Source: Henningerozyma blattae CBS 6284 (taxonomy: Eukaryota > Ascomycota > Saccharomycetes > Saccharomycetales > Saccharomycetaceae). Taken from it: a stretch of DNA of 64,000 bases. Where the stretch lies: NCBI RefSeq assembly GCF_000315915.1, contig NC_020192.1, positions 682,001 through 746,000 of the forward strand, written 5' to 3'. The notes beneath the pieces were generated by a model that was not told where the DNA came from, ran no database searches, and worked only from the letters and a program-made list of their open reading frames with translations. Shown here piece by piece: positions 1 to 64,000 of the stretch. The first letter of the stretch is position 1. Each line of letters opens with the position of its first letter. Made by a program: the position numbers and the translations under genes.

Positions 1-86
1 TTCTTGCATTATGAAGTAGTTTATTCTACTTATATACCTTAGCCCAAATAATTTCACAAAATCTAGGTGTAAGGATGTGACTTTGT

Positions 87-315
87 GTCACATGGTGCTT
101 AAATAATAGAATTTTCTAAATATATTAATATTTTAAAATATTACATTTTTAAACTAAAATAATAAAAATATTTAATATATATTTTAATAATATATTTATT
201 ATATTGATTTTTACATTTATATAATATAAATTATGATATTCAAATTAATATAATATATCAATTAAAGGCGCACATTATAATATGATTTAAATTTATTAGT
301 TCCGAACCAATTATA
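87..315 (+). other. Candidate point centromere (CDEI-CDEII-CDEIII)
   Basis: Seen: GTCACATG at 87-94 fits the CDEI consensus RTCACRTG. It is followed by about 190 bp (95 to about 288) that I counted by eye as roughly 90% A+T. Then comes TTCCGAA at 300-306, the invariant core of CDEIII, in the same orientation and followed by an A-rich stretch (331-337). This order and orientation match Saccharomycetaceae point centromeres bound by Cbf1 and the CBF3 complex. Context: the next gene is DNM1 with its 3' end toward this site, the same arrangement as CEN12 beside YLL001W in S. cerevisiae. Odd: CDEII is more than twice the S. cerevisiae length (about 80 bp) and a little longer than in Kluyveromyces lactis (about 160 bp). 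It also holds a small GC patch near 267-272. The exact CDEII/CDEIII boundary is approximate. Confidence 0.75.
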
Positions 316-1185
316 TAAGTTAAAAAAATAGATGTGAAAAATTAACAATTATTTGAATTGTGATTAAAATTGCAGGTAGTAAAGATATGGTATTCATTTC
401 AAGCTTTATAGTGTTATTATTTTTAAATGGCTCATTTTTTTTACCGTGATAAATTTGTACTATGTTATAATACCGTGTAATATGCATTAACAGAAATATA
501 TGGCAAAAATAAAATAATTACCGTATTCATTATGTATGTATATTCCAAATACTTCTTGTATCATTTTTCTTAGAAATAATAATAATAATAATCATTCAAT
601 CTACAAAATTTGTCATGAAAGTTACTAAGGTTACAAAGGTAATCTGCCTACCAGCTATCTGCAACACATGTTATCTTCAATGTTTGAACTAAAATGTCCA
701 GTATCATTTCCAATATTCTTTAATTCATATTTGCTGAAATATTCTCACAATTTATCTCATATATATAAGTATCTGTAAAATGTTTAAACAAAGAAAATAT
801 TAGTTGAGCAGTTCAGTAGAAAAGCTTTAGATTAGAGGACTGGTAATTTTCTAGGCAATATGAGCGATTAATGTCACTTTCACCATAAAATATCTGAATA
901 TCTGAATATCTGAAGACAGTTTCAAAAGCAAAGTTAGACGCCGAACGTATTGAATTATTTATTTCTAAATGTTATGCTAGAAACAGTTCTGGATAAAAAT
1001 TTGTAGATACAGAGGCTTTCTGTTACTAGAAGCATTAGTTATTGCTTGTGGTTATGACAATATTTCAAATAGTTTTCATGAAAACTGAGACATATGCAAA
1101 TATTTTTTTTGTTAATTCATTAAATCTGACTATATTCTAAATACATTTAAGAATGATGATATATACAGTTTTTAAATAAGAATAT
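316..1185. other. Pericentromeric spacer, no gene seen
   Basis: AT-rich DNA between the candidate centromere and the 3' end of DNM1. I see no open frame of note, no tRNA and no LTR similarity to the repeats elsewhere in the window. It contains a short TAA/AAT trinucleotide run near 577-592 and a threefold 'atatctga' repeat near 888-914. Confidence 0.6.
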
Positions 1186-3513
1186 TTACATTATATTATT
1201 GATAATAGCTGATGCCTTTTTATAAGTCTCCAATAGATTCAAACATTTTTCTCTATCTTGTGCTATCAATTCATCTTCCACTAAAAGTTCATTAAACATA
1301 GATTCCTTATATAGTGTTGTAACCAATCTATTTTGTACAGTCTCCTTACAGAAGTTTACCATAAAACACATAATAGCCTTTGGAACTTGGTCTCGTATCA
1401 TTTGTCTAATAATGCTGAAGTATGAATCTATTAATCTTCTCATGAGTTCACATTCTAGTTCTTCCTTTTCAGTTAGAACAAATTCATTATCCGTATCAGA
1501 GTCAATGAAAGATCCAGAATTTAGTCCTTGAGAAAGTTGTTGAATATTAATGGAGTTTGAATGGGCATTCGAAAATGGTAAGTTGTTTTCATTAGCTGGT
1601 TGGAAGCCATCCTTACCATTTTTGGAATCTTTACCAAAGAAGTAGTTGAGGAATGAATCTTTTGATGTTTCAACCCCCCCTGTTGTACTATCAACTTCGT
1701 CTATAAATGATGCTTTGGAGATATCATCGCCGGGTTGGACTATTGAATTAGAAAACATACCTCCCGCGGCACCTTTGTTTCCATCCTTAATATCTGTATC
1801 ATTGATAGTTAAAGAAGTATCAGATAAAATTCTTTTACTGACATTCTTACGTGTCTTTATTATATCCGCCATTACATCAGCAGCATTAACAAAGTTTGGA
1901 TGATTTGTATTAATATAAGACTTATGGATGTTAATTAAACTTTCCACATAAGTACATGTGGGGCCTAATCTTTCTCTCAATAAGTCACAAACAACTTCTA
2001 CTAACTTAGCTTGGAGTTTAGGGTATCTATTTAATTCTGGTAATGCTCCGCTATTAGATATTTTCATCAACTCTTCATATACTAACTCAACACAACGTAA
2101 AGAGGGATCTAATAATAATTGAATTTGAGGTTTAATTAAGAGATCAAATGCTAGTTCTGGAACAAATAATGAAGCTCTTGGACCTGTTGAATTACGTATA
2201 GCAGTTCGAATATCTAAAACGGATAAATTAGATGTTGGATTAATGCTTTTTAGAGAGGCCCCAAATATGTCATTATATATGTAGTATATTCTTGCTCCGC
2301 CGCATAATTCTTTTGTGCCAACATCTGTTGATGTACCATCAATAGAAGAAATAAACTTTGAGGCAAATTTATTCATTAAATCTAAAATTAAATTTGCTTT
2401 ATTTTCTGTTGTTTGTCCAACACTAACTCCATAGGAAACCAATTCTTGCTCAGTTTGTCCAATTAAAGTATTTAAACGTGTCTTAATATCAGGCAACTTT
2501 ACTTTAATATGATTTATTAAAATTTGATTTAGAATTTTTGCTAAATATCTTGTACCACATCTATTTGAAATTGTTCTATAGATAGGATGCCTATTAAAGT
2601 AATTTTCTTCATTTTCCAAACTTTCACGAACTGACTTATTCAGTGTAATGTCTTGTTGAGAGCGGTTTACAACACCAACAAACCCTAGTTTTAATGGATA
2701 GAGTTTTCCAGAAAGAATATCTAAGGCATTTGTACCAGAATCCATCAAATCCAATTTAGTAATGACACCTATAGTTCTTTTCCCTTGTGGATCTACTTCT
2801 CTTGCAAGCTTTAATGATTCAGAATTGACTAGGTCCACGTTTGCTGGTGATACGGCTAAAATTATACAATTAGGCGATGCAATATATTCCAAAATCAAGT
2901 TCTTAATTTGTTTCTCAATATCAGGTGGCTGTTCACCAATTGGAACCTTAGTGATCCCAGGAAGATCTACTAAAGTTAGGTTGAGAACATAAGGCGAGTG
3001 TATCTTCAAATTGATTGGAAGATTACTAATACTTTTATTAGAACCCGCAATCCTTTGAGTTTCTTCTTCGATCTCTTTTCTTACTTCTTCGAAATCATAA
3101 TATTTATGACCAGGGTTATGTAAGAACTCTGCCCATTCATTTGAATTAATACTTTTTTTTGTTCCCAAAGATGGCAAACTTTTAATGGAACCAGTAGTAT
3201 AATCATTAGTAGTGTTAGTATCCGAACTAGAGGAAGATGGATGCGTTTGACCAACATCCTTATCCATAGAACTATCATGAACTTCATCCTGAATAGTATT
3301 TATCAATTGTAGTACTAATGGACGTCTGGTTACAATACCTGTACCCCTAGGTAAAAAATCTTTACCCACCAATGTTTCGAGAATAGAGGATTTACCCGAT
3401 GATTGCGAACCAACAACAGCTAAAATTGGAAGATCAAGGGTATCAATACCAGAATCATACATTACATCCTGTAATTTGTTTACAGTTGGAATCAAATCTT
3501 GTAGTGATGCCAT
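1186..3513 (-). CDS. DNM1: Dynamin-related GTPase of mitochondrial fission (Dnm1)
   Basis: A 775-residue dynamin-family GTPase that assembles into rings on mitochondria and peroxisomes and drives fission with Fis1 and Mdv1/Caf4. Seen: G1 P-loop GSQSSGKS at residues 35-42, G3 DLPG at 183-186 and G4 TKLD at 252-255. A middle/stalk domain follows, then a variable low-complexity insert B around residues 560-680 and a C-terminal GTPase effector domain ending near 'KKASAIINNIM'. The first 30 or so residues are almost identical to S. cerevisiae Dnm1 (757 aa), so the ATG at 3513 is secure. A serine/threonine-rich insertion sits at about residues 80-120, between G1 and G2, where S. cerevisiae also varies. 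Its 3' end faces the candidate centromere, as YLL001W faces CEN12. The frame is intact and looks functional. Confidence 0.97.
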   Translation of the reverse strand: MASLQDLIPTVNKLQDVMYDSGIDTLDLPILAVVGSQSSGKSSILETLVGKDFLPRGTGIVTRRPLVLQLINTIQDEVHDSSMDKDVGQTHPSSSSSDTNTTNDYTTGSIKSLPSLGTKKSINSNEWAEFLHNPGHKYYDFEEVRKEIEEETQRIAGSNKSISNLPINLKIHSPYVLNLTLVDLPGITKVPIGEQPPDIEKQIKNLILEYIASPNCIILAVSPANVDLVNSESLKLAREVDPQGKRTIGVITKLDLMDSGTNALDILSGKLYPLKLGFVGVVNRSQQDITLNKSVRESLENEENYFNRHPIYRTISNRCGTRYLAKILNQILINHIKVKLPDIKTRLNTLIGQTEQELVSYGVSVGQTTENKANLILDLMNKFASKFISSIDGTSTDVGTKELCGGARIYYIYNDIFGASLKSINPTSNLSVLDIRTAIRNSTGPRASLFVPELAFDLLIKPQIQLLLDPSLRCVELVYEELMKISNSGALPELNRYPKLQAKLVEVVCDLLRERLGPTCTYVESLINIHKSYINTNHPNFVNAADVMADIIKTRKNVSKRILSDTSLTINDTDIKDGNKGAAGGMFSNSIVQPGDDISKASFIDEVDSTTGGVETSKDSFLNYFFGKDSKNGKDGFQPANENNLPFSNAHSNSINIQQLSQGLNSGSFIDSDTDNEFVLTEKEELECELMRRLIDSYFSIIRQMIRDQVPKAIMCFMVNFCKETVQNRLVTTLYKESMFNELLVEDELIAQDREKCLNLLETYKKASAIINNIM

Positions 3514-4325
3514 GGTATAAGATAAATAGCAAATTAAAATAATGAACGATTAGGAATAATGAGCTGGCTTCGTGTGTTATTTTATAAGTAAGTTATATAT
3601 AAATGACTCAACTCTCACCACAGTTCTCCGTATCTCTATTTGACTATCTGAATGTCTATCTATCTATATATCTATCCATCTATCTATCTATCTATCTATA
3701 TATATATATTCATGAACTTGTCACGAAAGAAACAGACTTTTTACTGTCGAGCTCTATAGTTTCTAGGCTAGAGGCTAGGTAGATGGAAATTCATCGGAGT
3801 GGATCAACAACCATCATTTGCAAAACGGATCGCATTATGTTTACAGTATTATTTTTACCCGAAATAACTCGGGTTTCAAAAGAAGAATTCCTGTAAGGTA
3901 ATGAAAATCTAATACCCGAAACTAGTGACACAAATTTATTGTTCGTAGAATATTGTGACGGTGAATAAAAATATGAGGGCAAAATTAATCTACAAGTAAC
4001 AGAATTATAAATGCTTCTTAAGGTGGAAAATCGAAGGTAGTGGAATCATTGATTAAATTATTTAATGAGACCCGAGGGAAATTATTTTGAAGTACAAAAG
4101 AATTATATATCGCTAGCGAATAATTTGACTTAAATGATAAAATTCGTAGTTAATATTTATAAATTTGTCTAATATACAGGATGCTTATAGAAGTAAAAAT
4201 GAGAACAAAATGAACATTATATACAATTATCAGAGAATGTATCATAATAATTGAATGCAAAATGAAAAGAACAAAGTAGTTGTAAGGTCTAGTAGCTAGA
4301 GGAAGCATAAGCTACCTTCATAAAT
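3514..4325. other. DNM1 promoter side / PIR 3' spacer
   Basis: Spacer between the start of DNM1 and the stop of the PIR gene. It holds the TCTA microsatellite listed separately. No further gene is supported; one 63-codon open frame (3791-3982, minus) has no recognisable features. Confidence 0.5.
3655..3709. repeat. TCTA/TATC microsatellite
   Basis: About 55 bp of imperfect (TCTA)n followed by (TA)n, roughly 140-195 bp upstream of the DNM1 start codon. Simple sequence; likely variable in length between strains. Confidence 0.85.
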
Positions 4326-4958
4326 CTAACAATTGATTAGTTCAAGAGCTTGTAAGTATACTTTAGTACATTGCTTACCTTGGCTTTCATCATATAAGTT
4401 ATAGAAATTACCGGACAAACATTGGTAAAAAACATCGTTAGCACCTATGGCCAAGTTACCCTGTGGTGTGATAGACCAACCTGCAGCGTAGATAGCACCA
4501 GCTTGTGGTGGTGGCCCATCAAATTGGAATTGTCTATTAGCGACAATAGAACCCACTCTACCTTTAGAGTCTAATAATATACCTTTTTTTAAAGTCATAG
4601 CCAAAGTACCCTCATTCATACAGGCTTGAGCAGCAAAAAAGGCATCCTCTGAACTTTGAGCTACAGAGGTAGAAGTTGCCGTTGTAGCTGAACTGGATTT
4701 CCCATCCAAAGTAGTTGTCTTTTTAGTAGACAATTCATCTGTTTGGGAAATAGAATCTCTCTTAGCTTTCTCAGTTGAAGGAGTAGATGTAGAGGTTGCC
4801 AATGGAAGAACTGCTATACCAAAAATGCCAGTGTAATCGGTCATAGCACTAGTGTATGTAGCATTTGGAGTCAAGGTAGACCATGGCTCGGATGGTTTGT
4901 AGGCAGCAAAAGCGCTAGAAACAAAGACAAAAGAGGATAAAACAGTTCTGTATTGCAT
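4326..4958 (-). CDS. PIR-family cell wall mannoprotein, CIS3/PIR4-like
   Basis: A 210-residue secreted wall protein. Seen: signal peptide at residues 1-19 (hydrophobic, ending AFAA), then a short N-terminal part containing EPWSTLTP as in S. cerevisiae Cis3/Pir4. A Kex2-type KR follows at 66-67, then a Ser/Thr-rich linker. The C-terminal domain has cysteines 113, 180, 197 and 210, exactly the C-x66-C-x16-C-x12-C pattern of the PIR family, with the conserved [20 protein letters not shown] core. Odd: the single repeat that should follow the KR and carry DGQ (the glutamine that forms the alkali-labile ester with beta-1,3-glucan) reads [12 protein letters not shown], with no DGQ. It lies between DNM1 and RTT109, which are adjacent in S. 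cerevisiae, so it was gained here or lost there. Exact orthology within the PIR family is not certain. Confidence 0.92.
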
Positions 4959-5993
4959 TTTATTGAACTTTAGAGTGTATAATAGGAAAGTGAGGGAAAT
5001 GAGACGTTAACAGTAGTTGTACTCGGTGGTGGTTTTTATTGGAATTAATTACAAGATGGTTTCCTACATTTTCAATTACTCTTGCCTATATATATTAATA
5101 TTCTTGACTGTCTCAACATAGATCAACGCATAAAAACAAAGTTGCATCAGCTATGGCTGATGGTAACGTTATTAATAGCTCTCCATCGTATTTTTCAGCC
5201 TATAAAAACAGGGTTCAAGCCAGCAACCAGCGCGAGAATGATTCCGATTCGGGACGCGTTTTAATTTCTAGTTTGGATTTTCGCGACCCCAGACATTCTC
5301 GTATAACACTTGAAGCTTATATAAGCTGAACTCATGCAGCTGAGGCTTAGTTATTATTAGTTATTAACAAGTGATGAGCATTTTACTTACACAGTGTCCA
5401 TAGTTGCTAACAATAGTGATAATGATTTTTTAATTAGGAATCATGGCCATAACCAACTTCTTGATTTTTTGTTTATCTGAGATCGAAATATCCTATTTTG
5501 CTTTTTCACTAACGAAAAAGCAGAGCATCTGAAAAGCTGATATAATTAAATATTAATTATATCCGTTAAAAGCTATTATATACCAAAGTATAAATTTTAA
5601 TATCAGAAAGTAACAATATTCGTATTGAAGTAAGAAATTTTGACGATAATAGTAGTGCTATAGACACGTACATATAGGCACGAATTTACGAAAGTTTCTA
5701 ATATACAAAGCCAAACCCTTACTTTTACAGGATGGAATCCTTTTCAAATGTAGTATGCATCGTAATTAGAGCCTCTGCCTTAATTACTTCTTTTACATAT
5801 GGATCTTCGTAATTTAAATAAATTTCATTTAAATTTGTGACGAAACTACCTGGTTAGATTCTACAACCCAATATAATATTTTAGTATATAAATAACAAAT
5901 GCTTATATATATGAATAAAACAGTTGCCAACAGATTAAAAGCAAGAGCACTACTGAAAAATGTTCAAGACCAACAATAATAATCGACAACTAT
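4959..5993. other. PIR promoter region / RTT109 3' spacer
   Basis: About 1 kb upstream of the PIR gene. The only motif I can name is a perfect MCB element ACGCGT at 5254-5259, about 296 bp before the PIR start. Related S. cerevisiae wall genes are cell-cycle controlled, so it may matter. A 60-codon plus-strand open frame at 5082-5264 has no features of a gene. Confidence 0.45.
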
Positions 5994-7331
5994 TTAATAA
6001 TTCTTCTTTTGTTTTTTTCTTGGTTGCAGAGTAGTGATTTCCGTGGAATGCTTACGCTGATAATCTGTATCGCCGCTAGCTTGAAGATTTTGTAATGATC
6101 CAGAATTTGTGGAATTGAACTCCCTGGATCCAATAATTTCAATCAAAGAAGCGTTTAGTCGATCAGTAACAAAGTCTCGAATATTCATGTATGATTCAAA
6201 AGCGCCTTCTTCTGTGTCATATTCCTCACCTGTTATATAACTTTTAATATACTCAAATTGCTTTTTCGATGATGGAATTACAATTTCATTTGGGTCTGGA
6301 TTATAATATTGCTGATAGTTTAATATTCCCGATATACCAATTACAGAAACTGTTTCACCTGAACAAAACTCTTGTCTTCCTTGTAACTCAGTCCAAAATG
6401 TTTCTAAATTAGTACTTTTGGCACGAGAGTCTGCAACTAAGTGGTGTAAAAATCTTGATTTTGGATCATCGGGAAATAAAGGTACAGAGTAAACAGCCAA
6501 ATCCTCTCTATTTTGACCGAAAATAGTACCAACATTCCAGTTCACATACTTTAAGTTACTTAGGTTCCTTGATATGCTGTTATAATCTTCACCAGGGATT
6601 AGTAATTTTGCAATTGTATTGCTCTGAAAATTTTCGATAATTGTATCATCAATTATATTTATCCACCACTTCATCAGATCGAAACCATTTAATACATGCT
6701 TATTAGGGTTATTTGAGGATTTTGAGAATAAATATTGCGGTGAAGGACGTGTAAATAAACTAATCTTTGTAACTATATTCGACGGGCACCTAAAGCTAAG
6801 AAAATGTATTTGATTGTCATCCACATATGGCTTCAAGTAAGTGGAATTCATTGAATTACGAAGAGCAAGTAAATGTAAAGATTGTAAAGTAGAAGTGGAC
6901 TTTGTTATCATGCTGTCTTTTTGTGATCCATAATTTCTTTTAAGGGGAATTACCTTCTGTAAATAATGATTTGGGTCTATGGATAATAGATACGAAATAA
7001 TTCTCTTTGTCAATTGTTTTATACTTATCTTGGAATTAATATATCCAGTAGTATCTGCTTTTGAAATAAATAATAAACGTTCAGATTCTGTTGGGTTATC
7101 CTTTTTTAACAAAATATATACATAAACTTCGAAACCAAATATTGTTCTTTCGTCTTTAAAAAAGGTAAAGAAATGCTGTGTCTTAATTGTTAAACTAGAA
7201 AGATCAGTTATTCCATAAGGGGCAGTGATAATAGGGTGTGATTCGACAGGAATACTTTGCAAATGTAATACTTCGAATTGTTGATCTTTTGGTAATGCCC
7301 CACCAATATATTGTGAAAAGTTTGGGAGCAT
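5994..7331 (-). CDS. RTT109: Histone H3-K56 acetyltransferase Rtt109
   Basis: A 445-residue fungal-specific histone acetyltransferase that works with the chaperones Asf1 and Vps75 on newly made H3 during S phase. Seen: the sequence aligns along its whole length with S. cerevisiae Rtt109 (436 aa). Landmarks are SKADTTGY (D93, matching D89), LMKWW with W222, the LFPDDPKSRF motif with D288/D289 and the autoacetylated lysine (K291, matching K290), and YITGEEYDTEEGA near the end. The tail is basic (PRKKQKK), as in S. cerevisiae. The longest open frame starts at a TTG at 7352; the first ATG is at 7331 and gives the expected length, so I use it. Next to SFI1, as in YLL002W-YLL003W. Confidence 0.96.
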   Translation of the reverse strand: MLPNFSQYIGGALPKDQQFEVLHLQSIPVESHPIITAPYGITDLSSLTIKTQHFFTFFKDERTIFGFEVYVYILLKKDNPTESERLLFISKADTTGYINSKISIKQLTKRIISYLLSIDPNHYLQKVIPLKRNYGSQKDSMITKSTSTLQSLHLLALRNSMNSTYLKPYVDDNQIHFLSFRCPSNIVTKISLFTRPSPQYLFSKSSNNPNKHVLNGFDLMKWWINIIDDTIIENFQSNTIAKLLIPGEDYNSISRNLSNLKYVNWNVGTIFGQNREDLAVYSVPLFPDDPKSRFLHHLVADSRAKSTNLETFWTELQGRQEFCSGETVSVIGISGILNYQQYYNPDPNEIVIPSSKKQFEYIKSYITGEEYDTEEGAFESYMNIRDFVTDRLNASLIEIIGSREFNSTNSGSLQNLQASGDTDYQRKHSTEITTLQPRKKQKKNY

Positions 7332-7464
7332 ACTATCTAAATAGTAAGTCAAATTAAGCTTATATTATCAACAGACCTTTTTAATCGTAAATCCTTGATA
7401 AAAATGATGCTTAAAATTATCACCATTAAACATATTTTATGAACATTGTATGTTTTATTTTCAG

Positions 7465-7505
7465 CGCGAAATTTTTGAGACCGATCTCTTTCTTACGACG
7501 CGAAA
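7465..7505. promoter_or_regulatory. Two SCB/MCB-type G1/S elements upstream of RTT109
   Basis: CGCGAAA (SCB, bound by SBF) occurs at 7465-7471 and again at 7499-7505. The second overlaps the MCB core ACGCG at 7498-7502. They lie 134-174 bp before the RTT109 ATG, in the 361 bp between RTT109 and the 3' end of SFI1. Such sites would give late-G1 expression, which fits an enzyme acting on new histones in S phase. Function is inferred from motif and position only. Confidence 0.6.
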
Positions 7506-7692
7506 TGATATATCTAACGCATATTGGTAAAGGCAAACAGTTGCTATACGTAGGGACATCGAGTTATATAATGAAACAAAAATAATTTAAAGCTTTAAAT
7601 TGTTTGCAGTTGAATTCCTAAGGATTTATATATTAAATTGAAAATATCTATTTGGACAAAACTGAAATAATTCAGTGCAGTTTTATGTAGCT

Positions 7693-10600
7693 TTAATGAG
7701 AAGGCGACGATTTCTTAGTATGGCTAATAGGAGATCCTTCAGCTGTTACATTATTACGCCCACCTTTCTCATTAGATAGATCAGTGCTATTATTCTGATA
7801 TGGAGGAATTTTGGGTATATTGCGAAGACCCTCAAATAATACCTTGGGTGTTGAAATATTTTCTGATGGTAAATTAGGTGTTGACAAAATATTCTCCTTT
7901 GTGTGTGATGATAAAAATATTTTTGGAGTGTCAGTTCTATTTAAAACTGTTTGTGTAAGAGATGATTTCTTTTGTGGACTTGGTATGGCCCGCCTAACAC
8001 CACCGTATCTGCTCTTGAAAGCATCGAACCTATTTCTCTTTATGTTACTGGAACCTGGTATTGTTTCTAACATACTCTTCAAGGGAGTTTCAGGACTCTT
8101 TACCTTTGATGTAGAAAATTCAGTGTTTCTTAGAAGTCTAAGTTTTTTTGGAGAACTCTCAGCACGTTTTCTCCATAATCTAATTAAACCTCTCAGTGTT
8201 GCTCTATCCCATCGTATCCTAAATCTTTTCGCTGTTGATTCATGGTTGCTAATTTTTAGGGATTTGATGCTCCATAATTTTAATACCCGCATTAAGATCT
8301 TTAAATTCGCAGTAAGCTGGAAATGGCTTATACGATCGTTTAAAAATCTAATCGATTCCTTTTTTCTCACCCAATATTTTAATAGCTTCAGTTTTAGAAG
8401 GTAATTTCGAATTATTATACTATCCGCAGAAAATTTTTTATAAATTTGCCAACGCCGCAAAAGAGCTTTGTAAGTTTGATTGAGCAATGCTGAGTCAGCT
8501 ACTGCAACAGCCGTATAATCCCATTCAGTATATCGACTAATTTTCCCCTTCCATCTGTCTAGCGTAGTACGCATAAGAAATATTTTTCTCTTTGAAGCAT
8601 AACTTTTCAGTTGAATATTTAGTTGACCATTGTGCTTTATTAGACGTCCAATTTTACGCTTTAACCTCAATAAAAAATAAAATTTTTGTAAATTAGTTAC
8701 TTGAAACTGCATATTTTGCAAGAGGATGCAGCGGCTTTTCCAAAGTTTTATATATTTCTTTAATATTTTATCCCGAATAATTTGATTTCCTTGGTATAAC
8801 ATCTTTTCTTGCCTTAGTTGGAGTTGTTTCCATCTCCTAATTATTTGTGTTAATTTTTGACGTTCATATTGTTTGAAAACTGAATCTAATCTACGCTTTT
8901 TACTTTCCAATTTTAACTGATATTTCTGATACCATATATCTAATTGAGGACGTAAAATATTATAACGATAGAGTGGAGTTTTGAAGTGTATATTGAGATT
9001 GTATATAAGTTTCCATTTAAGAATATACGGTTTGAGAGAGCTTTTCACACATAGTCTGCTAATTTTTACAAGAGATTTGAAATTTGTACACCAATGATTA
9101 AAATACTTAGCCTGTAATGCCGAGTGTTTTGAACTTAAAAACGCTTGGACTTGATGTTCCTCTTTTGTTTTCTTAAGCCATACTTGTTGCAGCAAATATT
9201 TCATTAAAATTTTATCTAATTTTAACCGAATATGCCTCTCAAGTTCCCTTCTTTTTACAATACGGCGAATCAGATCAACCAACATAGTTTTATGATATTG
9301 TTCCGCAAACTTTTCTTTCGATTTATTGTTTGTATAATTAATTAGCCATTTCTGAAAAAAAAATCTTTGCCTCAAGATATTGTACTGAAGACTCTTTTCT
9401 TCAAGAATATTTGACTTCTGTTTTTGATTTCTGACCGTATCTCGAAATCTGTGTATCATCAATACCTTTAAAGTGTTTTCATATCTAGTACAATATTTTT
9501 TTTCAGAATGTCTAATTTTCCATAATCTGAAGAATACTGCTTGCTTCCTTCTATTTATATTTTTTTTGCAATTGAGTATCCGGTCGTTCCTTCTCCTAAT
9601 GCGATTTAGTGACATCTTTATTAAGTGACTATTGTATTCTTGTATGGCTGTTCTTTCTTGCTTTTTTATATCACGGTATCTGTCTAACCACTTATAAAGA
9701 CCAGTTGATACCCCTCTAGAGTAGATGTAGCCATTATACCTGGCCTTGAGGGTATTTCTACTTCCTATCCATGTATGAAAGTACTTCGTTACTAGCCTCC
9801 TATTACAATGATACGTCAGTCTAGAATAAAGATCAATTCTTTTCATCCATGATTTCATGTATTTTTTTAGAAGCTGCTTATTTCCCGAGTATTCTGCCAG
9901 AGCTAATGACATATATATATTTTTAGGGCGCTCTAGGAAAGATAAAACGATTTGTTGTAATTCTGGTGTATTATTGAAGTTATTTTTCAACTTTTCATTA
10001 ATATTTGTTATATATGTGTCATCTAATGGATATATTTCATCTTCAATGAGATAATTCACATACCTCTTAAATATTTTTAGAAAATCCAATGGCATTTTAT
10101 TTCTAATTAAAAAAACTTGGATATTATTGTACAATCTATAAAATTTGTTATCGTCCCAGTATTGTTGATCTGCCCTATTATGATTGAAATCAACATCAGT
10201 GTTTCTGGATAATTTGCTATTATAATAAAAGCTTCGTGCAGAATTCGGGTCATCTGTATGACTTGGACTATTAATTTCATTAGTACTGTCAATATGTTCA
10301 TTATCAGATACTATAACAGCAGTATCGTTAAGATATGCTTTGTTTATGACTAGGGATTCGTTTTCAAGCCCAGCATCAACATGGCTATCTCTATTCCAAT
10401 TGTAACGATATTTCAAGTAGATAGAGTTCTCTTCCTCTAATATATCTTTATGATCCGAATTTAAATGCATTTTTGAAAGTAAACTTGAAATAGTTTCATT
10501 AATACAGGAATCCGTAGAACTTGTATAGTGAGTGTTATTAAACTTTGTAGAGTGTGTATTTAATTCATTAGAAAGTATTGTTAGGTCAGTTTCTAATTGT

Positions 10601-10746
10601 ACATTCATTAAATTGACTGGATGTAAAATTATTTGATCAGTACTAGGAGTTGTATCATTGTCTTTTTCATCTTCTGATTCAGAATTATCTTTTTTTGTCA
10701 AATATACGTGATCTCTAGATTGAGTTTCAGGTCCATTCGGGTTCAT
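7693..10746 (-). CDS. SFI1: Spindle pole body half-bridge protein Sfi1 (centrin-binding)
   Basis: A 1017-residue elongated scaffold that binds the centrin Cdc31 along its length and forms the half-bridge from which a new spindle pole body is made. Seen: an acidic, low-complexity N-terminus (1-200), then from about residue 280 to 880 a long array of degenerate repeats of about 30-35 residues. Each repeat carries an aromatic and basic signature of the type L-x-x-W-(K/R) (for example KYFHTWI, FRLWKIR, LKYWVRK, IRLWRKR), the classical Sfi1 centrin-binding unit. The C-terminal tail has many SP/TP sites (KSPETP, IPSPQKK, STPNLP, GSPIS), matching the Cdk1-regulated tail known from S. cerevisiae (946 aa). 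The start ATG at 10746 is the first in frame. Adjacent to RTT109 as in YLL003W. Confidence 0.93.
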   Translation of the reverse strand: MNPNGPETQSRDHVYLTKKDNSESEDEKDNDTTPSTDQIILHPVNLMNVQLETDLTILSNELNTHSTKFNNTHYTSSTDSCINETISSLLSKMHLNSDHKDILEEENSIYLKYRYNWNRDSHVDAGLENESLVINKAYLNDTAVIVSDNEHIDSTNEINSPSHTDDPNSARSFYYNSKLSRNTDVDFNHNRADQQYWDDNKFYRLYNNIQVFLIRNKMPLDFLKIFKRYVNYLIEDEIYPLDDTYITNINEKLKNNFNNTPELQQIVLSFLERPKNIYMSLALAEYSGNKQLLKKYMKSWMKRIDLYSRLTYHCNRRLVTKYFHTWIGSRNTLKARYNGYIYSRGVSTGLYKWLDRYRDIKKQERTAIQEYNSHLIKMSLNRIRRRNDRILNCKKNINRRKQAVFFRLWKIRHSEKKYCTRYENTLKVLMIHRFRDTVRNQKQKSNILEEKSLQYNILRQRFFFQKWLINYTNNKSKEKFAEQYHKTMLVDLIRRIVKRRELERHIRLKLDKILMKYLLQQVWLKKTKEEHQVQAFLSSKHSALQAKYFNHWCTNFKSLVKISRLCVKSSLKPYILKWKLIYNLNIHFKTPLYRYNILRPQLDIWYQKYQLKLESKKRRLDSVFKQYERQKLTQIIRRWKQLQLRQEKMLYQGNQIIRDKILKKYIKLWKSRCILLQNMQFQVTNLQKFYFLLRLKRKIGRLIKHNGQLNIQLKSYASKRKIFLMRTTLDRWKGKISRYTEWDYTAVAVADSALLNQTYKALLRRWQIYKKFSADSIIIRNYLLKLKLLKYWVRKKESIRFLNDRISHFQLTANLKILMRVLKLWSIKSLKISNHESTAKRFRIRWDRATLRGLIRLWRKRAESSPKKLRLLRNTEFSTSKVKSPETPLKSMLETIPGSSNIKRNRFDAFKSRYGGVRRAIPSPQKKSSLTQTVLNRTDTPKIFLSSHTKENILSTPNLPSENISTPKVLFEGLRNIPKIPPYQNNSTDLSNEKGGRNNVTAEGSPISHTKKSSPSH

Positions 10747-13700
10747 TTTATTTTTTTTAATGTATTGATTTTGAGCTCAGTACGATTAATTTGAACAATA
10801 TCATTTTCATCGAGCTCCTGTAGCCTCTTTTATTGACAATGCTTCCCTTTGAAAAGCTTTCCTTTAATTGCTCTGTTTTGTTTTTGCTGCCTCTGCGCAA
10901 TTTGTTTTCGCTGTGTGAAATATACAAAATTTAAAAGCTCTTCATTAATAAGTTCAATTGAAATCAGCACATAAAATAAATGGGAAAAGTATAAATACCC
11001 AACGGTTTTCATTGAGCTCATAGATGTTACATCTACGAGTTAATTTAGATATCATATGCTTAACCTGTAAAAGTATTTTGTCTTTACTTCTAGAAACTAA
11101 TATTCGCCATAAATTGTAATTTCAACTCTGCTAATATATATAATTCTAATATAATACTGCAACCAAATACAAGTTTTAATTGCTGGGTTGTATTAAATAT
11201 ATCTAATTGCAAAAATTAGGTATCTATGACCTGATTATTAACAAATTGAACGTGACAGGTATGACCAGAGGTGACCCTATCTAGATAGTTAATATAAGGA
11301 GATACATAGGGACAAAAAAAAGTTAAGTAAAATCATATTAAAGAAAAAAAATAACACAAAGATACTAAAAAAATTGTTTTAACTGCACTATATTAATATT
11401 ATTGTGAAATTTTACTGATCAAGATATAGCTGATATGCTTAATTATTTTTATACTTTGAAAAAATACACCAATTTCAATTCAAGAATATAGCAAAGTACA
11501 AAATCTAAACTGCACTAAGAAAAACATCATAATAATTAATTATTACACTTCTATTGAGCAAACTATGCTATTTCTTTAAACTGGTAGTTTGCAAAAGTTA
11601 TCCAGACTCAGTTTACCATGACCTTGATAGAAAATTAGACCAAATATTTAAGTAGAATGTCAAAAATTAGTTACACATTGAAGACAACATTTGCTAATTG
11701 TTTATGTATTTTAACCACTCATCATAACCTTTGAAGAACTCAGAAGCATAATGCATTTACTATTCATGCGAATGTATTTCTATCTTGAGAATATTACTCT
11801 TTCAGTTAAACTTCGAAATTTCCATGAAGTATACTCTAAACATCATTTTTTAGTTTATAATAGGGATAAATTTATTACCATTATAACCTATTTCAGGAGC
11901 AATAAACACTTCTTATACTCCTAAAAGTTGTGCTTTAAATTGTGAAGTAGATTACAGGCACAATAAAACTAAGATTAATAAAAATATTTTCACACAACAG
12001 GAGACACCTGTTACGGTTTTGTAAAATTTAATAAAATATTACAAAATATGCTATTTTTTGTCTAATGTATACTAATGTTTTGCCATTTAATCTTGCTGAC
12101 TTGTTGAAATGCTCTTGATTATTATAAAAAACTAAAAAAATTCAAATTCACTAGGCATACCTTCTCAAGTATTAAAATATAACACTGAACTTCTATGGAG
12201 GTGATGTATCAATTGAGGGATATAGTCATTCAATGACCATATAGCTTGGCTTAATTGTTCATACGTTTCATTGAAATTAAATAATATGCGGCTTATGGAA
12301 CTGGAATAGAAAAGATAGTACAATTACTAATTTTATCAAATTCAAATACACAATAATAGATAAAATATCTTGATAACACGTCTATACAATTACTGAAATC
12401 AGTTATCACTAATAAAGTTGTATTTGCTTATTTTTGATTAGGTTGAAATATGACAAAACGATTGCTACTAGATATAAGATTGTTTTTTCAGGTAGACAAT
12501 AATAACTTTGAATTTTCTTTCGAATTTCAAGGCTAAAGTATAAAGAGGAAAGCTCAGTGTCCTCTGATCTATTTAAAATTATTTAGATTACAAATTCTGA
12601 GCAGCTGATGCGATAAACAATGGATTACAAACTGTATCAAAGAGAAAAAAATCTGCTGTCAATCTAATAACATGAAGAATAATGAAAATTTCATCAATTA
12701 AAGTTACTTATAAGTACAACATAGAGTTACCCAATCAAAAATCGACAGAGAAGAGCATGATACGATTATTACCTGTAATAAAAATAAACAACGAAACTGC
12801 ATGAAAAGGACAATCAAAACTCAGAAAAGCTTGGAGAAATAACGATTACATTATTTAATAAAGTATATCCCACAAAAAGCTGTTACTGTGCTAAATATCT
12901 ATAGCAAGAATATATGGGAATTTTTAATAAAATTTTTGATTACTGATTAGGAAAGGAGTAAATTCAGACAAATAGGGTTACAGAATGTGTTGACTAAGAT
13001 TAAAAATGTCAGAATACAAGTAGCGAGTAAAACATAGCAAAGGTCAACATTAAAAGCACTGTATGACAAACTTTAGGAAGCTTAGTTTTAACTAATGAAA
13101 AGAGAAAGGCACCATTAAGAGAATGTATAATTGTAGTGGATGAAAGTATGGACATATTAAGGGCAAGGGAGGCTCGTGCAATGACTTGGATATGTTCGGC
13201 CGAGAAAGCTGGTGCGGCTGAAAGTCCAGATGCAAATGTGAAGACCGGAGATACTGAAATAGGAAATTGCTTCATGGTTGATATGAGAATATATGAATTA
13301 TCTTTGGGGCAACAAGATGAACTTCAATTGGGATTTAATAACTTAGAGAATGGGAATTTTTGTATACATAAGGAAAAACTCTGAAAACGAACAGGAGCTT
13401 CACAATTAATGGAAGAGTAATCGTCGAACCGACCCATATTGGAACTAGAGCCTGTGGATGATCGTCATAGGAATAGAAACTAAGAGCAACAGTGATGATA
13501 CTTCTACGAGAATATCTTGGAATGAGTGAAAAAATATTAGTAGTAATAGTAAAGATATCCAACTAAAAGCATTGCTCGAAAATGGGAAATAATTAGGTGT
13601 GCACATTGAAACAATAATATTCAAAATTAATTGTTACTTCATTCTTAAATTCAAACTTTTGATAAATAGGTAATTTTCCATGCAACGTTAGTAACAACGT

Positions 13701-15940
13701 ACAATAATTCTCAAATTTCTGATTGTGGACATCCATAGATATACTTTCTTTTGTACTTGACAGCGGTTGAATAAAATTATTGGAATTCAGATTATTCATG
13801 TAAAAGCTATAAAATATTTGCCAAAAATTTATAAGTAGATTTTATTTACGAGATTAATTACCTTTAGTATGGTAAATAACATGTCATTTTATAATATGTC
13901 AATATGCTTGATAAGTTGCTATCTACTAATCCATCTACAATAAAGGGCAAAAAATTGGAGCCACTAACTTAGTATCAAGAATTTTAATCTGAATATATTG
14001 GCTCTAGAGCTATCAGAAAGTTGAACGAAAATCATACTATTTGAGACCCATGAAATTGTAATTAATATAATAAGGTGTTGTATGCTTGCTTGAATACACA
14101 AAAAGAATAACATAAATGCTTTTTTCGATATAAAATGATGAATGTATTACCATTCGAGGGAAATATAGCTGGCAGTGTGTTGTTCACTTGTAGTTGTAAA
14201 TAAAAGTTTGGGATAAAGGCATCGACTACCACATATTTTATTAATATGCATTTATTAAGATAACCTAGTACGTTTTTAAATGGCGTCGATTAAATTTGTT
14301 TTACTGTCATCCAATTACGAAGTATTAACACATATAGTAATTCCCATTTCATATAAAGTTTTGTTGTTTTTATCAAAAGTTAAAATTTCTAAAGGTTTAA
14401 GTTGAATTAAATATAGTATTTTTTGAAAGGAAGTAAATTGCAACTGTCCTATCTTATGTATCTCTTTAGTGATGCTTCTTCTTTAAGTTAATATCATTAG
14501 TTCTGATGATCCAGATTTCTGTTTGTTATTTAACTCATACATTAATAGCAAGTATAATACCATAAATACCCTACCATAAACTAACTTCAGAGATCCTTTT
14601 GAAAAAGGGAAAAGACGCCATATAAGAAGTGAGGATCATATCTTTATCTTTATATTAGACTAACAACCTTGCCTGCTGCTTACTTGTAGCAACAATAAAA
14701 ATAATATTGTTTAATTTCCTACATCACTTATGCTTTTAAATACCTACTTGTTTTTACTGAATCTAGGCCTTCTGATTTTGAGGAAACTATTGTTCTCTTG
14801 CTATTCTTTTACCCTTTATGAATTCTTTGTTTACTTACCGACTTGGTTGTTTTTGCTGTTGTGGCTAGAGTAGAAAGAAATTTTCTGAATCTATAAGTTG
14901 TATAAGGGCTTTCACCGTTCAATGATGACTAGGCCTTTTGATAAACAATTGGGCTTCATAATAAGGAGAATAACAACCAAAAATTTATGAATACCCTGAG
15001 CTTTGAGGTGTGTACCCGAAGATGAAGTCAAATTTGCTACAAAACTTAATCAACATTTGAAAGATGTATCAGAACTTAAGAAAAGAAGGGACAAATAAGT
15101 TATGCTAGTTTATTTTTTTCCAGCAATACTAAACTCTCTACATTACATAAGCGGATGAACTAGTTTTGGCTATTATAGTTGGGTTAAGAACCTTTTGAAA
15201 GAAGCTAGGTAGAATCTGCTAAGCACTTGGGTAAAAATAATTTTACCAAAAAATACTATGCTGAAGGAACTAACAGTTCTCAATACAACATCACCTCCAA
15301 CGATTGCCCAGAGTGGTAATTACTCTTGATTATCCTGAATTTTTTCTACATGTTTCTTACTAAGAAAGGAAAAATATAACTTGGATGCGATAATTAAGAA
15401 TTTATTCGGTAATAAAGTGATGAATGCATATTGAATGTAACGCCTGTTAAGGAAAAGTTATCACTACTTCTTTAACTTTTGAAATTGCGAAAACTTTCAC
15501 TAAAATTATGCCCTATAAGCAAAACAAGTTGCCATAGTATTAATCTAGAATTTTTAATAGTTTTAACATTAATTTTAGCTATGCTGCATACATATGATTA
15601 GAATATCCCTCTAAGGGATATAAGAAGAGGCAAAATAAAGTAAAAAAATGGATATTATATATTAAATGATAAATGATCAATGGTAAATGATAAACTGAGC
15701 AGGATACATAGGAACACATAAATAAGAGTAATAAGTTAATAACTAGTTGCAGCTAACTGAGTGTTTTTATACTAAATTAATGTATAATTTATCTAATACT
15801 TTTTCATCGAATCGTAAACTATAATAACTTTCAAAAAAAAACAGCTCACAAGCAATAATTAGCTTTATTATAAGTTATTATACAGTGGTAAGAACTAAAT
15901 ATAAAGGTGTTTACTTCTATTTATAGTTCAATTTTTAGAC
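10747..15940. other. 5.2 kb gene-poor spacer between SFI1 and NSP1
   Basis: I can support no gene in this stretch. All open frames are under 90 codons. The least AT-rich part is about 13130-13280, where two frames overlap on opposite strands (13009-13275 minus, 13136-13384 plus). Neither has a recognisable domain, so I treat them as chance or as a decayed gene. No tRNA, no LTR related to those elsewhere in the window, and no point-centromere signature was seen. In S. cerevisiae the next gene beyond SFI1 is ORC3; it is absent here, so synteny breaks inside this spacer. Confidence 0.55.
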
Positions 15941-18782
15941 TTATTTGTTGATAGAGTTTAATTTGGTCTCTAAAGCAGCAGATGATTCATTCAATGAGTT
16001 TAATGCATCTAAATGTGTGTTTAATAATTTCACTAGTTGAGTATTTTCATCCTTATTACTAAATCCTAAACTTGTTGCTTTGTTAAATGTGTTGCTAACT
16101 GCGTTTATTTCTGATATTAAAGATGATAAGTTTGATGCCAACGAATTTAAATTATTGTCAAGCGTTTCAGCTGTACGATAAGCTTGTTCTCTCTTTTGAT
16201 CGTTATTATTTGCCGCACTGCCATTGCTTGAAGATAATATATCAGCCAACAGAGAATCAGTTTTCTTTTCATAATTATCTAAGAATATCTCCAACTCGTC
16301 TTGCTGTCTTTCAATATATTGTAAAGATTGGTCAATCTTATTTTGATTTTGTTCAGCAGTAACTGCATCAGAATACAAACGACTAATTTCTTCGCCACCT
16401 TGGACTAGAACTTCATCCCATTGGTTTACTTTTTTAGAATAAATATCAAATTGGCTAGCAGAATTAGATAGTTGACTTGTCCATTTTGTGATTAAGTCAT
16501 CCAAGGTTTTATTATCTAAAGATACAGGTTTAATTTCTACCGGTTTAGAATTTAATGGTTTTGGTTTATCAGTTTTAGAAGTTTCGGTTGTGGAAGAAGT
16601 TGGAGCAGGAGTTGATTTAGATTCTTCTTTTTTATCTGTTGAAGATCCTAATGAAAATCCTGGTTTAGCAGCATCATCTTTCTTTTCTCTGAAAGAAAAT
16701 GCAGCAGGTTTTGCTGTTTCAGTTTTTGTATTAGTAGTGCTGTTACCAAAAGAGAAAGATTGTTTGGCTTTAGAATCACTTTCTCCTGCTGAAGTAGTAG
16801 TGGAACCTCCAAAGGAAAATGCTGGCTTAGTTGTAGAAGTCTTCTCTTCTTTTGAAGCGGAGGATCCGTCTAAGGAAAGAGTTGGTGTTGGAGTAGTATC
16901 TTTCTTTTGAGTAGATGTGAATGAAAATGCGGGTTTAGAAGTTGTACTAGATGATTTTTTATCATCTGCTGCAGACGTTGTAGAACCAAGACCGCCTAAG
17001 GAAAATCCAGTAGTTGTTGCATTAGTGGAAGTAGAATCAGCTTTCTTTTGAGTGTCAAATGAAAAAGTAGATTTTGGCAACTCATCCTTCTTCTCGGCTC
17101 CAAAGGAGAATGCAGGTTTCGAAGATTCAGTTTTCTTTTCATCTGAAGTTGTTCCAAACGAAAATGCAGGTTTTGAAGGCTCAGTTTTCTTTTCATCTGT
17201 AGCTGCTCCAAAAGAAAACGCAGGTTTTGAAGATTCTGCTTTCTTGTCATCTGTAGTTGTTCCAAACGAGAATGCAGGAGTTGAGGATCCAGACTTTATA
17301 GTAGAAGATTCTGTTTTCTTCTCTGTAGAATCTTTATTACCCATCGAGAAAATATTAGGTTTTGATGATTCAGATGTTTTAGCACTCAGGGAAAACCCTG
17401 AAGGCTTTGCAGATTCATCTTTTGTCTGAGTGGTACTGGAGATATTAAAAGAAACCCCGGATGGTTTATTAGGATCATCATCCTTTTTAGCAGCATCGAA
17501 GGAGAAGGCCGGAGTGCTTGTCTTATTTGTAGACGATAAATTAAATGCATTATTAGTGGAGGCACCGAATAAACTACCTGAAGATTTGACAGCAGAAGAG
17601 TTATCAGATATGCTTGCAGGGGCTGCATTTCCTGTAGAACCAAACATTGATGAAGTACTTTGATTGTTGACTGTATTCTTAGCACCAAGAATACTAGAGG
17701 GAGAATTGTTGGCAGATGAATTATTAGCACCGAATAAACTTGGCTGACTGTTTTCCTTTGAAGTGGCATCGTTAAGATTTGTTGATGTAGCACCCAACAA
17801 ACTACCAGCATGTTGAGAAGTAGTATTAGAATCTGTTTTACCAAAGATACTAGTAGACGATTTGGTTGTAGTATTATTCCCTAAGACACCTGTTGCAGGT
17901 TGAGATGAGGTGTTAGTAGCAGAAGTCCCAAATACACTTGAAGTTGGTTGTGAGGTAGCATTAGCTGTAGAATTTCCAAACAAACTTGTTGCCTGTTGAG
18001 CTGTTGTATTAGTAGCTGATTTACCAAACAGATTAGTTGCTGGCTGAGATGTGTTGTTATTGTTAGCACCACTACCGCCAAATATACTTGAATTTGATTG
18101 AGTGGCAGTATTAGCGTTAGCACCACCAAATAAACTTGTTGAAGGCTGAGAGGTGGTATTGTTATTATTAGATGTAGAATTAGTAGAGCCTCCAAATAGA
18201 CTATTTGAGGTGGAAGCATTATAACCAAACCCGCCGAATGCAGGTTTACTAGGAGTATTGGAATTTGCTGCAGCACTGAACCCACTAAATTTAGGTGCAT
18301 TATTATTAGTATTATTATCACCAAACGTATTCTTACCAAAGGATGAATTATTGTTTGAATTTAAATTACCAAAGGCACTACTACCAAAGGAAGAAGTATT
18401 ATTAGTATTACCAAAGGCACTAGTGCCAGCGGAGCCACCAGTGGTAGAATTGTTATTAGCAGCTGAACCAAAGGCACTAGTATTGGTATTAGTATTATTA
18501 TTTGAAGAATTATTCAAGTTACCAAAGGGAGAGGCTGCATTAGAATTGGTATTGTTACTGTTATTGAATGAAAACCCACTGGAAGAACCAAAGGCATTAC
18601 TAGTTCCTTGCGTATTAAAATTCACTGGAAAGAGGATCAATGAACACAATATTATATATTATGGAAGAAGTATTATAATGTTAGTAAAATGAAAAATTTT
18701 AAAAAAAATAAAGATGATACTGGAAAAGAAATCACATCATAATATCTGTGATAAACTAATAGCATAGAATAGTAAACATACT
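15941..18782 (-). CDS. NSP1: FG nucleoporin Nsp1 (spliced; exons 18782 and 15941-18624)
   Basis: An 894-residue nuclear pore protein, central to the Nsp1-Nup57-Nup49 channel complex and to the Nup82 complex. Seen: N-terminal half rich in Asn, Ser and Thr with FG and (S/L)FG repeats (residues 1 to about 370). The middle is built of [11 protein letters not shown] FSFG repeats separated by charged spacers (to about 660). The C-terminal domain of about 210 residues has heptads ([15 protein letters not shown] onward) that forms the conserved coiled coil. Splicing: the continuous open frame begins at a TTG and its first nine codons look unrelated. A canonical intron at 18625-18781 joins A at 18782 to TG at 18624-18623, giving ATG AAT TTT AAT. 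S. cerevisiae NSP1 has the same one-base first coding exon. Divergent from GSH1. Confidence 0.95.
18625..18781 (-). other. NSP1: NSP1 intron (157 nt)
   Basis: On the minus strand the intron starts GTATGT (18781-18776), has a perfect TACTAAC branch site (18686-18680) and ends in a pyrimidine-rich stretch with CCAG (18628-18625). Branch to 3' splice site is about 55 nt. The 5' site follows a single A that becomes the first base of the start codon, so translation of the proper start depends on splicing. Confidence 0.92.
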
Positions 18783-19717
18783 TGTTGAAACGGGCAAACA
18801 CAAGAGAAGTTCAATTATATCTATACACCCAGTAGAGAAATTATCTTGTAAGCTATGAACCTTGATCAGATCTATTTGTCTTAGAATGGCCCTTCACTCT
18901 AATCTTACATATGCATCTCTTTTTCATATATTTTTCATCTTTGAGTTTAGAATTCCAAAGCAGTTACCCGGTCCATCTAAACAATGAAAAACCCTGATCT
19001 CACTGAAATTTATACCTAAATACCCTTATAAACCCTCAAATACAACCCTAAAAACTCACATTAACCCAATATTTCTAATTTGTAAGCCCTGCGCCACACC
19101 ACGTGAGCTTGGGCGTTTTTGCCGCACACCTCCACACTTTTTGGGATGCTTACTAATGTAGAAGTGAAAAAATATCCATTCATCACTCCGCTATGATGGG
19201 CTCCGACAGGCGGCGATGGCTTATTATTCTACTACTTCTTCGTAAGGGTTCGAATTCTTCCTCGAAGGCTTATTAATATCAGCCAGTAATGGAAACGTTT
19301 ATCCTTTGCAAGAATATATATCTGTTGTGATTTCTCATTAGTGTTTTTCTTGTCCTTTTAAGAACAGTGGATACCAATTTTAAAGCATTGTTTACTCTAC
19401 AAAAGTCATTTAGCTAGGAATATTATTTGCTGCAAAATAATATAACTTTTCTAAAATACAATATAAAAATTATATTGTATTTTTTTTTATATTTTATTTT
19501 TATCTCTTTCTTTTCATTGCTATTGTTTGTGATATTTAACTCAGGCAGCCCCAGTTTTAAAGAGTGAAATATTTTCTGTCTTTTTACTACCATATATTGA
19601 CTTTGATTTGATTTGAATACTTGATCTATTGAGTTTATTTCAAGCCAACACTATTTGTAGAAAATTAAGGTATATACACCAAGTCTAAGCAGAAAGTTGA
19701 AAACTGAAATATAAGAA
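18783..19717. other. Shared NSP1/GSH1 divergent promoter region
   Basis: 935 bp between two divergent genes. It contains AT-rich DNA, the stress and sulfur-type sites listed separately, and an A/T-rich tract at about 19430-19510 before the GSH1 start. No other gene was seen. Confidence 0.6.
19099..19156. promoter_or_regulatory. Cbf1-type CACGTG and Yap1-type TTACTAA sites upstream of GSH1
   Basis: CACGTGA (the complement of TCACGTG, the Cbf1/Met4 site) starts at 19100, and TTACTAA (a Yap1 response element) is at 19150-19156. They are 50 bp apart and about 560-620 bp before the GSH1 ATG. S. cerevisiae GSH1 is activated by Yap1 under oxidative stress and by Met4 with Cbf1 under sulfur limitation. 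The pairing is therefore plausible, but it is shared with NSP1 and unproven. Confidence 0.55.
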
Positions 19718-21853
19718 ATGGGTTTATTATCATTAGGTACTCCATTGCCATGGGAAGAGTCTTGTAAATATAATGAACACATCCGCAGTCAAGGTGTCAT
19801 CCAATTGTTGAATGTGTTTAAGAAATATCAAAACATTGACAATTATCAATTATATTGGGGTGATGAAGTGGAATATATGCTTTTACAATTCAATGAATCT
19901 AAAAATAATTGTGTATTAGATTTACTTCATGATAATCTTCTGACAGAATTCAATGAAAATGAAGGATTAAAATTATGCAATTCGAATAACGTTCATTTTC
20001 ATCCAGAATATGGTAGATTTATGTTGGAGTCTACACCAGCAAAGCCTTATAAGGATTTCATGGGTAGTTATATAGAAAAAAACATGATAAAGAGAAGATT
20101 GATTGCTTCAAACCATCTAGCTAGATATAATACTCAGAATTTGAAACATGTCCCATTATCTTTAACTGTTTATCCAAGAATGGGGTGTTCTGTCGATCCC
20201 TACAGCAAGCAATTTGAAGGCTTTACTAATTTATATGATGATGAATGGACTTTGAAAAATTCGGCTTCCAAATCATTATTCTTACCAGATCAAGTAATTA
20301 ATAAACATGCAAGATTTCCTACCTTGACTGCTAACATTAGATTAAGACGAGGTGAGAAAGTCCAGATTCATGTCCCCATGTATAAAGATTCAAAGACTCC
20401 AGAATTCGATGACTCTTTAAATGCTATAACCCCCAAGAGAAATGGTTTTCCATATGAAGATAAGCAATCTCTGAAAGCTTTGAAAAAAAATCATATTTAT
20501 ATGGATGCTATGGGTTTCGGAATGGGATGTTCTTGTTTACAATTGACCTTTCAAGCTCCAAATATTACCCAAGCTCGTTACTTATATGATTCTTTGGTAA
20601 ATTTCGCACCAATCATGTTGGCTGTCACTGCTGCATCTCCGGGGTTTAAAGGGTTTTTATCCGATCAAGATGTCCGTTGGAATATTATATCATCAGCTGT
20701 CGACGATAGAACACCATACGAAAGAGCTACAGACCCCTTAATTCCTGAAGAATGTTCCAAGTTTGGTGGGATTGATCCATCATGTCAACCAGATATAGAA
20801 CATGGAATTCCTAAATCAAGATATAGCTCTGTAGACTTATTCTTGGGTGGTAATAAATATTTCACAAGAAAATATAATAATACTGATGTTCCAGTTAATG
20901 AAACTGTATTACAGAAATTGTTAGAAAACGACTTAGCTCCATTGGATTATGATTTGGCCAAACATTTTTCGCATCTATTCATTAGAGATCCGCTCGTAAT
21001 CTTCGAAGAGTTAATTGATCAGGATAATTCTCATTCAACTAACCATTTCGAAAATATTCAATCAACTAACTGGCAAACCTTAAGATTTAAGCCTCCTCTT
21101 TTACCAGAGTCGGATAATGAATCTTCGAATGTCAATCCTCCTGGCTGGAGAGTGGAATTTAGGCCAATGGAAGTTCAGTTGACAGATTTCGAAAATGCTG
21201 CTTTCTCAACTTTCTTATATTTGATAGTTGATTCGATATTATCTTGTAATATATCAATGAACCCATATTTAAAAATGTCAAAAGTTTGGAAAAATATGGA
21301 AATTGCTCACTTAAGAAATGCTGCTACAAATTCAAAATTTTATTGGAAAAATTCTTTCCAATTACCACTCTCTTCAACACCAACTTCTACTTCTTATAAT
21401 GATTCTCCAATAGACTCCGTCATTCTGGATAATGAATCAACAAGTTTATATCCAATTGATGAAATCTTCCATAATAAACAAAATGGTATCTTTACGAATT
21501 TTATTAATCCATCTTTACGTAAGCATGGGTTGGTTAAAAAGGATTGGGTTGAATTAAAAAATTCACCAAGAGAATCAGAAAGCTTTAGAATTTACCAATA
21601 TTTGAAATTAATTTCAAATAGAGCAAACGGGAAACTAAAGACTCCTGCAAAGTTCTTAAAAGATTTTATTTTGAATCACAAGGATTATAAAAACGATTCT
21701 AAAATTTCAAAATCAATAAATTATGATCTTTTACTGATGTGCGAAAGAATTACTCTACTAGATAACTCGAATAGTGAGTTGACTGGCTTCTTTGGTCAAG
21801 AAATAGCCGATTATCTTTTGGATTATGAATTCCAGTCACCAATAGCAAATTAA
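19718..21853 (+). CDS. GSH1: Glutamate-cysteine ligase (gamma-glutamylcysteine synthetase)
   Basis: A 711-residue enzyme that catalyses the first and rate-limiting step of glutathione synthesis: L-glutamate + L-cysteine + ATP to gamma-glutamylcysteine. Seen: full-length similarity to S. cerevisiae Gsh1 (678 aa). It begins MGLLSLGTPLPWEE and includes YWGDEVEYM (acidic metal-binding part of the active site), the family block MGFGMGCSCLQ, the DQDVRWNIISSAVDDRTPYER motif, SSVDLFLGG, and HFENIQSTNWQTLRFKPP. The extra length is mostly low-complexity insertions, for example the Ser/Thr-rich part at about residues 550-585. The ATG at 19718 matches the conserved N-terminus. In S. cerevisiae GSH1 (YJL101C) is next to MEF2 (YJL102W), as here with a tRNA between. 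Confidence 0.97.
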   Translation: MGLLSLGTPLPWEESCKYNEHIRSQGVIQLLNVFKKYQNIDNYQLYWGDEVEYMLLQFNESKNNCVLDLLHDNLLTEFNENEGLKLCNSNNVHFHPEYGRFMLESTPAKPYKDFMGSYIEKNMIKRRLIASNHLARYNTQNLKHVPLSLTVYPRMGCSVDPYSKQFEGFTNLYDDEWTLKNSASKSLFLPDQVINKHARFPTLTANIRLRRGEKVQIHVPMYKDSKTPEFDDSLNAITPKRNGFPYEDKQSLKALKKNHIYMDAMGFGMGCSCLQLTFQAPNITQARYLYDSLVNFAPIMLAVTAASPGFKGFLSDQDVRWNIISSAVDDRTPYERATDPLIPEECSKFGGIDPSCQPDIEHGIPKSRYSSVDLFLGGNKYFTRKYNNTDVPVNETVLQKLLENDLAPLDYDLAKHFSHLFIRDPLVIFEELIDQDNSHSTNHFENIQSTNWQTLRFKPPLLPESDNESSNVNPPGWRVEFRPMEVQLTDFENAAFSTFLYLIVDSILSCNISMNPYLKMSKVWKNMEIAHLRNAATNSKFYWKNSFQLPLSSTPTSTSYNDSPIDSVILDNESTSLYPIDEIFHNKQNGIFTNFINPSLRKHGLVKKDWVELKNSPRESESFRIYQYLKLISNRANGKLKTPAKFLKDFILNHKDYKNDSKISKSINYDLLLMCERITLLDNSNSELTGFFGQEIADYLLDYEFQSPIAN

Positions 21854-22791
21854 AATAACGGCTTTACATATTAAAAACTACATTGGGTTTTGCAATCTTT
21901 AATATTACAGGGTTTTCGTCATACACTTTTCTACCATTCATTTCTTTATTTATTATAAATTTTATTTCATTGAAAAATTCAATGTCATAAGGTTATCATT
22001 ATTTCTTATAGTCTCATAGAATTCTTAATTTCAATTTTTTTACTGTATATCATATCTTCTAATTTTCTAAATACACGTATTAAAAATACCTTTTTCTTCT
22101 CGCACACCACAGAATAACTTCTTCCCTAAAATCCAAGACAACTTAAGTCTCATCGATATAGGGATTGTCATATTTATATGGAATTATTTTAGAGCATGTA
22201 ATGCATATAGTATTTTAATGTTATGTGATCATTTATTACTTTCGTAGCATTTATAGATGTGTTGATTGAAGCTTGTCTATTAGCAATTTACACTGCCAAT
22301 TAAGATAGTCCATTTTACTTACACTAGATATATTAAAAGGCTGTATGATCAATTAGTATCGCCTAGATTGATACATACAAGGGATGATATCTTTGATAAC
22401 AGATATTCCTACTATGTAATTCTTAATACCAGAATGTGTTCGATTTAGGTAAAAAGAATTTTTCCTATTTGGAGAGAGTCATGGGTACAGGGTAAAGTTG
22501 CAAATAACTCTTCTAACATTACTAATAGCGATATGGAGGACTTATATTCTGGAAGTAACAATTAAAAGTAATATTTAAGTTAAATAAATAATATCGCATA
22601 TTATTCCAAGAATAAAAATAAGCTAGTTGAAAAATACAATCATGGGGAAAAATGTAATACTATTATTGTATATTTATTTTATATTCAATGATGTCGCTAT
22701 AGATTGAATATTGAACTACTAACCTTCTTGGGGTACTCATCACTACAATTTTCACGTGATCAAATTTTTTGAATAAAAACTTAAAAATAAT
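21854..22791. other. GSH1 to tRNA-Arg spacer
   Basis: AT-rich spacer downstream of GSH1, nothing recognisable except a CACGTGA E-box at 22754-22760 close to the 3' end of the tRNA gene. No open frame of note. Confidence 0.5.
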
Positions 22792-22864
22792 CTTCCCCGC
22801 CAGGACTCGAACCTGGAATCTTCTGGTTCGTAGCCAGACGCCGTGACCATTGGGCCACGAGGAA
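22792..22864 (-). tRNA. tRNA-Arg (anticodon ACG)
   Basis: 73 nt, minus strand. The acceptor arms TTCCTCG and CGGGGAA pair with G as discriminator. The A box (GGCCCAATGG) and the B box GGTTCGAGTCC are intact, and the anticodon loop CTACGAA gives anticodon ACG, which reads CGU/C/A as inosine. There is no intron. A T5 run downstream on the minus strand can act as the Pol III terminator. The sequence is nearly identical to S. cerevisiae tR(ACG). Confidence 0.97.
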
Positions 22865-23368
22865 CAAGATTGGTTGATTTTCTGTTTTGAAAATCTAAAT
22901 ATATCTTAATTAAAATTCTTTAAGATAAATTGAATATCTCTCTAACTCTCTTGAATCCCAGTAAAATGTTCTTTAACCCTAAAGAACATTTCCCTTTTTT
23001 AACAAATACCTTAATTATCAACTAAACTAGACATCTGAAAATTAAATAAATATACCTTTTGAAGAAAAAATTAGAATAATAATATTATTATTTTCCAGTA
23101 AATACACTAAAACTTAGTCTAATAGTTCAACAATTTAACTTGGAAAACAAAATTAAAGGAAGATTATATTTACAGTAAAATAAATAATTTCATTTATATT
23201 CCATCACCACTTCCAATTTGTAGGGGAATAAATCGGTGAGAAAAGATATACAGTTTTTAATACACTAGTAGCGTAGCTTCCAATCCTATCAAGAATTACT
23301 TTTTTTGACTTCTTTATTATACAATTTTATATACAGTTGAATCCTTAAACTTACAATATGCGCAATAT
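22865..23368. other. tRNA-Arg upstream region to MEF2 3' end
   Basis: 504 bp with no gene. It contains the short LTR-like segment at 22938-22967; the rest is AT-rich and unremarkable. Confidence 0.5.
22938..22967 (+). mobile_element. LTR fragment upstream of tRNA-Arg
   Basis: The segment reading tctaactctcttgaatccc and its following agtaaa matches the ends of the LTR-like repeats at 60487-60600 and 61378-61487. It starts about 73 bp upstream of the 5' end of the tRNA. Ty1/copia elements in yeasts insert upstream of Pol III genes, so it is probably the stub of an old solo LTR. It is short, so chance similarity of part of it cannot be excluded. Confidence 0.5.
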
Positions 23369-25900
23369 TTAATAACTATCAAGAACATCCTTCAAACTTT
23401 CTCTGGAAACCTCATTCATACCAGAATATTCTAAGATGAATGAACCATGTCCCTGAGTTATGCTTCTGAATTGGTTACTATAATTCATCATGTTTTTTAA
23501 TGGAACTTTTGCATTAATATTCACCAATGAAGATGAGATACTTTCATTAGATTTTTGTTCGGCCAAACTGTCATACATGTTAGGGTCTGGAGGGAAATAT
23601 TGAGATTCTAAAATAGAGTTGTAATCAACAGAGTTTCCTTCCAGGTTATTAGGTTTCAAATTTTCTTCAGTTTCAGATATTAAATCAATAGAAGCATTTC
23701 TTTTACCTGTTAAATCTTTTGTTACCAATCCTACGTAGCTTTGAGGTACATCTAGAACTACGTTCATTATTGGCTCTAGAATTGCAAATTGGCTTTTATC
23801 CATGCTTTCTAAAGCCTCCACTATTAAGTTTCTTGAGATTCTTAATATCTCAGATGTTTCTTCGCAATCAAATGGAATTTTCCAATCACCCTTTATCCTA
23901 ACAGCGCAAGAATACAATGGGAAGTTTTTGCTTGAATAATTTGATTGTAGGCCAGCAATAGAGCTGGCAATTAAGGAATTAACAATCGTCTCATAGGATA
24001 GAAAATGTCTCCACCCATCCCCACTTTCAGAAAAGTGGTAACTTATATGGTCTTCTACAACTAAATAATTATTATCGTTGCCTAATGGATACCAAACTTC
24101 ATGCTTTTTTCTAAATGTATTTCTTGAATCTTTGAAAGGGGTATGAGGCTCAATAGATAATGTGAATTTAAAATCAGATTCCGTAGCTCCTGTATTTTGT
24201 TTTGGATGTGAAAAAATAGACGTAGTTGTACGAAGTGTTTCTTTATATGAGATCCTGATTTCACCGAAGTTAACGTTTGCCTTCAGATTGTTGACTAGTT
24301 TGTCCTTTGCAATTTGAAGATGAAGATCACCCATACCATTAATTACAGTCTGCCCACTTTCTTCATCCTCGTAAATTGTCAAACTTGGATCATCCCTACA
24401 AAGAATGTGCAATGCCTTTTCCATCTCTAGCTTATTACCTAATGTTTTAGGCTCAACACTTGCACTAAAAACTGGTGGTGGAATGTTGATTGGTTCAATC
24501 ATAACAGATAACGGGTCTAAACCAATTTTGTTCTTTAGAGACTTTTGCCAATTCTTTTTTATGTATGAATGTGAAAGAATCGTATCACCAGTGTTTAGTT
24601 CATTTGAAACATTTGCATCTCTTTTAGAATCATTGTCTTTGCCCTTGATAATAACACCAATTTCCCCTTGGTGTAAAGACTTCACTGTTTCAACCTCATC
24701 AGCATTCATAACACCAAGGTTATTGATTCTGAATGTTCCTTTTGTTCTTGGATTATATGTAGTTGACCCTGAATTTAGAATCCCCGAATAAATACGAACC
24801 AATATCATTATTCCTCTAATTGGGTCTGTCATAACTTTGAATACAAATGCCATGGCTAAGTTATTCATACTTGCTACATCAAGCCCAAACTTTGGGTCAT
24901 AGGTTACAGGGATATCAATGGTATTCTTATCCTGTTGTTTTAGATTATAGGTTATATTAACGGGTTTTGATTCAATTGGTGAAGGTAAAAAGTGGCAAAC
25001 AGAATCTAGTAAAGGTTGAATACCTATATTTCTAAAAGATGCACCACATAATATTGGAATAACTTGTAATTTTAAAGTTGCTTTTCTTATGGATTTATTT
25101 AAAACGGATCCGGGGATTTTATCATAATTTCCCTCAGCTTCATTTAGAAAATACTCAACCAACTCTTCATCAAATTCACTTAAGGTGTCAATTATTGATT
25201 CCCTACATTTTTCTAATTGATCAATTATCTTAGAATCTGTCATATTGCTGATATTCATTATTTGAATAGAGTCAGGTACCTCTGGAGACCAGGTAATTAG
25301 TTGTCCATTTAATATATCGATTACCCCATTAAAAATGGAAGTCTTGGTTTGTGGATCAAATTTAAAATAAGGAATATTGACAAAAATAGCTCTGGCCTTC
25401 AATTTTTGAATTATATCTCTAACAGTATTATTAAATGATGCTCCCGTTCTATCCATTTTGTTGATAAAACAGATTTTAGGGATATTTCTTGAGTAATGCC
25501 ATATTTTTTCAGTTTGCGCTTGAACGCCAGAAACAGCATCTAATATTACTACTTCCCCATCAATTACTTTCAATGATTTCAGTATTTCAAAAGAGAAGTC
25601 TACATGGCCAGGAGTATCTATTAAATTAATTCTAAAATCATTTTTCTTGGGCCAATTAAATGATACTGCTGCACTTTGAATAGTAATGCCACGCTCTCGC
25701 TCCTGAGGTAAATAATCAGTAGTGGTATTACCTTGGTCTACATTCCCAATTCTATTGATTTTCCCTGAATAATACAGCATACGTTCAGTGGTGGTAGTTT
25801 TACCGGCATCGATATGAGCTACAATCCCTATATTTCGAATCTTAGAAACGTCCGAAATTGTCCTACGAAAATTTCTTAGAAATTTGAAATACTGTAGCAT
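23369..25900 (-). CDS. MEF2: Mitochondrial ribosome-recycling elongation factor G2 (Mef2)
   Basis: An 843-residue translational GTPase of the EF-G2 class, which with the mitochondrial recycling factor splits post-termination mitoribosomes. Seen: a basic N-terminus (MLQYFKFLRNFRR) suited to mitochondrial import, G1 AHIDAGKT at 28-35, DTPGH at 95-99 and NKMD at 147-150. EF-G domain II, a domain III/IV with IPPPVFSASVEPKTLGNK, NGMGDLHLQIAKDKLVNNLKA, and the C-terminal domain V block KVPLKNMMNYSNQFRSITQGHG follow. Length is close to S. cerevisiae Mef2 (819 aa); the family has many insertions. The start ATG at 25900 is first in frame. Neighbour of GSH1, as in S. cerevisiae. Intact. Confidence 0.95.
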   Translation of the reverse strand: MLQYFKFLRNFRRTISDVSKIRNIGIVAHIDAGKTTTTERMLYYSGKINRIGNVDQGNTTTDYLPQERERGITIQSAAVSFNWPKKNDFRINLIDTPGHVDFSFEILKSLKVIDGEVVILDAVSGVQAQTEKIWHYSRNIPKICFINKMDRTGASFNNTVRDIIQKLKARAIFVNIPYFKFDPQTKTSIFNGVIDILNGQLITWSPEVPDSIQIMNISNMTDSKIIDQLEKCRESIIDTLSEFDEELVEYFLNEAEGNYDKIPGSVLNKSIRKATLKLQVIPILCGASFRNIGIQPLLDSVCHFLPSPIESKPVNITYNLKQQDKNTIDIPVTYDPKFGLDVASMNNLAMAFVFKVMTDPIRGIMILVRIYSGILNSGSTTYNPRTKGTFRINNLGVMNADEVETVKSLHQGEIGVIIKGKDNDSKRDANVSNELNTGDTILSHSYIKKNWQKSLKNKIGLDPLSVMIEPINIPPPVFSASVEPKTLGNKLEMEKALHILCRDDPSLTIYEDEESGQTVINGMGDLHLQIAKDKLVNNLKANVNFGEIRISYKETLRTTTSIFSHPKQNTGATESDFKFTLSIEPHTPFKDSRNTFRKKHEVWYPLGNDNNYLVVEDHISYHFSESGDGWRHFLSYETIVNSLIASSIAGLQSNYSSKNFPLYSCAVRIKGDWKIPFDCEETSEILRISRNLIVEALESMDKSQFAILEPIMNVVLDVPQSYVGLVTKDLTGKRNASIDLISETEENLKPNNLEGNSVDYNSILESQYFPPDPNMYDSLAEQKSNESISSSLVNINAKVPLKNMMNYSNQFRSITQGHGSFILEYSGMNEVSRESLKDVLDSY

Positions 25901-26156
25901 CGTATATAATGTATTGCAATTGTTATTGAAACGAATATTTGATGTTGAAATACTTCTGAAAGAATATCTATCTAAAATGTATTCTCATTTAAATATATAC
26001 TAACATTTTACCCTCAGCGGGAAAAATGAAATTTCTGTAATCACGTGCCAACAGGAAATTATAAAAATATTACGAATTAAGAGAAACGAATTATTACTAT
26101 TACAGTGGTATAAACGAGACTTTCATTTTGGTATATTTTCTGATTCAGTGAACAGT

Positions 26157-27830
26157 CTAATAAACTGCTAAAACGCTTTCTTCTAAAGTATCATCTTGAG
26201 AAGCGCCGATTTGAATCCTGGACTTTAATTTATCAGGGTTTTGAGCTAGACCCTTCTTTGAACAGTTATTGTCATCAGCTACATCTATATCTTGATTTGT
26301 TTCGACTGGAGTTGAACCTATATACACCGGAGCAGAAAACTGTTTCAAATTTTCTTCAAAATCCCAAACTTTATTTTGAAGAAGAGCAGATTCACTTTGT
26401 TTATCAAGACTAACTTCATGTTTTAAGGCTCTAATCTCTCGTAAGGCTGATAATTCTTCTTCATCACTAATGGTTTCTAATAGCTCATCATCTTCTATAT
26501 CAGATTCTGTAATTGGTTTGCGTTGCTTTTCAGATTCCGTCATTGTTACTTTACCATCTTTACCGATGTTTAAGCTAACAGTATATTTATCTTTTCTTCC
26601 ATTCCTTTCTCGTTCATCTTTTTCCCATTTCTTTAAGTTTCGCTGTTGTTTCTTTAACATTAAGGCTCTTTCTCTGGCAGATCCCCATATATTTCCATTA
26701 TCTGACATGCTAAAATCGCTTGCATTATCAATAATCTTAGTACGTTCAGCAGAGGTATCTTGAAAGTATAATAGCTTGTCTAATCTTTCCTGTGCCGCCA
26801 CTAAATCAGGATCCACATTAGGATCATGGGTATCAGCAGTTGATGATAAATTTTCTACAGATTGTTCATGAGGAATACTTTCACCCTCTAATACCATTTT
26901 CCTCCTTCTTTCTCTTTCTAAATCTTTTTCCATCTTCATTAATTGTTTATCTGATTTTTGAAATTCATTTTTTCCCATTGCAGTAGACATCATGTAAATT
27001 TTCTCTTTTTTCTTCTTTTTTTTACTTTTATCTGAATCATTCAAATTAGTTTTATTTAAATTATTATTAATATCTTCCTTTTCTTTTTTCAATAACTCCA
27101 AAATCATCATTCTCTCTTTTGAGGATATGAGTTCTTCGCCGCAGAAAGAACAACTTTTCATATGCAAACCTTCTCGAGCACATATAATTTTACCACATAA
27201 TAAACAATTAGGTGCAGCATCAAATACAGGATGTCTATTTCCTTGGCAATTACAGATATAATTTTTTATATCACCACCTTCTTCTTCTAATTCTAACATT
27301 TTTACAACATCTTCAATCTCCTTCAAGGATCTTGCTTTCTTTGTCTTTGCACTTCTAGTAGAATTATTCAATTTGGTTTTACTACCTTGAAATTTTTGTG
27401 ATATTGTGTAACCATCAGATTCAGAGTTAGAATTTTTAGTAGTTAAAGAGCTTTCCCTTTTTGCTGTGTTATTTTGCCCCTTCTCCATGGTACTTTTAGA
27501 GTTTTTATCATATATATTGGGACTTTCTTTGGAATTCTTGAGATTGTTTTGAGAATGGTTAGTCTTATTAGTAGTGGGAAGTATTTTCGCTGATTCTGTT
27601 TTGTGCGTATCTTTCTCTGACAGTAGTCTATTAAATTCTATCACAAACTCGAAAGCCATGTCAGTCTGACCTAAGATATCAAAAAATTTAGCAGATATAG
27701 CATCATGGCCTTCAAGCTCCCAATCATTTGAAACAATGCCATTGCATAGAACCCTAGCATCACTTTCCTCAATAGGTACAATATTGGGGATTATTTTAGC
27801 AGCGTATTCAATAGCTTGAGATCTAGTCAT
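26157..27830 (-). CDS. RQT4: Ribosome quality-control trigger complex subunit Rqt4 (ASC-1 homologue)
   Basis: 557 residues. In S. cerevisiae Rqt4 (YKR023W) acts with Slh1 and Cue3 to dissociate collided, ubiquitinated ribosomes; the animal homologue is ASC-1/TRIP4. Seen: helical N-terminal region (MTRSQAIEYAAKIIP onward), an Asn/Ser-rich linker, then a zf-C2HC5-type zinc-binding block at about residues 192-236. The block has the pairs CNC, CLLC, C, C, CSFC in the order typical of ASC-1 proteins. It is followed by Lys/Glu-rich helices (to about 400) and an acidic tail. The longest open frame starts at GTG (27860); the first ATG at 27830 gives a start matching the family, so it is chosen. Divergent from the CCCH gene with 337 bp between the start codons. 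Confidence 0.88.
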   Translation of the reverse strand: MTRSQAIEYAAKIIPNIVPIEESDARVLCNGIVSNDWELEGHDAISAKFFDILGQTDMAFEFVIEFNRLLSEKDTHKTESAKILPTTNKTNHSQNNLKNSKESPNIYDKNSKSTMEKGQNNTAKRESSLTTKNSNSESDGYTISQKFQGSKTKLNNSTRSAKTKKARSLKEIEDVVKMLELEEEGGDIKNYICNCQGNRHPVFDAAPNCLLCGKIICAREGLHMKSCSFCGEELISSKERMMILELLKKEKEDINNNLNKTNLNDSDKSKKKKKKEKIYMMSTAMGKNEFQKSDKQLMKMEKDLERERRRKMVLEGESIPHEQSVENLSSTADTHDPNVDPDLVAAQERLDKLLYFQDTSAERTKIIDNASDFSMSDNGNIWGSARERALMLKKQQRNLKKWEKDERERNGRKDKYTVSLNIGKDGKVTMTESEKQRKPITESDIEDDELLETISDEEELSALREIRALKHEVSLDKQSESALLQNKVWDFEENLKQFSAPVYIGSTPVETNQDIDVADDNNCSKKGLAQNPDKLKSRIQIGASQDDTLEESVLAVY

Positions 27831-28167
27831 TTCAAAAATATACTTTTTATATTTGGCCACTTTAAGCTCTTACAGATTCTATAAATATAAACACTAATAT
27901 TACTTGAAAAAGTTATTCAGTTTAACTTTCAGGATAAATTCATTTTTATATATAATTACTGCTATGGACCAATCTCTGGTGTCATTGCTAATATTTTTCT
28001 ACAAAGAAATAGCTCTTATAGCGAGAATTTGAAACTTAAAAAATGTTTTCCAGCTATATAGGAAAAAATATCAAATCAAATTTGAAACTTAAAAGCAAGA
28101 CCAGTAATAATAGTTCATGAACTCTAGTTCATAATCATTGTTCTTATATAAAAAAAACATAGTAAGT

Positions 28168-31110
28168 ATGGGTTATAAAAACAAGCACCATCCACAGTCT
28201 TCTTATGCAAGAATTCATTCTAGATACCAAAGCGGTGGCTATTCTAATGCAGGTACAAGAGAATCCTTATTAAGAAGAATAGGAGCATTAGAGGAATCTA
28301 TTGATGATATTTTAAAAGAATATGAGACGAATTATAAGGAAACTTTGCATTTTTTGTCTAACCGTGATCATTCTAAATATATCCAGAACATTGACCCTTT
28401 CAAAAACAATAATGATCAACCACGAAACCTTGATCAATCTTCCACTAAAATTGATGTTAATAAAAATACAGAACTTTCCACTAAAGTTCCCCCTCAAGAA
28501 ACGCATTCAGGCTTGCCTGAAAAAATAGAGCCAAGAGCTGCTACAAAAGAAAATATAATATCTTCAACAAGTATTCAAAAATCTTCTTCTGAAAGTAAGC
28601 CAGCACTAAAGAATGTCCAATCAACCATACTAATTTCGAACTTTGAGGACAACTTAACTGAGATTGCTAAGAAGTCTGTGAATTGTTCTATAGATATACC
28701 AAAAACCTCCCAAGATAATCATATTGTTTCAGTAGTACATTCAGTAAGTTTTCCAGAACCTAGAAAAGAGACAAATGATAAATTAAATCCAATATCTACC
28801 CATCATTCGGTACCTAAGACTACACCATCTGATACTACTATAGAGAATGATCTAATTGCTACTATTCAATCTGATACTAAAGCTACTCTTTCCGCAGCAC
28901 CAATTGTCTCCGTTGGTTTAGAAATTCCCTCTAAGGATCTTAACAGTTCACACTTAATTAACAAAAATCTTAATCAAATTTCTCAAACAGATGTTCCAAA
29001 AATTCAATCAGGATTAAATTTAGATGTGCAAGAAAGAAATGCAGCACTAAACAAAACAAATGAGGTAGTGAATCAAAGAATGTCCCATTCAATAGCTGTT
29101 GCTGAAACGAAATGCAAGAATAACTCAAAACCACATTCAGTTAGTCGTACTGAATTATCTACAAACGAGGCACTTGACTGTAAAACTACTACTTCAATTA
29201 ACAGTCCTAAAGAGAAGGTTCAGAATGATAAGACAAATGAGAATTTTCAAAATGAACCAGTAAAAACACAATTAACTCCTGAAAATACCAAAATTTCATC
29301 AGCGGACAATGATAAGATGAACAAGATACTAAAACTTCCAGTAGCTCAACCTCCAGAACAAGTTATTTCCCCAATTGTAAAACACGGCGCTAGTATTACA
29401 GCTTGTGATGTAAATAAAGCATCTGATGATGGTACTTCTCTTAATAAACTCACCTTAAATAAAAATAATGAAATAAAAGAAATACCACTTTCTAATGGAA
29501 AGTCAAAGACTACTATTACCAAAAGAGAATCAGTTATATGCTCAGATAAGGTTAATACAGATCAAGTCAGTAGTAATGGGAATGTGACTTCATCTGATTT
29601 AGTTCTATACAATAAGCCAAAGAATACTGATATTGTTGCAGACCATGCCATGGTTATTGAATTAGCGTCAGATCGTCAAGTTAAACAACCTTCTGAATTC
29701 AACGATGATAAAGCTAAAGCGCTTGGTTTTCCAACTGCTCCGTGCAAGTCTCAAACGGACTTGCCAAAGCAACGATCATCTATACAAATTGATACTGTAG
29801 GGAATAAATTGGTTATCCAGACCTTTGATCTACAAGATGATAACGAAACTAACAAGATAAATGATGGTGATACTTCAAAGAATGCAGCTACAGCAGTTGT
29901 ATTAAGGGAGACAGATATTTCTCCGCACGGTGATGTATCTGACGCAACTAATAGTGAGCTTTCATTCCTTAGACATATTTGTAATAATTATCTAAATATT
30001 TCCCACATGTTGACTACTATCAAGTTCAAAAAATTGTGCTGTATTTCTTCCAAGAAAGAGAAGCCAATAGGCTTATTTGGCATTGCGAATCATGGTGACA
30101 CTTTACAATTGTTATCATTAAATAGCGATCAGATTAGCGCAATTGGCAAGCATTGGGATGTATTTGTTAGTATGTTGAAGGCTTTTAATGAGACTGAGGA
30201 AAGATTAAAAAAGTTTCTTGTATGGCAAGGATTTGTGGCAGGAACTACTTTTCCACCTGGAAAATTGACCACATTTTATTGGATGGATACCTATTATAAG
30301 CATGTGTACGGTAGTAGTATATACAAGAAGGTTGATGGAAATGAATCCTTTATAGCTCCTGAAAAACCATTTTGTAAACAATTCTGCAAGTACGGTGAAT
30401 GTAATACCAAAAAATGTAGGTTCATTCATGATAAGAAAAATATTGCTTTATGTAAGGATTACTTCTTTAGAGGTGCATGTTATAAGGATTGTAATCTAAC
30501 CCATCAGCCTCGCGGTAACGCAAATGTTATTCCTGTATGCAAATATGACTTCTTTGGCACATGTAATTATCCTTTTGGTGCTGAGACAGGGGAATATGGC
30601 CCCGATTATTGTAAATATGTGCACAATTCAAAAGCTAGAAAGGATTACCCAAATTGTATGAGCTTTGCTTACGGTAGTTTCTGTGAGGACGGACTAAATT
30701 GTGAATTTCCCCATGTTTGGGAATGCTTTAATGAGTATATGGGTATACCCTGTGTTTTCTCAGGATGCACATATTCACACTCAAATAAATCCCTTGCAGA
30801 ACCTGGTTTTACCCACAAGATTCCATTAAATAAGATCCCTGATAAAGCATACTTAACTAAAAGTAAAATTTTAAGTGGGCATCACACGATTACGCCTCAT
30901 TATCATTCTGAACAATCATCTAGTGGAATTAAGCGCTCAAGAGGTAGCAATTTTCATGAAGATGATAATCAGATACACAAGAAGCCTAGATCTAAAACCT
31001 TGGAAGAAAAGCTAGATCTTCCTGCTAAAGGTCCTAATAATGGCACATATAGAAGGAATGTTGGTACAACTCCGACTGTAAGATTAGACGAAGAATTCAT
31101 CCCCCTATAG
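28168..31110 (+). CDS. Large protein with five CCCH zinc fingers
   Basis: 980 residues; I do not recognise a certain S. cerevisiae counterpart. Seen: N-terminal segment with a predicted short coiled coil (about 25-60), a long Ser/Thr/Lys/Asn-rich disordered region (about 70-600), then a folded stretch. A cluster of five CCCH fingers follows at about residues 736-870 with spacings C8C4C3H, C8C3C3H, C7C15C3H, C8C5C3H and C8C4C3H; the third has an unusually long second loop. The tail is basic (KRSRGS, KKPRSKT) and ends RLDEEFIPL. Five tandem CCCH fingers occur in Yth1/CPSF30 and in ZC3H3/Red5 RNA-processing factors. The order here looks closer to ZC3H3/Red5, and LEE1 is another candidate, so an RNA-binding nuclear role is inferred. 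The longest frame starts at TTG (28138); ATG at 28168 is used. Confidence 0.85.
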   Translation: MGYKNKHHPQSSYARIHSRYQSGGYSNAGTRESLLRRIGALEESIDDILKEYETNYKETLHFLSNRDHSKYIQNIDPFKNNNDQPRNLDQSSTKIDVNKNTELSTKVPPQETHSGLPEKIEPRAATKENIISSTSIQKSSSESKPALKNVQSTILISNFEDNLTEIAKKSVNCSIDIPKTSQDNHIVSVVHSVSFPEPRKETNDKLNPISTHHSVPKTTPSDTTIENDLIATIQSDTKATLSAAPIVSVGLEIPSKDLNSSHLINKNLNQISQTDVPKIQSGLNLDVQERNAALNKTNEVVNQRMSHSIAVAETKCKNNSKPHSVSRTELSTNEALDCKTTTSINSPKEKVQNDKTNENFQNEPVKTQLTPENTKISSADNDKMNKILKLPVAQPPEQVISPIVKHGASITACDVNKASDDGTSLNKLTLNKNNEIKEIPLSNGKSKTTITKRESVICSDKVNTDQVSSNGNVTSSDLVLYNKPKNTDIVADHAMVIELASDRQVKQPSEFNDDKAKALGFPTAPCKSQTDLPKQRSSIQIDTVGNKLVIQTFDLQDDNETNKINDGDTSKNAATAVVLRETDISPHGDVSDATNSELSFLRHICNNYLNISHMLTTIKFKKLCCISSKKEKPIGLFGIANHGDTLQLLSLNSDQISAIGKHWDVFVSMLKAFNETEERLKKFLVWQGFVAGTTFPPGKLTTFYWMDTYYKHVYGSSIYKKVDGNESFIAPEKPFCKQFCKYGECNTKKCRFIHDKKNIALCKDYFFRGACYKDCNLTHQPRGNANVIPVCKYDFFGTCNYPFGAETGEYGPDYCKYVHNSKARKDYPNCMSFAYGSFCEDGLNCEFPHVWECFNEYMGIPCVFSGCTYSHSNKSLAEPGFTHKIPLNKIPDKAYLTKSKILSGHHTITPHYHSEQSSSGIKRSRGSNFHEDDNQIHKKPRSKTLEEKLDLPAKGPNNGTYRRNVGTTPTVRLDEEFIPL

Positions 31111-32368
31111 AATAGAAAGTCTAATTATTCCTTTTTATCATTAACTCGTTAACTGTATGCCTACCCATATTGAAAATTTTTTATATGATAATGCCCTAAT
31201 TAAATTCGGTAAAATTTGAAGTCTGCCTACTTATTTGAAAATTTAAATATAGGGCTAAAAAAATTTTCAATTTTCTCCGAGAAAAATCTCTATTCGAAAA
31301 GTATAAAATGCGAAACGTTTGAGACTTTTATCTCATATTCATAATTCTTTCTAATTCTAGTTTGAAATATTTTTTAATACACCAATCGTCAGTAGTGGTT
31401 AGTACTATCTCAAGATAATATTAATTACCATTATATTATAGAAACCTAATGTTTCATTTGTTTGTGTTCTTACTGTCGATGAGGGTTTTCCTTCGGGATT
31501 GGTCTTATTTGACAAGTTAATACTGGGACTCTGAACATATGATTCTCATACAATAACCCATAGCTGAATGAATTTTGACACATCCTAAACAAATGTGGCA
31601 CAATTTTCATTTCGTTTCCGGTTTCTTAGATAAAAACTATTATGAGGGAGGCCCTTATAGGCAAAGACCTAGAGGGAAATGCATGTTTCCAGAGAGTTAT
31701 ATAATGTAACTTGAGAGTTTGGGATCTACAATGCTTCTTCTTCATGTTAGGACAATTTTGAAATTTTACTCTTGGTGTAATAAAAATTATTTTGATATTT
31801 AGTCAGAATAAGTGTTAGAATTCTTAAAATAGTCTAGCTTATTCACTTTACAGTATGTGTGGGAGTTTATACGATTAGGTGTGAAGATATTAGTAACTTA
31901 CCAATACCTTATTCTAGCATATCAGCTTTAGAAATAAGGAGACAACAAATGGATATAGCCTGTTGAGCTTCTTAGTGTTCAAGTTATGTTAGGATCTAAA
32001 AGTTAATATCATAAAGCTATTAAACTACATTATGATTTCTAAATTGGTCATTGTATATTAAACTATAGTTTGAAAAGAGCTTTTGTTTACCTAATGTTTT
32101 AAACAGCCCACTCGTTTTGTTCATTCAGGGGGTTAGTAGATTATATTAGTTTACAATTGTATACAGCTTACAATTTTCTAACCAATTTTTTCTGTAAAAA
32201 CATTGCGTAATACGTATAATAAAATATTGCAAAAAAATCTAGTCTTTTAGAATTAATACTGTCATAAGTATAAAACAAGTAATCAAAGTCATAAGTTCTT
32301 CTGCGAAATAAATCAACAAGAGGAATCATAGAATAAATTTGTCAGATCTGTAGCAATATGCTAAAAAC
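31111..32368. other. Spacer downstream of the CCCH gene
   Basis: 1.26 kb without an open frame of note. The stretch 31460-31720 is less AT-rich than its surroundings and has small inverted motifs, but I cannot assign it to an RNA family (see rejected items). Confidence 0.4.
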
Positions 32369-32769
32369 TGAATATCATCATAATTTAGAGAATAATTCTT
32401 TTTTTTATTAATTGTTTGATAGTATAGAAACCTCCTACCCTTTTAAGTAGGAATAACAATTACATATAATATATAAAATACAAAGATTAGGCATCAAATG
32501 AAATGTTGGCAATTTATACATTATTTTTGGACGAGAGGTTCAACTCATCGTCGTCTATAGGTTAAAAAAATTTACCTAATTAACCTTACAAGAGTTATAT
32601 ATCTCTCATGCTTAGTATAACCTATAGTAGCTACATGATGTACGCTAATTGGCAGCAATGAATTTACTAATTAGGGTTTTTAATAGCAACGTATATTCAC
32701 GTTATACTCTCTTTTATCTTAAAACAGTATATCCACTGTTGTATGTATAAAGACCATAAATATCTAACG
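32369..32769 (-). mobile_element. Solo LTR, family A (Ty1-like)
   Basis: About 400 bp strongly similar, in the same orientation, to 62994-63399, which is the LTR attached to a Ty1-like RNase H fragment. Shared blocks include agaaacctcctaccctttt, ggcaatttatacattattt, gagttat...ctctcatgcttagtat, gctacatgatgtac, gcaacgtatattca and the shared end near tatgtataaagacca. Strand is set by that element, which reads leftward. The ends are approximate (TG at 32369; the other end aligned to CA reads CG here). No clear target-site duplication was found. Confidence 0.8.
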
Positions 32770-32835
32770 TAAATTAAGTAGCATTATAAATTTAAAGATA
32801 AAGGTTAGATAATAGCATTAAAGGTGATAATATAT

Positions 32836-33181
32836 TGTCGGAGCTGTGGCATTATGTGTTATAAGTCGTAGGTTTGTGTTAACAGCTAATGAAGTATGAA
32901 TTTAGTCGTAATTGTGGCTTTATACAACAACTAATAACAGCTTAATATAATAAATAATCCAACATGCATTAAGCATACGTGGCATCACTACTAAAAATAC
33001 CCAAGCAGTGATATTAAGAAGGTATTAGGATGTGATAGGTTCTATTTTAATATCAGACCATCAATTCGTTGATGGTGGATCTGTCCATTTTTTATAATAA
33101 TATAATAATTATTCAAACAGATTACTTAACTAAGAATTAAACTATGAGCAACAATATTTTGAACAGTTCGACCGCTGGCCA
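32836..33181 (+). mobile_element. Solo LTR, family C, with 5-bp TATAT flanks
   Basis: 346 bp beginning TGTCGGAGCTGTGGC and ending GGCCA, flanked on both sides by TATAT (32831-32835 and 33182-33186). This fits a 5-bp target-site duplication, although the motif is common in AT-rich DNA. Its reverse complement recurs at 61938-62315 and, with an insertion, at 62463-62864. Shared blocks include TGTGGCATTATGTG, AACAACTAATAACAGCTTAA, AAGCATACGTGGC and GAACAGTTCGACCGCTG. Internal sequence of the parent element is not in the window, so which Ty superfamily it belongs to is open. Strand is arbitrary. Confidence 0.8.
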
Positions 33182-33186
33182 TATAT

Positions 33187-33551
33187 AACCATCAGATGTG
33201 TGCTTTAAAATAACTTATCTGTATTTAAATATTTTAGTTGTTTTTTGAATTTTTCATAAATATGTAATATTATCTTTTAGTGGAAGACCAAAACAATAAA
33301 TCTTATAAAAAATATAAATATAACGTACAACATGATGTTTTTACAAGGACTGCAACTCTTACAAAGGCTCTCTCTTGATAAACTAATATATAAAATTTAT
33401 TTCATATTTTGACATTTGATAACATTAAGATTTCTAATGATAAAATATCATATGAAAAAGTATTTTCAAATATTAAGTTAAAACAAGTACAGCGAACAAA
33501 TACATTTTATAAAATTATATTGAGTTGTTTCGGGTATACATGTATTTCCCA
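33187..33551. other. Spacer between solo LTR and SET gene 3' end
   Basis: 365 bp of AT-rich DNA with nothing recognisable. Confidence 0.5.
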
Positions 33552-35807
33552 TTATTTAGATATTCTATTTTGGCTTAAATTTTTTTGGACATGTTTGGTT
33601 TTTTTATGTTGTTGTAATTGGAGTCTTTCATTCAGAACCTCCTTAAAAGTTGACTTTGATTTTAAGTGTAAGCCATTTGAATAAGATTTAACTGTTAGTA
33701 ACATACAGTTTGGATCATTCTTTTGACATGCACATTCATAACTTGACAGAATTGCATCGATTGATAAAATTAAATTAAATTTTTCAATCTGTGATAATGA
33801 TTCGAACGTACAGGTTTTATTGATGAGTTTCCAAATTGGATGTCTTAAATCCCATTGCCAGCCAATCGTAATCTCTTCGTCAATATCAATTGGACGTAAC
33901 GATTTTAGAACAAATTTAACTTCTTCATCAACTGATTTTGAAGTTTGACTGCTAATACTACCATTGGCTTGGATATTTGATAATCTAATAGTGGACATTG
34001 TTACATTTGGGTTACAACTCCTTCTGATAAACTTCGTTAGATTGTTATTTGTTTTACAATTTATAAACAAGGGCCAATGGTCATGGAAAATATATTTAGG
34101 TTTTGGAACAGCCCACATTCTATAATAATTCTTGGGATTAGAAATATAGTTCTTTTGAAAATCAATTTCACCAAAAATTTCTTGTAGAAATTCTCCTTCG
34201 CCACAAGGACTTTTTAAAAATACGCCCAATTTAGAACTGGCAACGATATTAGTATTGTTATAAGAATTCGTTGTTAAATCATCATCATCACTGTTATTAG
34301 CGCTTCTGTTAGTATTTAAAATCGGGGAAGAAAATATAGAGCTTGTTGATAAAGGCCTTCTTTCCATTGGTATTGGGGTAAAAATGTTAGATGGGTATGA
34401 AATGACCCAATCGTCGTTTTTATGATGTAATATAAAATTTTGAACATATTTGTCTTTGAATATTTGTCTTCTTGGTGTATTAATATTATAATTATGATTA
34501 GTAGCTTCTGTAGAGTCTATAGTATTAAGAATGTTATTTATATTATGATGCATATTAAAATTGCTGGTATTGTTGTTGTTATTCGGATGAGTATCAAGAT
34601 TAACCGAGGAAATAGATGTGAGATTTTTATTAATAAAATTAATTGTATCATTGTGATAAGAGTTCGAATGCTTTTGATCGACATTATTCAAAGACAACAA
34701 ACTAGATGACCCCAAGGAAGATGGTAAACTGGACTTTATCCCATCACTATTATTTTCAGAGACGTAATTATTGTGTTGGGATGATCCAATTGAAGTAACC
34801 GAAACATTGCTTGTTCTCTTTTGGTTATTATTGATAGTTGGATTATTTACATTTGGGGAAGGGTAAGAAGCTAATTGTTTAATTCTATCAATTTGTTTTT
34901 CCTTAACTAATTTTGTATTTAATCTTCTTGGCTTACAAATATTACAATAATGTACTGTTTCAATTATTTTTGAAGATTTATTGTCACACTTACCTGAGTT
35001 ATCATTCAAAATGCCTGTACTAGAAATTTGGTTTATATGACCAATAATGTAACAATTTTTATGTTGGAATCTATTACAATGCTGACATTTAATAAGATCT
35101 CCATCATCAATATCTAGTTCACAGATACAAGTTATAACAAAATCGTCCTCATCAACAAGATAAGAATCTGGTACTGACCACATGAACATTTCGCTATCGT
35201 TCCTATTAGTCAAATTAGTGGGACTGCTATGAGGTGAGTTTTTTATTTCTAAAATGTTAGTAGGGGATAACGAGTTGGAAGCAGTATGAGCAGAACTGGT
35301 GTTGTTATCATTATTTTTATTTATTATATCTGAAAAAGAGCATGAAGTATTATTTGTGGGTGTTATCGATATATTATTACTCGTACTTTCATTGATTTTC
35401 ATTCCATTATCTACCATATTTGAAATTTTTAATTTTGATAGAGATTGCGTCTTTCTTTTTGACTTTACTGGCAATGGAATTATAGCAGCAGCAGCCAAAG
35501 CATCAGCAGCCAATTGTCTTTTATTTTCTATCATCAAATTTTTATTTTCACTTGCAATTAAATTATCCTTAGCTGCTATTGGAACAATTGGATTATTAAC
35601 ATTAGCAATCGTTGGTGCTATTGGATGATTAATAACGCTATTTATTGGAATTGAACCATTTCTCTTTTCCTTAGTAATGTTTAATTTATAATTTTTGTCA
35701 GTATTGGATTTATCAGTTTTACCTTTATCATTTTTATGTGATAGTGATAATAATAAAGATGCATTTTGTAATAAAGAATATTGATTTTCTGAATTGTAAG
35801 ATGACAT
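33552..35807 (-). CDS. PHD-SET chromatin protein of the Set3/Set4 family
   Basis: 751 residues. Seen: a disordered N-terminus, then a PHD finger at about 227-297 (CICELDIDDGDLIKCQHCNRFQHKNC, then after an insertion YCNIC), the C4HC3 pattern that in Set3 reads methylated H3K4. An Asn/Ser-rich linker follows, and then a SET domain at about 525-655 (LGVFLKSPCGEGEF ... FIRRSCNPNV ... DEEITIGWQWD). The usual catalytic NHSCxPN is RRSCNPN, and the GEEI/LTYDY motif is EEITIGWQW. It is therefore probably not an active methyltransferase, as for Set3 and Set4. Set3 nucleates the Hos2/Hst1 deacetylase complex. Set3 (YKR029C) and Set4 (YJL105W) are duplicates in S. cerevisiae; here the gene sits next to IME2 like SET4, but its length equals Set3, so I leave the symbol open. 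Confidence 0.92.
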   Translation of the reverse strand: MSSYNSENQYSLLQNASLLLSLSHKNDKGKTDKSNTDKNYKLNITKEKRNGSIPINSVINHPIAPTIANVNNPIVPIAAKDNLIASENKNLMIENKRQLAADALAAAAIIPLPVKSKRKTQSLSKLKISNMVDNGMKINESTSNNISITPTNNTSCSFSDIINKNNDNNTSSAHTASNSLSPTNILEIKNSPHSSPTNLTNRNDSEMFMWSVPDSYLVDEDDFVITCICELDIDDGDLIKCQHCNRFQHKNCYIIGHINQISSTGILNDNSGKCDNKSSKIIETVHYCNICKPRRLNTKLVKEKQIDRIKQLASYPSPNVNNPTINNNQKRTSNVSVTSIGSSQHNNYVSENNSDGIKSSLPSSLGSSSLLSLNNVDQKHSNSYHNDTINFINKNLTSISSVNLDTHPNNNNNTSNFNMHHNINNILNTIDSTEATNHNYNINTPRRQIFKDKYVQNFILHHKNDDWVISYPSNIFTPIPMERRPLSTSSIFSSPILNTNRSANNSDDDDLTTNSYNNTNIVASSKLGVFLKSPCGEGEFLQEIFGEIDFQKNYISNPKNYYRMWAVPKPKYIFHDHWPLFINCKTNNNLTKFIRRSCNPNVTMSTIRLSNIQANGSISSQTSKSVDEEVKFVLKSLRPIDIDEEITIGWQWDLRHPIWKLINKTCTFESLSQIEKFNLILSIDAILSSYECACQKNDPNCMLLTVKSYSNGLHLKSKSTFKEVLNERLQLQQHKKTKHVQKNLSQNRISK

Positions 35808-38800
35808 ATCTAAGGTAATTAAAGAAAAACAAATGAAAAAAAAAAGTTCAAATTAGGATACAAAGAAACAGGAGTTGAAGAAGCTGTGAAAATAAAATAT
35901 TATTAATGCAGGTTAAAAAGGGAATAGAAAAACAACAATGAATTATGGTAAAAATTAAGAAAGTAAAATAACAATAAAATTAAATTAAGGAAACAAAAAA
36001 TTGAAGTGGGGAGTAAAACAGCGATTAAAAATTTAGAAAAAAAAATTGGATAAATTATATTCGTACTATGTACTGAGATAATAAATTTTAATGGATAGAT
36101 CAATAGAAATCAGCCTTTGATTCCTTAACTATGTCTTAATATATCTCAAGTTGAAAATGAACAAAAATAAAAAAGCGTTAACGACAGGAAGAGTAGGACA
36201 CTCGGTAAGACACAAAACAACTTTTTTATTAGCTTAAAAATTTTTAACAACTAATAAAGGAATTTTATGTTATTTAAATAACTTATATTGTAGAGCTTTA
36301 AAAATAGGGCAAATTTATCTTAGGAGAATTGTACTCACACATAAAAAAAAATAAAATCGTTAACGGTAATAATATTATAACAAACAAGGTGAAAGAGAGA
36401 GACTATGTACCTTCAACACAGGCCAGATCGTTTGAGTTTAAATTTATCACTTTATGAGAAACTAGTATATCGGACTCAAGCAAAAATACGAGTTTGGCAT
36501 ACGATTTATTTTAGTTTTTAGTTTTTATTTGCTTATTTGATTTTAATTCAGGGTAAAATCAAAAATAAACTTATAATGTGAGTATAAATCATGTAGCCAT
36601 TCAATACGAGCCAGAACAAAACAAAGACATAAGATAATGAAAACTTAATTGCTATGCCCTAGTATTTGGATAAACATACAGAAAAAATAGCCATCGGTTT
36701 TTACGTAGAATACGAGCATCCTGAACAGGCTTGCACTTTGGCGTATATGGGATAGTTGAAAATCGCCTTACCTCTTTCTCAACACAGTAAAGTCACACTA
36801 GATCGATAATTCGATCTTCACATAAACGAATGAGACAATATTCGCAAAAAACAAACAAATGTAACTCAACATAACCAATTAAGTTTGACCTAGAAACTTT
36901 TTCCTATTGGACGACCTAACAAATCAATGGGGCTTACTAATTGGACGTACAAGCCAAGCTCCATAAGATCTAAAGTTCCAAAGTTCGTATGCTTCAAAAG
37001 GAGACTTAATTGATATTTGGCTATTGTATTTCCTACTTCTAATCCACAGTGTTTCTTGTTCTATTTTTCAGTCTATTTCCTGGCCTATTTCTTGGTCTAA
37101 TTCTTGAAGCTCATCTCGTATAATTGTCTGCTATTAACTCGTTCCTGTTTTCTGTGGGTGACCTTAAACGGTGAAATTTCAATGCGGAACGAAGTTGATT
37201 AGAAAAATGGTAAATATTTTTTTAATATGCGCGTTGAACGAGGAAAGTGGCCACCTTCCTATTATGGAATTAATATCCGCAAGTAGAGATAGCACATTCT
37301 CTAAACGCTGTAAGCAGAAAGACGCTGGGAGTATGTTTATTGATAGAAAACAAGGTGCTAAGTTAAAGATAAATGGTTGTTTAATATTAGTGTAAGGAGA
37401 ATAATAACAACTAGCCATATGGACGACAGAGAATGTGTGGAGACCATTTACTGGACAGATATGAATGCACGTTTAGGGACCCTTTAGTAGAAGTTTCAAC
37501 CCTAATAAATAAAAACGGCAAAAACCCATTAAGATATCAACCTAGGTTATCAATTGTTGGATAAACTTGAGAGAAAATGCGCAACCAAAGAGAATGGATT
37601 GTAGCGGCTCCTACAGCAAAGCCTGAGATCTGACAAAATATTTGGAGTAGATCCGGTGCGATGCAATGCCAATAAAAATACAGTAAAATAGTGAACATTG
37701 CCTCATTTTTACCTCTTATAGGTAGAACAGCAAAGAAAAGAGTCTAAGATCTTAAAAAAAAAGGGCGATGAGGTGGCAGAGACTTAGTTTTTTTTACTGA
37801 TCTCGTTAATAGTTCTGCAAGTTCAAAATTGTAGGGTGGTTCATCAAATGCTAAAATTATTTTATTATGCTAAATGAATAACAATAGTTAAGTGTAACAA
37901 AGCGGTGCACACTAGCCTTAACATGGAAAGTTCAATAGCCTCAGTATTAATTTCCAAACAAAAAGCAATGATATCCATATGAGTAGGCCATTATACGGCG
38001 GTTATTCAGATCTCACTAAATAAAAGCAACAGTTAGGCATAGCAAAATCTAACCACTTATGCAACAGATTCTTGTGAAAAAGTAGATATTCGATTACTCG
38101 TTTAAAGTATCCTGGGCCAAGCGTTCTTTTTGACAATTAGGTTTTTTTTTAGAAGTAAATGAAAACCTTAGGTAGATAATAATACAAGCCAAACCACGAA
38201 ACATTAATGCATGCCATACAAGTTTCCTACAAATGTGTTGCAATTACTATTTAGTATTCAATGAAATTCAAAACTGTTTCTAGCTATGTTGCTACTTTAA
38301 GTTCCATCGCTATTCAGTTCCTTTAGTTTCGCCTCTTCTGTAGTTTGTAAGTTACTAAATTTTATTTTTAACTTTCCTATTAACTGATTTGTAATTGATT
38401 TTATTAATGGCTTTCCTGAAACAATTCTATTATTGTTCTGAAATTTGGTTCCGGTATTTCCCTTTCTCAGAAAATACCATATCAGGAAATACCACTACTA
38501 GTTACAGAATAATAATACTTATAATTTAAGAATTAATTACGAAATTAATCGAATATTGTCAAGACTCTCTTTGATAAATCAATGTATTGTTCGTGTCGTA
38601 AAAGTGTTCATTACTTGGATAACTCTCGGTTGTATGCCGCATGAATCGGTTATGTTAATTCCGATAGCATTACTTTCCATAAATATAATATCCTTTAGGA
38701 TGCTTATGTCAGTGAGTAGTACGCCTCAACATGATTCCCCATTAGTCATTTTAAATTATTCTAAGAAGGACATGTATTATTAATGTTTGAAACAAACGGA

Positions 38801-39122
38801 TAAGCAGGCAAATTCAAAAAAAGAATAATCTCTTGTTCGTTTAGCAAAGATACAAATCTTCGTATAAATATTTAGTATTTTCAGTTAATACTTCAAATGA
38901 TTCATCCCAAAATAAAGACAGTTTCTGTTCTGAATAATTATTAAAAACAATGATTATTATAAGTTATTATATTTTCTACAAAGTTGAGCTATATATAGCT
39001 AGTAATACCTGCTATCTTCCCACTCTTAATTCTATCCAAATTATAATTATAAACTTGAAACATTCACCTAATTGGAATGGTTTTTTTATTTTTTTTTGTA
39101 GTATATTATCTTTCCTCTAGTA
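35808..39122. other. 3.3 kb gene-poor spacer upstream of the SET gene
   Basis: No gene is supported. Open frames of 60-79 codons (for example 37171-37395 plus, overlapping 37179-37418 minus; 38556-38783 plus) lack any domain or codon signal. A perfect PAC core GCGATGAG is at 37765-37772 with no ribosome-biogenesis gene beside it. S. cerevisiae neighbours such as PAM16 (YJL104W) are absent. Confidence 0.5.
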
Positions 39123-41906
39123 TTATATATTTTCTTGTCTTGCCATTAATACTGGAGTTTGATATGACGATTTATTTAAGATAGGATTTCTGGTTTCTTC
39201 AAATTTGATATCCTTCATAAATTCATTCCCCCTTGGTATACAATTGCTATTAATTGAGTTGGTTTCTTTTCTCATATTGAAGGACTTAATAATACTCTCA
39301 TCAATATCATCATAATTTTCATCATTAGTTTCATTACTGATCAAGTGATTGACGAATTCATTTTTTGATACATGAATGTAATTACTTTTATTACTTTCGA
39401 AATTATTATGATTCTGAATATGACGAAGATGACTATTACTTGTTGCATCAACTAGTTTAGAAATGTTCATTAATGTATTTTGTTCTTCTTCATCAATATC
39501 CAAAAAATCAATATCTTCTTCAATTTCGAATTCTTCCATATTTTCCATATTTTCAATTTTCCTATTTGACGTATAAAATTCTTGAGTATTAGTTATACCA
39601 TTTGTACGACTTCCAACCATTCTAATATTTTCTTCTTCCTCAACTTCCCTAATTAGATTCTTATAATTATCATATTCAGTAAATTTTCCATATGCATACT
39701 CATATTCGTCTGTATTACCATTTTCATTTGCATGTCTTCTTTGAAGTTCAGTTTCTATATCATTTATTTCATCTTCATCATAATCTTCATATTCTGGATG
39801 ATTGCCACTACTATCAAAATAATATTTATGTCTATTCTCATCAATCTTTGTATTTTTATTCTTTAAACTTGAAATAGCTTTACATTGTTGCAAACTTTCT
39901 TCAACATCTCTTGCTATACGATCATCATAATCAACATCATCATAATCGTCCTCTTCATCATCAGCATTATCTTCATCAGGATCAACATCATCATCTTCAG
40001 CATCATCATCTTCATCATCCTCTTCATCATCATTGTCATTATCATCTTCTTCCTCTTCATCATCATCGTCATCATCATCATCATCATCTGCTATTTCTTC
40101 TGTTTGCTCCCCTTCTTCTTGATCAATATAATTATGATGACGAATTTCCCTCTTTTTAAAGTTTATATCAATGGTTGCATTATTATTATTTTGATTAATT
40201 AAAGTAGGATCAAAATAATCTTCATTCAAAAATTCTTTTAATGATAGTTTACGATGATCGTCTTCAATATGATTTAAAAATGTATTCGTCGGCATATTCC
40301 CATTATTTTTATTAATATAAGTATTCATGGTATCAATATTGTTTGGAATATTTAAATTTGGAATAGGTATTGGATTTGTATAATTATTATTATTATTATT
40401 AGTATTATTAGTATTATTAGTATTATTAGTATTATTGTTAATACTTCCTTGATGTTGCATATGTAATTTATTATTATTTTGAATGTGATGACTATCATGC
40501 TGAATATTTAATTCTTCGTTAAATATTAAATTTTGTTTAGTAATTGAATTTTCTGATTGAATTCCAGAAAATATTAGAGCTTGTTCTGTATTTGTTAAAT
40601 TGTTAGATTTTAAAAATTTTGGATCTACAATTGAATTTTCAAAAAATTTCATGGAACATAATTCATCAACTGTAGCTCTATCATTTGGATCCCATCTTAA
40701 ACATCTTTTGATTACATCTATCAAGTTTTTCAAAAATGGAGTCTTAATAATTGCATCAATAGAATGTCCTCTAACAAATGGAAATTTTAATTGTAAATCT
40801 TTTGCTAAATCCTGAGAAATTTCCCAAAATCCACCTGGAGGTGAATGATTGATTGTTTTTTCATTTGGACAAATCATTGTATGAGGTGTACCTAATATTT
40901 CTAAAATTTTCCAAATTTGATCAATTTCATTTGATCCTGGAAATAATGGTTTAAAAATAGTTGTCTCTATAGCCACACAACCAAATGCCCAAATATCAAT
41001 TGGTTTAGAATAATAGCCACTTCTCAATAAGATTTCAGGAGATCTATACCATCTAGTGGAAACATATGCAGTATATGGATTTTTGTTATTAATGTGCCTT
41101 GCTAAACCAAAATCGGCTAACTTTACCACATAATTATCCATTATATTATTTTTATTAATATAATCGATATTATAATATCTCTTAATGGGAGAAATCAAGA
41201 TATTTTCTGGTTTAATATCCCTATGGAAAAAATCTTGATTATGAATATGTCGTATACCTGATAATATTTGTGATAAGATGGATTTTAATGATGGTATACA
41301 AAATAATTTATGATTTCTATTATTAATCATTTGATATAAATTTTGTTCCATACATTCCATTACAATATGTAATTTATTATTTAATGAATCCACAAATACT
41401 TCAAAGATCTGAACCAAATGCTTATGTGAGGGAATCTTAAAGATAAATTTAATTTCACGAATTTTATTATATTCGCTTAAATTGTTTAAAGTCGTTAACA
41501 TTGTTTTAATGGCAACAATTCCCTTTGATTTATTAATATAATTTTCGTTTGACATACTATTTAAATCCATTAAAGTATTTCTTTTATTACCATAAAATTC
41601 ATTTAATTCGGCTGAATTTTCATGAATTTCATATTTGGCTTTAGCTAGTGTCACTGAACCAAAAGAACCTTTACCCAAATTCTGCTTGATTATATATCGA
41701 TTATTAATTGAGTATCTTGCAAGTTGAAAATTCTGTGTGTTATCTTTGTAAGCATTTATTGTATTAGAAACATGGTTAAATTCAAAATTAGTATGGCTAT
41801 CATTTGCTGCAATATTTGAATAATTTTGCAATTGTTGATAATGCTGAAACTGTTCAATCTTATTATTCAATGAAGGCCCTTGGATATTACTTTCATCCAT
41901 TACCAT
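39123..41906 (-). CDS. IME2: Meiosis-inducing protein kinase Ime2
   Basis: 927 residues; a CDK-like/RCK-family Ser/Thr kinase that drives meiotic S phase and NDT80 expression. Seen: Asn-rich N-terminus, glycine loop GKGSFGSV at 78-85, ATP-binding lysine in VAIK (134), HRDIKPEN with D230, DFG at 265-267 and activation motif TAY at 279-281 (NPYTAYVSTRWYRSPE). The catalytic domain ends about residue 420. A conserved NTEQALIF(A/S)GI block follows, as in S. cerevisiae Ime2 (645 aa). The C-terminal tail is much longer and carries poly-Asn and an extreme Asp/Glu tract (about residues 605-665). The family insert between the glycine loop and VAIK is present. The ATG at 41906 is first in frame; a second Met at residue 3 is equally possible. 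Adjacent to the SET gene as in YJL105W-YJL106W. Confidence 0.95.
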   Translation of the reverse strand: MVMDESNIQGPSLNNKIEQFQHYQQLQNYSNIAANDSHTNFEFNHVSNTINAYKDNTQNFQLARYSINNRYIIKQNLGKGSFGSVTLAKAKYEIHENSAELNEFYGNKRNTLMDLNSMSNENYINKSKGIVAIKTMLTTLNNLSEYNKIREIKFIFKIPSHKHLVQIFEVFVDSLNNKLHIVMECMEQNLYQMINNRNHKLFCIPSLKSILSQILSGIRHIHNQDFFHRDIKPENILISPIKRYYNIDYINKNNIMDNYVVKLADFGLARHINNKNPYTAYVSTRWYRSPEILLRSGYYSKPIDIWAFGCVAIETTIFKPLFPGSNEIDQIWKILEILGTPHTMICPNEKTINHSPPGGFWEISQDLAKDLQLKFPFVRGHSIDAIIKTPFLKNLIDVIKRCLRWDPNDRATVDELCSMKFFENSIVDPKFLKSNNLTNTEQALIFSGIQSENSITKQNLIFNEELNIQHDSHHIQNNNKLHMQHQGSINNNTNNTNNTNNTNNNNNNYTNPIPIPNLNIPNNIDTMNTYINKNNGNMPTNTFLNHIEDDHRKLSLKEFLNEDYFDPTLINQNNNNATIDINFKKREIRHHNYIDQEEGEQTEEIADDDDDDDDDDEEEEDDNDNDDEEDDEDDDAEDDDVDPDEDNADDEEDDYDDVDYDDRIARDVEESLQQCKAISSLKNKNTKIDENRHKYYFDSSGNHPEYEDYDEDEINDIETELQRRHANENGNTDEYEYAYGKFTEYDNYKNLIREVEEEENIRMVGSRTNGITNTQEFYTSNRKIENMENMEEFEIEEDIDFLDIDEEEQNTLMNISKLVDATSNSHLRHIQNHNNFESNKSNYIHVSKNEFVNHLISNETNDENYDDIDESIIKSFNMRKETNSINSNCIPRGNEFMKDIKFEETRNPILNKSSYQTPVLMARQENI

Positions 41907-42302
41907 TTTTCAATAATAAACGAAATTCAGTTCTTTTAGAATAGAAACCAACAAAACAAAACAAACAATTACAATTCTAAATCAATTAATTGATTTCAAC
42001 AAACAAAGCTCTAAATATTTTTAAACTAGAATATTACAACCAATAAAAAAAAGGACTTAGTTCCCCAATAAACACAAGAGAATGAGACATGCAATTCTTT
42101 TAGAAGCAAACCACACTAAATCGTTTATATTTATAATGAATTTTAAATAAATGGTGACCCCAAAATCAAAAAAAATAAATCAAAAGCAAAAACAAAACCC
42201 AAAAACCTGTACTATGAAATTGTAATTCTAAAGAATTAAATTTCCATATATTAATTGAATTCACAAAACTTGATTCTCCAAATCTTTATTTTTTTTAGAA
42301 AC

Positions 42303-42353
42303 CACAAAAAGGAAATGGAAAATCTTCACTGGAAAAGGCAAAATAGCCGCCCA
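42303..42353. promoter_or_regulatory. URS1-like and MSE-like elements of the IME2 promoter
   Basis: TAGCCGCCCA at 42344-42353 matches the URS1 consensus TAGCCGCCGA at 9 of 10 bases (Ume6 site). CACAAAA at 42303-42309 matches the core of the middle sporulation element CRCAAAW (Ndt80/Sum1). They sit about 400-450 bp upstream of the IME2 ATG, close to where the S. cerevisiae IME2 upstream activating region with URS1 lies. Function is inferred from motif and position. Confidence 0.6.
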
Positions 42354-42445
42354 TCAAAAACAGAGATATTTCCAAACACAATATTCCACTAAGGGAATAT
42401 ATTCCTATTCACCAAGTACAAATTTATTTAGCTTTAAACTTCTCT

Positions 42446-42486
42446 AAAATAAAAATAAAAATAAAAATAAAAATAAAAATAAAAAT
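42446..42486. repeat. (AAAAT)n pentanucleotide repeat
   Basis: About eight copies of AAAAT/ATAAA, 540 bp upstream of IME2. Simple sequence. Confidence 0.85.
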
Positions 42487-43261
42487 AGACTATCAACATA
42501 TGATAGTCTAAAGCTAGTATTTTTTTTTTTTTTTTAATTACTTCCTTGGACTGAGACTGTACATCCATATATATTCCTTGGGATTAAAAAAATAATATTG
42601 CATAGCAACTACAAAAGCTTCTGTAAAATTATATTCGATAATTCATGTTGCTTTCTATTTTCTTGGATTCTAGCCACAAATGAACTTAAAATTGGGGTAA
42701 AAGAAGGCAAGAATCGGTACATTGTAGTAGGCTAGTAATTTAAATATTTTATTGAAGTTCATATATCCATATCTACATCTATTTCTATATCTTATTCTAT
42801 TTACATATCATCAAATAAAAAATTAAAGGCTGGTATTTGCTGAATGGAATGGCCCTATTCCGGAGATTCCTTTTTTAAATATCCCCTGCAAAAAGGATTT
42901 TCCAAGAAATTAGTCCCTTTTTTGCTCTTAATTTCTTGGAAGATTTGACACTTCCCTTTGTAACTAGAAAATACCTTTCTTTAGAATCAGTAAAAATGCT
43001 TGGAATAGTTTAATGGCTGGTCGATCTTCTGACACACCAACACACCATTTTTTTTATCTCAACTCAGTAATTACTGATGATCCTAGAGACTATTAAGGGT
43101 CAGAATCTAACTAAAAATAAGTTGAATAATAATAATAGCTTGAGATACAGTTCAAGGGGCTAAGACTTGCAATATTCCGATAAATGCATATCATATATAG
43201 GGTTTTAAGGGTTATTTTAAAGAAAGTCACGTTTTTGTAAAATGATGGTGAGGGTTACAAG

Positions 43262-43322
43262 GAAAATTTTTCGCTGGAAATATTTTTTTAAAGAAAAAAA
43301 AAATTTCAAATTAAGCGATGAG
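43262..43322 (+). promoter_or_regulatory. PAC and RRPE elements upstream of UTP10
   Basis: GCGATGAG (PAC) is at 43315-43322 with the favoured following CT. RRPE-like A/T elements GAAAATTTTT at 43262-43271 and AAAAATTTCA just before PAC lie within 55 bp. This pair marks ribosome-biogenesis genes in yeasts (Tod6/Dot6 and Stb3 sites) and lies about 380-440 bp before the UTP10 start. Confidence 0.75.
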
Positions 43323-43704
43323 CTGCTAAAATTTGGAAAAAGAAAAATAAAAACTAGTAAGTAATACGCATTAGATTCATAAAAGATCTTCAGTTATAAA
43401 TTTTCAGTATATTTATAAAATTTTCGCATTTTTTTTTATTATATTTATTGATCCAAAAAAAAAAGATCAATACATTATCTAATATTTGCTTAGCTTTCTG
43501 TTGACGTGCAATACATTAGTTTTTGCCCATATAATTTTTTTGTTCTTATAAATTGTATAGTATTATTTTCAAGTTAGAAAAAGAATAACTTGGCTTTGGA
43601 CAATAAAATCTCACATATTGGGCCTAACAAAACGTATTTTTTATTTTTCTTTTGCCTTTTCTCTATTATATTGACACCTATAGGATATAAAGTAACAATC
43701 AGCC

Positions 43705-46700
43705 ATGTCTTTAAGAGATCAGTTAAATCAAATTGCTGAGGCTAATGCTACAGTAGCATTAGACAGAAAAGTAAGACAGAAATTATATTCCACTTCTTTG
43801 ATCTATAACCCTAAAACAGCTGCTACTCAAGACTTGGAATTCATCTTCGAAGCTGCCACAGCGGCTCTAGACGAATTAATAGAATTAGATCCAAAGTTTG
43901 AAATTTTCACAAGATCCATTTTTTCTGAATCTTCAATGTCTATAGATAGAAACGTTCAGACAAAAGAAGAAAATAAAAATTTGGACAACGCTATCAACGG
44001 TTATTTAATGTTAGCATCATCCAAATGGCATTTAACTCCAACTTTACATGCTACTGAATGGTTAGTTCGTCGTTTCCAAATTCATATCCGCAATGCTGAA
44101 CCTCTTTTACTATCCACTTTAAATTATTACCAAAGCTCCGTCTTTAAGAGAATTTTAAATATCGTGAAATTACCTCCTCTATTTAATCCATTATCATCTT
44201 TTGTTAAAGCTGAAAATAGACCAAGTAATTTGACAATTATTAAATTATTTAACGATATGGATTTCTTAAAATTATACGCAAATTATTTAAATAAATCAAT
44301 CAAACACAAGGCAACTTATACAAATCAATTATTATTTGTATCTTGCAGCTTTTTAAATTTGATTGCATTCAATTCAAATAATGAGGACAAATTAAACCTT
44401 TTGGTACCAATCTTACTAGAAATATCTGCAAAATTATTAGCTTCTGACTCCGCTGATAATCAAATTGCGGCCAATACAATCCTATCAGTTTTTGCATCTG
44501 CTTTACCGTTAAATAAAAATATTATTTTGGCTGCCACTGAAACCATTTTAGCCAATTTACATATGGAAACAGTGAAAAAATCTTCTTTAATTACTATCTT
44601 CAAATTATTCCAAACTTTAAAAGGCAGTGGTAATGTTGATCATTTACCTATTAAATTGTATAATTTATTCGATAAAAAACTTGAGTTTGATTATGTTTTA
44701 CAATATGTAGAAAATCCAAACACTCCAAGTTGTGATAAATTTATTAGCTCGTATATTAGGACAATTATTAGATCCGACCACACCAAGTTGAATTTATTAG
44801 TTAAATTAATGAAAAATTTAGCAAAACCTTTACAAAAATATGAAATTAGATTAATCATCACTGATTTGATCCATTTATCAGAAGTTATAGGAGATAAATC
44901 TAATTTAATTGAAATTTTTGAGTACCTAGTTAAAACCAATGAAAATTTAGTTTTGAAATGTTTAAAGGCATTAAATATGGATGGCGATTTGTTCGAACTT
45001 AGATTGACTACTTCATTATTTACTAAGCATGATGATACGAATGAAACTACAACAATTACAAAAGATATTGCAAAGGAAAAAATTGCAGGTAAGAATGATT
45101 CATTAGTACCATTTAAAGAATTTTTGGATAAGAATTCAAACCATATTTTCACTCATGAAGTTTCATTATTTTCACAACCAGATGAAGTTTATTCCAAGTT
45201 GTTATCTCTATTTATTGAAGCTATTGGTAACGGTTACCAATCTGGGTTATTCTTGTCTTCATTTTTCACAACTCTACATGCAAGATTAACATTCTTGTTA
45301 AGAGTATTAATTTCACCTGCAGCACCTGTTACATTACGTTCAATAACTTTAACAAATATCTCTAAATACATCAATTCTGTTGATAAAGATTCAAACGTTT
45401 TCACGTTGGTTCCTTGTTTAATCTGTGCATTAAATGATATTTCTAAAAATGTTCGAATTGGTGTAAAGAAAATTTTAACTCAAATTGCAAAGAGACCTTC
45501 ATCAAAGCATTATTTTATTGCTGATAAAATTTATGGTGATAATGTTAAATTTCCATTATTAAGCCCCAAGGATTCTGAATCTTGGCTAAAGTACTTCTTA
45601 AACGAATATTTGATCGAAGATTATGACATATCTCATTTATTAGTTCCAAAAAACAATGAAAATGTGTTTTTATTATTTTGGGCTAATCAAGCCCTTGTAA
45701 TTCCACTACCATTTGCTAAAACAATGTTGTTAAATAACATCTGTAAAGCTTCCAAATCTACTTCTACGTACTCATCAATTTTTGAAGATTTTATTTCCAA
45801 TTATTTAGATAAGAGATCAGAATGGGAATTGAAATGCCAAAATAATAAAACAGATTTCGGTGCTTTTGAAAAAGCTATCATTGACTTATTTGCTCCAAAA
45901 GAAAAGAACGAATTTATGATCAATTTTTCCATTTCAGCTTTAAAATCAGAACATGAATCATTAGCTTCAATTGTAGCTGAAAAAATAATAACGGTATTCC
46001 AAACCTTAAAATCTCATTTTAAGAATAAAATCATTAGAGAGATATTAGAAGATAGTTTAAACCCTGAACAAAGTTATGATGCAATCGGTACTTTACAATC
46101 TTTACCATTAGATGCTGATGGATTCACATCAATTCTAAATGAAAACAGACTATCTACTCAGTCAGACATCTCTACTACATTTAAAAGAAGACGTAGAAGT
46201 TCATCAACTAATAAAGCTGCTTTCCAAAAAGAGCAAGTTTCAAAAATGGCTGAATTACATCTAAGAAAATTGACTATTATCTTAGAAGCTTTAGATAGAT
46301 CTAACACCATTATTGGCACAGAAACTTTATTATCTACTCTACTATCTGTTTTATCTGATTTAGAAACGCTTGATCTAGATGGTGGGTTACCAGTCCTTTA
46401 CTGTCAAGAAACCTTATCATCTTGTATGATAAACTGTATCCATTCTCTGAAGAATTCAGGTGCTAAAAAATTATCAAATGCTAGAGCTGATATCTTAGTT
46501 TCCGCAATTAGAAATTCCTCATCAACTCAAGTCCAAAACAAACTGCTTTTAGTCGTTGGTGAATTGGCTTCCTTAGACACAGAAACTGTTTTACATTCAG
46601 TTATGCCAATTTTCACATTTATGGGGGCCCATAGTATTCGTCAAGATGATGAATTCACCACCCAAGTTGTCACAAGAACAATTGAAACTGTAATCCCAGC

Positions 46701-49029
46701 TTTATTAGATGGCAATAAATCCAATATCTCAGACGAAATTGAATTCTTGTTAATTAGTTTTACAACTGCTTTACAACATGTTCCAAAACATAGAAGAGTT
46801 AACCTATATTTCACATTAATAAAGTCATTAAATGCTACTAAGGCGATCGCACCATTTTTATTTTTGATATCTCAACATTTTTCAACTAATACCAATACAT
46901 TTAAGTTGGCTGAAGCAAAAACCATTGTCGAATTTACAAGATCATTTTTAACTAAATTTGATGTTACTGACCAATTAAATGGTATTTGCAAATATTTCGA
47001 AATTTATAAAACTTTAATTGAAGCTCAGAAAAACGTAGACTTAAAATCATCATTAGAAAATCGTGCACTATTCACTAATGGTATATTAAATATTCCTACT
47101 AATGAATTTACTTCTTTACTTCAAAATGGATTTGATTTTATTAACAAAGTTATTCAAGAAAATGAAAGTGACTATTATGATGTACGTGGTAGTTTGAAAT
47201 TGAGAATTTATTCTGTTTTATTAGATAGCAAACTTACTTCCGACTCAGTTACTTCTATGAAAAATATTTTCAGTTCATTACTTGAATCTATTCTAAAGTT
47301 CATTAATAAAGCAAGCACTTTATTTACCTTTGACGCACTTACTGATGAAGAGGATTCCTACTCTGATAATGAAAATCGTGATACTAAGGATGATATTAAG
47401 CGTACTTTGTATAATATTCTGGGTAATATTTTAAATTTACTACCAATTGAAGAGTTTACTTCATCTGTTTTACCGCTACTATCCAGCATCGACAATATAG
47501 ATATGAGATACCATCTAACATTAGTTATTAGTAATAAATTCGAATATGAAAATGAAGATGCCGTACCATCTGCTAAAGTAACAATCACAAAACTCTTAGA
47601 AAGAATTTCATTAGAATCAGAAAATGTTAACATTCAACAAGTATCTTTAAATACTATTTCTAGTCTGATTTCTAAGTTTGATGGTAAGATTGAATTACCA
47701 TTAGTAAATGATGTGTTATCAATGGGTATTAAGGGTTTAGCTACTGATAAGCCTGAAATAATTATTTCATCATTAACAGCTATTACAAATTGTGTTCAAC
47801 AATTGGGTGTCAAGATTATTTCTTTTTACCCAAAGATCGTTCCACAATCTTTGCAAATTTTTGCCAAATTGGAAAAGGATCAAAATGCTTACTTAAGAGA
47901 ACAACAACAATTAGCCATACTATTAATGCTAGCTTCTATGATCAGAAAACTTCCTAGCTTCTTACAGTCTAATCTATATGACCTAATGAAAGTCATTTTC
48001 CTTTCAGATGAAGTGAATACTCCAATTAGATTATCTATTATTTCACTAATTGCTGAAAATATGGACTTGAAAGAAGTCTTAAAAGTTTTGAACAAGATAT
48101 GGAACGCTATTTTAAGTGATTCCACAGATTCAACTTCTATTTCTCTCTTCTTGAGTATGCTGGAATCAACTGTGGAATCCATTGACAAGAAATCTGCTAC
48201 AATTCAATCTCCAGTCTTTTTCAAATTATTATTGGCATTATTCGAGTATAGATCCAAATCTTCCTTTGATACTAATACTATTAGCCGTATTGAAAGTACT
48301 GTCCACCAAATTGTTAATATCTACGTATTGAAATTAAACGATAAGGTATTTAGACCATTATTTGCCATTTTGGTTAGATGGGCCTTTGATGGTGAAGGAG
48401 TTATCAATACTAATATAACTGAAATCGAGAGATTGACTGCATTCTACAGATTTTTTTACAATTTACAAGACAATTTAAAGGGTATTATCACATCTTATTT
48501 CACCTATATTTTGGAACCAACTAAACAATTATTAGATAGATTTGTCAATAATACCACCGATGATATTAATCTAAGACGTTTAACATTAATGTCTGTAACC
48601 TCATCTTTTAAATATGACAAAGATGAATATTGGAAATCTACTTCTAGATTCGAACTAATATCCAAATCTTTAATTGATCAATTATCTAATATTGAACAAT
48701 CCATTGGTAAATATTTAGTAAAAGCTATTAGTTCCTTGGCAACTAACAATAACGGTGTTGAAGGACATAACAAGATTATGCACAAACTATTAGTTGATCA
48801 TATGAAGGCTACATGTTCATCTAATGAGAAATTATGGGCAGTCAGATGTTTCAAGATGATCTACACTAGAGTTGGTGAAAGTTGGTTACCATTATTACCT
48901 CAATTGGTACCTACGATTGCTGAATTATTAGAAGATGATAACGAAGAGGTAGAGCATGAGGTTAGAACTGGACTTGTTAAAGTTGTTGAAAATGTCCTTG
49001 GTGAACCATTTAGCCGATACTTGGATTAA
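43705..49029 (+). CDS. UTP10: SSU processome U3 snoRNP protein Utp10
   Basis: A 1774-residue HEAT-repeat protein of the t-UTP subcomplex, which binds nascent 35S pre-rRNA and is needed for Pol I transcription and 18S processing (human HEATR1/BAP28). Seen: near-colinear match to S. cerevisiae Utp10 (1769 aa). The N-terminal block is NATVALDRKVRQKL. Dense helical repeats run throughout, a basic patch FKRRRRSSSTNKAAF lies near residue 830, an acidic loop DALTDEEDSYSDNENRD near 1215, and the terminus is GLVKVVENVLGEPFSRYLD. The start ATG at 43705 matches the conserved N-terminus. The frame is uninterrupted over 5.3 kb. Confidence 0.97.
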   Translation: MSLRDQLNQIAEANATVALDRKVRQKLYSTSLIYNPKTAATQDLEFIFEAATAALDELIELDPKFEIFTRSIFSESSMSIDRNVQTKEENKNLDNAINGYLMLASSKWHLTPTLHATEWLVRRFQIHIRNAEPLLLSTLNYYQSSVFKRILNIVKLPPLFNPLSSFVKAENRPSNLTIIKLFNDMDFLKLYANYLNKSIKHKATYTNQLLFVSCSFLNLIAFNSNNEDKLNLLVPILLEISAKLLASDSADNQIAANTILSVFASALPLNKNIILAATETILANLHMETVKKSSLITIFKLFQTLKGSGNVDHLPIKLYNLFDKKLEFDYVLQYVENPNTPSCDKFISSYIRTIIRSDHTKLNLLVKLMKNLAKPLQKYEIRLIITDLIHLSEVIGDKSNLIEIFEYLVKTNENLVLKCLKALNMDGDLFELRLTTSLFTKHDDTNETTTITKDIAKEKIAGKNDSLVPFKEFLDKNSNHIFTHEVSLFSQPDEVYSKLLSLFIEAIGNGYQSGLFLSSFFTTLHARLTFLLRVLISPAAPVTLRSITLTNISKYINSVDKDSNVFTLVPCLICALNDISKNVRIGVKKILTQIAKRPSSKHYFIADKIYGDNVKFPLLSPKDSESWLKYFLNEYLIEDYDISHLLVPKNNENVFLLFWANQALVIPLPFAKTMLLNNICKASKSTSTYSSIFEDFISNYLDKRSEWELKCQNNKTDFGAFEKAIIDLFAPKEKNEFMINFSISALKSEHESLASIVAEKIITVFQTLKSHFKNKIIREILEDSLNPEQSYDAIGTLQSLPLDADGFTSILNENRLSTQSDISTTFKRRRRSSSTNKAAFQKEQVSKMAELHLRKLTIILEALDRSNTIIGTETLLSTLLSVLSDLETLDLDGGLPVLYCQETLSSCMINCIHSLKNSGAKKLSNARADILVSAIRNSSSTQVQNKLLLVVGELASLDTETVLHSVMPIFTFMGAHSIRQDDEFTTQVVTRTIETVIPALLDGNKSNISDEIEFLLISFTTALQHVPKHRRVNLYFTLIKSLNATKAIAPFLFLISQHFSTNTNTFKLAEAKTIVEFTRSFLTKFDVTDQLNGICKYFEIYKTLIEAQKNVDLKSSLENRALFTNGILNIPTNEFTSLLQNGFDFINKVIQENESDYYDVRGSLKLRIYSVLLDSKLTSDSVTSMKNIFSSLLESILKFINKASTLFTFDALTDEEDSYSDNENRDTKDDIKRTLYNILGNILNLLPIEEFTSSVLPLLSSIDNIDMRYHLTLVISNKFEYENEDAVPSAKVTITKLLERISLESENVNIQQVSLNTISSLISKFDGKIELPLVNDVLSMGIKGLATDKPEIIISSLTAITNCVQQLGVKIISFYPKIVPQSLQIFAKLEKDQNAYLREQQQLAILLMLASMIRKLPSFLQSNLYDLMKVIFLSDEVNTPIRLSIISLIAENMDLKEVLKVLNKIWNAILSDSTDSTSISLFLSMLESTVESIDKKSATIQSPVFFKLLLALFEYRSKSSFDTNTISRIESTVHQIVNIYVLKLNDKVFRPLFAILVRWAFDGEGVINTNITEIERLTAFYRFFYNLQDNLKGIITSYFTYILEPTKQLLDRFVNNTTDDINLRRLTLMSVTSSFKYDKDEYWKSTSRFELISKSLIDQLSNIEQSIGKYLVKAISSLATNNNGVEGHNKIMHKLLVDHMKATCSSNEKLWAVRCFKMIYTRVGESWLPLLPQLVPTIAELLEDDNEEVEHEVRTGLVKVVENVLGEPFSRYLD

Positions 49030-49243
49030 TAAAACTTAATATCATGTTCTGATAATAATTCATAAATCTCATTTTGCTCTTCTATTGTATGTATAATTAA
49101 CTTTCATACCTACATGCATATATAACTAATTATTCTGTATATTATTTTTATTTTATTTTATCATAGATTTTTTACATTCAAAACTACTTCATTATAGGTT
49201 TTATTTATGCACCAGATCCAACAGTATATTAGTTTTCTATTAT

Positions 49244-49275
<32 letters not shown>

Positions 49276-49550
49276 CGATGTGTTTTTTTTAAAGGTCGGA
49301 TAATTTAAACAAAAAATACAAAAACTGATAGTTAACATCAATAAGATCAAAATGTTATTTCAACCGAAGGGCCTATGAAGTTATAAGAACAGGTAATATC
49401 GTATATTACTTGTCATTCAATAATTCAGAATACAACTGTACTAATATTAATAATAATATCAATAATAATAATAATAATAATAATACTCATCATTCAAATT
49501 AACAATTATAACAATAAAGTTAATAATACAATCACTATACATAATTCATA
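49030..49550. other. UTP10-GMH1 spacer with homopolymer and (AAT)n tracts
   Basis: 521 bp. A run of 25 T at 49251-49275 and a TAA/AAT trinucleotide run at about 49443-49483 lie before GMH1. No gene was seen. Confidence 0.7.
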
Positions 49551-50285
49551 ATGTCTGGCCTACCAGTTTCTATTCAAGATTTGGAAACAAATCGTTATCA
49601 TAATTCGCTCCCACCTGTTTTAAGAAGATTATTTAAGACTCCAAAAAATTTAGATTTTGAAACCGCAAGTTGGGAAATGGTACACTTGATATTCAAACCA
49701 AGAATGGCTTATAGACAATTCTATTACCAACGTCAAACCAATAAGCAATGGGCAAGAGATGATCCATCGTTCTTTCTACTTCAGATTGGATTATTAATGG
49801 CAAGTTCTTTAATATGGTCAATTGTTTACGGTCATTCTGTTGGCGGCTTTTTTAGAATGATGTTAAACATGGTTGTGACAGATTTCTTTTTATTTGGGTT
49901 TACAGTTGCTACTATATTTTGGTTTGTCTTAAACAGACCAATGTTTAAATTTAAATCTGCTGTAAATTCAAGAGTTGAATGGGCATATTGTTTTGATGTT
50001 CATTGTAATGCATTTCTTATAATATGGGTTTCAATATACTTTTTACAATTTTTAGCATTACCAATATTAAATATGGAAAATTGGTTTTCTTTAGTTGTGG
50101 GAAATACTTTATATTGCTTTGCATTTGCTCATTATTTCATTTTAACCTTTTATGGCTATAGCCAATTGACATTTTTAAAGAATATCAGCTTCATTCTATT
50201 CCCTTCATTATTCTTTGGTGTTTTGTATATTATCAGTTTGGTTGGTATTAACGTTGCAAGTAGATTAAGTTTTTACAAGCATTAG
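49551..50285 (+). CDS. GMH1: UNC-50 family Golgi membrane protein Gmh1
   Basis: 244 residues; a polytopic Golgi protein of the UNC-50 family that interacts with the Arf exchange factor Gea1/Gea2 in S. cerevisiae (YKR030W, 273 aa). Seen: N-terminal cytosolic part with the family block WEMVHLIFKPRMAYRQFYYQR, then five hydrophobic segments at roughly 75-95, 103-127, 152-172, 182-203 and 212-235. The family motif RVEWAYCFDVHCNAF at about 142-156 lies just before the third. The start ATG at 49551 is first in frame. Next to SPO14 in convergent orientation, as in S. cerevisiae. Confidence 0.95.
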   Translation: MSGLPVSIQDLETNRYHNSLPPVLRRLFKTPKNLDFETASWEMVHLIFKPRMAYRQFYYQRQTNKQWARDDPSFFLLQIGLLMASSLIWSIVYGHSVGGFFRMMLNMVVTDFFLFGFTVATIFWFVLNRPMFKFKSAVNSRVEWAYCFDVHCNAFLIIWVSIYFLQFLALPILNMENWFSLVVGNTLYCFAFAHYFILTFYGYSQLTFLKNISFILFPSLFFGVLYIISLVGINVASRLSFYKH

Positions 50286-50710
50286 AAATTTTTTTTTCCA
50301 AGCCAAAAAGCAGTATTAAAAAAAATTAACATTACGGAAATGAAGGGACATATTTTCACTGTAGTGAAAAATAATGTCACTTTTTAGTGATAAGGATTAT
50401 ACAATGAAGTGTCCATAGTTTTTTTATACCCTATCCATTTAAACTGCGAATTAAAGCTCAAGTTCATTGATTTATTTTTTTTTTTTCTGTAATATAAATT
50501 AGAAAGAGGAAAAAAAAAAAAATATAAACAGAACTCGATTTTAAGTAGTTAATTTATTGGCATTCAAAAATGTATTAGTCTTTTTAAGATCTAAATAAAT
50601 ATAAAATATTTATGTAATAAATATATAGAAATAATTCAAAAGACAACAACAGCAAATAAAATTAGAATAGTTGGAGTGAATATTATGACAAATATATATT
50701 TAGCAGTTTT
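50286..50710. other. Convergent GMH1/SPO14 3' region with two small inverted repeats
   Basis: 425 bp. Two neighbouring inverted repeats occur: TTTTCACT/AGTGAAAA at 50353-50370 (2-bp centre) and TCACT/AGTGA at 50377-50390 (TTTT loop). They share the arm TCACT. Both could fold in either transcript. Poly-A/T stretches follow at about 50474-50487 and 50509-50521. Confidence 0.55.
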
Positions 50711-53700
50711 TTAATCGAAAATTTCAATTGGTGGGATCCTATCTGAAGTATAAAACCAGTTATTAGTTTCAATTTCCCTTGCAAGCCATTCAGTTGGAAA
50801 AATTACTAAATGGCCATGAACTCTTTCCAAAATTTTTTTAGCAGTGTATCTATCAAATATCTTTTGATTCATTCCGTACATAATGCTACCCATTAATGAC
50901 ATTTTTAATGTATTTGCCCTTTCTCTTTCTGAATCTCTACTTACTCTTGAATTTTTCCTCTTTCTATTTCTTGAACTTTCACCACTTGATTGATTGGAAC
51001 TTGTATTATCATGGGCTGGGCTATTATTGTTATTATTGCTATTATCATCAGTGGTATTGTTATTATTAGAATTGGAATTGGAGTTTTGTAGAGCTATTTC
51101 GCTTTCTTCAGCAATCTTTGTTTCAAATAATTTTGTTTGAGATTTATTGAATCTTTCTTCCAAACTTTCAAATTCTTTATAACTTGCCCACGTTTGAACT
51201 GTATTATCTGGTTGACAATGGAAGACTAATCTATAAATATATGTGTTTCTCAATGCAATAGCTAACCATAAATCCGAATAGAACCCATCTCTTAATGGAT
51301 CTTCAAAAGAATAAGGATCTACAAATGTTAAATTTAATAATTTTGTATTGGAAACAATACCATGCATTTTGAAAGCTGGTGCCATTTGTTCAAGTAAATT
51401 ATCGACAAAAATATTAACATCTTCAGCTGCATCTTCATCATCACTTTCTAAATCTATTTTCACTAGTAGATGGAAGTATTTATTTTCCTTTCTTTTCCTT
51501 TCTCTTATTTTTATTTNNNNNNNNNNNNNNNNNNNNTTGTAATAACTAATTCTCTTTAGGATATCCCATTTTTGAGAGTTTGTTATCTTTGGATCAGCTA
51601 AATAAGCTTCGATGTCATCTTTGTCAGGTAAGAAGTCATAACTTTTCTTTGGAGCTTTATCACCATCAAAGGTCTTTGTAGATAAGGCCTTAATTGCCCA
51701 TTCACGTAATTGTTCTGTAACAGATTCTTTAAATTGAGGTGTAACACTACTCCATCCATCCGGGCCAAACCCTTCAATTTCTCTTTCATGGTCAACATTA
51801 TTAACTAATCTGGGGTCTGTACTTAAAGGTTTATTATCTCTAATACCTATATTATCATCACCGGCTCTATAATTAAAGGAATGATATCTAGCAGTGAAAT
51901 TCTTATAAACTTCATCAGAAGTAGAATCTGAAGCGGGAAGAACAGTTGTATTTGTACTACTACCGTTACTACTAACAGATGTTTCTTCATCATTATCATT
52001 ATCATTATCATTATCATTATCATTATCACTACCATTTTCTTCATTAATGGTTGTTGAATTTCTATAATTATTTCCTTTATTTGATTTTCCTGGCATGGTA
52101 AATGGAGATATAGAAGGAGTTGGAGATGGTTTATTTTTTTTCGATTTATTTCTTGATGGAATTTTCGATTTTTTCCCAATTGGATTTTCTAACATTGCAG
52201 ATGGTGATAATGTATCATGTGGATTTAAAGTTGGAGCCTTTTTAGATGGAAGTTGATTATCTCTTTCATTTCCATCTCTTCCCTCTTCATAATCATCAAT
52301 ATCATTATTATTATCAAATAAGTTCAAAATACCATGATTCTTCAAATTATTAAAAGTGGAATATTTTTTTTGCCAAGTATTAGAATAATCTACATCAAAG
52401 ACTTCACGATAAGCTAATTCTACCATGGCAGAATTGATTTGTTTATAACTGTTGGCATTATTATCAATAGTATGTAAAGTGGAACAATTTAATTTTGCTA
52501 AATCTTTTAATCTACCAAATTGTCTTTCGACAATTTCCACTAAATCGACATCACAACCTAAATGTTCTCTCATTAATCTCTGTCTCATTTCCCATGCAAA
52601 TCTACCTGCATAATAAGTCTTACCATTCATCTTTGTCTTTATTAAATCAGTATCTCTAATAATACAAGCGACTTCACTATCTCTATTACCCAATTGAGAT
52701 CTTTCATTAATGTTTGCACTACCAATGATACAATTTCTATCATCACTAATTAAAATCTTGGCATGAACATATAATTGTTCAGTAACGATTTTATCAAATG
52801 GACCAATGGTAGACCATTTTCTTAATGAAAAAAATTGAATATATTGAATAGGTTCAATATTTAATTTTCTTAATTTAGCAAAAATAGAAGTTTCACCACG
52901 AGAAATTGATTGATATTGACATTGCATGATTAAACGTAAAGATGATGCTTCTGGGGTATCTACAGGAGAATCGAAACCTGGCATCAAGGGGATAATAATA
53001 ATGGCTTTCCAAGGTTTTCCCTCACTATGAGCTTTTATAATTCTATCAACAATAGCATCACCAATTTTATTTTCAATGACAACACCATCCCAAGAGGAAG
53101 TAGTGACAAAGAATTGATTTTCAATATAAATATAATAATCACTTGTTTCAATTAATTTCAAATAAGCGTTTTGAATGGATTTTTCAGTTTGTTTCAAACC
53201 TAAGGACCAATAACCAGTACTTCTTAAGATTTGGATTTCACAAGTAGATCTTGATTTTAATAATCTGAAAAATGGAGAATTTTTCAATTCATCAGGTGTG
53301 AAATCACTTGCAGGAGTTAATAATGGAGTCAATCTACTTGGTCTCTTTTGTCTTAGTACATAATTCCATCTTTGTATAAAATGTCTTGCAATATCTCTTG
53401 CGGCTTCACCTACAGTCATCATATGAACATCATGCCATGGCATTCTTGGTAATTCATTTCTATCATACATGGATTCAAAAGGTTTATTTAATTCGAAGAA
53501 ATCACAGACTCTTGCATTGGAATAATCTTTACCGGGGAAATTTTGAAATCTAATATCATCGTTATCATCTCTTAGGACATGATCAGGGGTATCATATCTA
53601 CCATAACACAAATCAATACCACCCATGAATGCGATAGTATTATCGATGATGGTAAATTTTTCATGATGAGCCCAAAAATAAGTATTTTGTAACCATTGGT

Positions 53701-54664
53701 TGGGGGATCTTAACAAATGAATATTTGGATGTAATAATAGCATGGAATGTTTAGTCCAAAGAGAATCAGTTCCAACAGTACTGCCGACGTTTCTATAGAC
53801 AATAATGAAGATCTTGACCCCCTCTTGAGCCTTTTTCTTCAAGATTCTATCGATTCTAAATTCTTGATTTGCATTTACGGGTCTTCTCATATATAATTCT
53901 GGAGATAACCACCAATCATGAATGAAAATGACATCTTGAGCCATTAATAAAGCATCGGATAATGCCCAGAAATAATCTCTACCATCAACTAATAATTTAC
54001 AATAAGCGTTTTGTCTAATGGGGGCAAAACTAGCAAATCTATTTTGTTTGGACCATACTGAAGATTTTGCCATTTGATGGATGGATAAGATCCATTGTTT
54101 CAATGAGTTTTGATTTTTAGTGATTAATTGTAATTTGCGTTCTTTATTTTCCAAAAGAATGATGAATTTGGAAGAGAAATTATTAATTTCTATTGATTTC
54201 CAATTCAAATCCAAATCTAATAGATTCAAATTATTATTACCGTATAATTTAATTTTGAAATCACTATCGATAAGGAAAACATCTAATGGAGTTGTGGAAT
54301 ATAAATCAGAAACATAGGTGATATAAGAATGTCTTACTAGAAACCATTTTGTAGTATGTCTTTTAATCATTTCATTAAAATCACTAAAACGAGGGAAATG
54401 TGAAACTCTCCAACCAGATGTAGTGGCAGATGAACCAATGATTAAATAGCCTTCTTTACCTTGATATCCATCTTCATAACTTAATAAATTACTAATGGGA
54501 CTAAATTCATAAAATTGGAATAAGCGATTTGCTTGAGGTCTTAGACAAAGAGATAGATTTAATAATTTCAAATATTTTTCCAATCTTAGATACATTGGTA
54601 AAAGAGTATCATCGATATTATTTGAAGTTGTTTCATTTGGGTTTGGATTAGATAGTGGAGGTTG

Positions 54665-54732
<68 letters not shown>

Positions 54733-55957
54733 AATTCATTGACGATCGGATTGATTGATTTGATGAGATATTATTTTGTAGATCCGGTACTTGTAAAGTG
54801 GAATTACGTTTGATGTTTGTGGAAGCATTGGCGGTTATATTTGATGGATGATGATGAGTGGTGGAAGGTTTATCTTTGAATCTGGGGAAATGAGGGATAT
54901 GGATCTTTCGATATCTATTATGATCGATGTACAATTTATTTAAAGTTGTATCTTGGAAGGAGACTCTTTTCAATTTGGAATGTAATTGTAATAAATCCTT
55001 ATATGATTTGATGATGGACCATTTCATTCTATTTTCACCAATACCATATTCTAATAGGATTTTGAAATATAACCCATTTGATTGATTTTTCTCTAGATTG
55101 TTCAATGTATTTGAAGAACCATTTGAAGTGACATTGGTCAAAGCAGGTCCCATATGAGGAGGAGAGGATTCTCTTTGTCGTTGGATATTTCTTTCTCTTT
55201 CACGTTCTCTTTGTTGTTGTAAAAGTGAATGATCATTTGATGAGGAGAGTAAATTTGCCTCATCGATAGGTTCTACTCTTACACCCAACATGGCCAATAG
55301 AAGTGGAGCTCTCTTATGACCATGTTCATCTCTTAGGAATTGAGTGCTTGCGAAAAGTGCTGCGGGGGAAGCCGCTAGAAGAGAGTCGATGAGATCTGAA
55401 GCCAATTGTCTTGTAAAGAGGTCTTTCAAATCATCTTGTTCCAAAAGTAAAGTGTCATGTTTTTTCGCATTTGCCGTTGCGTTGGTGGATCTTGCAGTTT
55501 TCAACTTGGACAAGACAGAGATTTTCCTAAAGGCGTTGTCGAATTCCTTTTTCCAAGTAGAGGATCTTCTGGAGGATAGGTTGGGCATTGTGGATCTTCT
55601 TTGTGGGGGCAACGACGCGGAGGATGGTAGACGTGAACTGAGAGTTTGTAATTGGCATTCCATGGAATCTGTGGAGAGCATGTCTATGTTGCTATTGCGG
55701 TTACTGTGGGAGGCAGGTGGGTGAGAGTGTTGTTGTTTACGATGAACCGTGGATAATGGAGGTCGCATGGAGTTTGGTATGCCTTGGAAGGACAAGTTTT
55801 TGATGCGAGCTTCTACATCTTCGAGATCGAGCGATTCGGTGGCGGTGGTGGTTTGAGCATGATGGAGGGGAGGAGGGGAGTTTAAATCGCGGAGTTCGAT
55901 GTTTTCTAGGACGATGGGGTCTAGAAACGAATCACTCGATTGTTTTTGGTTTGGCAT
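50711..55957 (-). CDS. SPO14: Phospholipase D Spo14 (contains a 20-N assembly gap)
   Basis: About 1748 residues. It hydrolyses phosphatidylcholine to phosphatidic acid and choline, is activated by PIP2, and is required for prospore membrane formation in meiosis. Seen: disordered N-terminus; PX domain about 294-480, interrupted by a poly-Asn run (about 408-431) encoded by an ATT/AAT repeat; PH domain about 497-632. The two catalytic HKD motifs are HEKFTIIDNTIAFMGG (about 767) and HAKILISDDRNCIIGSAN (about 1061). A divergent C-terminal region comes last. S. cerevisiae Spo14 is 1683 aa. Start: the open frame continues to GTG at 56164 but those 69 codons are an 8/16-bp minisatellite, so I use the ATG at 55957. 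Odd: 20 Ns at 51517-51536 (about residue 1474-1481) lie in a low-complexity part; true length and frame there are unknown. Confidence 0.93.
51517..51536. other. Assembly gap (20 N) inside SPO14
   Basis: Twenty undetermined bases flanked by a Lys/Arg/Glu-rich coding stretch. Open frames on both sides agree in phase if the gap really is 20 bp, but a gap length in an assembly need not be exact. Confidence 0.99.
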
Positions 55958-55985
55958 GTGAGGATGGTGTGGGGAAGGGTGTGGT

Positions 55986-56124
55986 GTTTGTATGATTGTA
56001 TGTTTGTATGATTGTATGTTTGTATGATTGTATGTTTGTATGATTGTATGTTTGTATGATTGTATGTTTGTACGCTTGTACGCTTGTACGCTTGTACGCT
56101 TGTACGCTTGTACGCTTGTATATA
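55986..56124. repeat. Minisatellite just upstream of SPO14
   Basis: About five copies of a 16-bp unit (tttgtatgattgtatg) followed by six copies of an 8-bp unit (cttgtacg) that looks like its derivative. It begins about 30 bp upstream of the SPO14 ATG, so it would lie in the 5' leader or core promoter. Confidence 0.9.
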
Positions 56125-56324
56125 TTTGCACTACAGTTGCACTACAGCTGCACCACAATCGCACTACAATCGCGTATTGAGTATTAGCATTGGCATAGGC
56201 ATTGGCATTGTATTTGTGTAAATCTTTGTAAACAGTCTATTGAATATTTATTTTCATGACGCGAGGCCGAGCGGAAGTGAAAATTCGGACTAATACAAGT
56301 GCTATTGCAAAGCAATATTGTCTA

Positions 56325-56374
56325 TAAGCGAGCAAGCGAGCAAGCAACCAAGCAACCAAGCAACCAAGCAACTA
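56325..56374. repeat. CAAG/CAAC-type short tandem repeat
   Basis: Units of 8 bp, first gcgagcaa then ccaagcaa, about six copies in all, at the left edge of the GC-rich island. Confidence 0.8.
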
Positions 56375-56439
56375 CAAACACTCTAGGTCTTAGTGCCTCA
56401 TGACTAGACGTGATATCATGCATGACTAGATCTACGGCA

Positions 56440-57300
56440 CTGCATGCCTGTGCTTTGCCACTTCTCACGCTACACTACACCACTACACCACTACACCACA
56501 CCATCCGCTCCCAACACGGCTAGATCTGGCCGTCTTGGGCAAAGCCTCCGTTTCAAGCGCACAAAATGCAATGCAAATACGGCCTCCAGGCAACCGCTAT
56601 CCCGACGGCCTCCACCCTCGGAGCTAAGTTTATCTCCGACCGCGACGGCCACTTCTCTTCGTTTCCTGCCACTTCCCTTCGTTTCCGCGGTGCCTGCCGC
56701 ACATGACTCAGCATGCCTTCCACTGCGCCCCACTCTGTGCACCACCTTATTGCCTCGGAATCGTTGCCGGCACCGCTGCACAATCCGGAAACGCCATCGG
56801 CCGTGCAGATCCCGTTGCCCGATTCGCACACACCCTCTGCATCGGGACATCGCATCAGGCAACGCGCATCCGCAGCTGCCACATCGGGCGAGGATCCCGC
56901 CGGATATGGGCTGCATCGGGTACCGCCCTGCTGCATCGGGTACCGCCCTGCTGCATCGGGTAACGCCCTGCTGCATCGGGACACACGCTGACATTCTCGT
57001 AGCGTAGCGGTTACGTAACGCGTGCCCGTTTCTTCTTCTCTTGTGCCGGCTGCTGCAGCGCATTCTCCGCACTGCCTGTCGCTCTGGCCCGCACAGACCC
57101 GTCGCACACTCGCCGCGTTGCCTACCGTTTTGGGTGCGCCGAGTGGGGCACCCGCAGACACCCCCACGCGCCTGCCCGTGATCGCTACCGCATCGGGCAG
57201 TGCGATCTCACACCGGGGATCCATTGTGCGGCGCCCCTATGCCAGCCAGATTCGAGATCGCAATTAGGAAGATGTCAGTGTGGATGGAGGCGATAATCTT
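56440..57300. other. GC-rich island between SPO14 and the GATA gene
   Basis: Composition changes sharply. By hand count, 56821-56880 is 38/60 G+C and 57121-57180 is 44/60, against about one third in most of the window. Open frames of 80-220 codons overlap on both strands here simply because stop codons are rare in such DNA. None shows a domain or starts consistently, so I call no gene. The motif CATCGGG recurs many times. The enrichment extends on the left into the 5' end of SPO14 and on the right into the GATA gene. S. cerevisiae has only dubious frames (YKR032W, YKR033C) at this position. Confidence 0.8.
56911..56980. repeat. 20-bp tandem repeat in the GC-rich island
   Basis: Three and a half copies of ctgcatcgggtaccgccctg at 56911-56980; the third has taacg for taccg. 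The unit is not a multiple of three, so it does not look like a coding repeat. Confidence 0.9.
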
Positions 57301-57337
57301 TGGATTTGGGATTTGGGATTTGGATCTGAATGCTCAG

Positions 57338-57447
57338 GCGTATATATATGTGTGCACGTATGTATGTGTATATATATGTATATATATATATGTGTATATC
57401 TATATATATGTATATGTATATGTATATATATATATACGTAGTTATAT
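57338..57447. repeat. Alternating TA/TG purine-pyrimidine tract
   Basis: About 110 bp of (TA)n, (TG)n and TATATG units, 140-250 bp upstream of the GATA-factor ATG. Long alternating purine-pyrimidine DNA can adopt unusual helices and is prone to length change. Confidence 0.85.
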
Positions 57448-57586
57448 CTAATGCTATAGTTGTGCTTGCGTATCCGACCCGACTCCAAGCCACGCTGTAA
57501 TTTTCGCTGTTCGCCTGTCGCCCTGCTCCCGCTTTGTACCTTTGCCTTTGCCATTCATTCCTTCGACCATAATACCCCCACCACTA

Positions 57587-58332
57587 ATGACTCCCCACGT
57601 GACCGTGTCCTCTCCACCTCACGCCAACACCTCTCACACGCCTCCTCCACGTCACGTATGTGCCAACTGCAAAACAACGGCCACTCCTCTATGGCGTCGA
57701 GACGAAGATCTTAACGTTCTTTGTAATGCATGTGGCCTGTTTAAAAAACTGCACCACGGTAGAGCAAGACCTCTGGCCCTGCATCGTCGCACACGTCATC
57801 CGGCACCCGGCATCCTCGGTAACACAAGTCTGCGCAAAAACAGACTGTGTTCGCCCGGTGGGACCCACGATATCATATCCATGACTGTTACGCCTCGTCG
57901 TGCGAGCGCCAATGCCATTAAGGGCGGTGCAACTGCAACTGCAACTGCAACTGCAAATGCAAATGCAAATGCAAATGCAAATGCAACTGCAACTGCAACT
58001 GCAAATGCAAATGCAAATGCAAATGCAAATGCAACTGCAACTATCACATCCTCAAACCCTTCACCAAGCAGGCTGCCGCATCTCTCCTCGCTCATCCACG
58101 TATCCACTCCCTCCCCACCAGCAGACCAACCTCTCGCATCCACATCCACATCATTGAAAATATCCCTCCCCCTCCCCCTCCCCCTCCTATCCCCTCCATA
58201 GCATTACCTCCTCTCACTTCCACAAACCGTCGTGTCATGGAATTGGAAAACATCACCTTGCAATATAGATCCCAAATCCAACAGCTGTTGGAAAGATGTG
58301 CATATCTAGAAAACGAATTACGTAGAAAATAG
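57587..58332 (+). CDS. GATA-type zinc-finger repressor, DAL80/GZF3-like, with a frameshift
   Basis: Seen in frame from ATG 57587: a short N-terminus and one GATA finger C25-x2-C28-x17-C46-x2-C49 with the conserved TPLWRRDE and LCNACGLF. A basic tail, a low-complexity (AN/AT)n region coded by gcaaat/gcaact hexamers (about 57928-58041), and [12 protein letters not shown], which matches a conserved block of Dal80/Gzf3, follow. The frame stops at 58199-58201. In another frame, up to the stop at 58330-58332, lies a perfect Dal80/Gzf3-like C-terminal leucine-zipper segment ([20 protein letters not shown]..., 58237 on). One frameshift must therefore lie between about 58090 and 58237, most likely in the C-rich tract 58165-58197. 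It is either a sequencing slip or a real break. These factors repress nitrogen catabolite genes. Position and strand after GMH1 and SPO14 match DAL80 (YKR034W). The longest frame starts at TTG, so the ATG is used. Confidence 0.85.
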
Positions 58333-58562
58333 ATTATTTTTTATACGCCTATGTACGAACCACTGGTCCTCCAGTTACACTTAAAGATCCGTGACGATTT
58401 GTTAACCAAGCTCCGGTGATCATGCTCTTTTCACCACTCTGGATTCTACACATTCGAACTATCATCAGATCCCGCTGGATCCCGGATACTGAAGATTTGA
58501 TCGGCTTCACTACCCCTTTTGGCCACTATCAATATCTACATACATGCAACGGTTGTTAGGTG
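58333..58562. other. Spacer downstream of the GATA gene
   Basis: 230 bp in which composition returns toward the AT-rich norm. No 5' LTR for the following Ty relic is recognisable. Confidence 0.5.
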
Positions 58563-59172
58563 ATAAAAGTGTTCCAAATCTTGAAGAACGAAAACTTCAA
58601 GAATTTTATTCCTCACTGCTAAAAGTGCCATTGGTCAAAGAAACAAGTTCAAGTGGTTATTACTCTATTGTGTTCGGTATCCGTACTAGTTCCGTTTGTC
58701 ACCATCGATGATTTATCAGATGTTGTAAATCTAATGTCACTAAGAGATGACAGAGGAGATTATTATGAATTTATCACCAACAATGGTGAAAGTCATAAAT
58801 TTTATTACGAAAATAAATCACCAAAACTTGATTTTCTAATTGGATTAATATGGTCATGATATTTATAAAGAAATGGAACTTTGATAACATTACTAAATGT
58901 AATTCAGCTGATGATATTCCATTAGTAGAACATTATCTTATTAGAAAAATGTACTGTGAAGAAAGTAGAACGATACTCAACTAGATATGATGGTTGATAT
59001 TAGATTAGCTAGTTTAAATAGTGATGACAAAGAAAATATGTCACCTACAGAATATATACAGAATATTGTTGATACTATAAAGAGTATCAAAAGAAAAAAT
59101 GGCATACATCCAGGACAGGAAAGGCAATGCAAAAACTATCCAAATACTCTTGGGCAATATGAACAACAATAG
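58563..59172 (+). pseudogene. Gag-like remnants of the Ty relic
   Basis: Three short frames follow each other: one from ATG 58563 (MQRLLGDKSVPNLEERKL), one ending at 58859 (SDVVNLMSLRDDRGDYYEF), and one from 58987 to 59172 (MVDIRLASLNSDDKENM ... TLGQYEQQ). I do not recognise Gag motifs with certainty; the assignment rests on position before the protease and on the last frame overlapping pol in +1. Frameshifts separate the pieces. Confidence 0.5.
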
Positions 59173-59863
59173 GATGAATGTGGAAAAATACAAAAATAAA
59201 CTGCCTATAAAATATCAAACTTATCATAATAAATATACCAAAGAGAATAATAATAATAATATAGTAAGATTGGTTAATACATCAGACAAAACTTCTGACT
59301 TTGTGGTTATTGATACTGCATCAGGAATTAGCATGACACCTTTCAAAGAGCAACTAGTTGACTTTATTCCCCTAACAAAAGAAAACCCTGGTCCATCATA
59401 TTATGGAGTAGGAAATGATGATCAAGAAAAACCAATTTATTTTGAAGGTTATGGATTTCTACCAATTCGAGGTGATAATAATAAAATTATCCATATGTTT
59501 ACATATTTGGCTCCATATGAAGATGCAATAATTTTATCTGCATTCAAACTATGGGAAATAGTTGGATATGGTTTTGAATCTGGAAAATATGACTTTTCAA
59601 CTGTCAATAATTATAAAATACCAACAAAAATTATGGATCATACAATTTGGGTTCCTACTAAGCAAATAATTGCAGAATATACAAATGAAATTACAAATAA
59701 AAAAGTAAGAATAATAAAATCTTCTAAAATATCACTTTTAGAGGCTCACTTAAGACTAAATCACCTACCTACTGTAGCAATACAAGAATTTATTACAGAC
59801 AGAGACTCTGAGTTTACCAATAATAACTTGAAACAATTAGCTGAGAAAAAGGAATTCAATTAA
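59099..59863 (+). pseudogene. Ty1/copia protease and partial integrase
   Basis: 254 codons. Seen: retroviral-type aspartic protease motif DTASGISM at residues 76-83 (FVVIDTASG) and about 100 residues downstream of family-like sequence. Then LLEAHLRLNHLP, the GAG_pre-integrase/zinc-binding HxxxNH region, joins almost directly to ITDRDSEFTNNNLKQL, which holds the second catalytic Asp of the integrase DDE core. Most of the core between them, including the first Asp, has been deleted. The frame then ends by a shift in an A5 run near 59845. Confidence 0.8.
59149..59155 (+). promoter_or_regulatory. Possible +1 frameshift heptamer CTT-GGG-C of the Ty relic
   Basis: In the gag frame the sequence reads CTT GGG C at 59149-59155, 15 bp before the gag stop at 59170-59172. 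Moving +1 there enters the pol frame exactly. S. cerevisiae Ty1, Ty2 and Ty4 use CTT AGG C in this position. One base differs, either because the copy has decayed or because this family uses a variant site. Confidence 0.5.
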
Positions 59864-60386
59864 GATTTACCTCAACTCAAGATCACTCGGCTAATGCTAG
59901 AGCAGAAAGAGCAATTCGAACAATTATAACGGATACTAGAACACTACTGTTACAAGCTAAATTATCACTTAAATTTTGGCACTATGCAGCTAAGGGTATC
60001 TGCGGAAATGAGAAACTGTACATATAATAAGATTACTAAAGATGCACCATTAAATGTAATATCCGAATTGCCTGTTAAGATAATATTACGTAATTTTTTA
60101 CCTTTTGGAGCTCCAGCTACGATATGGAATCATAAATCTAAGAAAACATCTGCACCAAGCTTACAAGCAGTGGTTTTGTCAAAAGATCCACAGAGTTTTG
60201 GATATTTCTTTTATATACCTAATGAAAATAGAGTAATTACCACTACAAACTTTAAAATCCCTGATTATTCAGTAAATACGCAACAGAAGAGTAATCCAGA
60301 AGAAACCATTATTGCACGATTTAAAGCTAATGTTACATCTAAAATAGGTTCTACTAGAAATTTTGAATTTGATGAAGATGAGATTA
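59850..60386 (+). pseudogene. Integrase C-terminal region of the Ty relic
   Basis: Two frames: about 59850-59990 reads FTSTQDHSANARAERAIRTI (the region after the second catalytic Asp, with the third acidic residue near ARAERA). Then 59984-60386 reads LPVKIILRNFLPFGAPATIW ... QSFGYFFYIPNENRVITTTNFKIPD. This matches the Ty1/Ty2 integrase C-terminal part (LLPFGQPVIV ... [20 protein letters not shown]). A frameshift near 59990 separates them, and the sequence enters the N gap at FDEDEI. Confidence 0.8.
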
Positions 60387-60486
60387 NNNNNNNNNNNNNN
60401 NNNNNNNNNNNNNNNNNNNNNNNNNNNNNNNNNNNNNNNNNNNNNNNNNNNNNNNNNNNNNNNNNNNNNNNNNNNNNNNNNNNNNN
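60387..60486. other. Assembly gap (100 N)
   Basis: One hundred undetermined bases, probably a placeholder of unknown true length. It sits between integrase sequence and an LTR-like segment, just where the reverse transcriptase/RNase H part of an element would be. Confidence 0.99.
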
Positions 60487-60600
60487 AAATATATTCATTT
60501 AGTTATAGTATTTTTCTATATATTTCTAATAAAAAGTAATCGTCTTACATCTTAAACACTGTATAACAATGTCTAACTATACTTGAAATCCCAGTAAAAT
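60487..60600 (+). mobile_element. LTR segment, family F (next to gap)
   Basis: About 113 bp similar to 61378-61487. Shared blocks are aaatatattcattt, ttatagtattt, aaaagtaatcgt, acactgtataacaatgtcta and cccagtaaa. Probably the 3' LTR end of the relic on the other side of the gap, about 320 bp upstream of tRNA-Ile. The left boundary is hidden by the gap. Confidence 0.7.
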
Positions 60601-60658
60601 TGTTGTTCTTAAACTAAATAACTATATGAAAGAACTATAAATTTATGTCTTAAGTCTG

Positions 60659-60710
60659 AAAAAGCTGGCCTTTAAATACTTTTCAAAGGTCAACGCCAGC
60701 TTTTCCATTT
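60659..60710. repeat. Perfect 10-bp inverted repeat (hairpin)
   Basis: AAAAGCTGGC and GCCAGCTTTT flank a 26-bp loop that contains a second short stem CCTTT/AAAGG. The sequence lies between the LTR segment and tRNA-Ile. Confidence 0.8.
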
Positions 60711-60918
60711 TACTTTAATTGGTCTGTTTATAAACTTACTTACAAGGGTAGGAGTGCACAGTTTGAGTAATGATGGCTAACTAGTAGAGATTTTGCATCG
60801 AACAGATATTCACAGGGATGCAACTAGCAGTTGCTCAGTGTTATGTATAATTTCTAGTTAGCAACTTGTAGATGAGTATAAAGTCGATCTCGTCTACAAC
60901 AAAACACAATCATCAAAT

Positions 60919-60992
60919 GGTTCCTTGGCCCAGTTGGTTAAGGCATCGTGCTAATAACGCGGGGATCAGCGGTTCGATCCCGCTAGGAACCA
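60919..60992 (+). tRNA. tRNA-Ile (anticodon AAT)
   Basis: 74 nt. Acceptor GGTTCCT pairs with AGGAACC, A as discriminator. The A box TGGCCCAGTTGG and B box GGTTCGATCCC are intact, and the anticodon loop CTAATAA gives AAT. A T8 run starts at about 60996, a good Pol III terminator. Apart from the acceptor stem the sequence equals S. cerevisiae tI(AAU). There is no intron. Confidence 0.97.
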
Positions 60993-61377
60993 TTATTTTT
61001 TTTGCAGCAATGTTAATCTTGGCTACTCTTAGTAGTATTTTTTTTGCTGCTAGTTTAATATCAACTGTTTATTAAACTATACAACTTTATACCTGAGCCT
61101 GTGTAAGTTAAATATTATTATTATTATTATTATTATTACGTTCCGATTTGTTCACTATACACTTCCATCTTTTATATTTCGTCCTTTTTGTTTTCTGTTT
61201 CTTACTTCTTTGTTCTACCTTAACCCTCTAGTTTATTCTTTTAGCTTTAGATTCTTAAATAGAATTTTGCTGGAATATGATTATATCATTTTCTATAGAG
61301 TGGTAAAAGACGTTGATCACGTGACTTATTATTTAAAATCAGTTTTTCTGTTTATATCGAAAAAACACTATTTAAGA

Positions 61378-61487
61378 AATATATTCATTTTAATTATAGT
61401 ATTTACTATATATGTCTAAATAAAAGTAATCGTATTTACATCTGAAACACTGTATAACAATGTCTAACTCTCTTGAATCCCAGTAAA
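61378..61487 (+). mobile_element. LTR segment, family F (second copy)
   Basis: About 110 bp similar to 60487-60600 in the same orientation, 385 bp downstream of tRNA-Ile. Its end (tctaactctcttgaatccc) also matches the fragment near tRNA-Arg at 22938-22967. Probably a truncated solo LTR. Confidence 0.7.
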
Positions 61488-61937
61488 TTTATCTTCATGA
61501 TTCATTTACTTTGTTAATCTACATGTTCACTCCGTTATCACCTGATCTTAATTTATACAGGTAACTAACGTAGCTCACACCACGTGACATTTTCTCATGA
61601 GAATGCGTGATATCACGTGACATCCTTTCTTTTTTCTGCCTTGTGTTGTAAGATTTTCCTACGGTACATATAACAGTTCTCACTATATAAATCTGTATAT
61701 CTTACCCGGTTATACATTCCAAATGTAGTGTCTGCTGATGATAGTAGAATGGTACCTAAATATTTACCTATCACCCTATTTTCCAAGGGTAAACTTCTAA
61801 AAGCCACCCTGTCCCTAACTTAATCTTGAACCTCACTCCTCCTCAGATCTCTTGTAAACTCCGACTCCTCTCAAGTCTTATCTCTGAATATAATCTTTTT
61901 TGCACCTTTTAGCATAAACTTATTCACAAGTATTAAT
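61488..61937. other. Spacer with CACGTGAC sites
   Basis: No gene seen. CACGTGAC occurs at 61581-61588 and 61614-61621; a third copy lies just outside at 61318-61325. A 64-codon minus-strand open frame (61613-61807) shows nothing recognisable. Confidence 0.4.
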
Positions 61938-62315
61938 CAGCGGTCGAACTGTTCAAAAAATTATTGCTCATAGTTTAAATCTTAGTTAAGTAACCTGTTT
62001 GAATAATTATTATATTATTAGTATAGAAAAATCTCCTTACTTATTTCGAAAGGGAATATAATATATGTACAGTATATACAATGAACAGTTATAAACTTTT
62101 GGGATATTTTCGTGGTGATTTATACTCCAAAAAATGGACAAATTCATAGGGTATTAGGGTATTTTTAGTAGTGAGGCCACGTATGCTTGTTGGGTTATTA
62201 ATTATATTAAGTTGTTATTAGTTGTTGTATAAAGCCACATTTACAACTAAATTCATGCTTTATTAGCTATTAACACAAAACCACAACTATGACACATAAT
62301 GCCACAGCTCTGACA
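61938..62315 (-). mobile_element. LTR, family C, reverse copy 1
   Basis: Reverse complement of the family-C LTR at 32836-33181. On the minus strand it begins TGTCAGAGCTGTGGC (62315) and ends GTTCGACCGCTGA (about 61938). The middle carries about 110 bp of extra sequence near 62020-62130 and lacks the block containing ccatcaacgaattgatggt. A diverged copy. Confidence 0.75.
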
Positions 62316-62462
62316 CTGTCGTAGCTTTAATAAGTTTGTATTTATATTTATATATTTTTGCTAATATGAATATTTTATTGTATTGTTGGATTTAGTTAAA
62401 AAATATAAAAAAAAAATGAAAAACAAAAATTTAAATAAATAAAGCATCATTAATTTTTCTTT

Positions 62463-62864
62463 TAACGAGTTGATCATCTGATACTAAAATAAAATTTGTC
62501 ACATCCTAATACGTTCTTAATATCACCACCTGGGGTGTTTATTTTTTTTTTGTTTTGTTTTGAACGTGAAATGTTACCTACTAAGTGATATTCTTATACA
62601 ACCTGCATTTCTCGGACTATATAAAGAGCCCGTTCTCATATGCTTCTGTAATTTTTATATACGTTATTTAGCTGAGAGGACGACAATTATAAGAACAAAT
62701 CATACCATAAAGATCCAACACTTTTTAGTGGTGAGACCACGTATGCTTAATGAATGTTGGGTTATTACTAATATTAAGTTGTTATTAGTTGTTGCATAAA
62801 AGCCACAATTATAACAATATTCAGTTTTTATTAGCCATTAGCATAATAAAGCCACAACTCTGAC
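62463..62864 (-). mobile_element. LTR, family C, reverse copy 2
   Basis: Begins TGTCAGAGTTGTGGC on the minus strand at 62864 and shares AACAACTAATAACAACTTAA and AAGCATACGTGG with the other copies. About 160-180 bp (about 62541-62710), including a TATATAAAG box, interrupt it relative to the 32836 copy. It may be the longer ancestral form or an insertion. The end distal to 62864 is truncated near 62463. Confidence 0.7.
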
Positions 62865-62993
62865 ATACCACCTATAAGTCATACATCATTAATAAAAAAA
62901 TATTGTTTGATAATGTTTCGAAAGTTATAGTCGATACTGGCTTGGTTAATATATCCGCTTGTACGACATTAGAATCCTTAATATTAGTATTGC

Positions 62994-63399
62994 TGTTAGT
63001 CATAATTTAGAGAATAATTCTTATTCTTTTTTTATTGATTGTTTTAAAGGATAGAAACCTCCTACCCTTTTGAGTAGGAATTAAAATCAAAGAAAATATA
63101 TAAAGATTAGATGTCGACTGAAATATTGGCAATTTATACATTATTTTTTTTTTTTGGTACAAGAGAAGTCAATTCATCGCCGTCTATAAGTGAAAATTTT
63201 TTCACCTAATTAACCTCACAAGAGTTATGTGCCTCTCATGCTTAGTATATCCTGTAGAAGCTACATGATGTACTTTAATTAACGACAACAAATTTTCTAA
63301 TTGGGGGTTTTATTAGCAACGTATATTCATGTTATACTATCTTTCATCCTAAAACAGTATATCTACTGTTATATGTATAAAGACCATTAATATCTAGCA
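62994..63399 (-). mobile_element. LTR, family A, 3' LTR of a leftward Ty1-like element
   Basis: Similar over about 400 bp to the solo LTR at 32369-32769. It has TG at 62994 and CA at 63398-63399 on the plus strand. It directly follows, in the reading direction of the element, the RNase H fragment at 63400-64000, which identifies family A as the LTR of a Ty1/copia element. Confidence 0.8.
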
Positions 63400-64000
63400 C
63401 CGCTATATTATCTTTGGTCGGAATATAATAAACTTGGAGATTGTTATTCTTTACCTCGTCTCTTAGCCTCATGGCCTTTGATCCAAAGAATCTATTGCGG
63501 AATTTTTTATCGTCGTCAGTTGTTATCAATGATATTGTAGGTTTAGAATCAGTAATGACGGAGCAAATGACTTCATCATCAGATAATTGTCTAATCAGTT
63601 CTTTTAAGCAAAACAGTGTTGGAATAGCTTAAGCAACAGCGACCAGTTCAGCTTCGGACGATGATGTACATGTTAGTGAAGCTGTAGTTGATTTACCAGT
63701 GATAATCTTATCATTAAGTAGATAGAAACGACCAATTTGAGATTTGTACCCTTCCTGAGCGGCAAATGATGAATCCGTCAAAGTATCTAATTCAATAGTA
63801 TGTGAATTTTGTTTTGACCATTGCAACTTATCGGACTTGTGATCCCATAAGTATTGAACCAGTTGTCTGGCAAGCTTTTTAACTTTCTTAGATGGATAAA
63901 GTGCATGTTTTGCCAAAACATTCACATAGTATAATATGTTATACATAAATTTAAAACCAGCGTAAGAACAGTAGCCAACAACTTTCTGCAACCATTTGAC
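63400..64000 (-). pseudogene. RT end and RNase H of a Ty1-like element (runs off the window)
   Basis: Minus-strand frame 63991-63629 reads the end of reverse transcriptase and the start of RNase H (GYCSYAGFKFMYNILYYVN, LTDSSFAAQEGYKSQIGRFY, GKSTTASLTCTSSSEAELVA). A TAA at 63631-63629 interrupts it, and the same frame resumes AIPTLFCLKELIRQL ... VICSVITDSKPTISL ... KFRNRFFGSKAMRLRDEV ... VYYIPTKDNIA. It then runs straight into the LTR, so the usual DVxTKPL ending is missing. The match to Ty1/Ty2 Pol is close. It is inactive because of the nonsense codon and the deleted end. The upstream part lies beyond the window. Confidence 0.88.

Follow-up and report, generated by a model that had tools for sequence, protein, structure and literature searches.

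A probable point centromere beside DNM1 in Henningerozyma blattae, with a long CDEII and conservation running past CDEIII

Introduction

In the sections drawn on here, the 2011 survey of Saccharomycetaceae point centromeres describes CDEII as uniform in length within a species and variable between species, and CCGAA in CDEIII as invariant throughout its set (Gordon et al. 2011, PMC3141009). The accessible text of a later atlas of 138 species reports that CCGAA has been lost in Huiozyma, that CDEII lengths are consistent within a genome, and that the longest CDEII of all, “nearly 200 bp in Henningerozyma blattae”, belongs to the species studied here (Helsen et al. 2025, PMC12925627). The same text proposes that CDEII length changes by jumps of about one helical turn, keeping Cbf1 on the same face. 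A long CDEII in H. blattae is already in print and is not new.

On the protein side, the sections consulted of a structural study of the Saccharomyces cerevisiae CBF3 complex state that Cep3 reads a TGT/CCG pseudo-palindrome, in which changes to TGT hurt far less than changes to CCG, and call the central G at position -5 completely conserved (PMC6077249). Its structural model places the Ndc10 DNA site about 21-30 bp downstream of CCG. In addition, Ndc10 crosslinks to thymines to the right of CDEIII, the footprint being 56 bp. Work cited in the same article credits Ndc10 with raising the affinity of CDEIII binding but not its specificity, an argument against Ndc10 reading the sequence in S. cerevisiae. 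In Kluyveromyces marxianus, as far as the consulted part of that report goes, a CDEII of 165 bp lies under one footprint, 227 bp in the median; the authors' conclusion is a single microtubule site. Here we describe a candidate centromere of H. blattae, compare it with its counterparts in the same genome, and examine the conservation around CDEIII.

Results

The window, that is the whole 64,000-nucleotide stretch analysed, corresponds to C8:682001-746000 of the H. blattae genome (14.04 Mb in ten scaffolds, C1 to C10); Tetrapisispora blattae is an older name of the species. Three elements follow one another on its forward strand: CDEI, a putative Cbf1 site (GTCACATG, 87-94), a CDEII of 195 bp with 90.3% A+T (95-289), and CDEIII in its canonical 26-bp frame (290-315), with CCGAA at 302-306, on the same strand as CDEI. 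This frame counts 8 bp for CDEI and 26 bp for CDEIII with CCG at positions 13-15, which sets CDEII at 95-289. GTCACATG fits the Saccharomycetaceae consensus NNCAVBTG, and the A+T content of CDEII lies within the 76-98% range of the family's point centromeres (PMC3141009). A preliminary description of this DNA had read it as a point centromere, with CDEI, about 190 bp of roughly 90% A+T and a TTCCGAA core in the right order and strand; each of these elements was recovered, and the reading itself gains support from nine like loci, their neighbours and the genes for Cep3 and Ndc10 described below. The GC patch that it placed near 267-272 is present as GGCGCAC (267-273, forward strand), but its sequence is not kept at the other loci.

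Within the window, GTCACATG alone is at chance level (1 observed, 1.10 expected) and TTCCGAA alone is below its chance count (2 observed, 6.48 expected). A TCACRTG...CCGAA pair with a spacing of 160-230 bp occurs once, as against a rate of 0.135 per 64 kb across 200 windows simulated by an order-3 Markov model, and the most A+T-rich of the simulated pairs reached 76.4%, as against 90.3% for the CDEII of the window. Hence, it is the combination of motifs, and not either short motif alone, that is significant, because simulated windows rarely pair the two and none does so with as much A+T.

A genome scan for TCACRTG and CCGAA separated by 172-232 bp returned 68 places, versus 29 for the reversed pattern. 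A+T-rich places were picked by eye from 80 letters of each of the 68; ten regions were fetched, and nine fit. The tenth, C2:1985000-1994900, was rejected as a centromere, having a CDEII of 81.5% A+T and a mismatched CDEIII. A script check of 30 of the 68 places (all 30 being on C1 to C3) found four spacers with at least 85% A+T, which are the four that had been chosen, the next having 81.1%. The remaining 38 were judged by eye, and seven of them, checked over 80 letters, had 59-75% A+T. On C8 itself, only the window's copy is A+T-rich by eye among four matches, and the next by eye, at C8:644,138, has 75% A+T over 80 letters.

The nine loci have CDEIIs of 189-197 bp (mean 192.7, s.d. 2.5) with 86-92% A+T, and a CDEIII pattern is common to them all. 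The preliminary description had proposed looking for a CDEII of about 190 bp on every chromosome, and all nine loci found bear this out, with a single CDEIII pattern. TCACRTG is present in 9/9, as is CCGAA, both being motifs by which the loci were selected. CDEII length is thus uniform within H. blattae, as in other Saccharomycetaceae point centromeres. Eight of the ten scaffolds carry such loci, one each on C2 to C8 and two on C1; none was recognised on C9 or C10.

The gene beside the window's centromere is DNM1 (1186-3513, reverse strand; 775 aa), identified by Dynamin_N, Dynamin_M and GED domains and by several homologs named DNM1. Beyond it lie a 210-aa ORF, RTT109, recognised by its HAT_KAT11 domain, and an ORF of 1017 aa that was named SFI1 by eye. 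In S. cerevisiae, the genes YLL001W-YLL003W adjoin CEN12, with DNM1 as its neighbour. The location predicted earlier from DNM1/CEN12 synteny agrees with this, DNM1 being confirmed beside the copy. On the other side of the centromere, about 4.9 kb (C8:677,200-682,087) hold neither an ATG-started ORF of at least 70 aa nor an Rfam match, an ORF-poor stretch that is odd for a compact yeast genome.

Genes that neighbour centromeres in S. cerevisiae lie near 8/9 loci. Their names were assigned by eye, for some of them with Pfam as well, LOC1 being without a Pfam match. The C1 centromere at 1.78 Mb (CDEII 191 bp) has PHO80 and RRP6 as neighbours, as at CEN15, and that of C3 (189 bp) has DEG1 and LOC1 (CEN6). 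CDC10 lies about 4 kb from the C4 centromere (189 bp; CEN3) and PMI40 about 0.5 kb from the C5 centromere (192 bp; CEN5). A trehalase gene is found at both C6 (194 bp) and C7 (193 bp), with ECM15 in the former (CEN2) and ATP16 in the latter (CEN4). The second C1 centromere (C1:20,999-21,219, reverse strand; CDEII 197 bp) has RMD1 and an ECM15-like gene, neighbours of CEN4 and CEN2; together with C6 and C7 it makes three loci with CEN2/CEN4-type neighbours. The exception is C2 (194 bp), which its neighbours leave unplaced. An Rfam search over the nine loci returned only two tRNA genes, both in one locus.

The CDEIIs themselves have little sequence in common. Among the nine loci, no clear alignment was found (36 pairs, z -1.1 to 2.5, several at 2.0 or above), and neither CACRTG nor CCGAA occurs inside any of the nine. 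Composition is uneven: the last 60 bp before CDEIII have 14.8% GC versus 8.5% in the rest (nine loci, permutation p 0.0002), and the window's GC patch falls within this GC-richer part. Lengths spread over 8 bp, and tight phasing among the nine loci is not evident. By eye, the CDEII of C7 has a long inverted repeat in its CDEIII-proximal part.

Conservation at CDEIII is lopsided. Columns were numbered from the first C of CCGAA as 0, over nine loci, and the p-values take A and T at 36% each as background. CCGAAC (302-307 in the window) is invariant in 9/9, its CCGAA part by selection. To the left, the TGT half-site columns (-12 to -10) are not conserved, and the window reads AAT at 290-292. The central G at -5 is found in 6/9 loci and is T in the window copy; G at -3 is also found in 6/9 and is present in the window copy, while columns -8 and -1 are mostly T. 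Two traits of an S. cerevisiae-type CDEIII are consequently missing, the TGT half-site at -12 to -10 and, in the window copy, the central G.

To the right, conservation runs 19 bp beyond the 26-bp frame, from +14 to +32, or 316-334 on the forward strand of the window (TAAGTTAAAAAAATAGATG), a candidate Ndc10 contact stretch. The columns T+14, T+19, A+21 and A+23 are kept in 9/9 loci, T+18, G+29 and A+30 in 8/9, and G+17 and G+32 in 7/9. Columns with p<0.01 number 10/19 in this stretch, 0/27 from +33 to +59 and 0/22 from -45 to -24; columns -23, -22 and -19 also reach p<0.01 and are nearly plain A or T. In leave-one-out scans, a matrix built from eight loci was run over the ninth on both strands, in nine rounds. 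The extension matrix ranked the true sites 2, 1, 3, 1, 6, 2, 3, 1 and 1 of about 19,750 positions. The CDEIII core ranked first of about 19,750 in 9/9 tests, at loci that had been selected by CCGAA, and in the window copy core and extension each rank first. By comparison, the left half (-12 to -1) gave ranks of 3 to 4,785 and the stretches taken as controls, +36 to +54 and also -45 to -27, gave ranks of 632 to 16,860. When two of the three loci with CEN2/4-type neighbours were left out, the remaining seven ranked 8, 2, 2, 1, 28, 1 and 1. Over 40 randomly placed sets, no median rank fell below 1,074, although the best single rank was 6.

The accessible text of Helsen et al. 2025 (PMC12925627) makes no mention of conservation in a CDEIII 3′ extension. 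Nor was a report of one found among titles and abstract openings on yeast CDEIII in the open literature, and the extension may be known.

Genes for two CBF3 subunits, Cep3 and Ndc10, were found in the genome. Ndc10 is recognised by PF16787 (E 1e-104). Cep3 is encoded at C2:1,655,102-1,656,517 on the reverse strand, is identical to TBLA_0B07000, and matches PF16846 (E 7.7e-17) and the zinc cluster PF00172 (E 1.3e-4). It has 471 aa versus 608 in the solved S. cerevisiae chains, which it matches with E 1e-8. In a homolog search over 5.8 billion proteins, 8,000 candidates were scored, and the protein itself was the only one at E<=0.001; such a search needs shared 5-residue words, so that the result speaks of divergence and not of an absence of relatives. 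H. blattae Cep3 is short and strongly diverged.

The distribution over scaffolds deserves separate treatment. On C9 and C10, scans with TCACRTG...CCGAA (172-232 bp), CACRTG...CCGAAC and TCANNTG...CCGAAC led to no recognisable centromere. A 15-letter CDEIII pattern with up to two mismatches gave 335 places versus 321 for its control, with none on C9 or C10 among the matches listed, which lie within C1-C2. A 25-letter pattern gave 8 places and no recognised centromere there; it missed the C5 centromere and could miss others. A 24-letter pattern gave 237 places versus 392 for its control, with 12 exact places, of which nine are the centromeres and three lie elsewhere on C2, C3 and C4, and again none on C9 or C10 among the matches listed (one-mismatch matches being listed as far as C3). 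All these searches are keyed to the motifs named, and a centromere variant without them would escape.

The scaffold ends are informative in this respect. The repeat at C9:1-1337 matches the left end of C1 (C1:81-4358) in reverse orientation at 89-99%, and otherwise, among the candidates scored, only C3 at 32 kb (77-81%). The right end of C10 (C10:491,483-492,930) matches C3:35-714 at 90-96%, and otherwise, among the candidates scored, only C7 at 405 kb (67-75%). C9-C1 and C10-C3 may hence be two true joins left open in the assembly, which would explain why neither C9 nor C10 yielded a centromere. The repeats shared by these ends are adhesin-like tandem repeats.

On C1, one centromere lies 21 kb from the scaffold end and the other at 1.78 Mb. 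The former (region C1:16200-26100) is complete, has 20 consecutive N (25,886-25,905) at a distance of about 5 kb, and scores highest of all nine loci over the full CDEIII. To its right, about 4.9 kb hold no ORF longer than 63 aa. The simplest reading of two centromeres on C1 is probably a false join somewhere in that scaffold. Two scaffolds without a centromere and one with two look like an assembly fault, and the data suggest that the ten scaffolds represent nine chromosomes. The consulted sections of the atlas discuss, for CBS 6284, one case in which the centromere count differs from the reported chromosome number, and note that their estimate agrees with pulsed-field gels (PMC12925627). Our scaffold analysis offers a possible explanation for this mismatch.

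Discussion

Taken as a whole, the sequence of window positions 87-334 is best explained as the point centromere of its H. blattae chromosome and the equivalent of CEN12, a reading that we consider very probable. The genome holds the motifs in their order, a uniform spacing of 189-197 bp at nine loci and the synteny, and it encodes Ndc10 as well as a Cep3 that carries a zinc cluster. Against this reading stand the T in place of the central G in the window copy and the unconserved TGT half-site, as well as the C2 locus unplaced by its neighbours, the lack of a found centromere on C9 and C10, and the two on C1. In the model that we propose, Cbf1 would bind CDEI and CBF3 would bind CDEIII through the CCG half-site and bring in Scm3 and Cse4. 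One Cse4 nucleosome would presumably form on the A+T-rich CDEII, the long spacer being wrapped more fully rather than carrying a second kinetochore. Ndc10 would read the 3′ extension (+14 to +32), making up for the lost TGT half-site.

The chance-level counts of CDEI and the low count of TTCCGAA, each taken alone, and the missing central G could be held to indicate a relic or a chance combination of motifs, with the functional centromere elsewhere. This is highly improbable, since no simulated window contained an equally A+T-rich pair, the window's copy is by eye alone in its A+T content among the C8 matches, and its core and extension both rank first in leave-one-out scans. Another proposal concerns the long CDEII, which could wrap a pair of Cse4 nucleosomes, or one octamer together with a half particle, making every kinetochore a doublet, possibly with two microtubule sites. 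One nucleosome wraps 147 bp, less than the 195 bp available. The consulted part of the K. marxianus work states that kinetochores purify partly as doublets. The same source gives the single 227-bp median footprint and the single microtubule site for the 165-bp CDEII, and the nine H. blattae CDEIIs are free of internal CACRTG or CCGAA; such a doublet is improbable. By analogy with K. marxianus, one nucleosome is likeliest on the H. blattae CDEII too.

For the extension, position alone suggests that it may be an Ndc10 contact, the conserved stretch overlapping the modelled Ndc10 place (21-30 bp) only in part. On this basis, we propose tentatively, as a possibility that falls somewhat short of an even bet, that CBF3 reading has shifted to the right in H. 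blattae: the TGT half would be eroded and the 19-bp stretch near Ndc10 would be sequence-specific, beside a diverged Cep3 and the longest CDEII. Alternatively, the extension could be no CBF3 contact at all, and represent another element adjoining the centromere, for instance a replication-origin or transcription-roadblock site, or an echo of shared ancestry. Yeast centromeres often lie near replication origins, and the nine loci go back to fewer ancestral ones, three of them having CEN2/4-type neighbours. We regard this as rather unlikely, given that the spacing to CCGAA is fixed, that no clear alignment remains among the CDEIIs of these loci and +33 to +59 show nothing, and that the signal, although weaker, holds (ranks 1-28) without two of the three CEN2/4-type loci. 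If the shift in CBF3 reading is true, centromere recognition has been re-partitioned between CBF3 subunits with CCGAA retained. What is added to the known long CDEII is a conserved block near the modelled Ndc10 place and beside an eroded Cep3 half-site, a concrete and testable prediction that, if borne out, would reveal how CBF3 evolves along with the DNA of the centromere.

Compared with described systems, the closest is the account of centromeres in the same species by Helsen et al. 2025 (PMC12925627), which, in the text consulted, gives a CDEII of nearly 200 bp and uses a CDEIII search motif of 26 bp; the conservation described here runs beyond that motif. The S. cerevisiae centromere (CDEI-II-III, about 125 bp) resembles that of H. 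blattae in element order, Cbf1 site, A+T-rich CDEII, CCGAA core and CBF3 genes. The unusual length of CDEII noted in the preliminary description is real, 195 bp versus 79-88 bp in S. cerevisiae as given in the text consulted, but had already been published for H. blattae. Unlike S. cerevisiae CDEIII, that of H. blattae does not conserve the TGT half-site. An A-rich box, GTTAAAA, lies at +17 to +23 in H. blattae, whereas in the one S. cerevisiae sequence compared, a CDEIII probe in the consulted part of PMC6077249, GTTAAA occupies +6 to +11 and is nearer by about one helical turn. Finally, the CDEII of K. marxianus, according to the sections drawn on, is 165 bp long, roughly twice the S. cerevisiae length and about 30 bp less than in H. 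blattae, and lies under a single nucleosome footprint.
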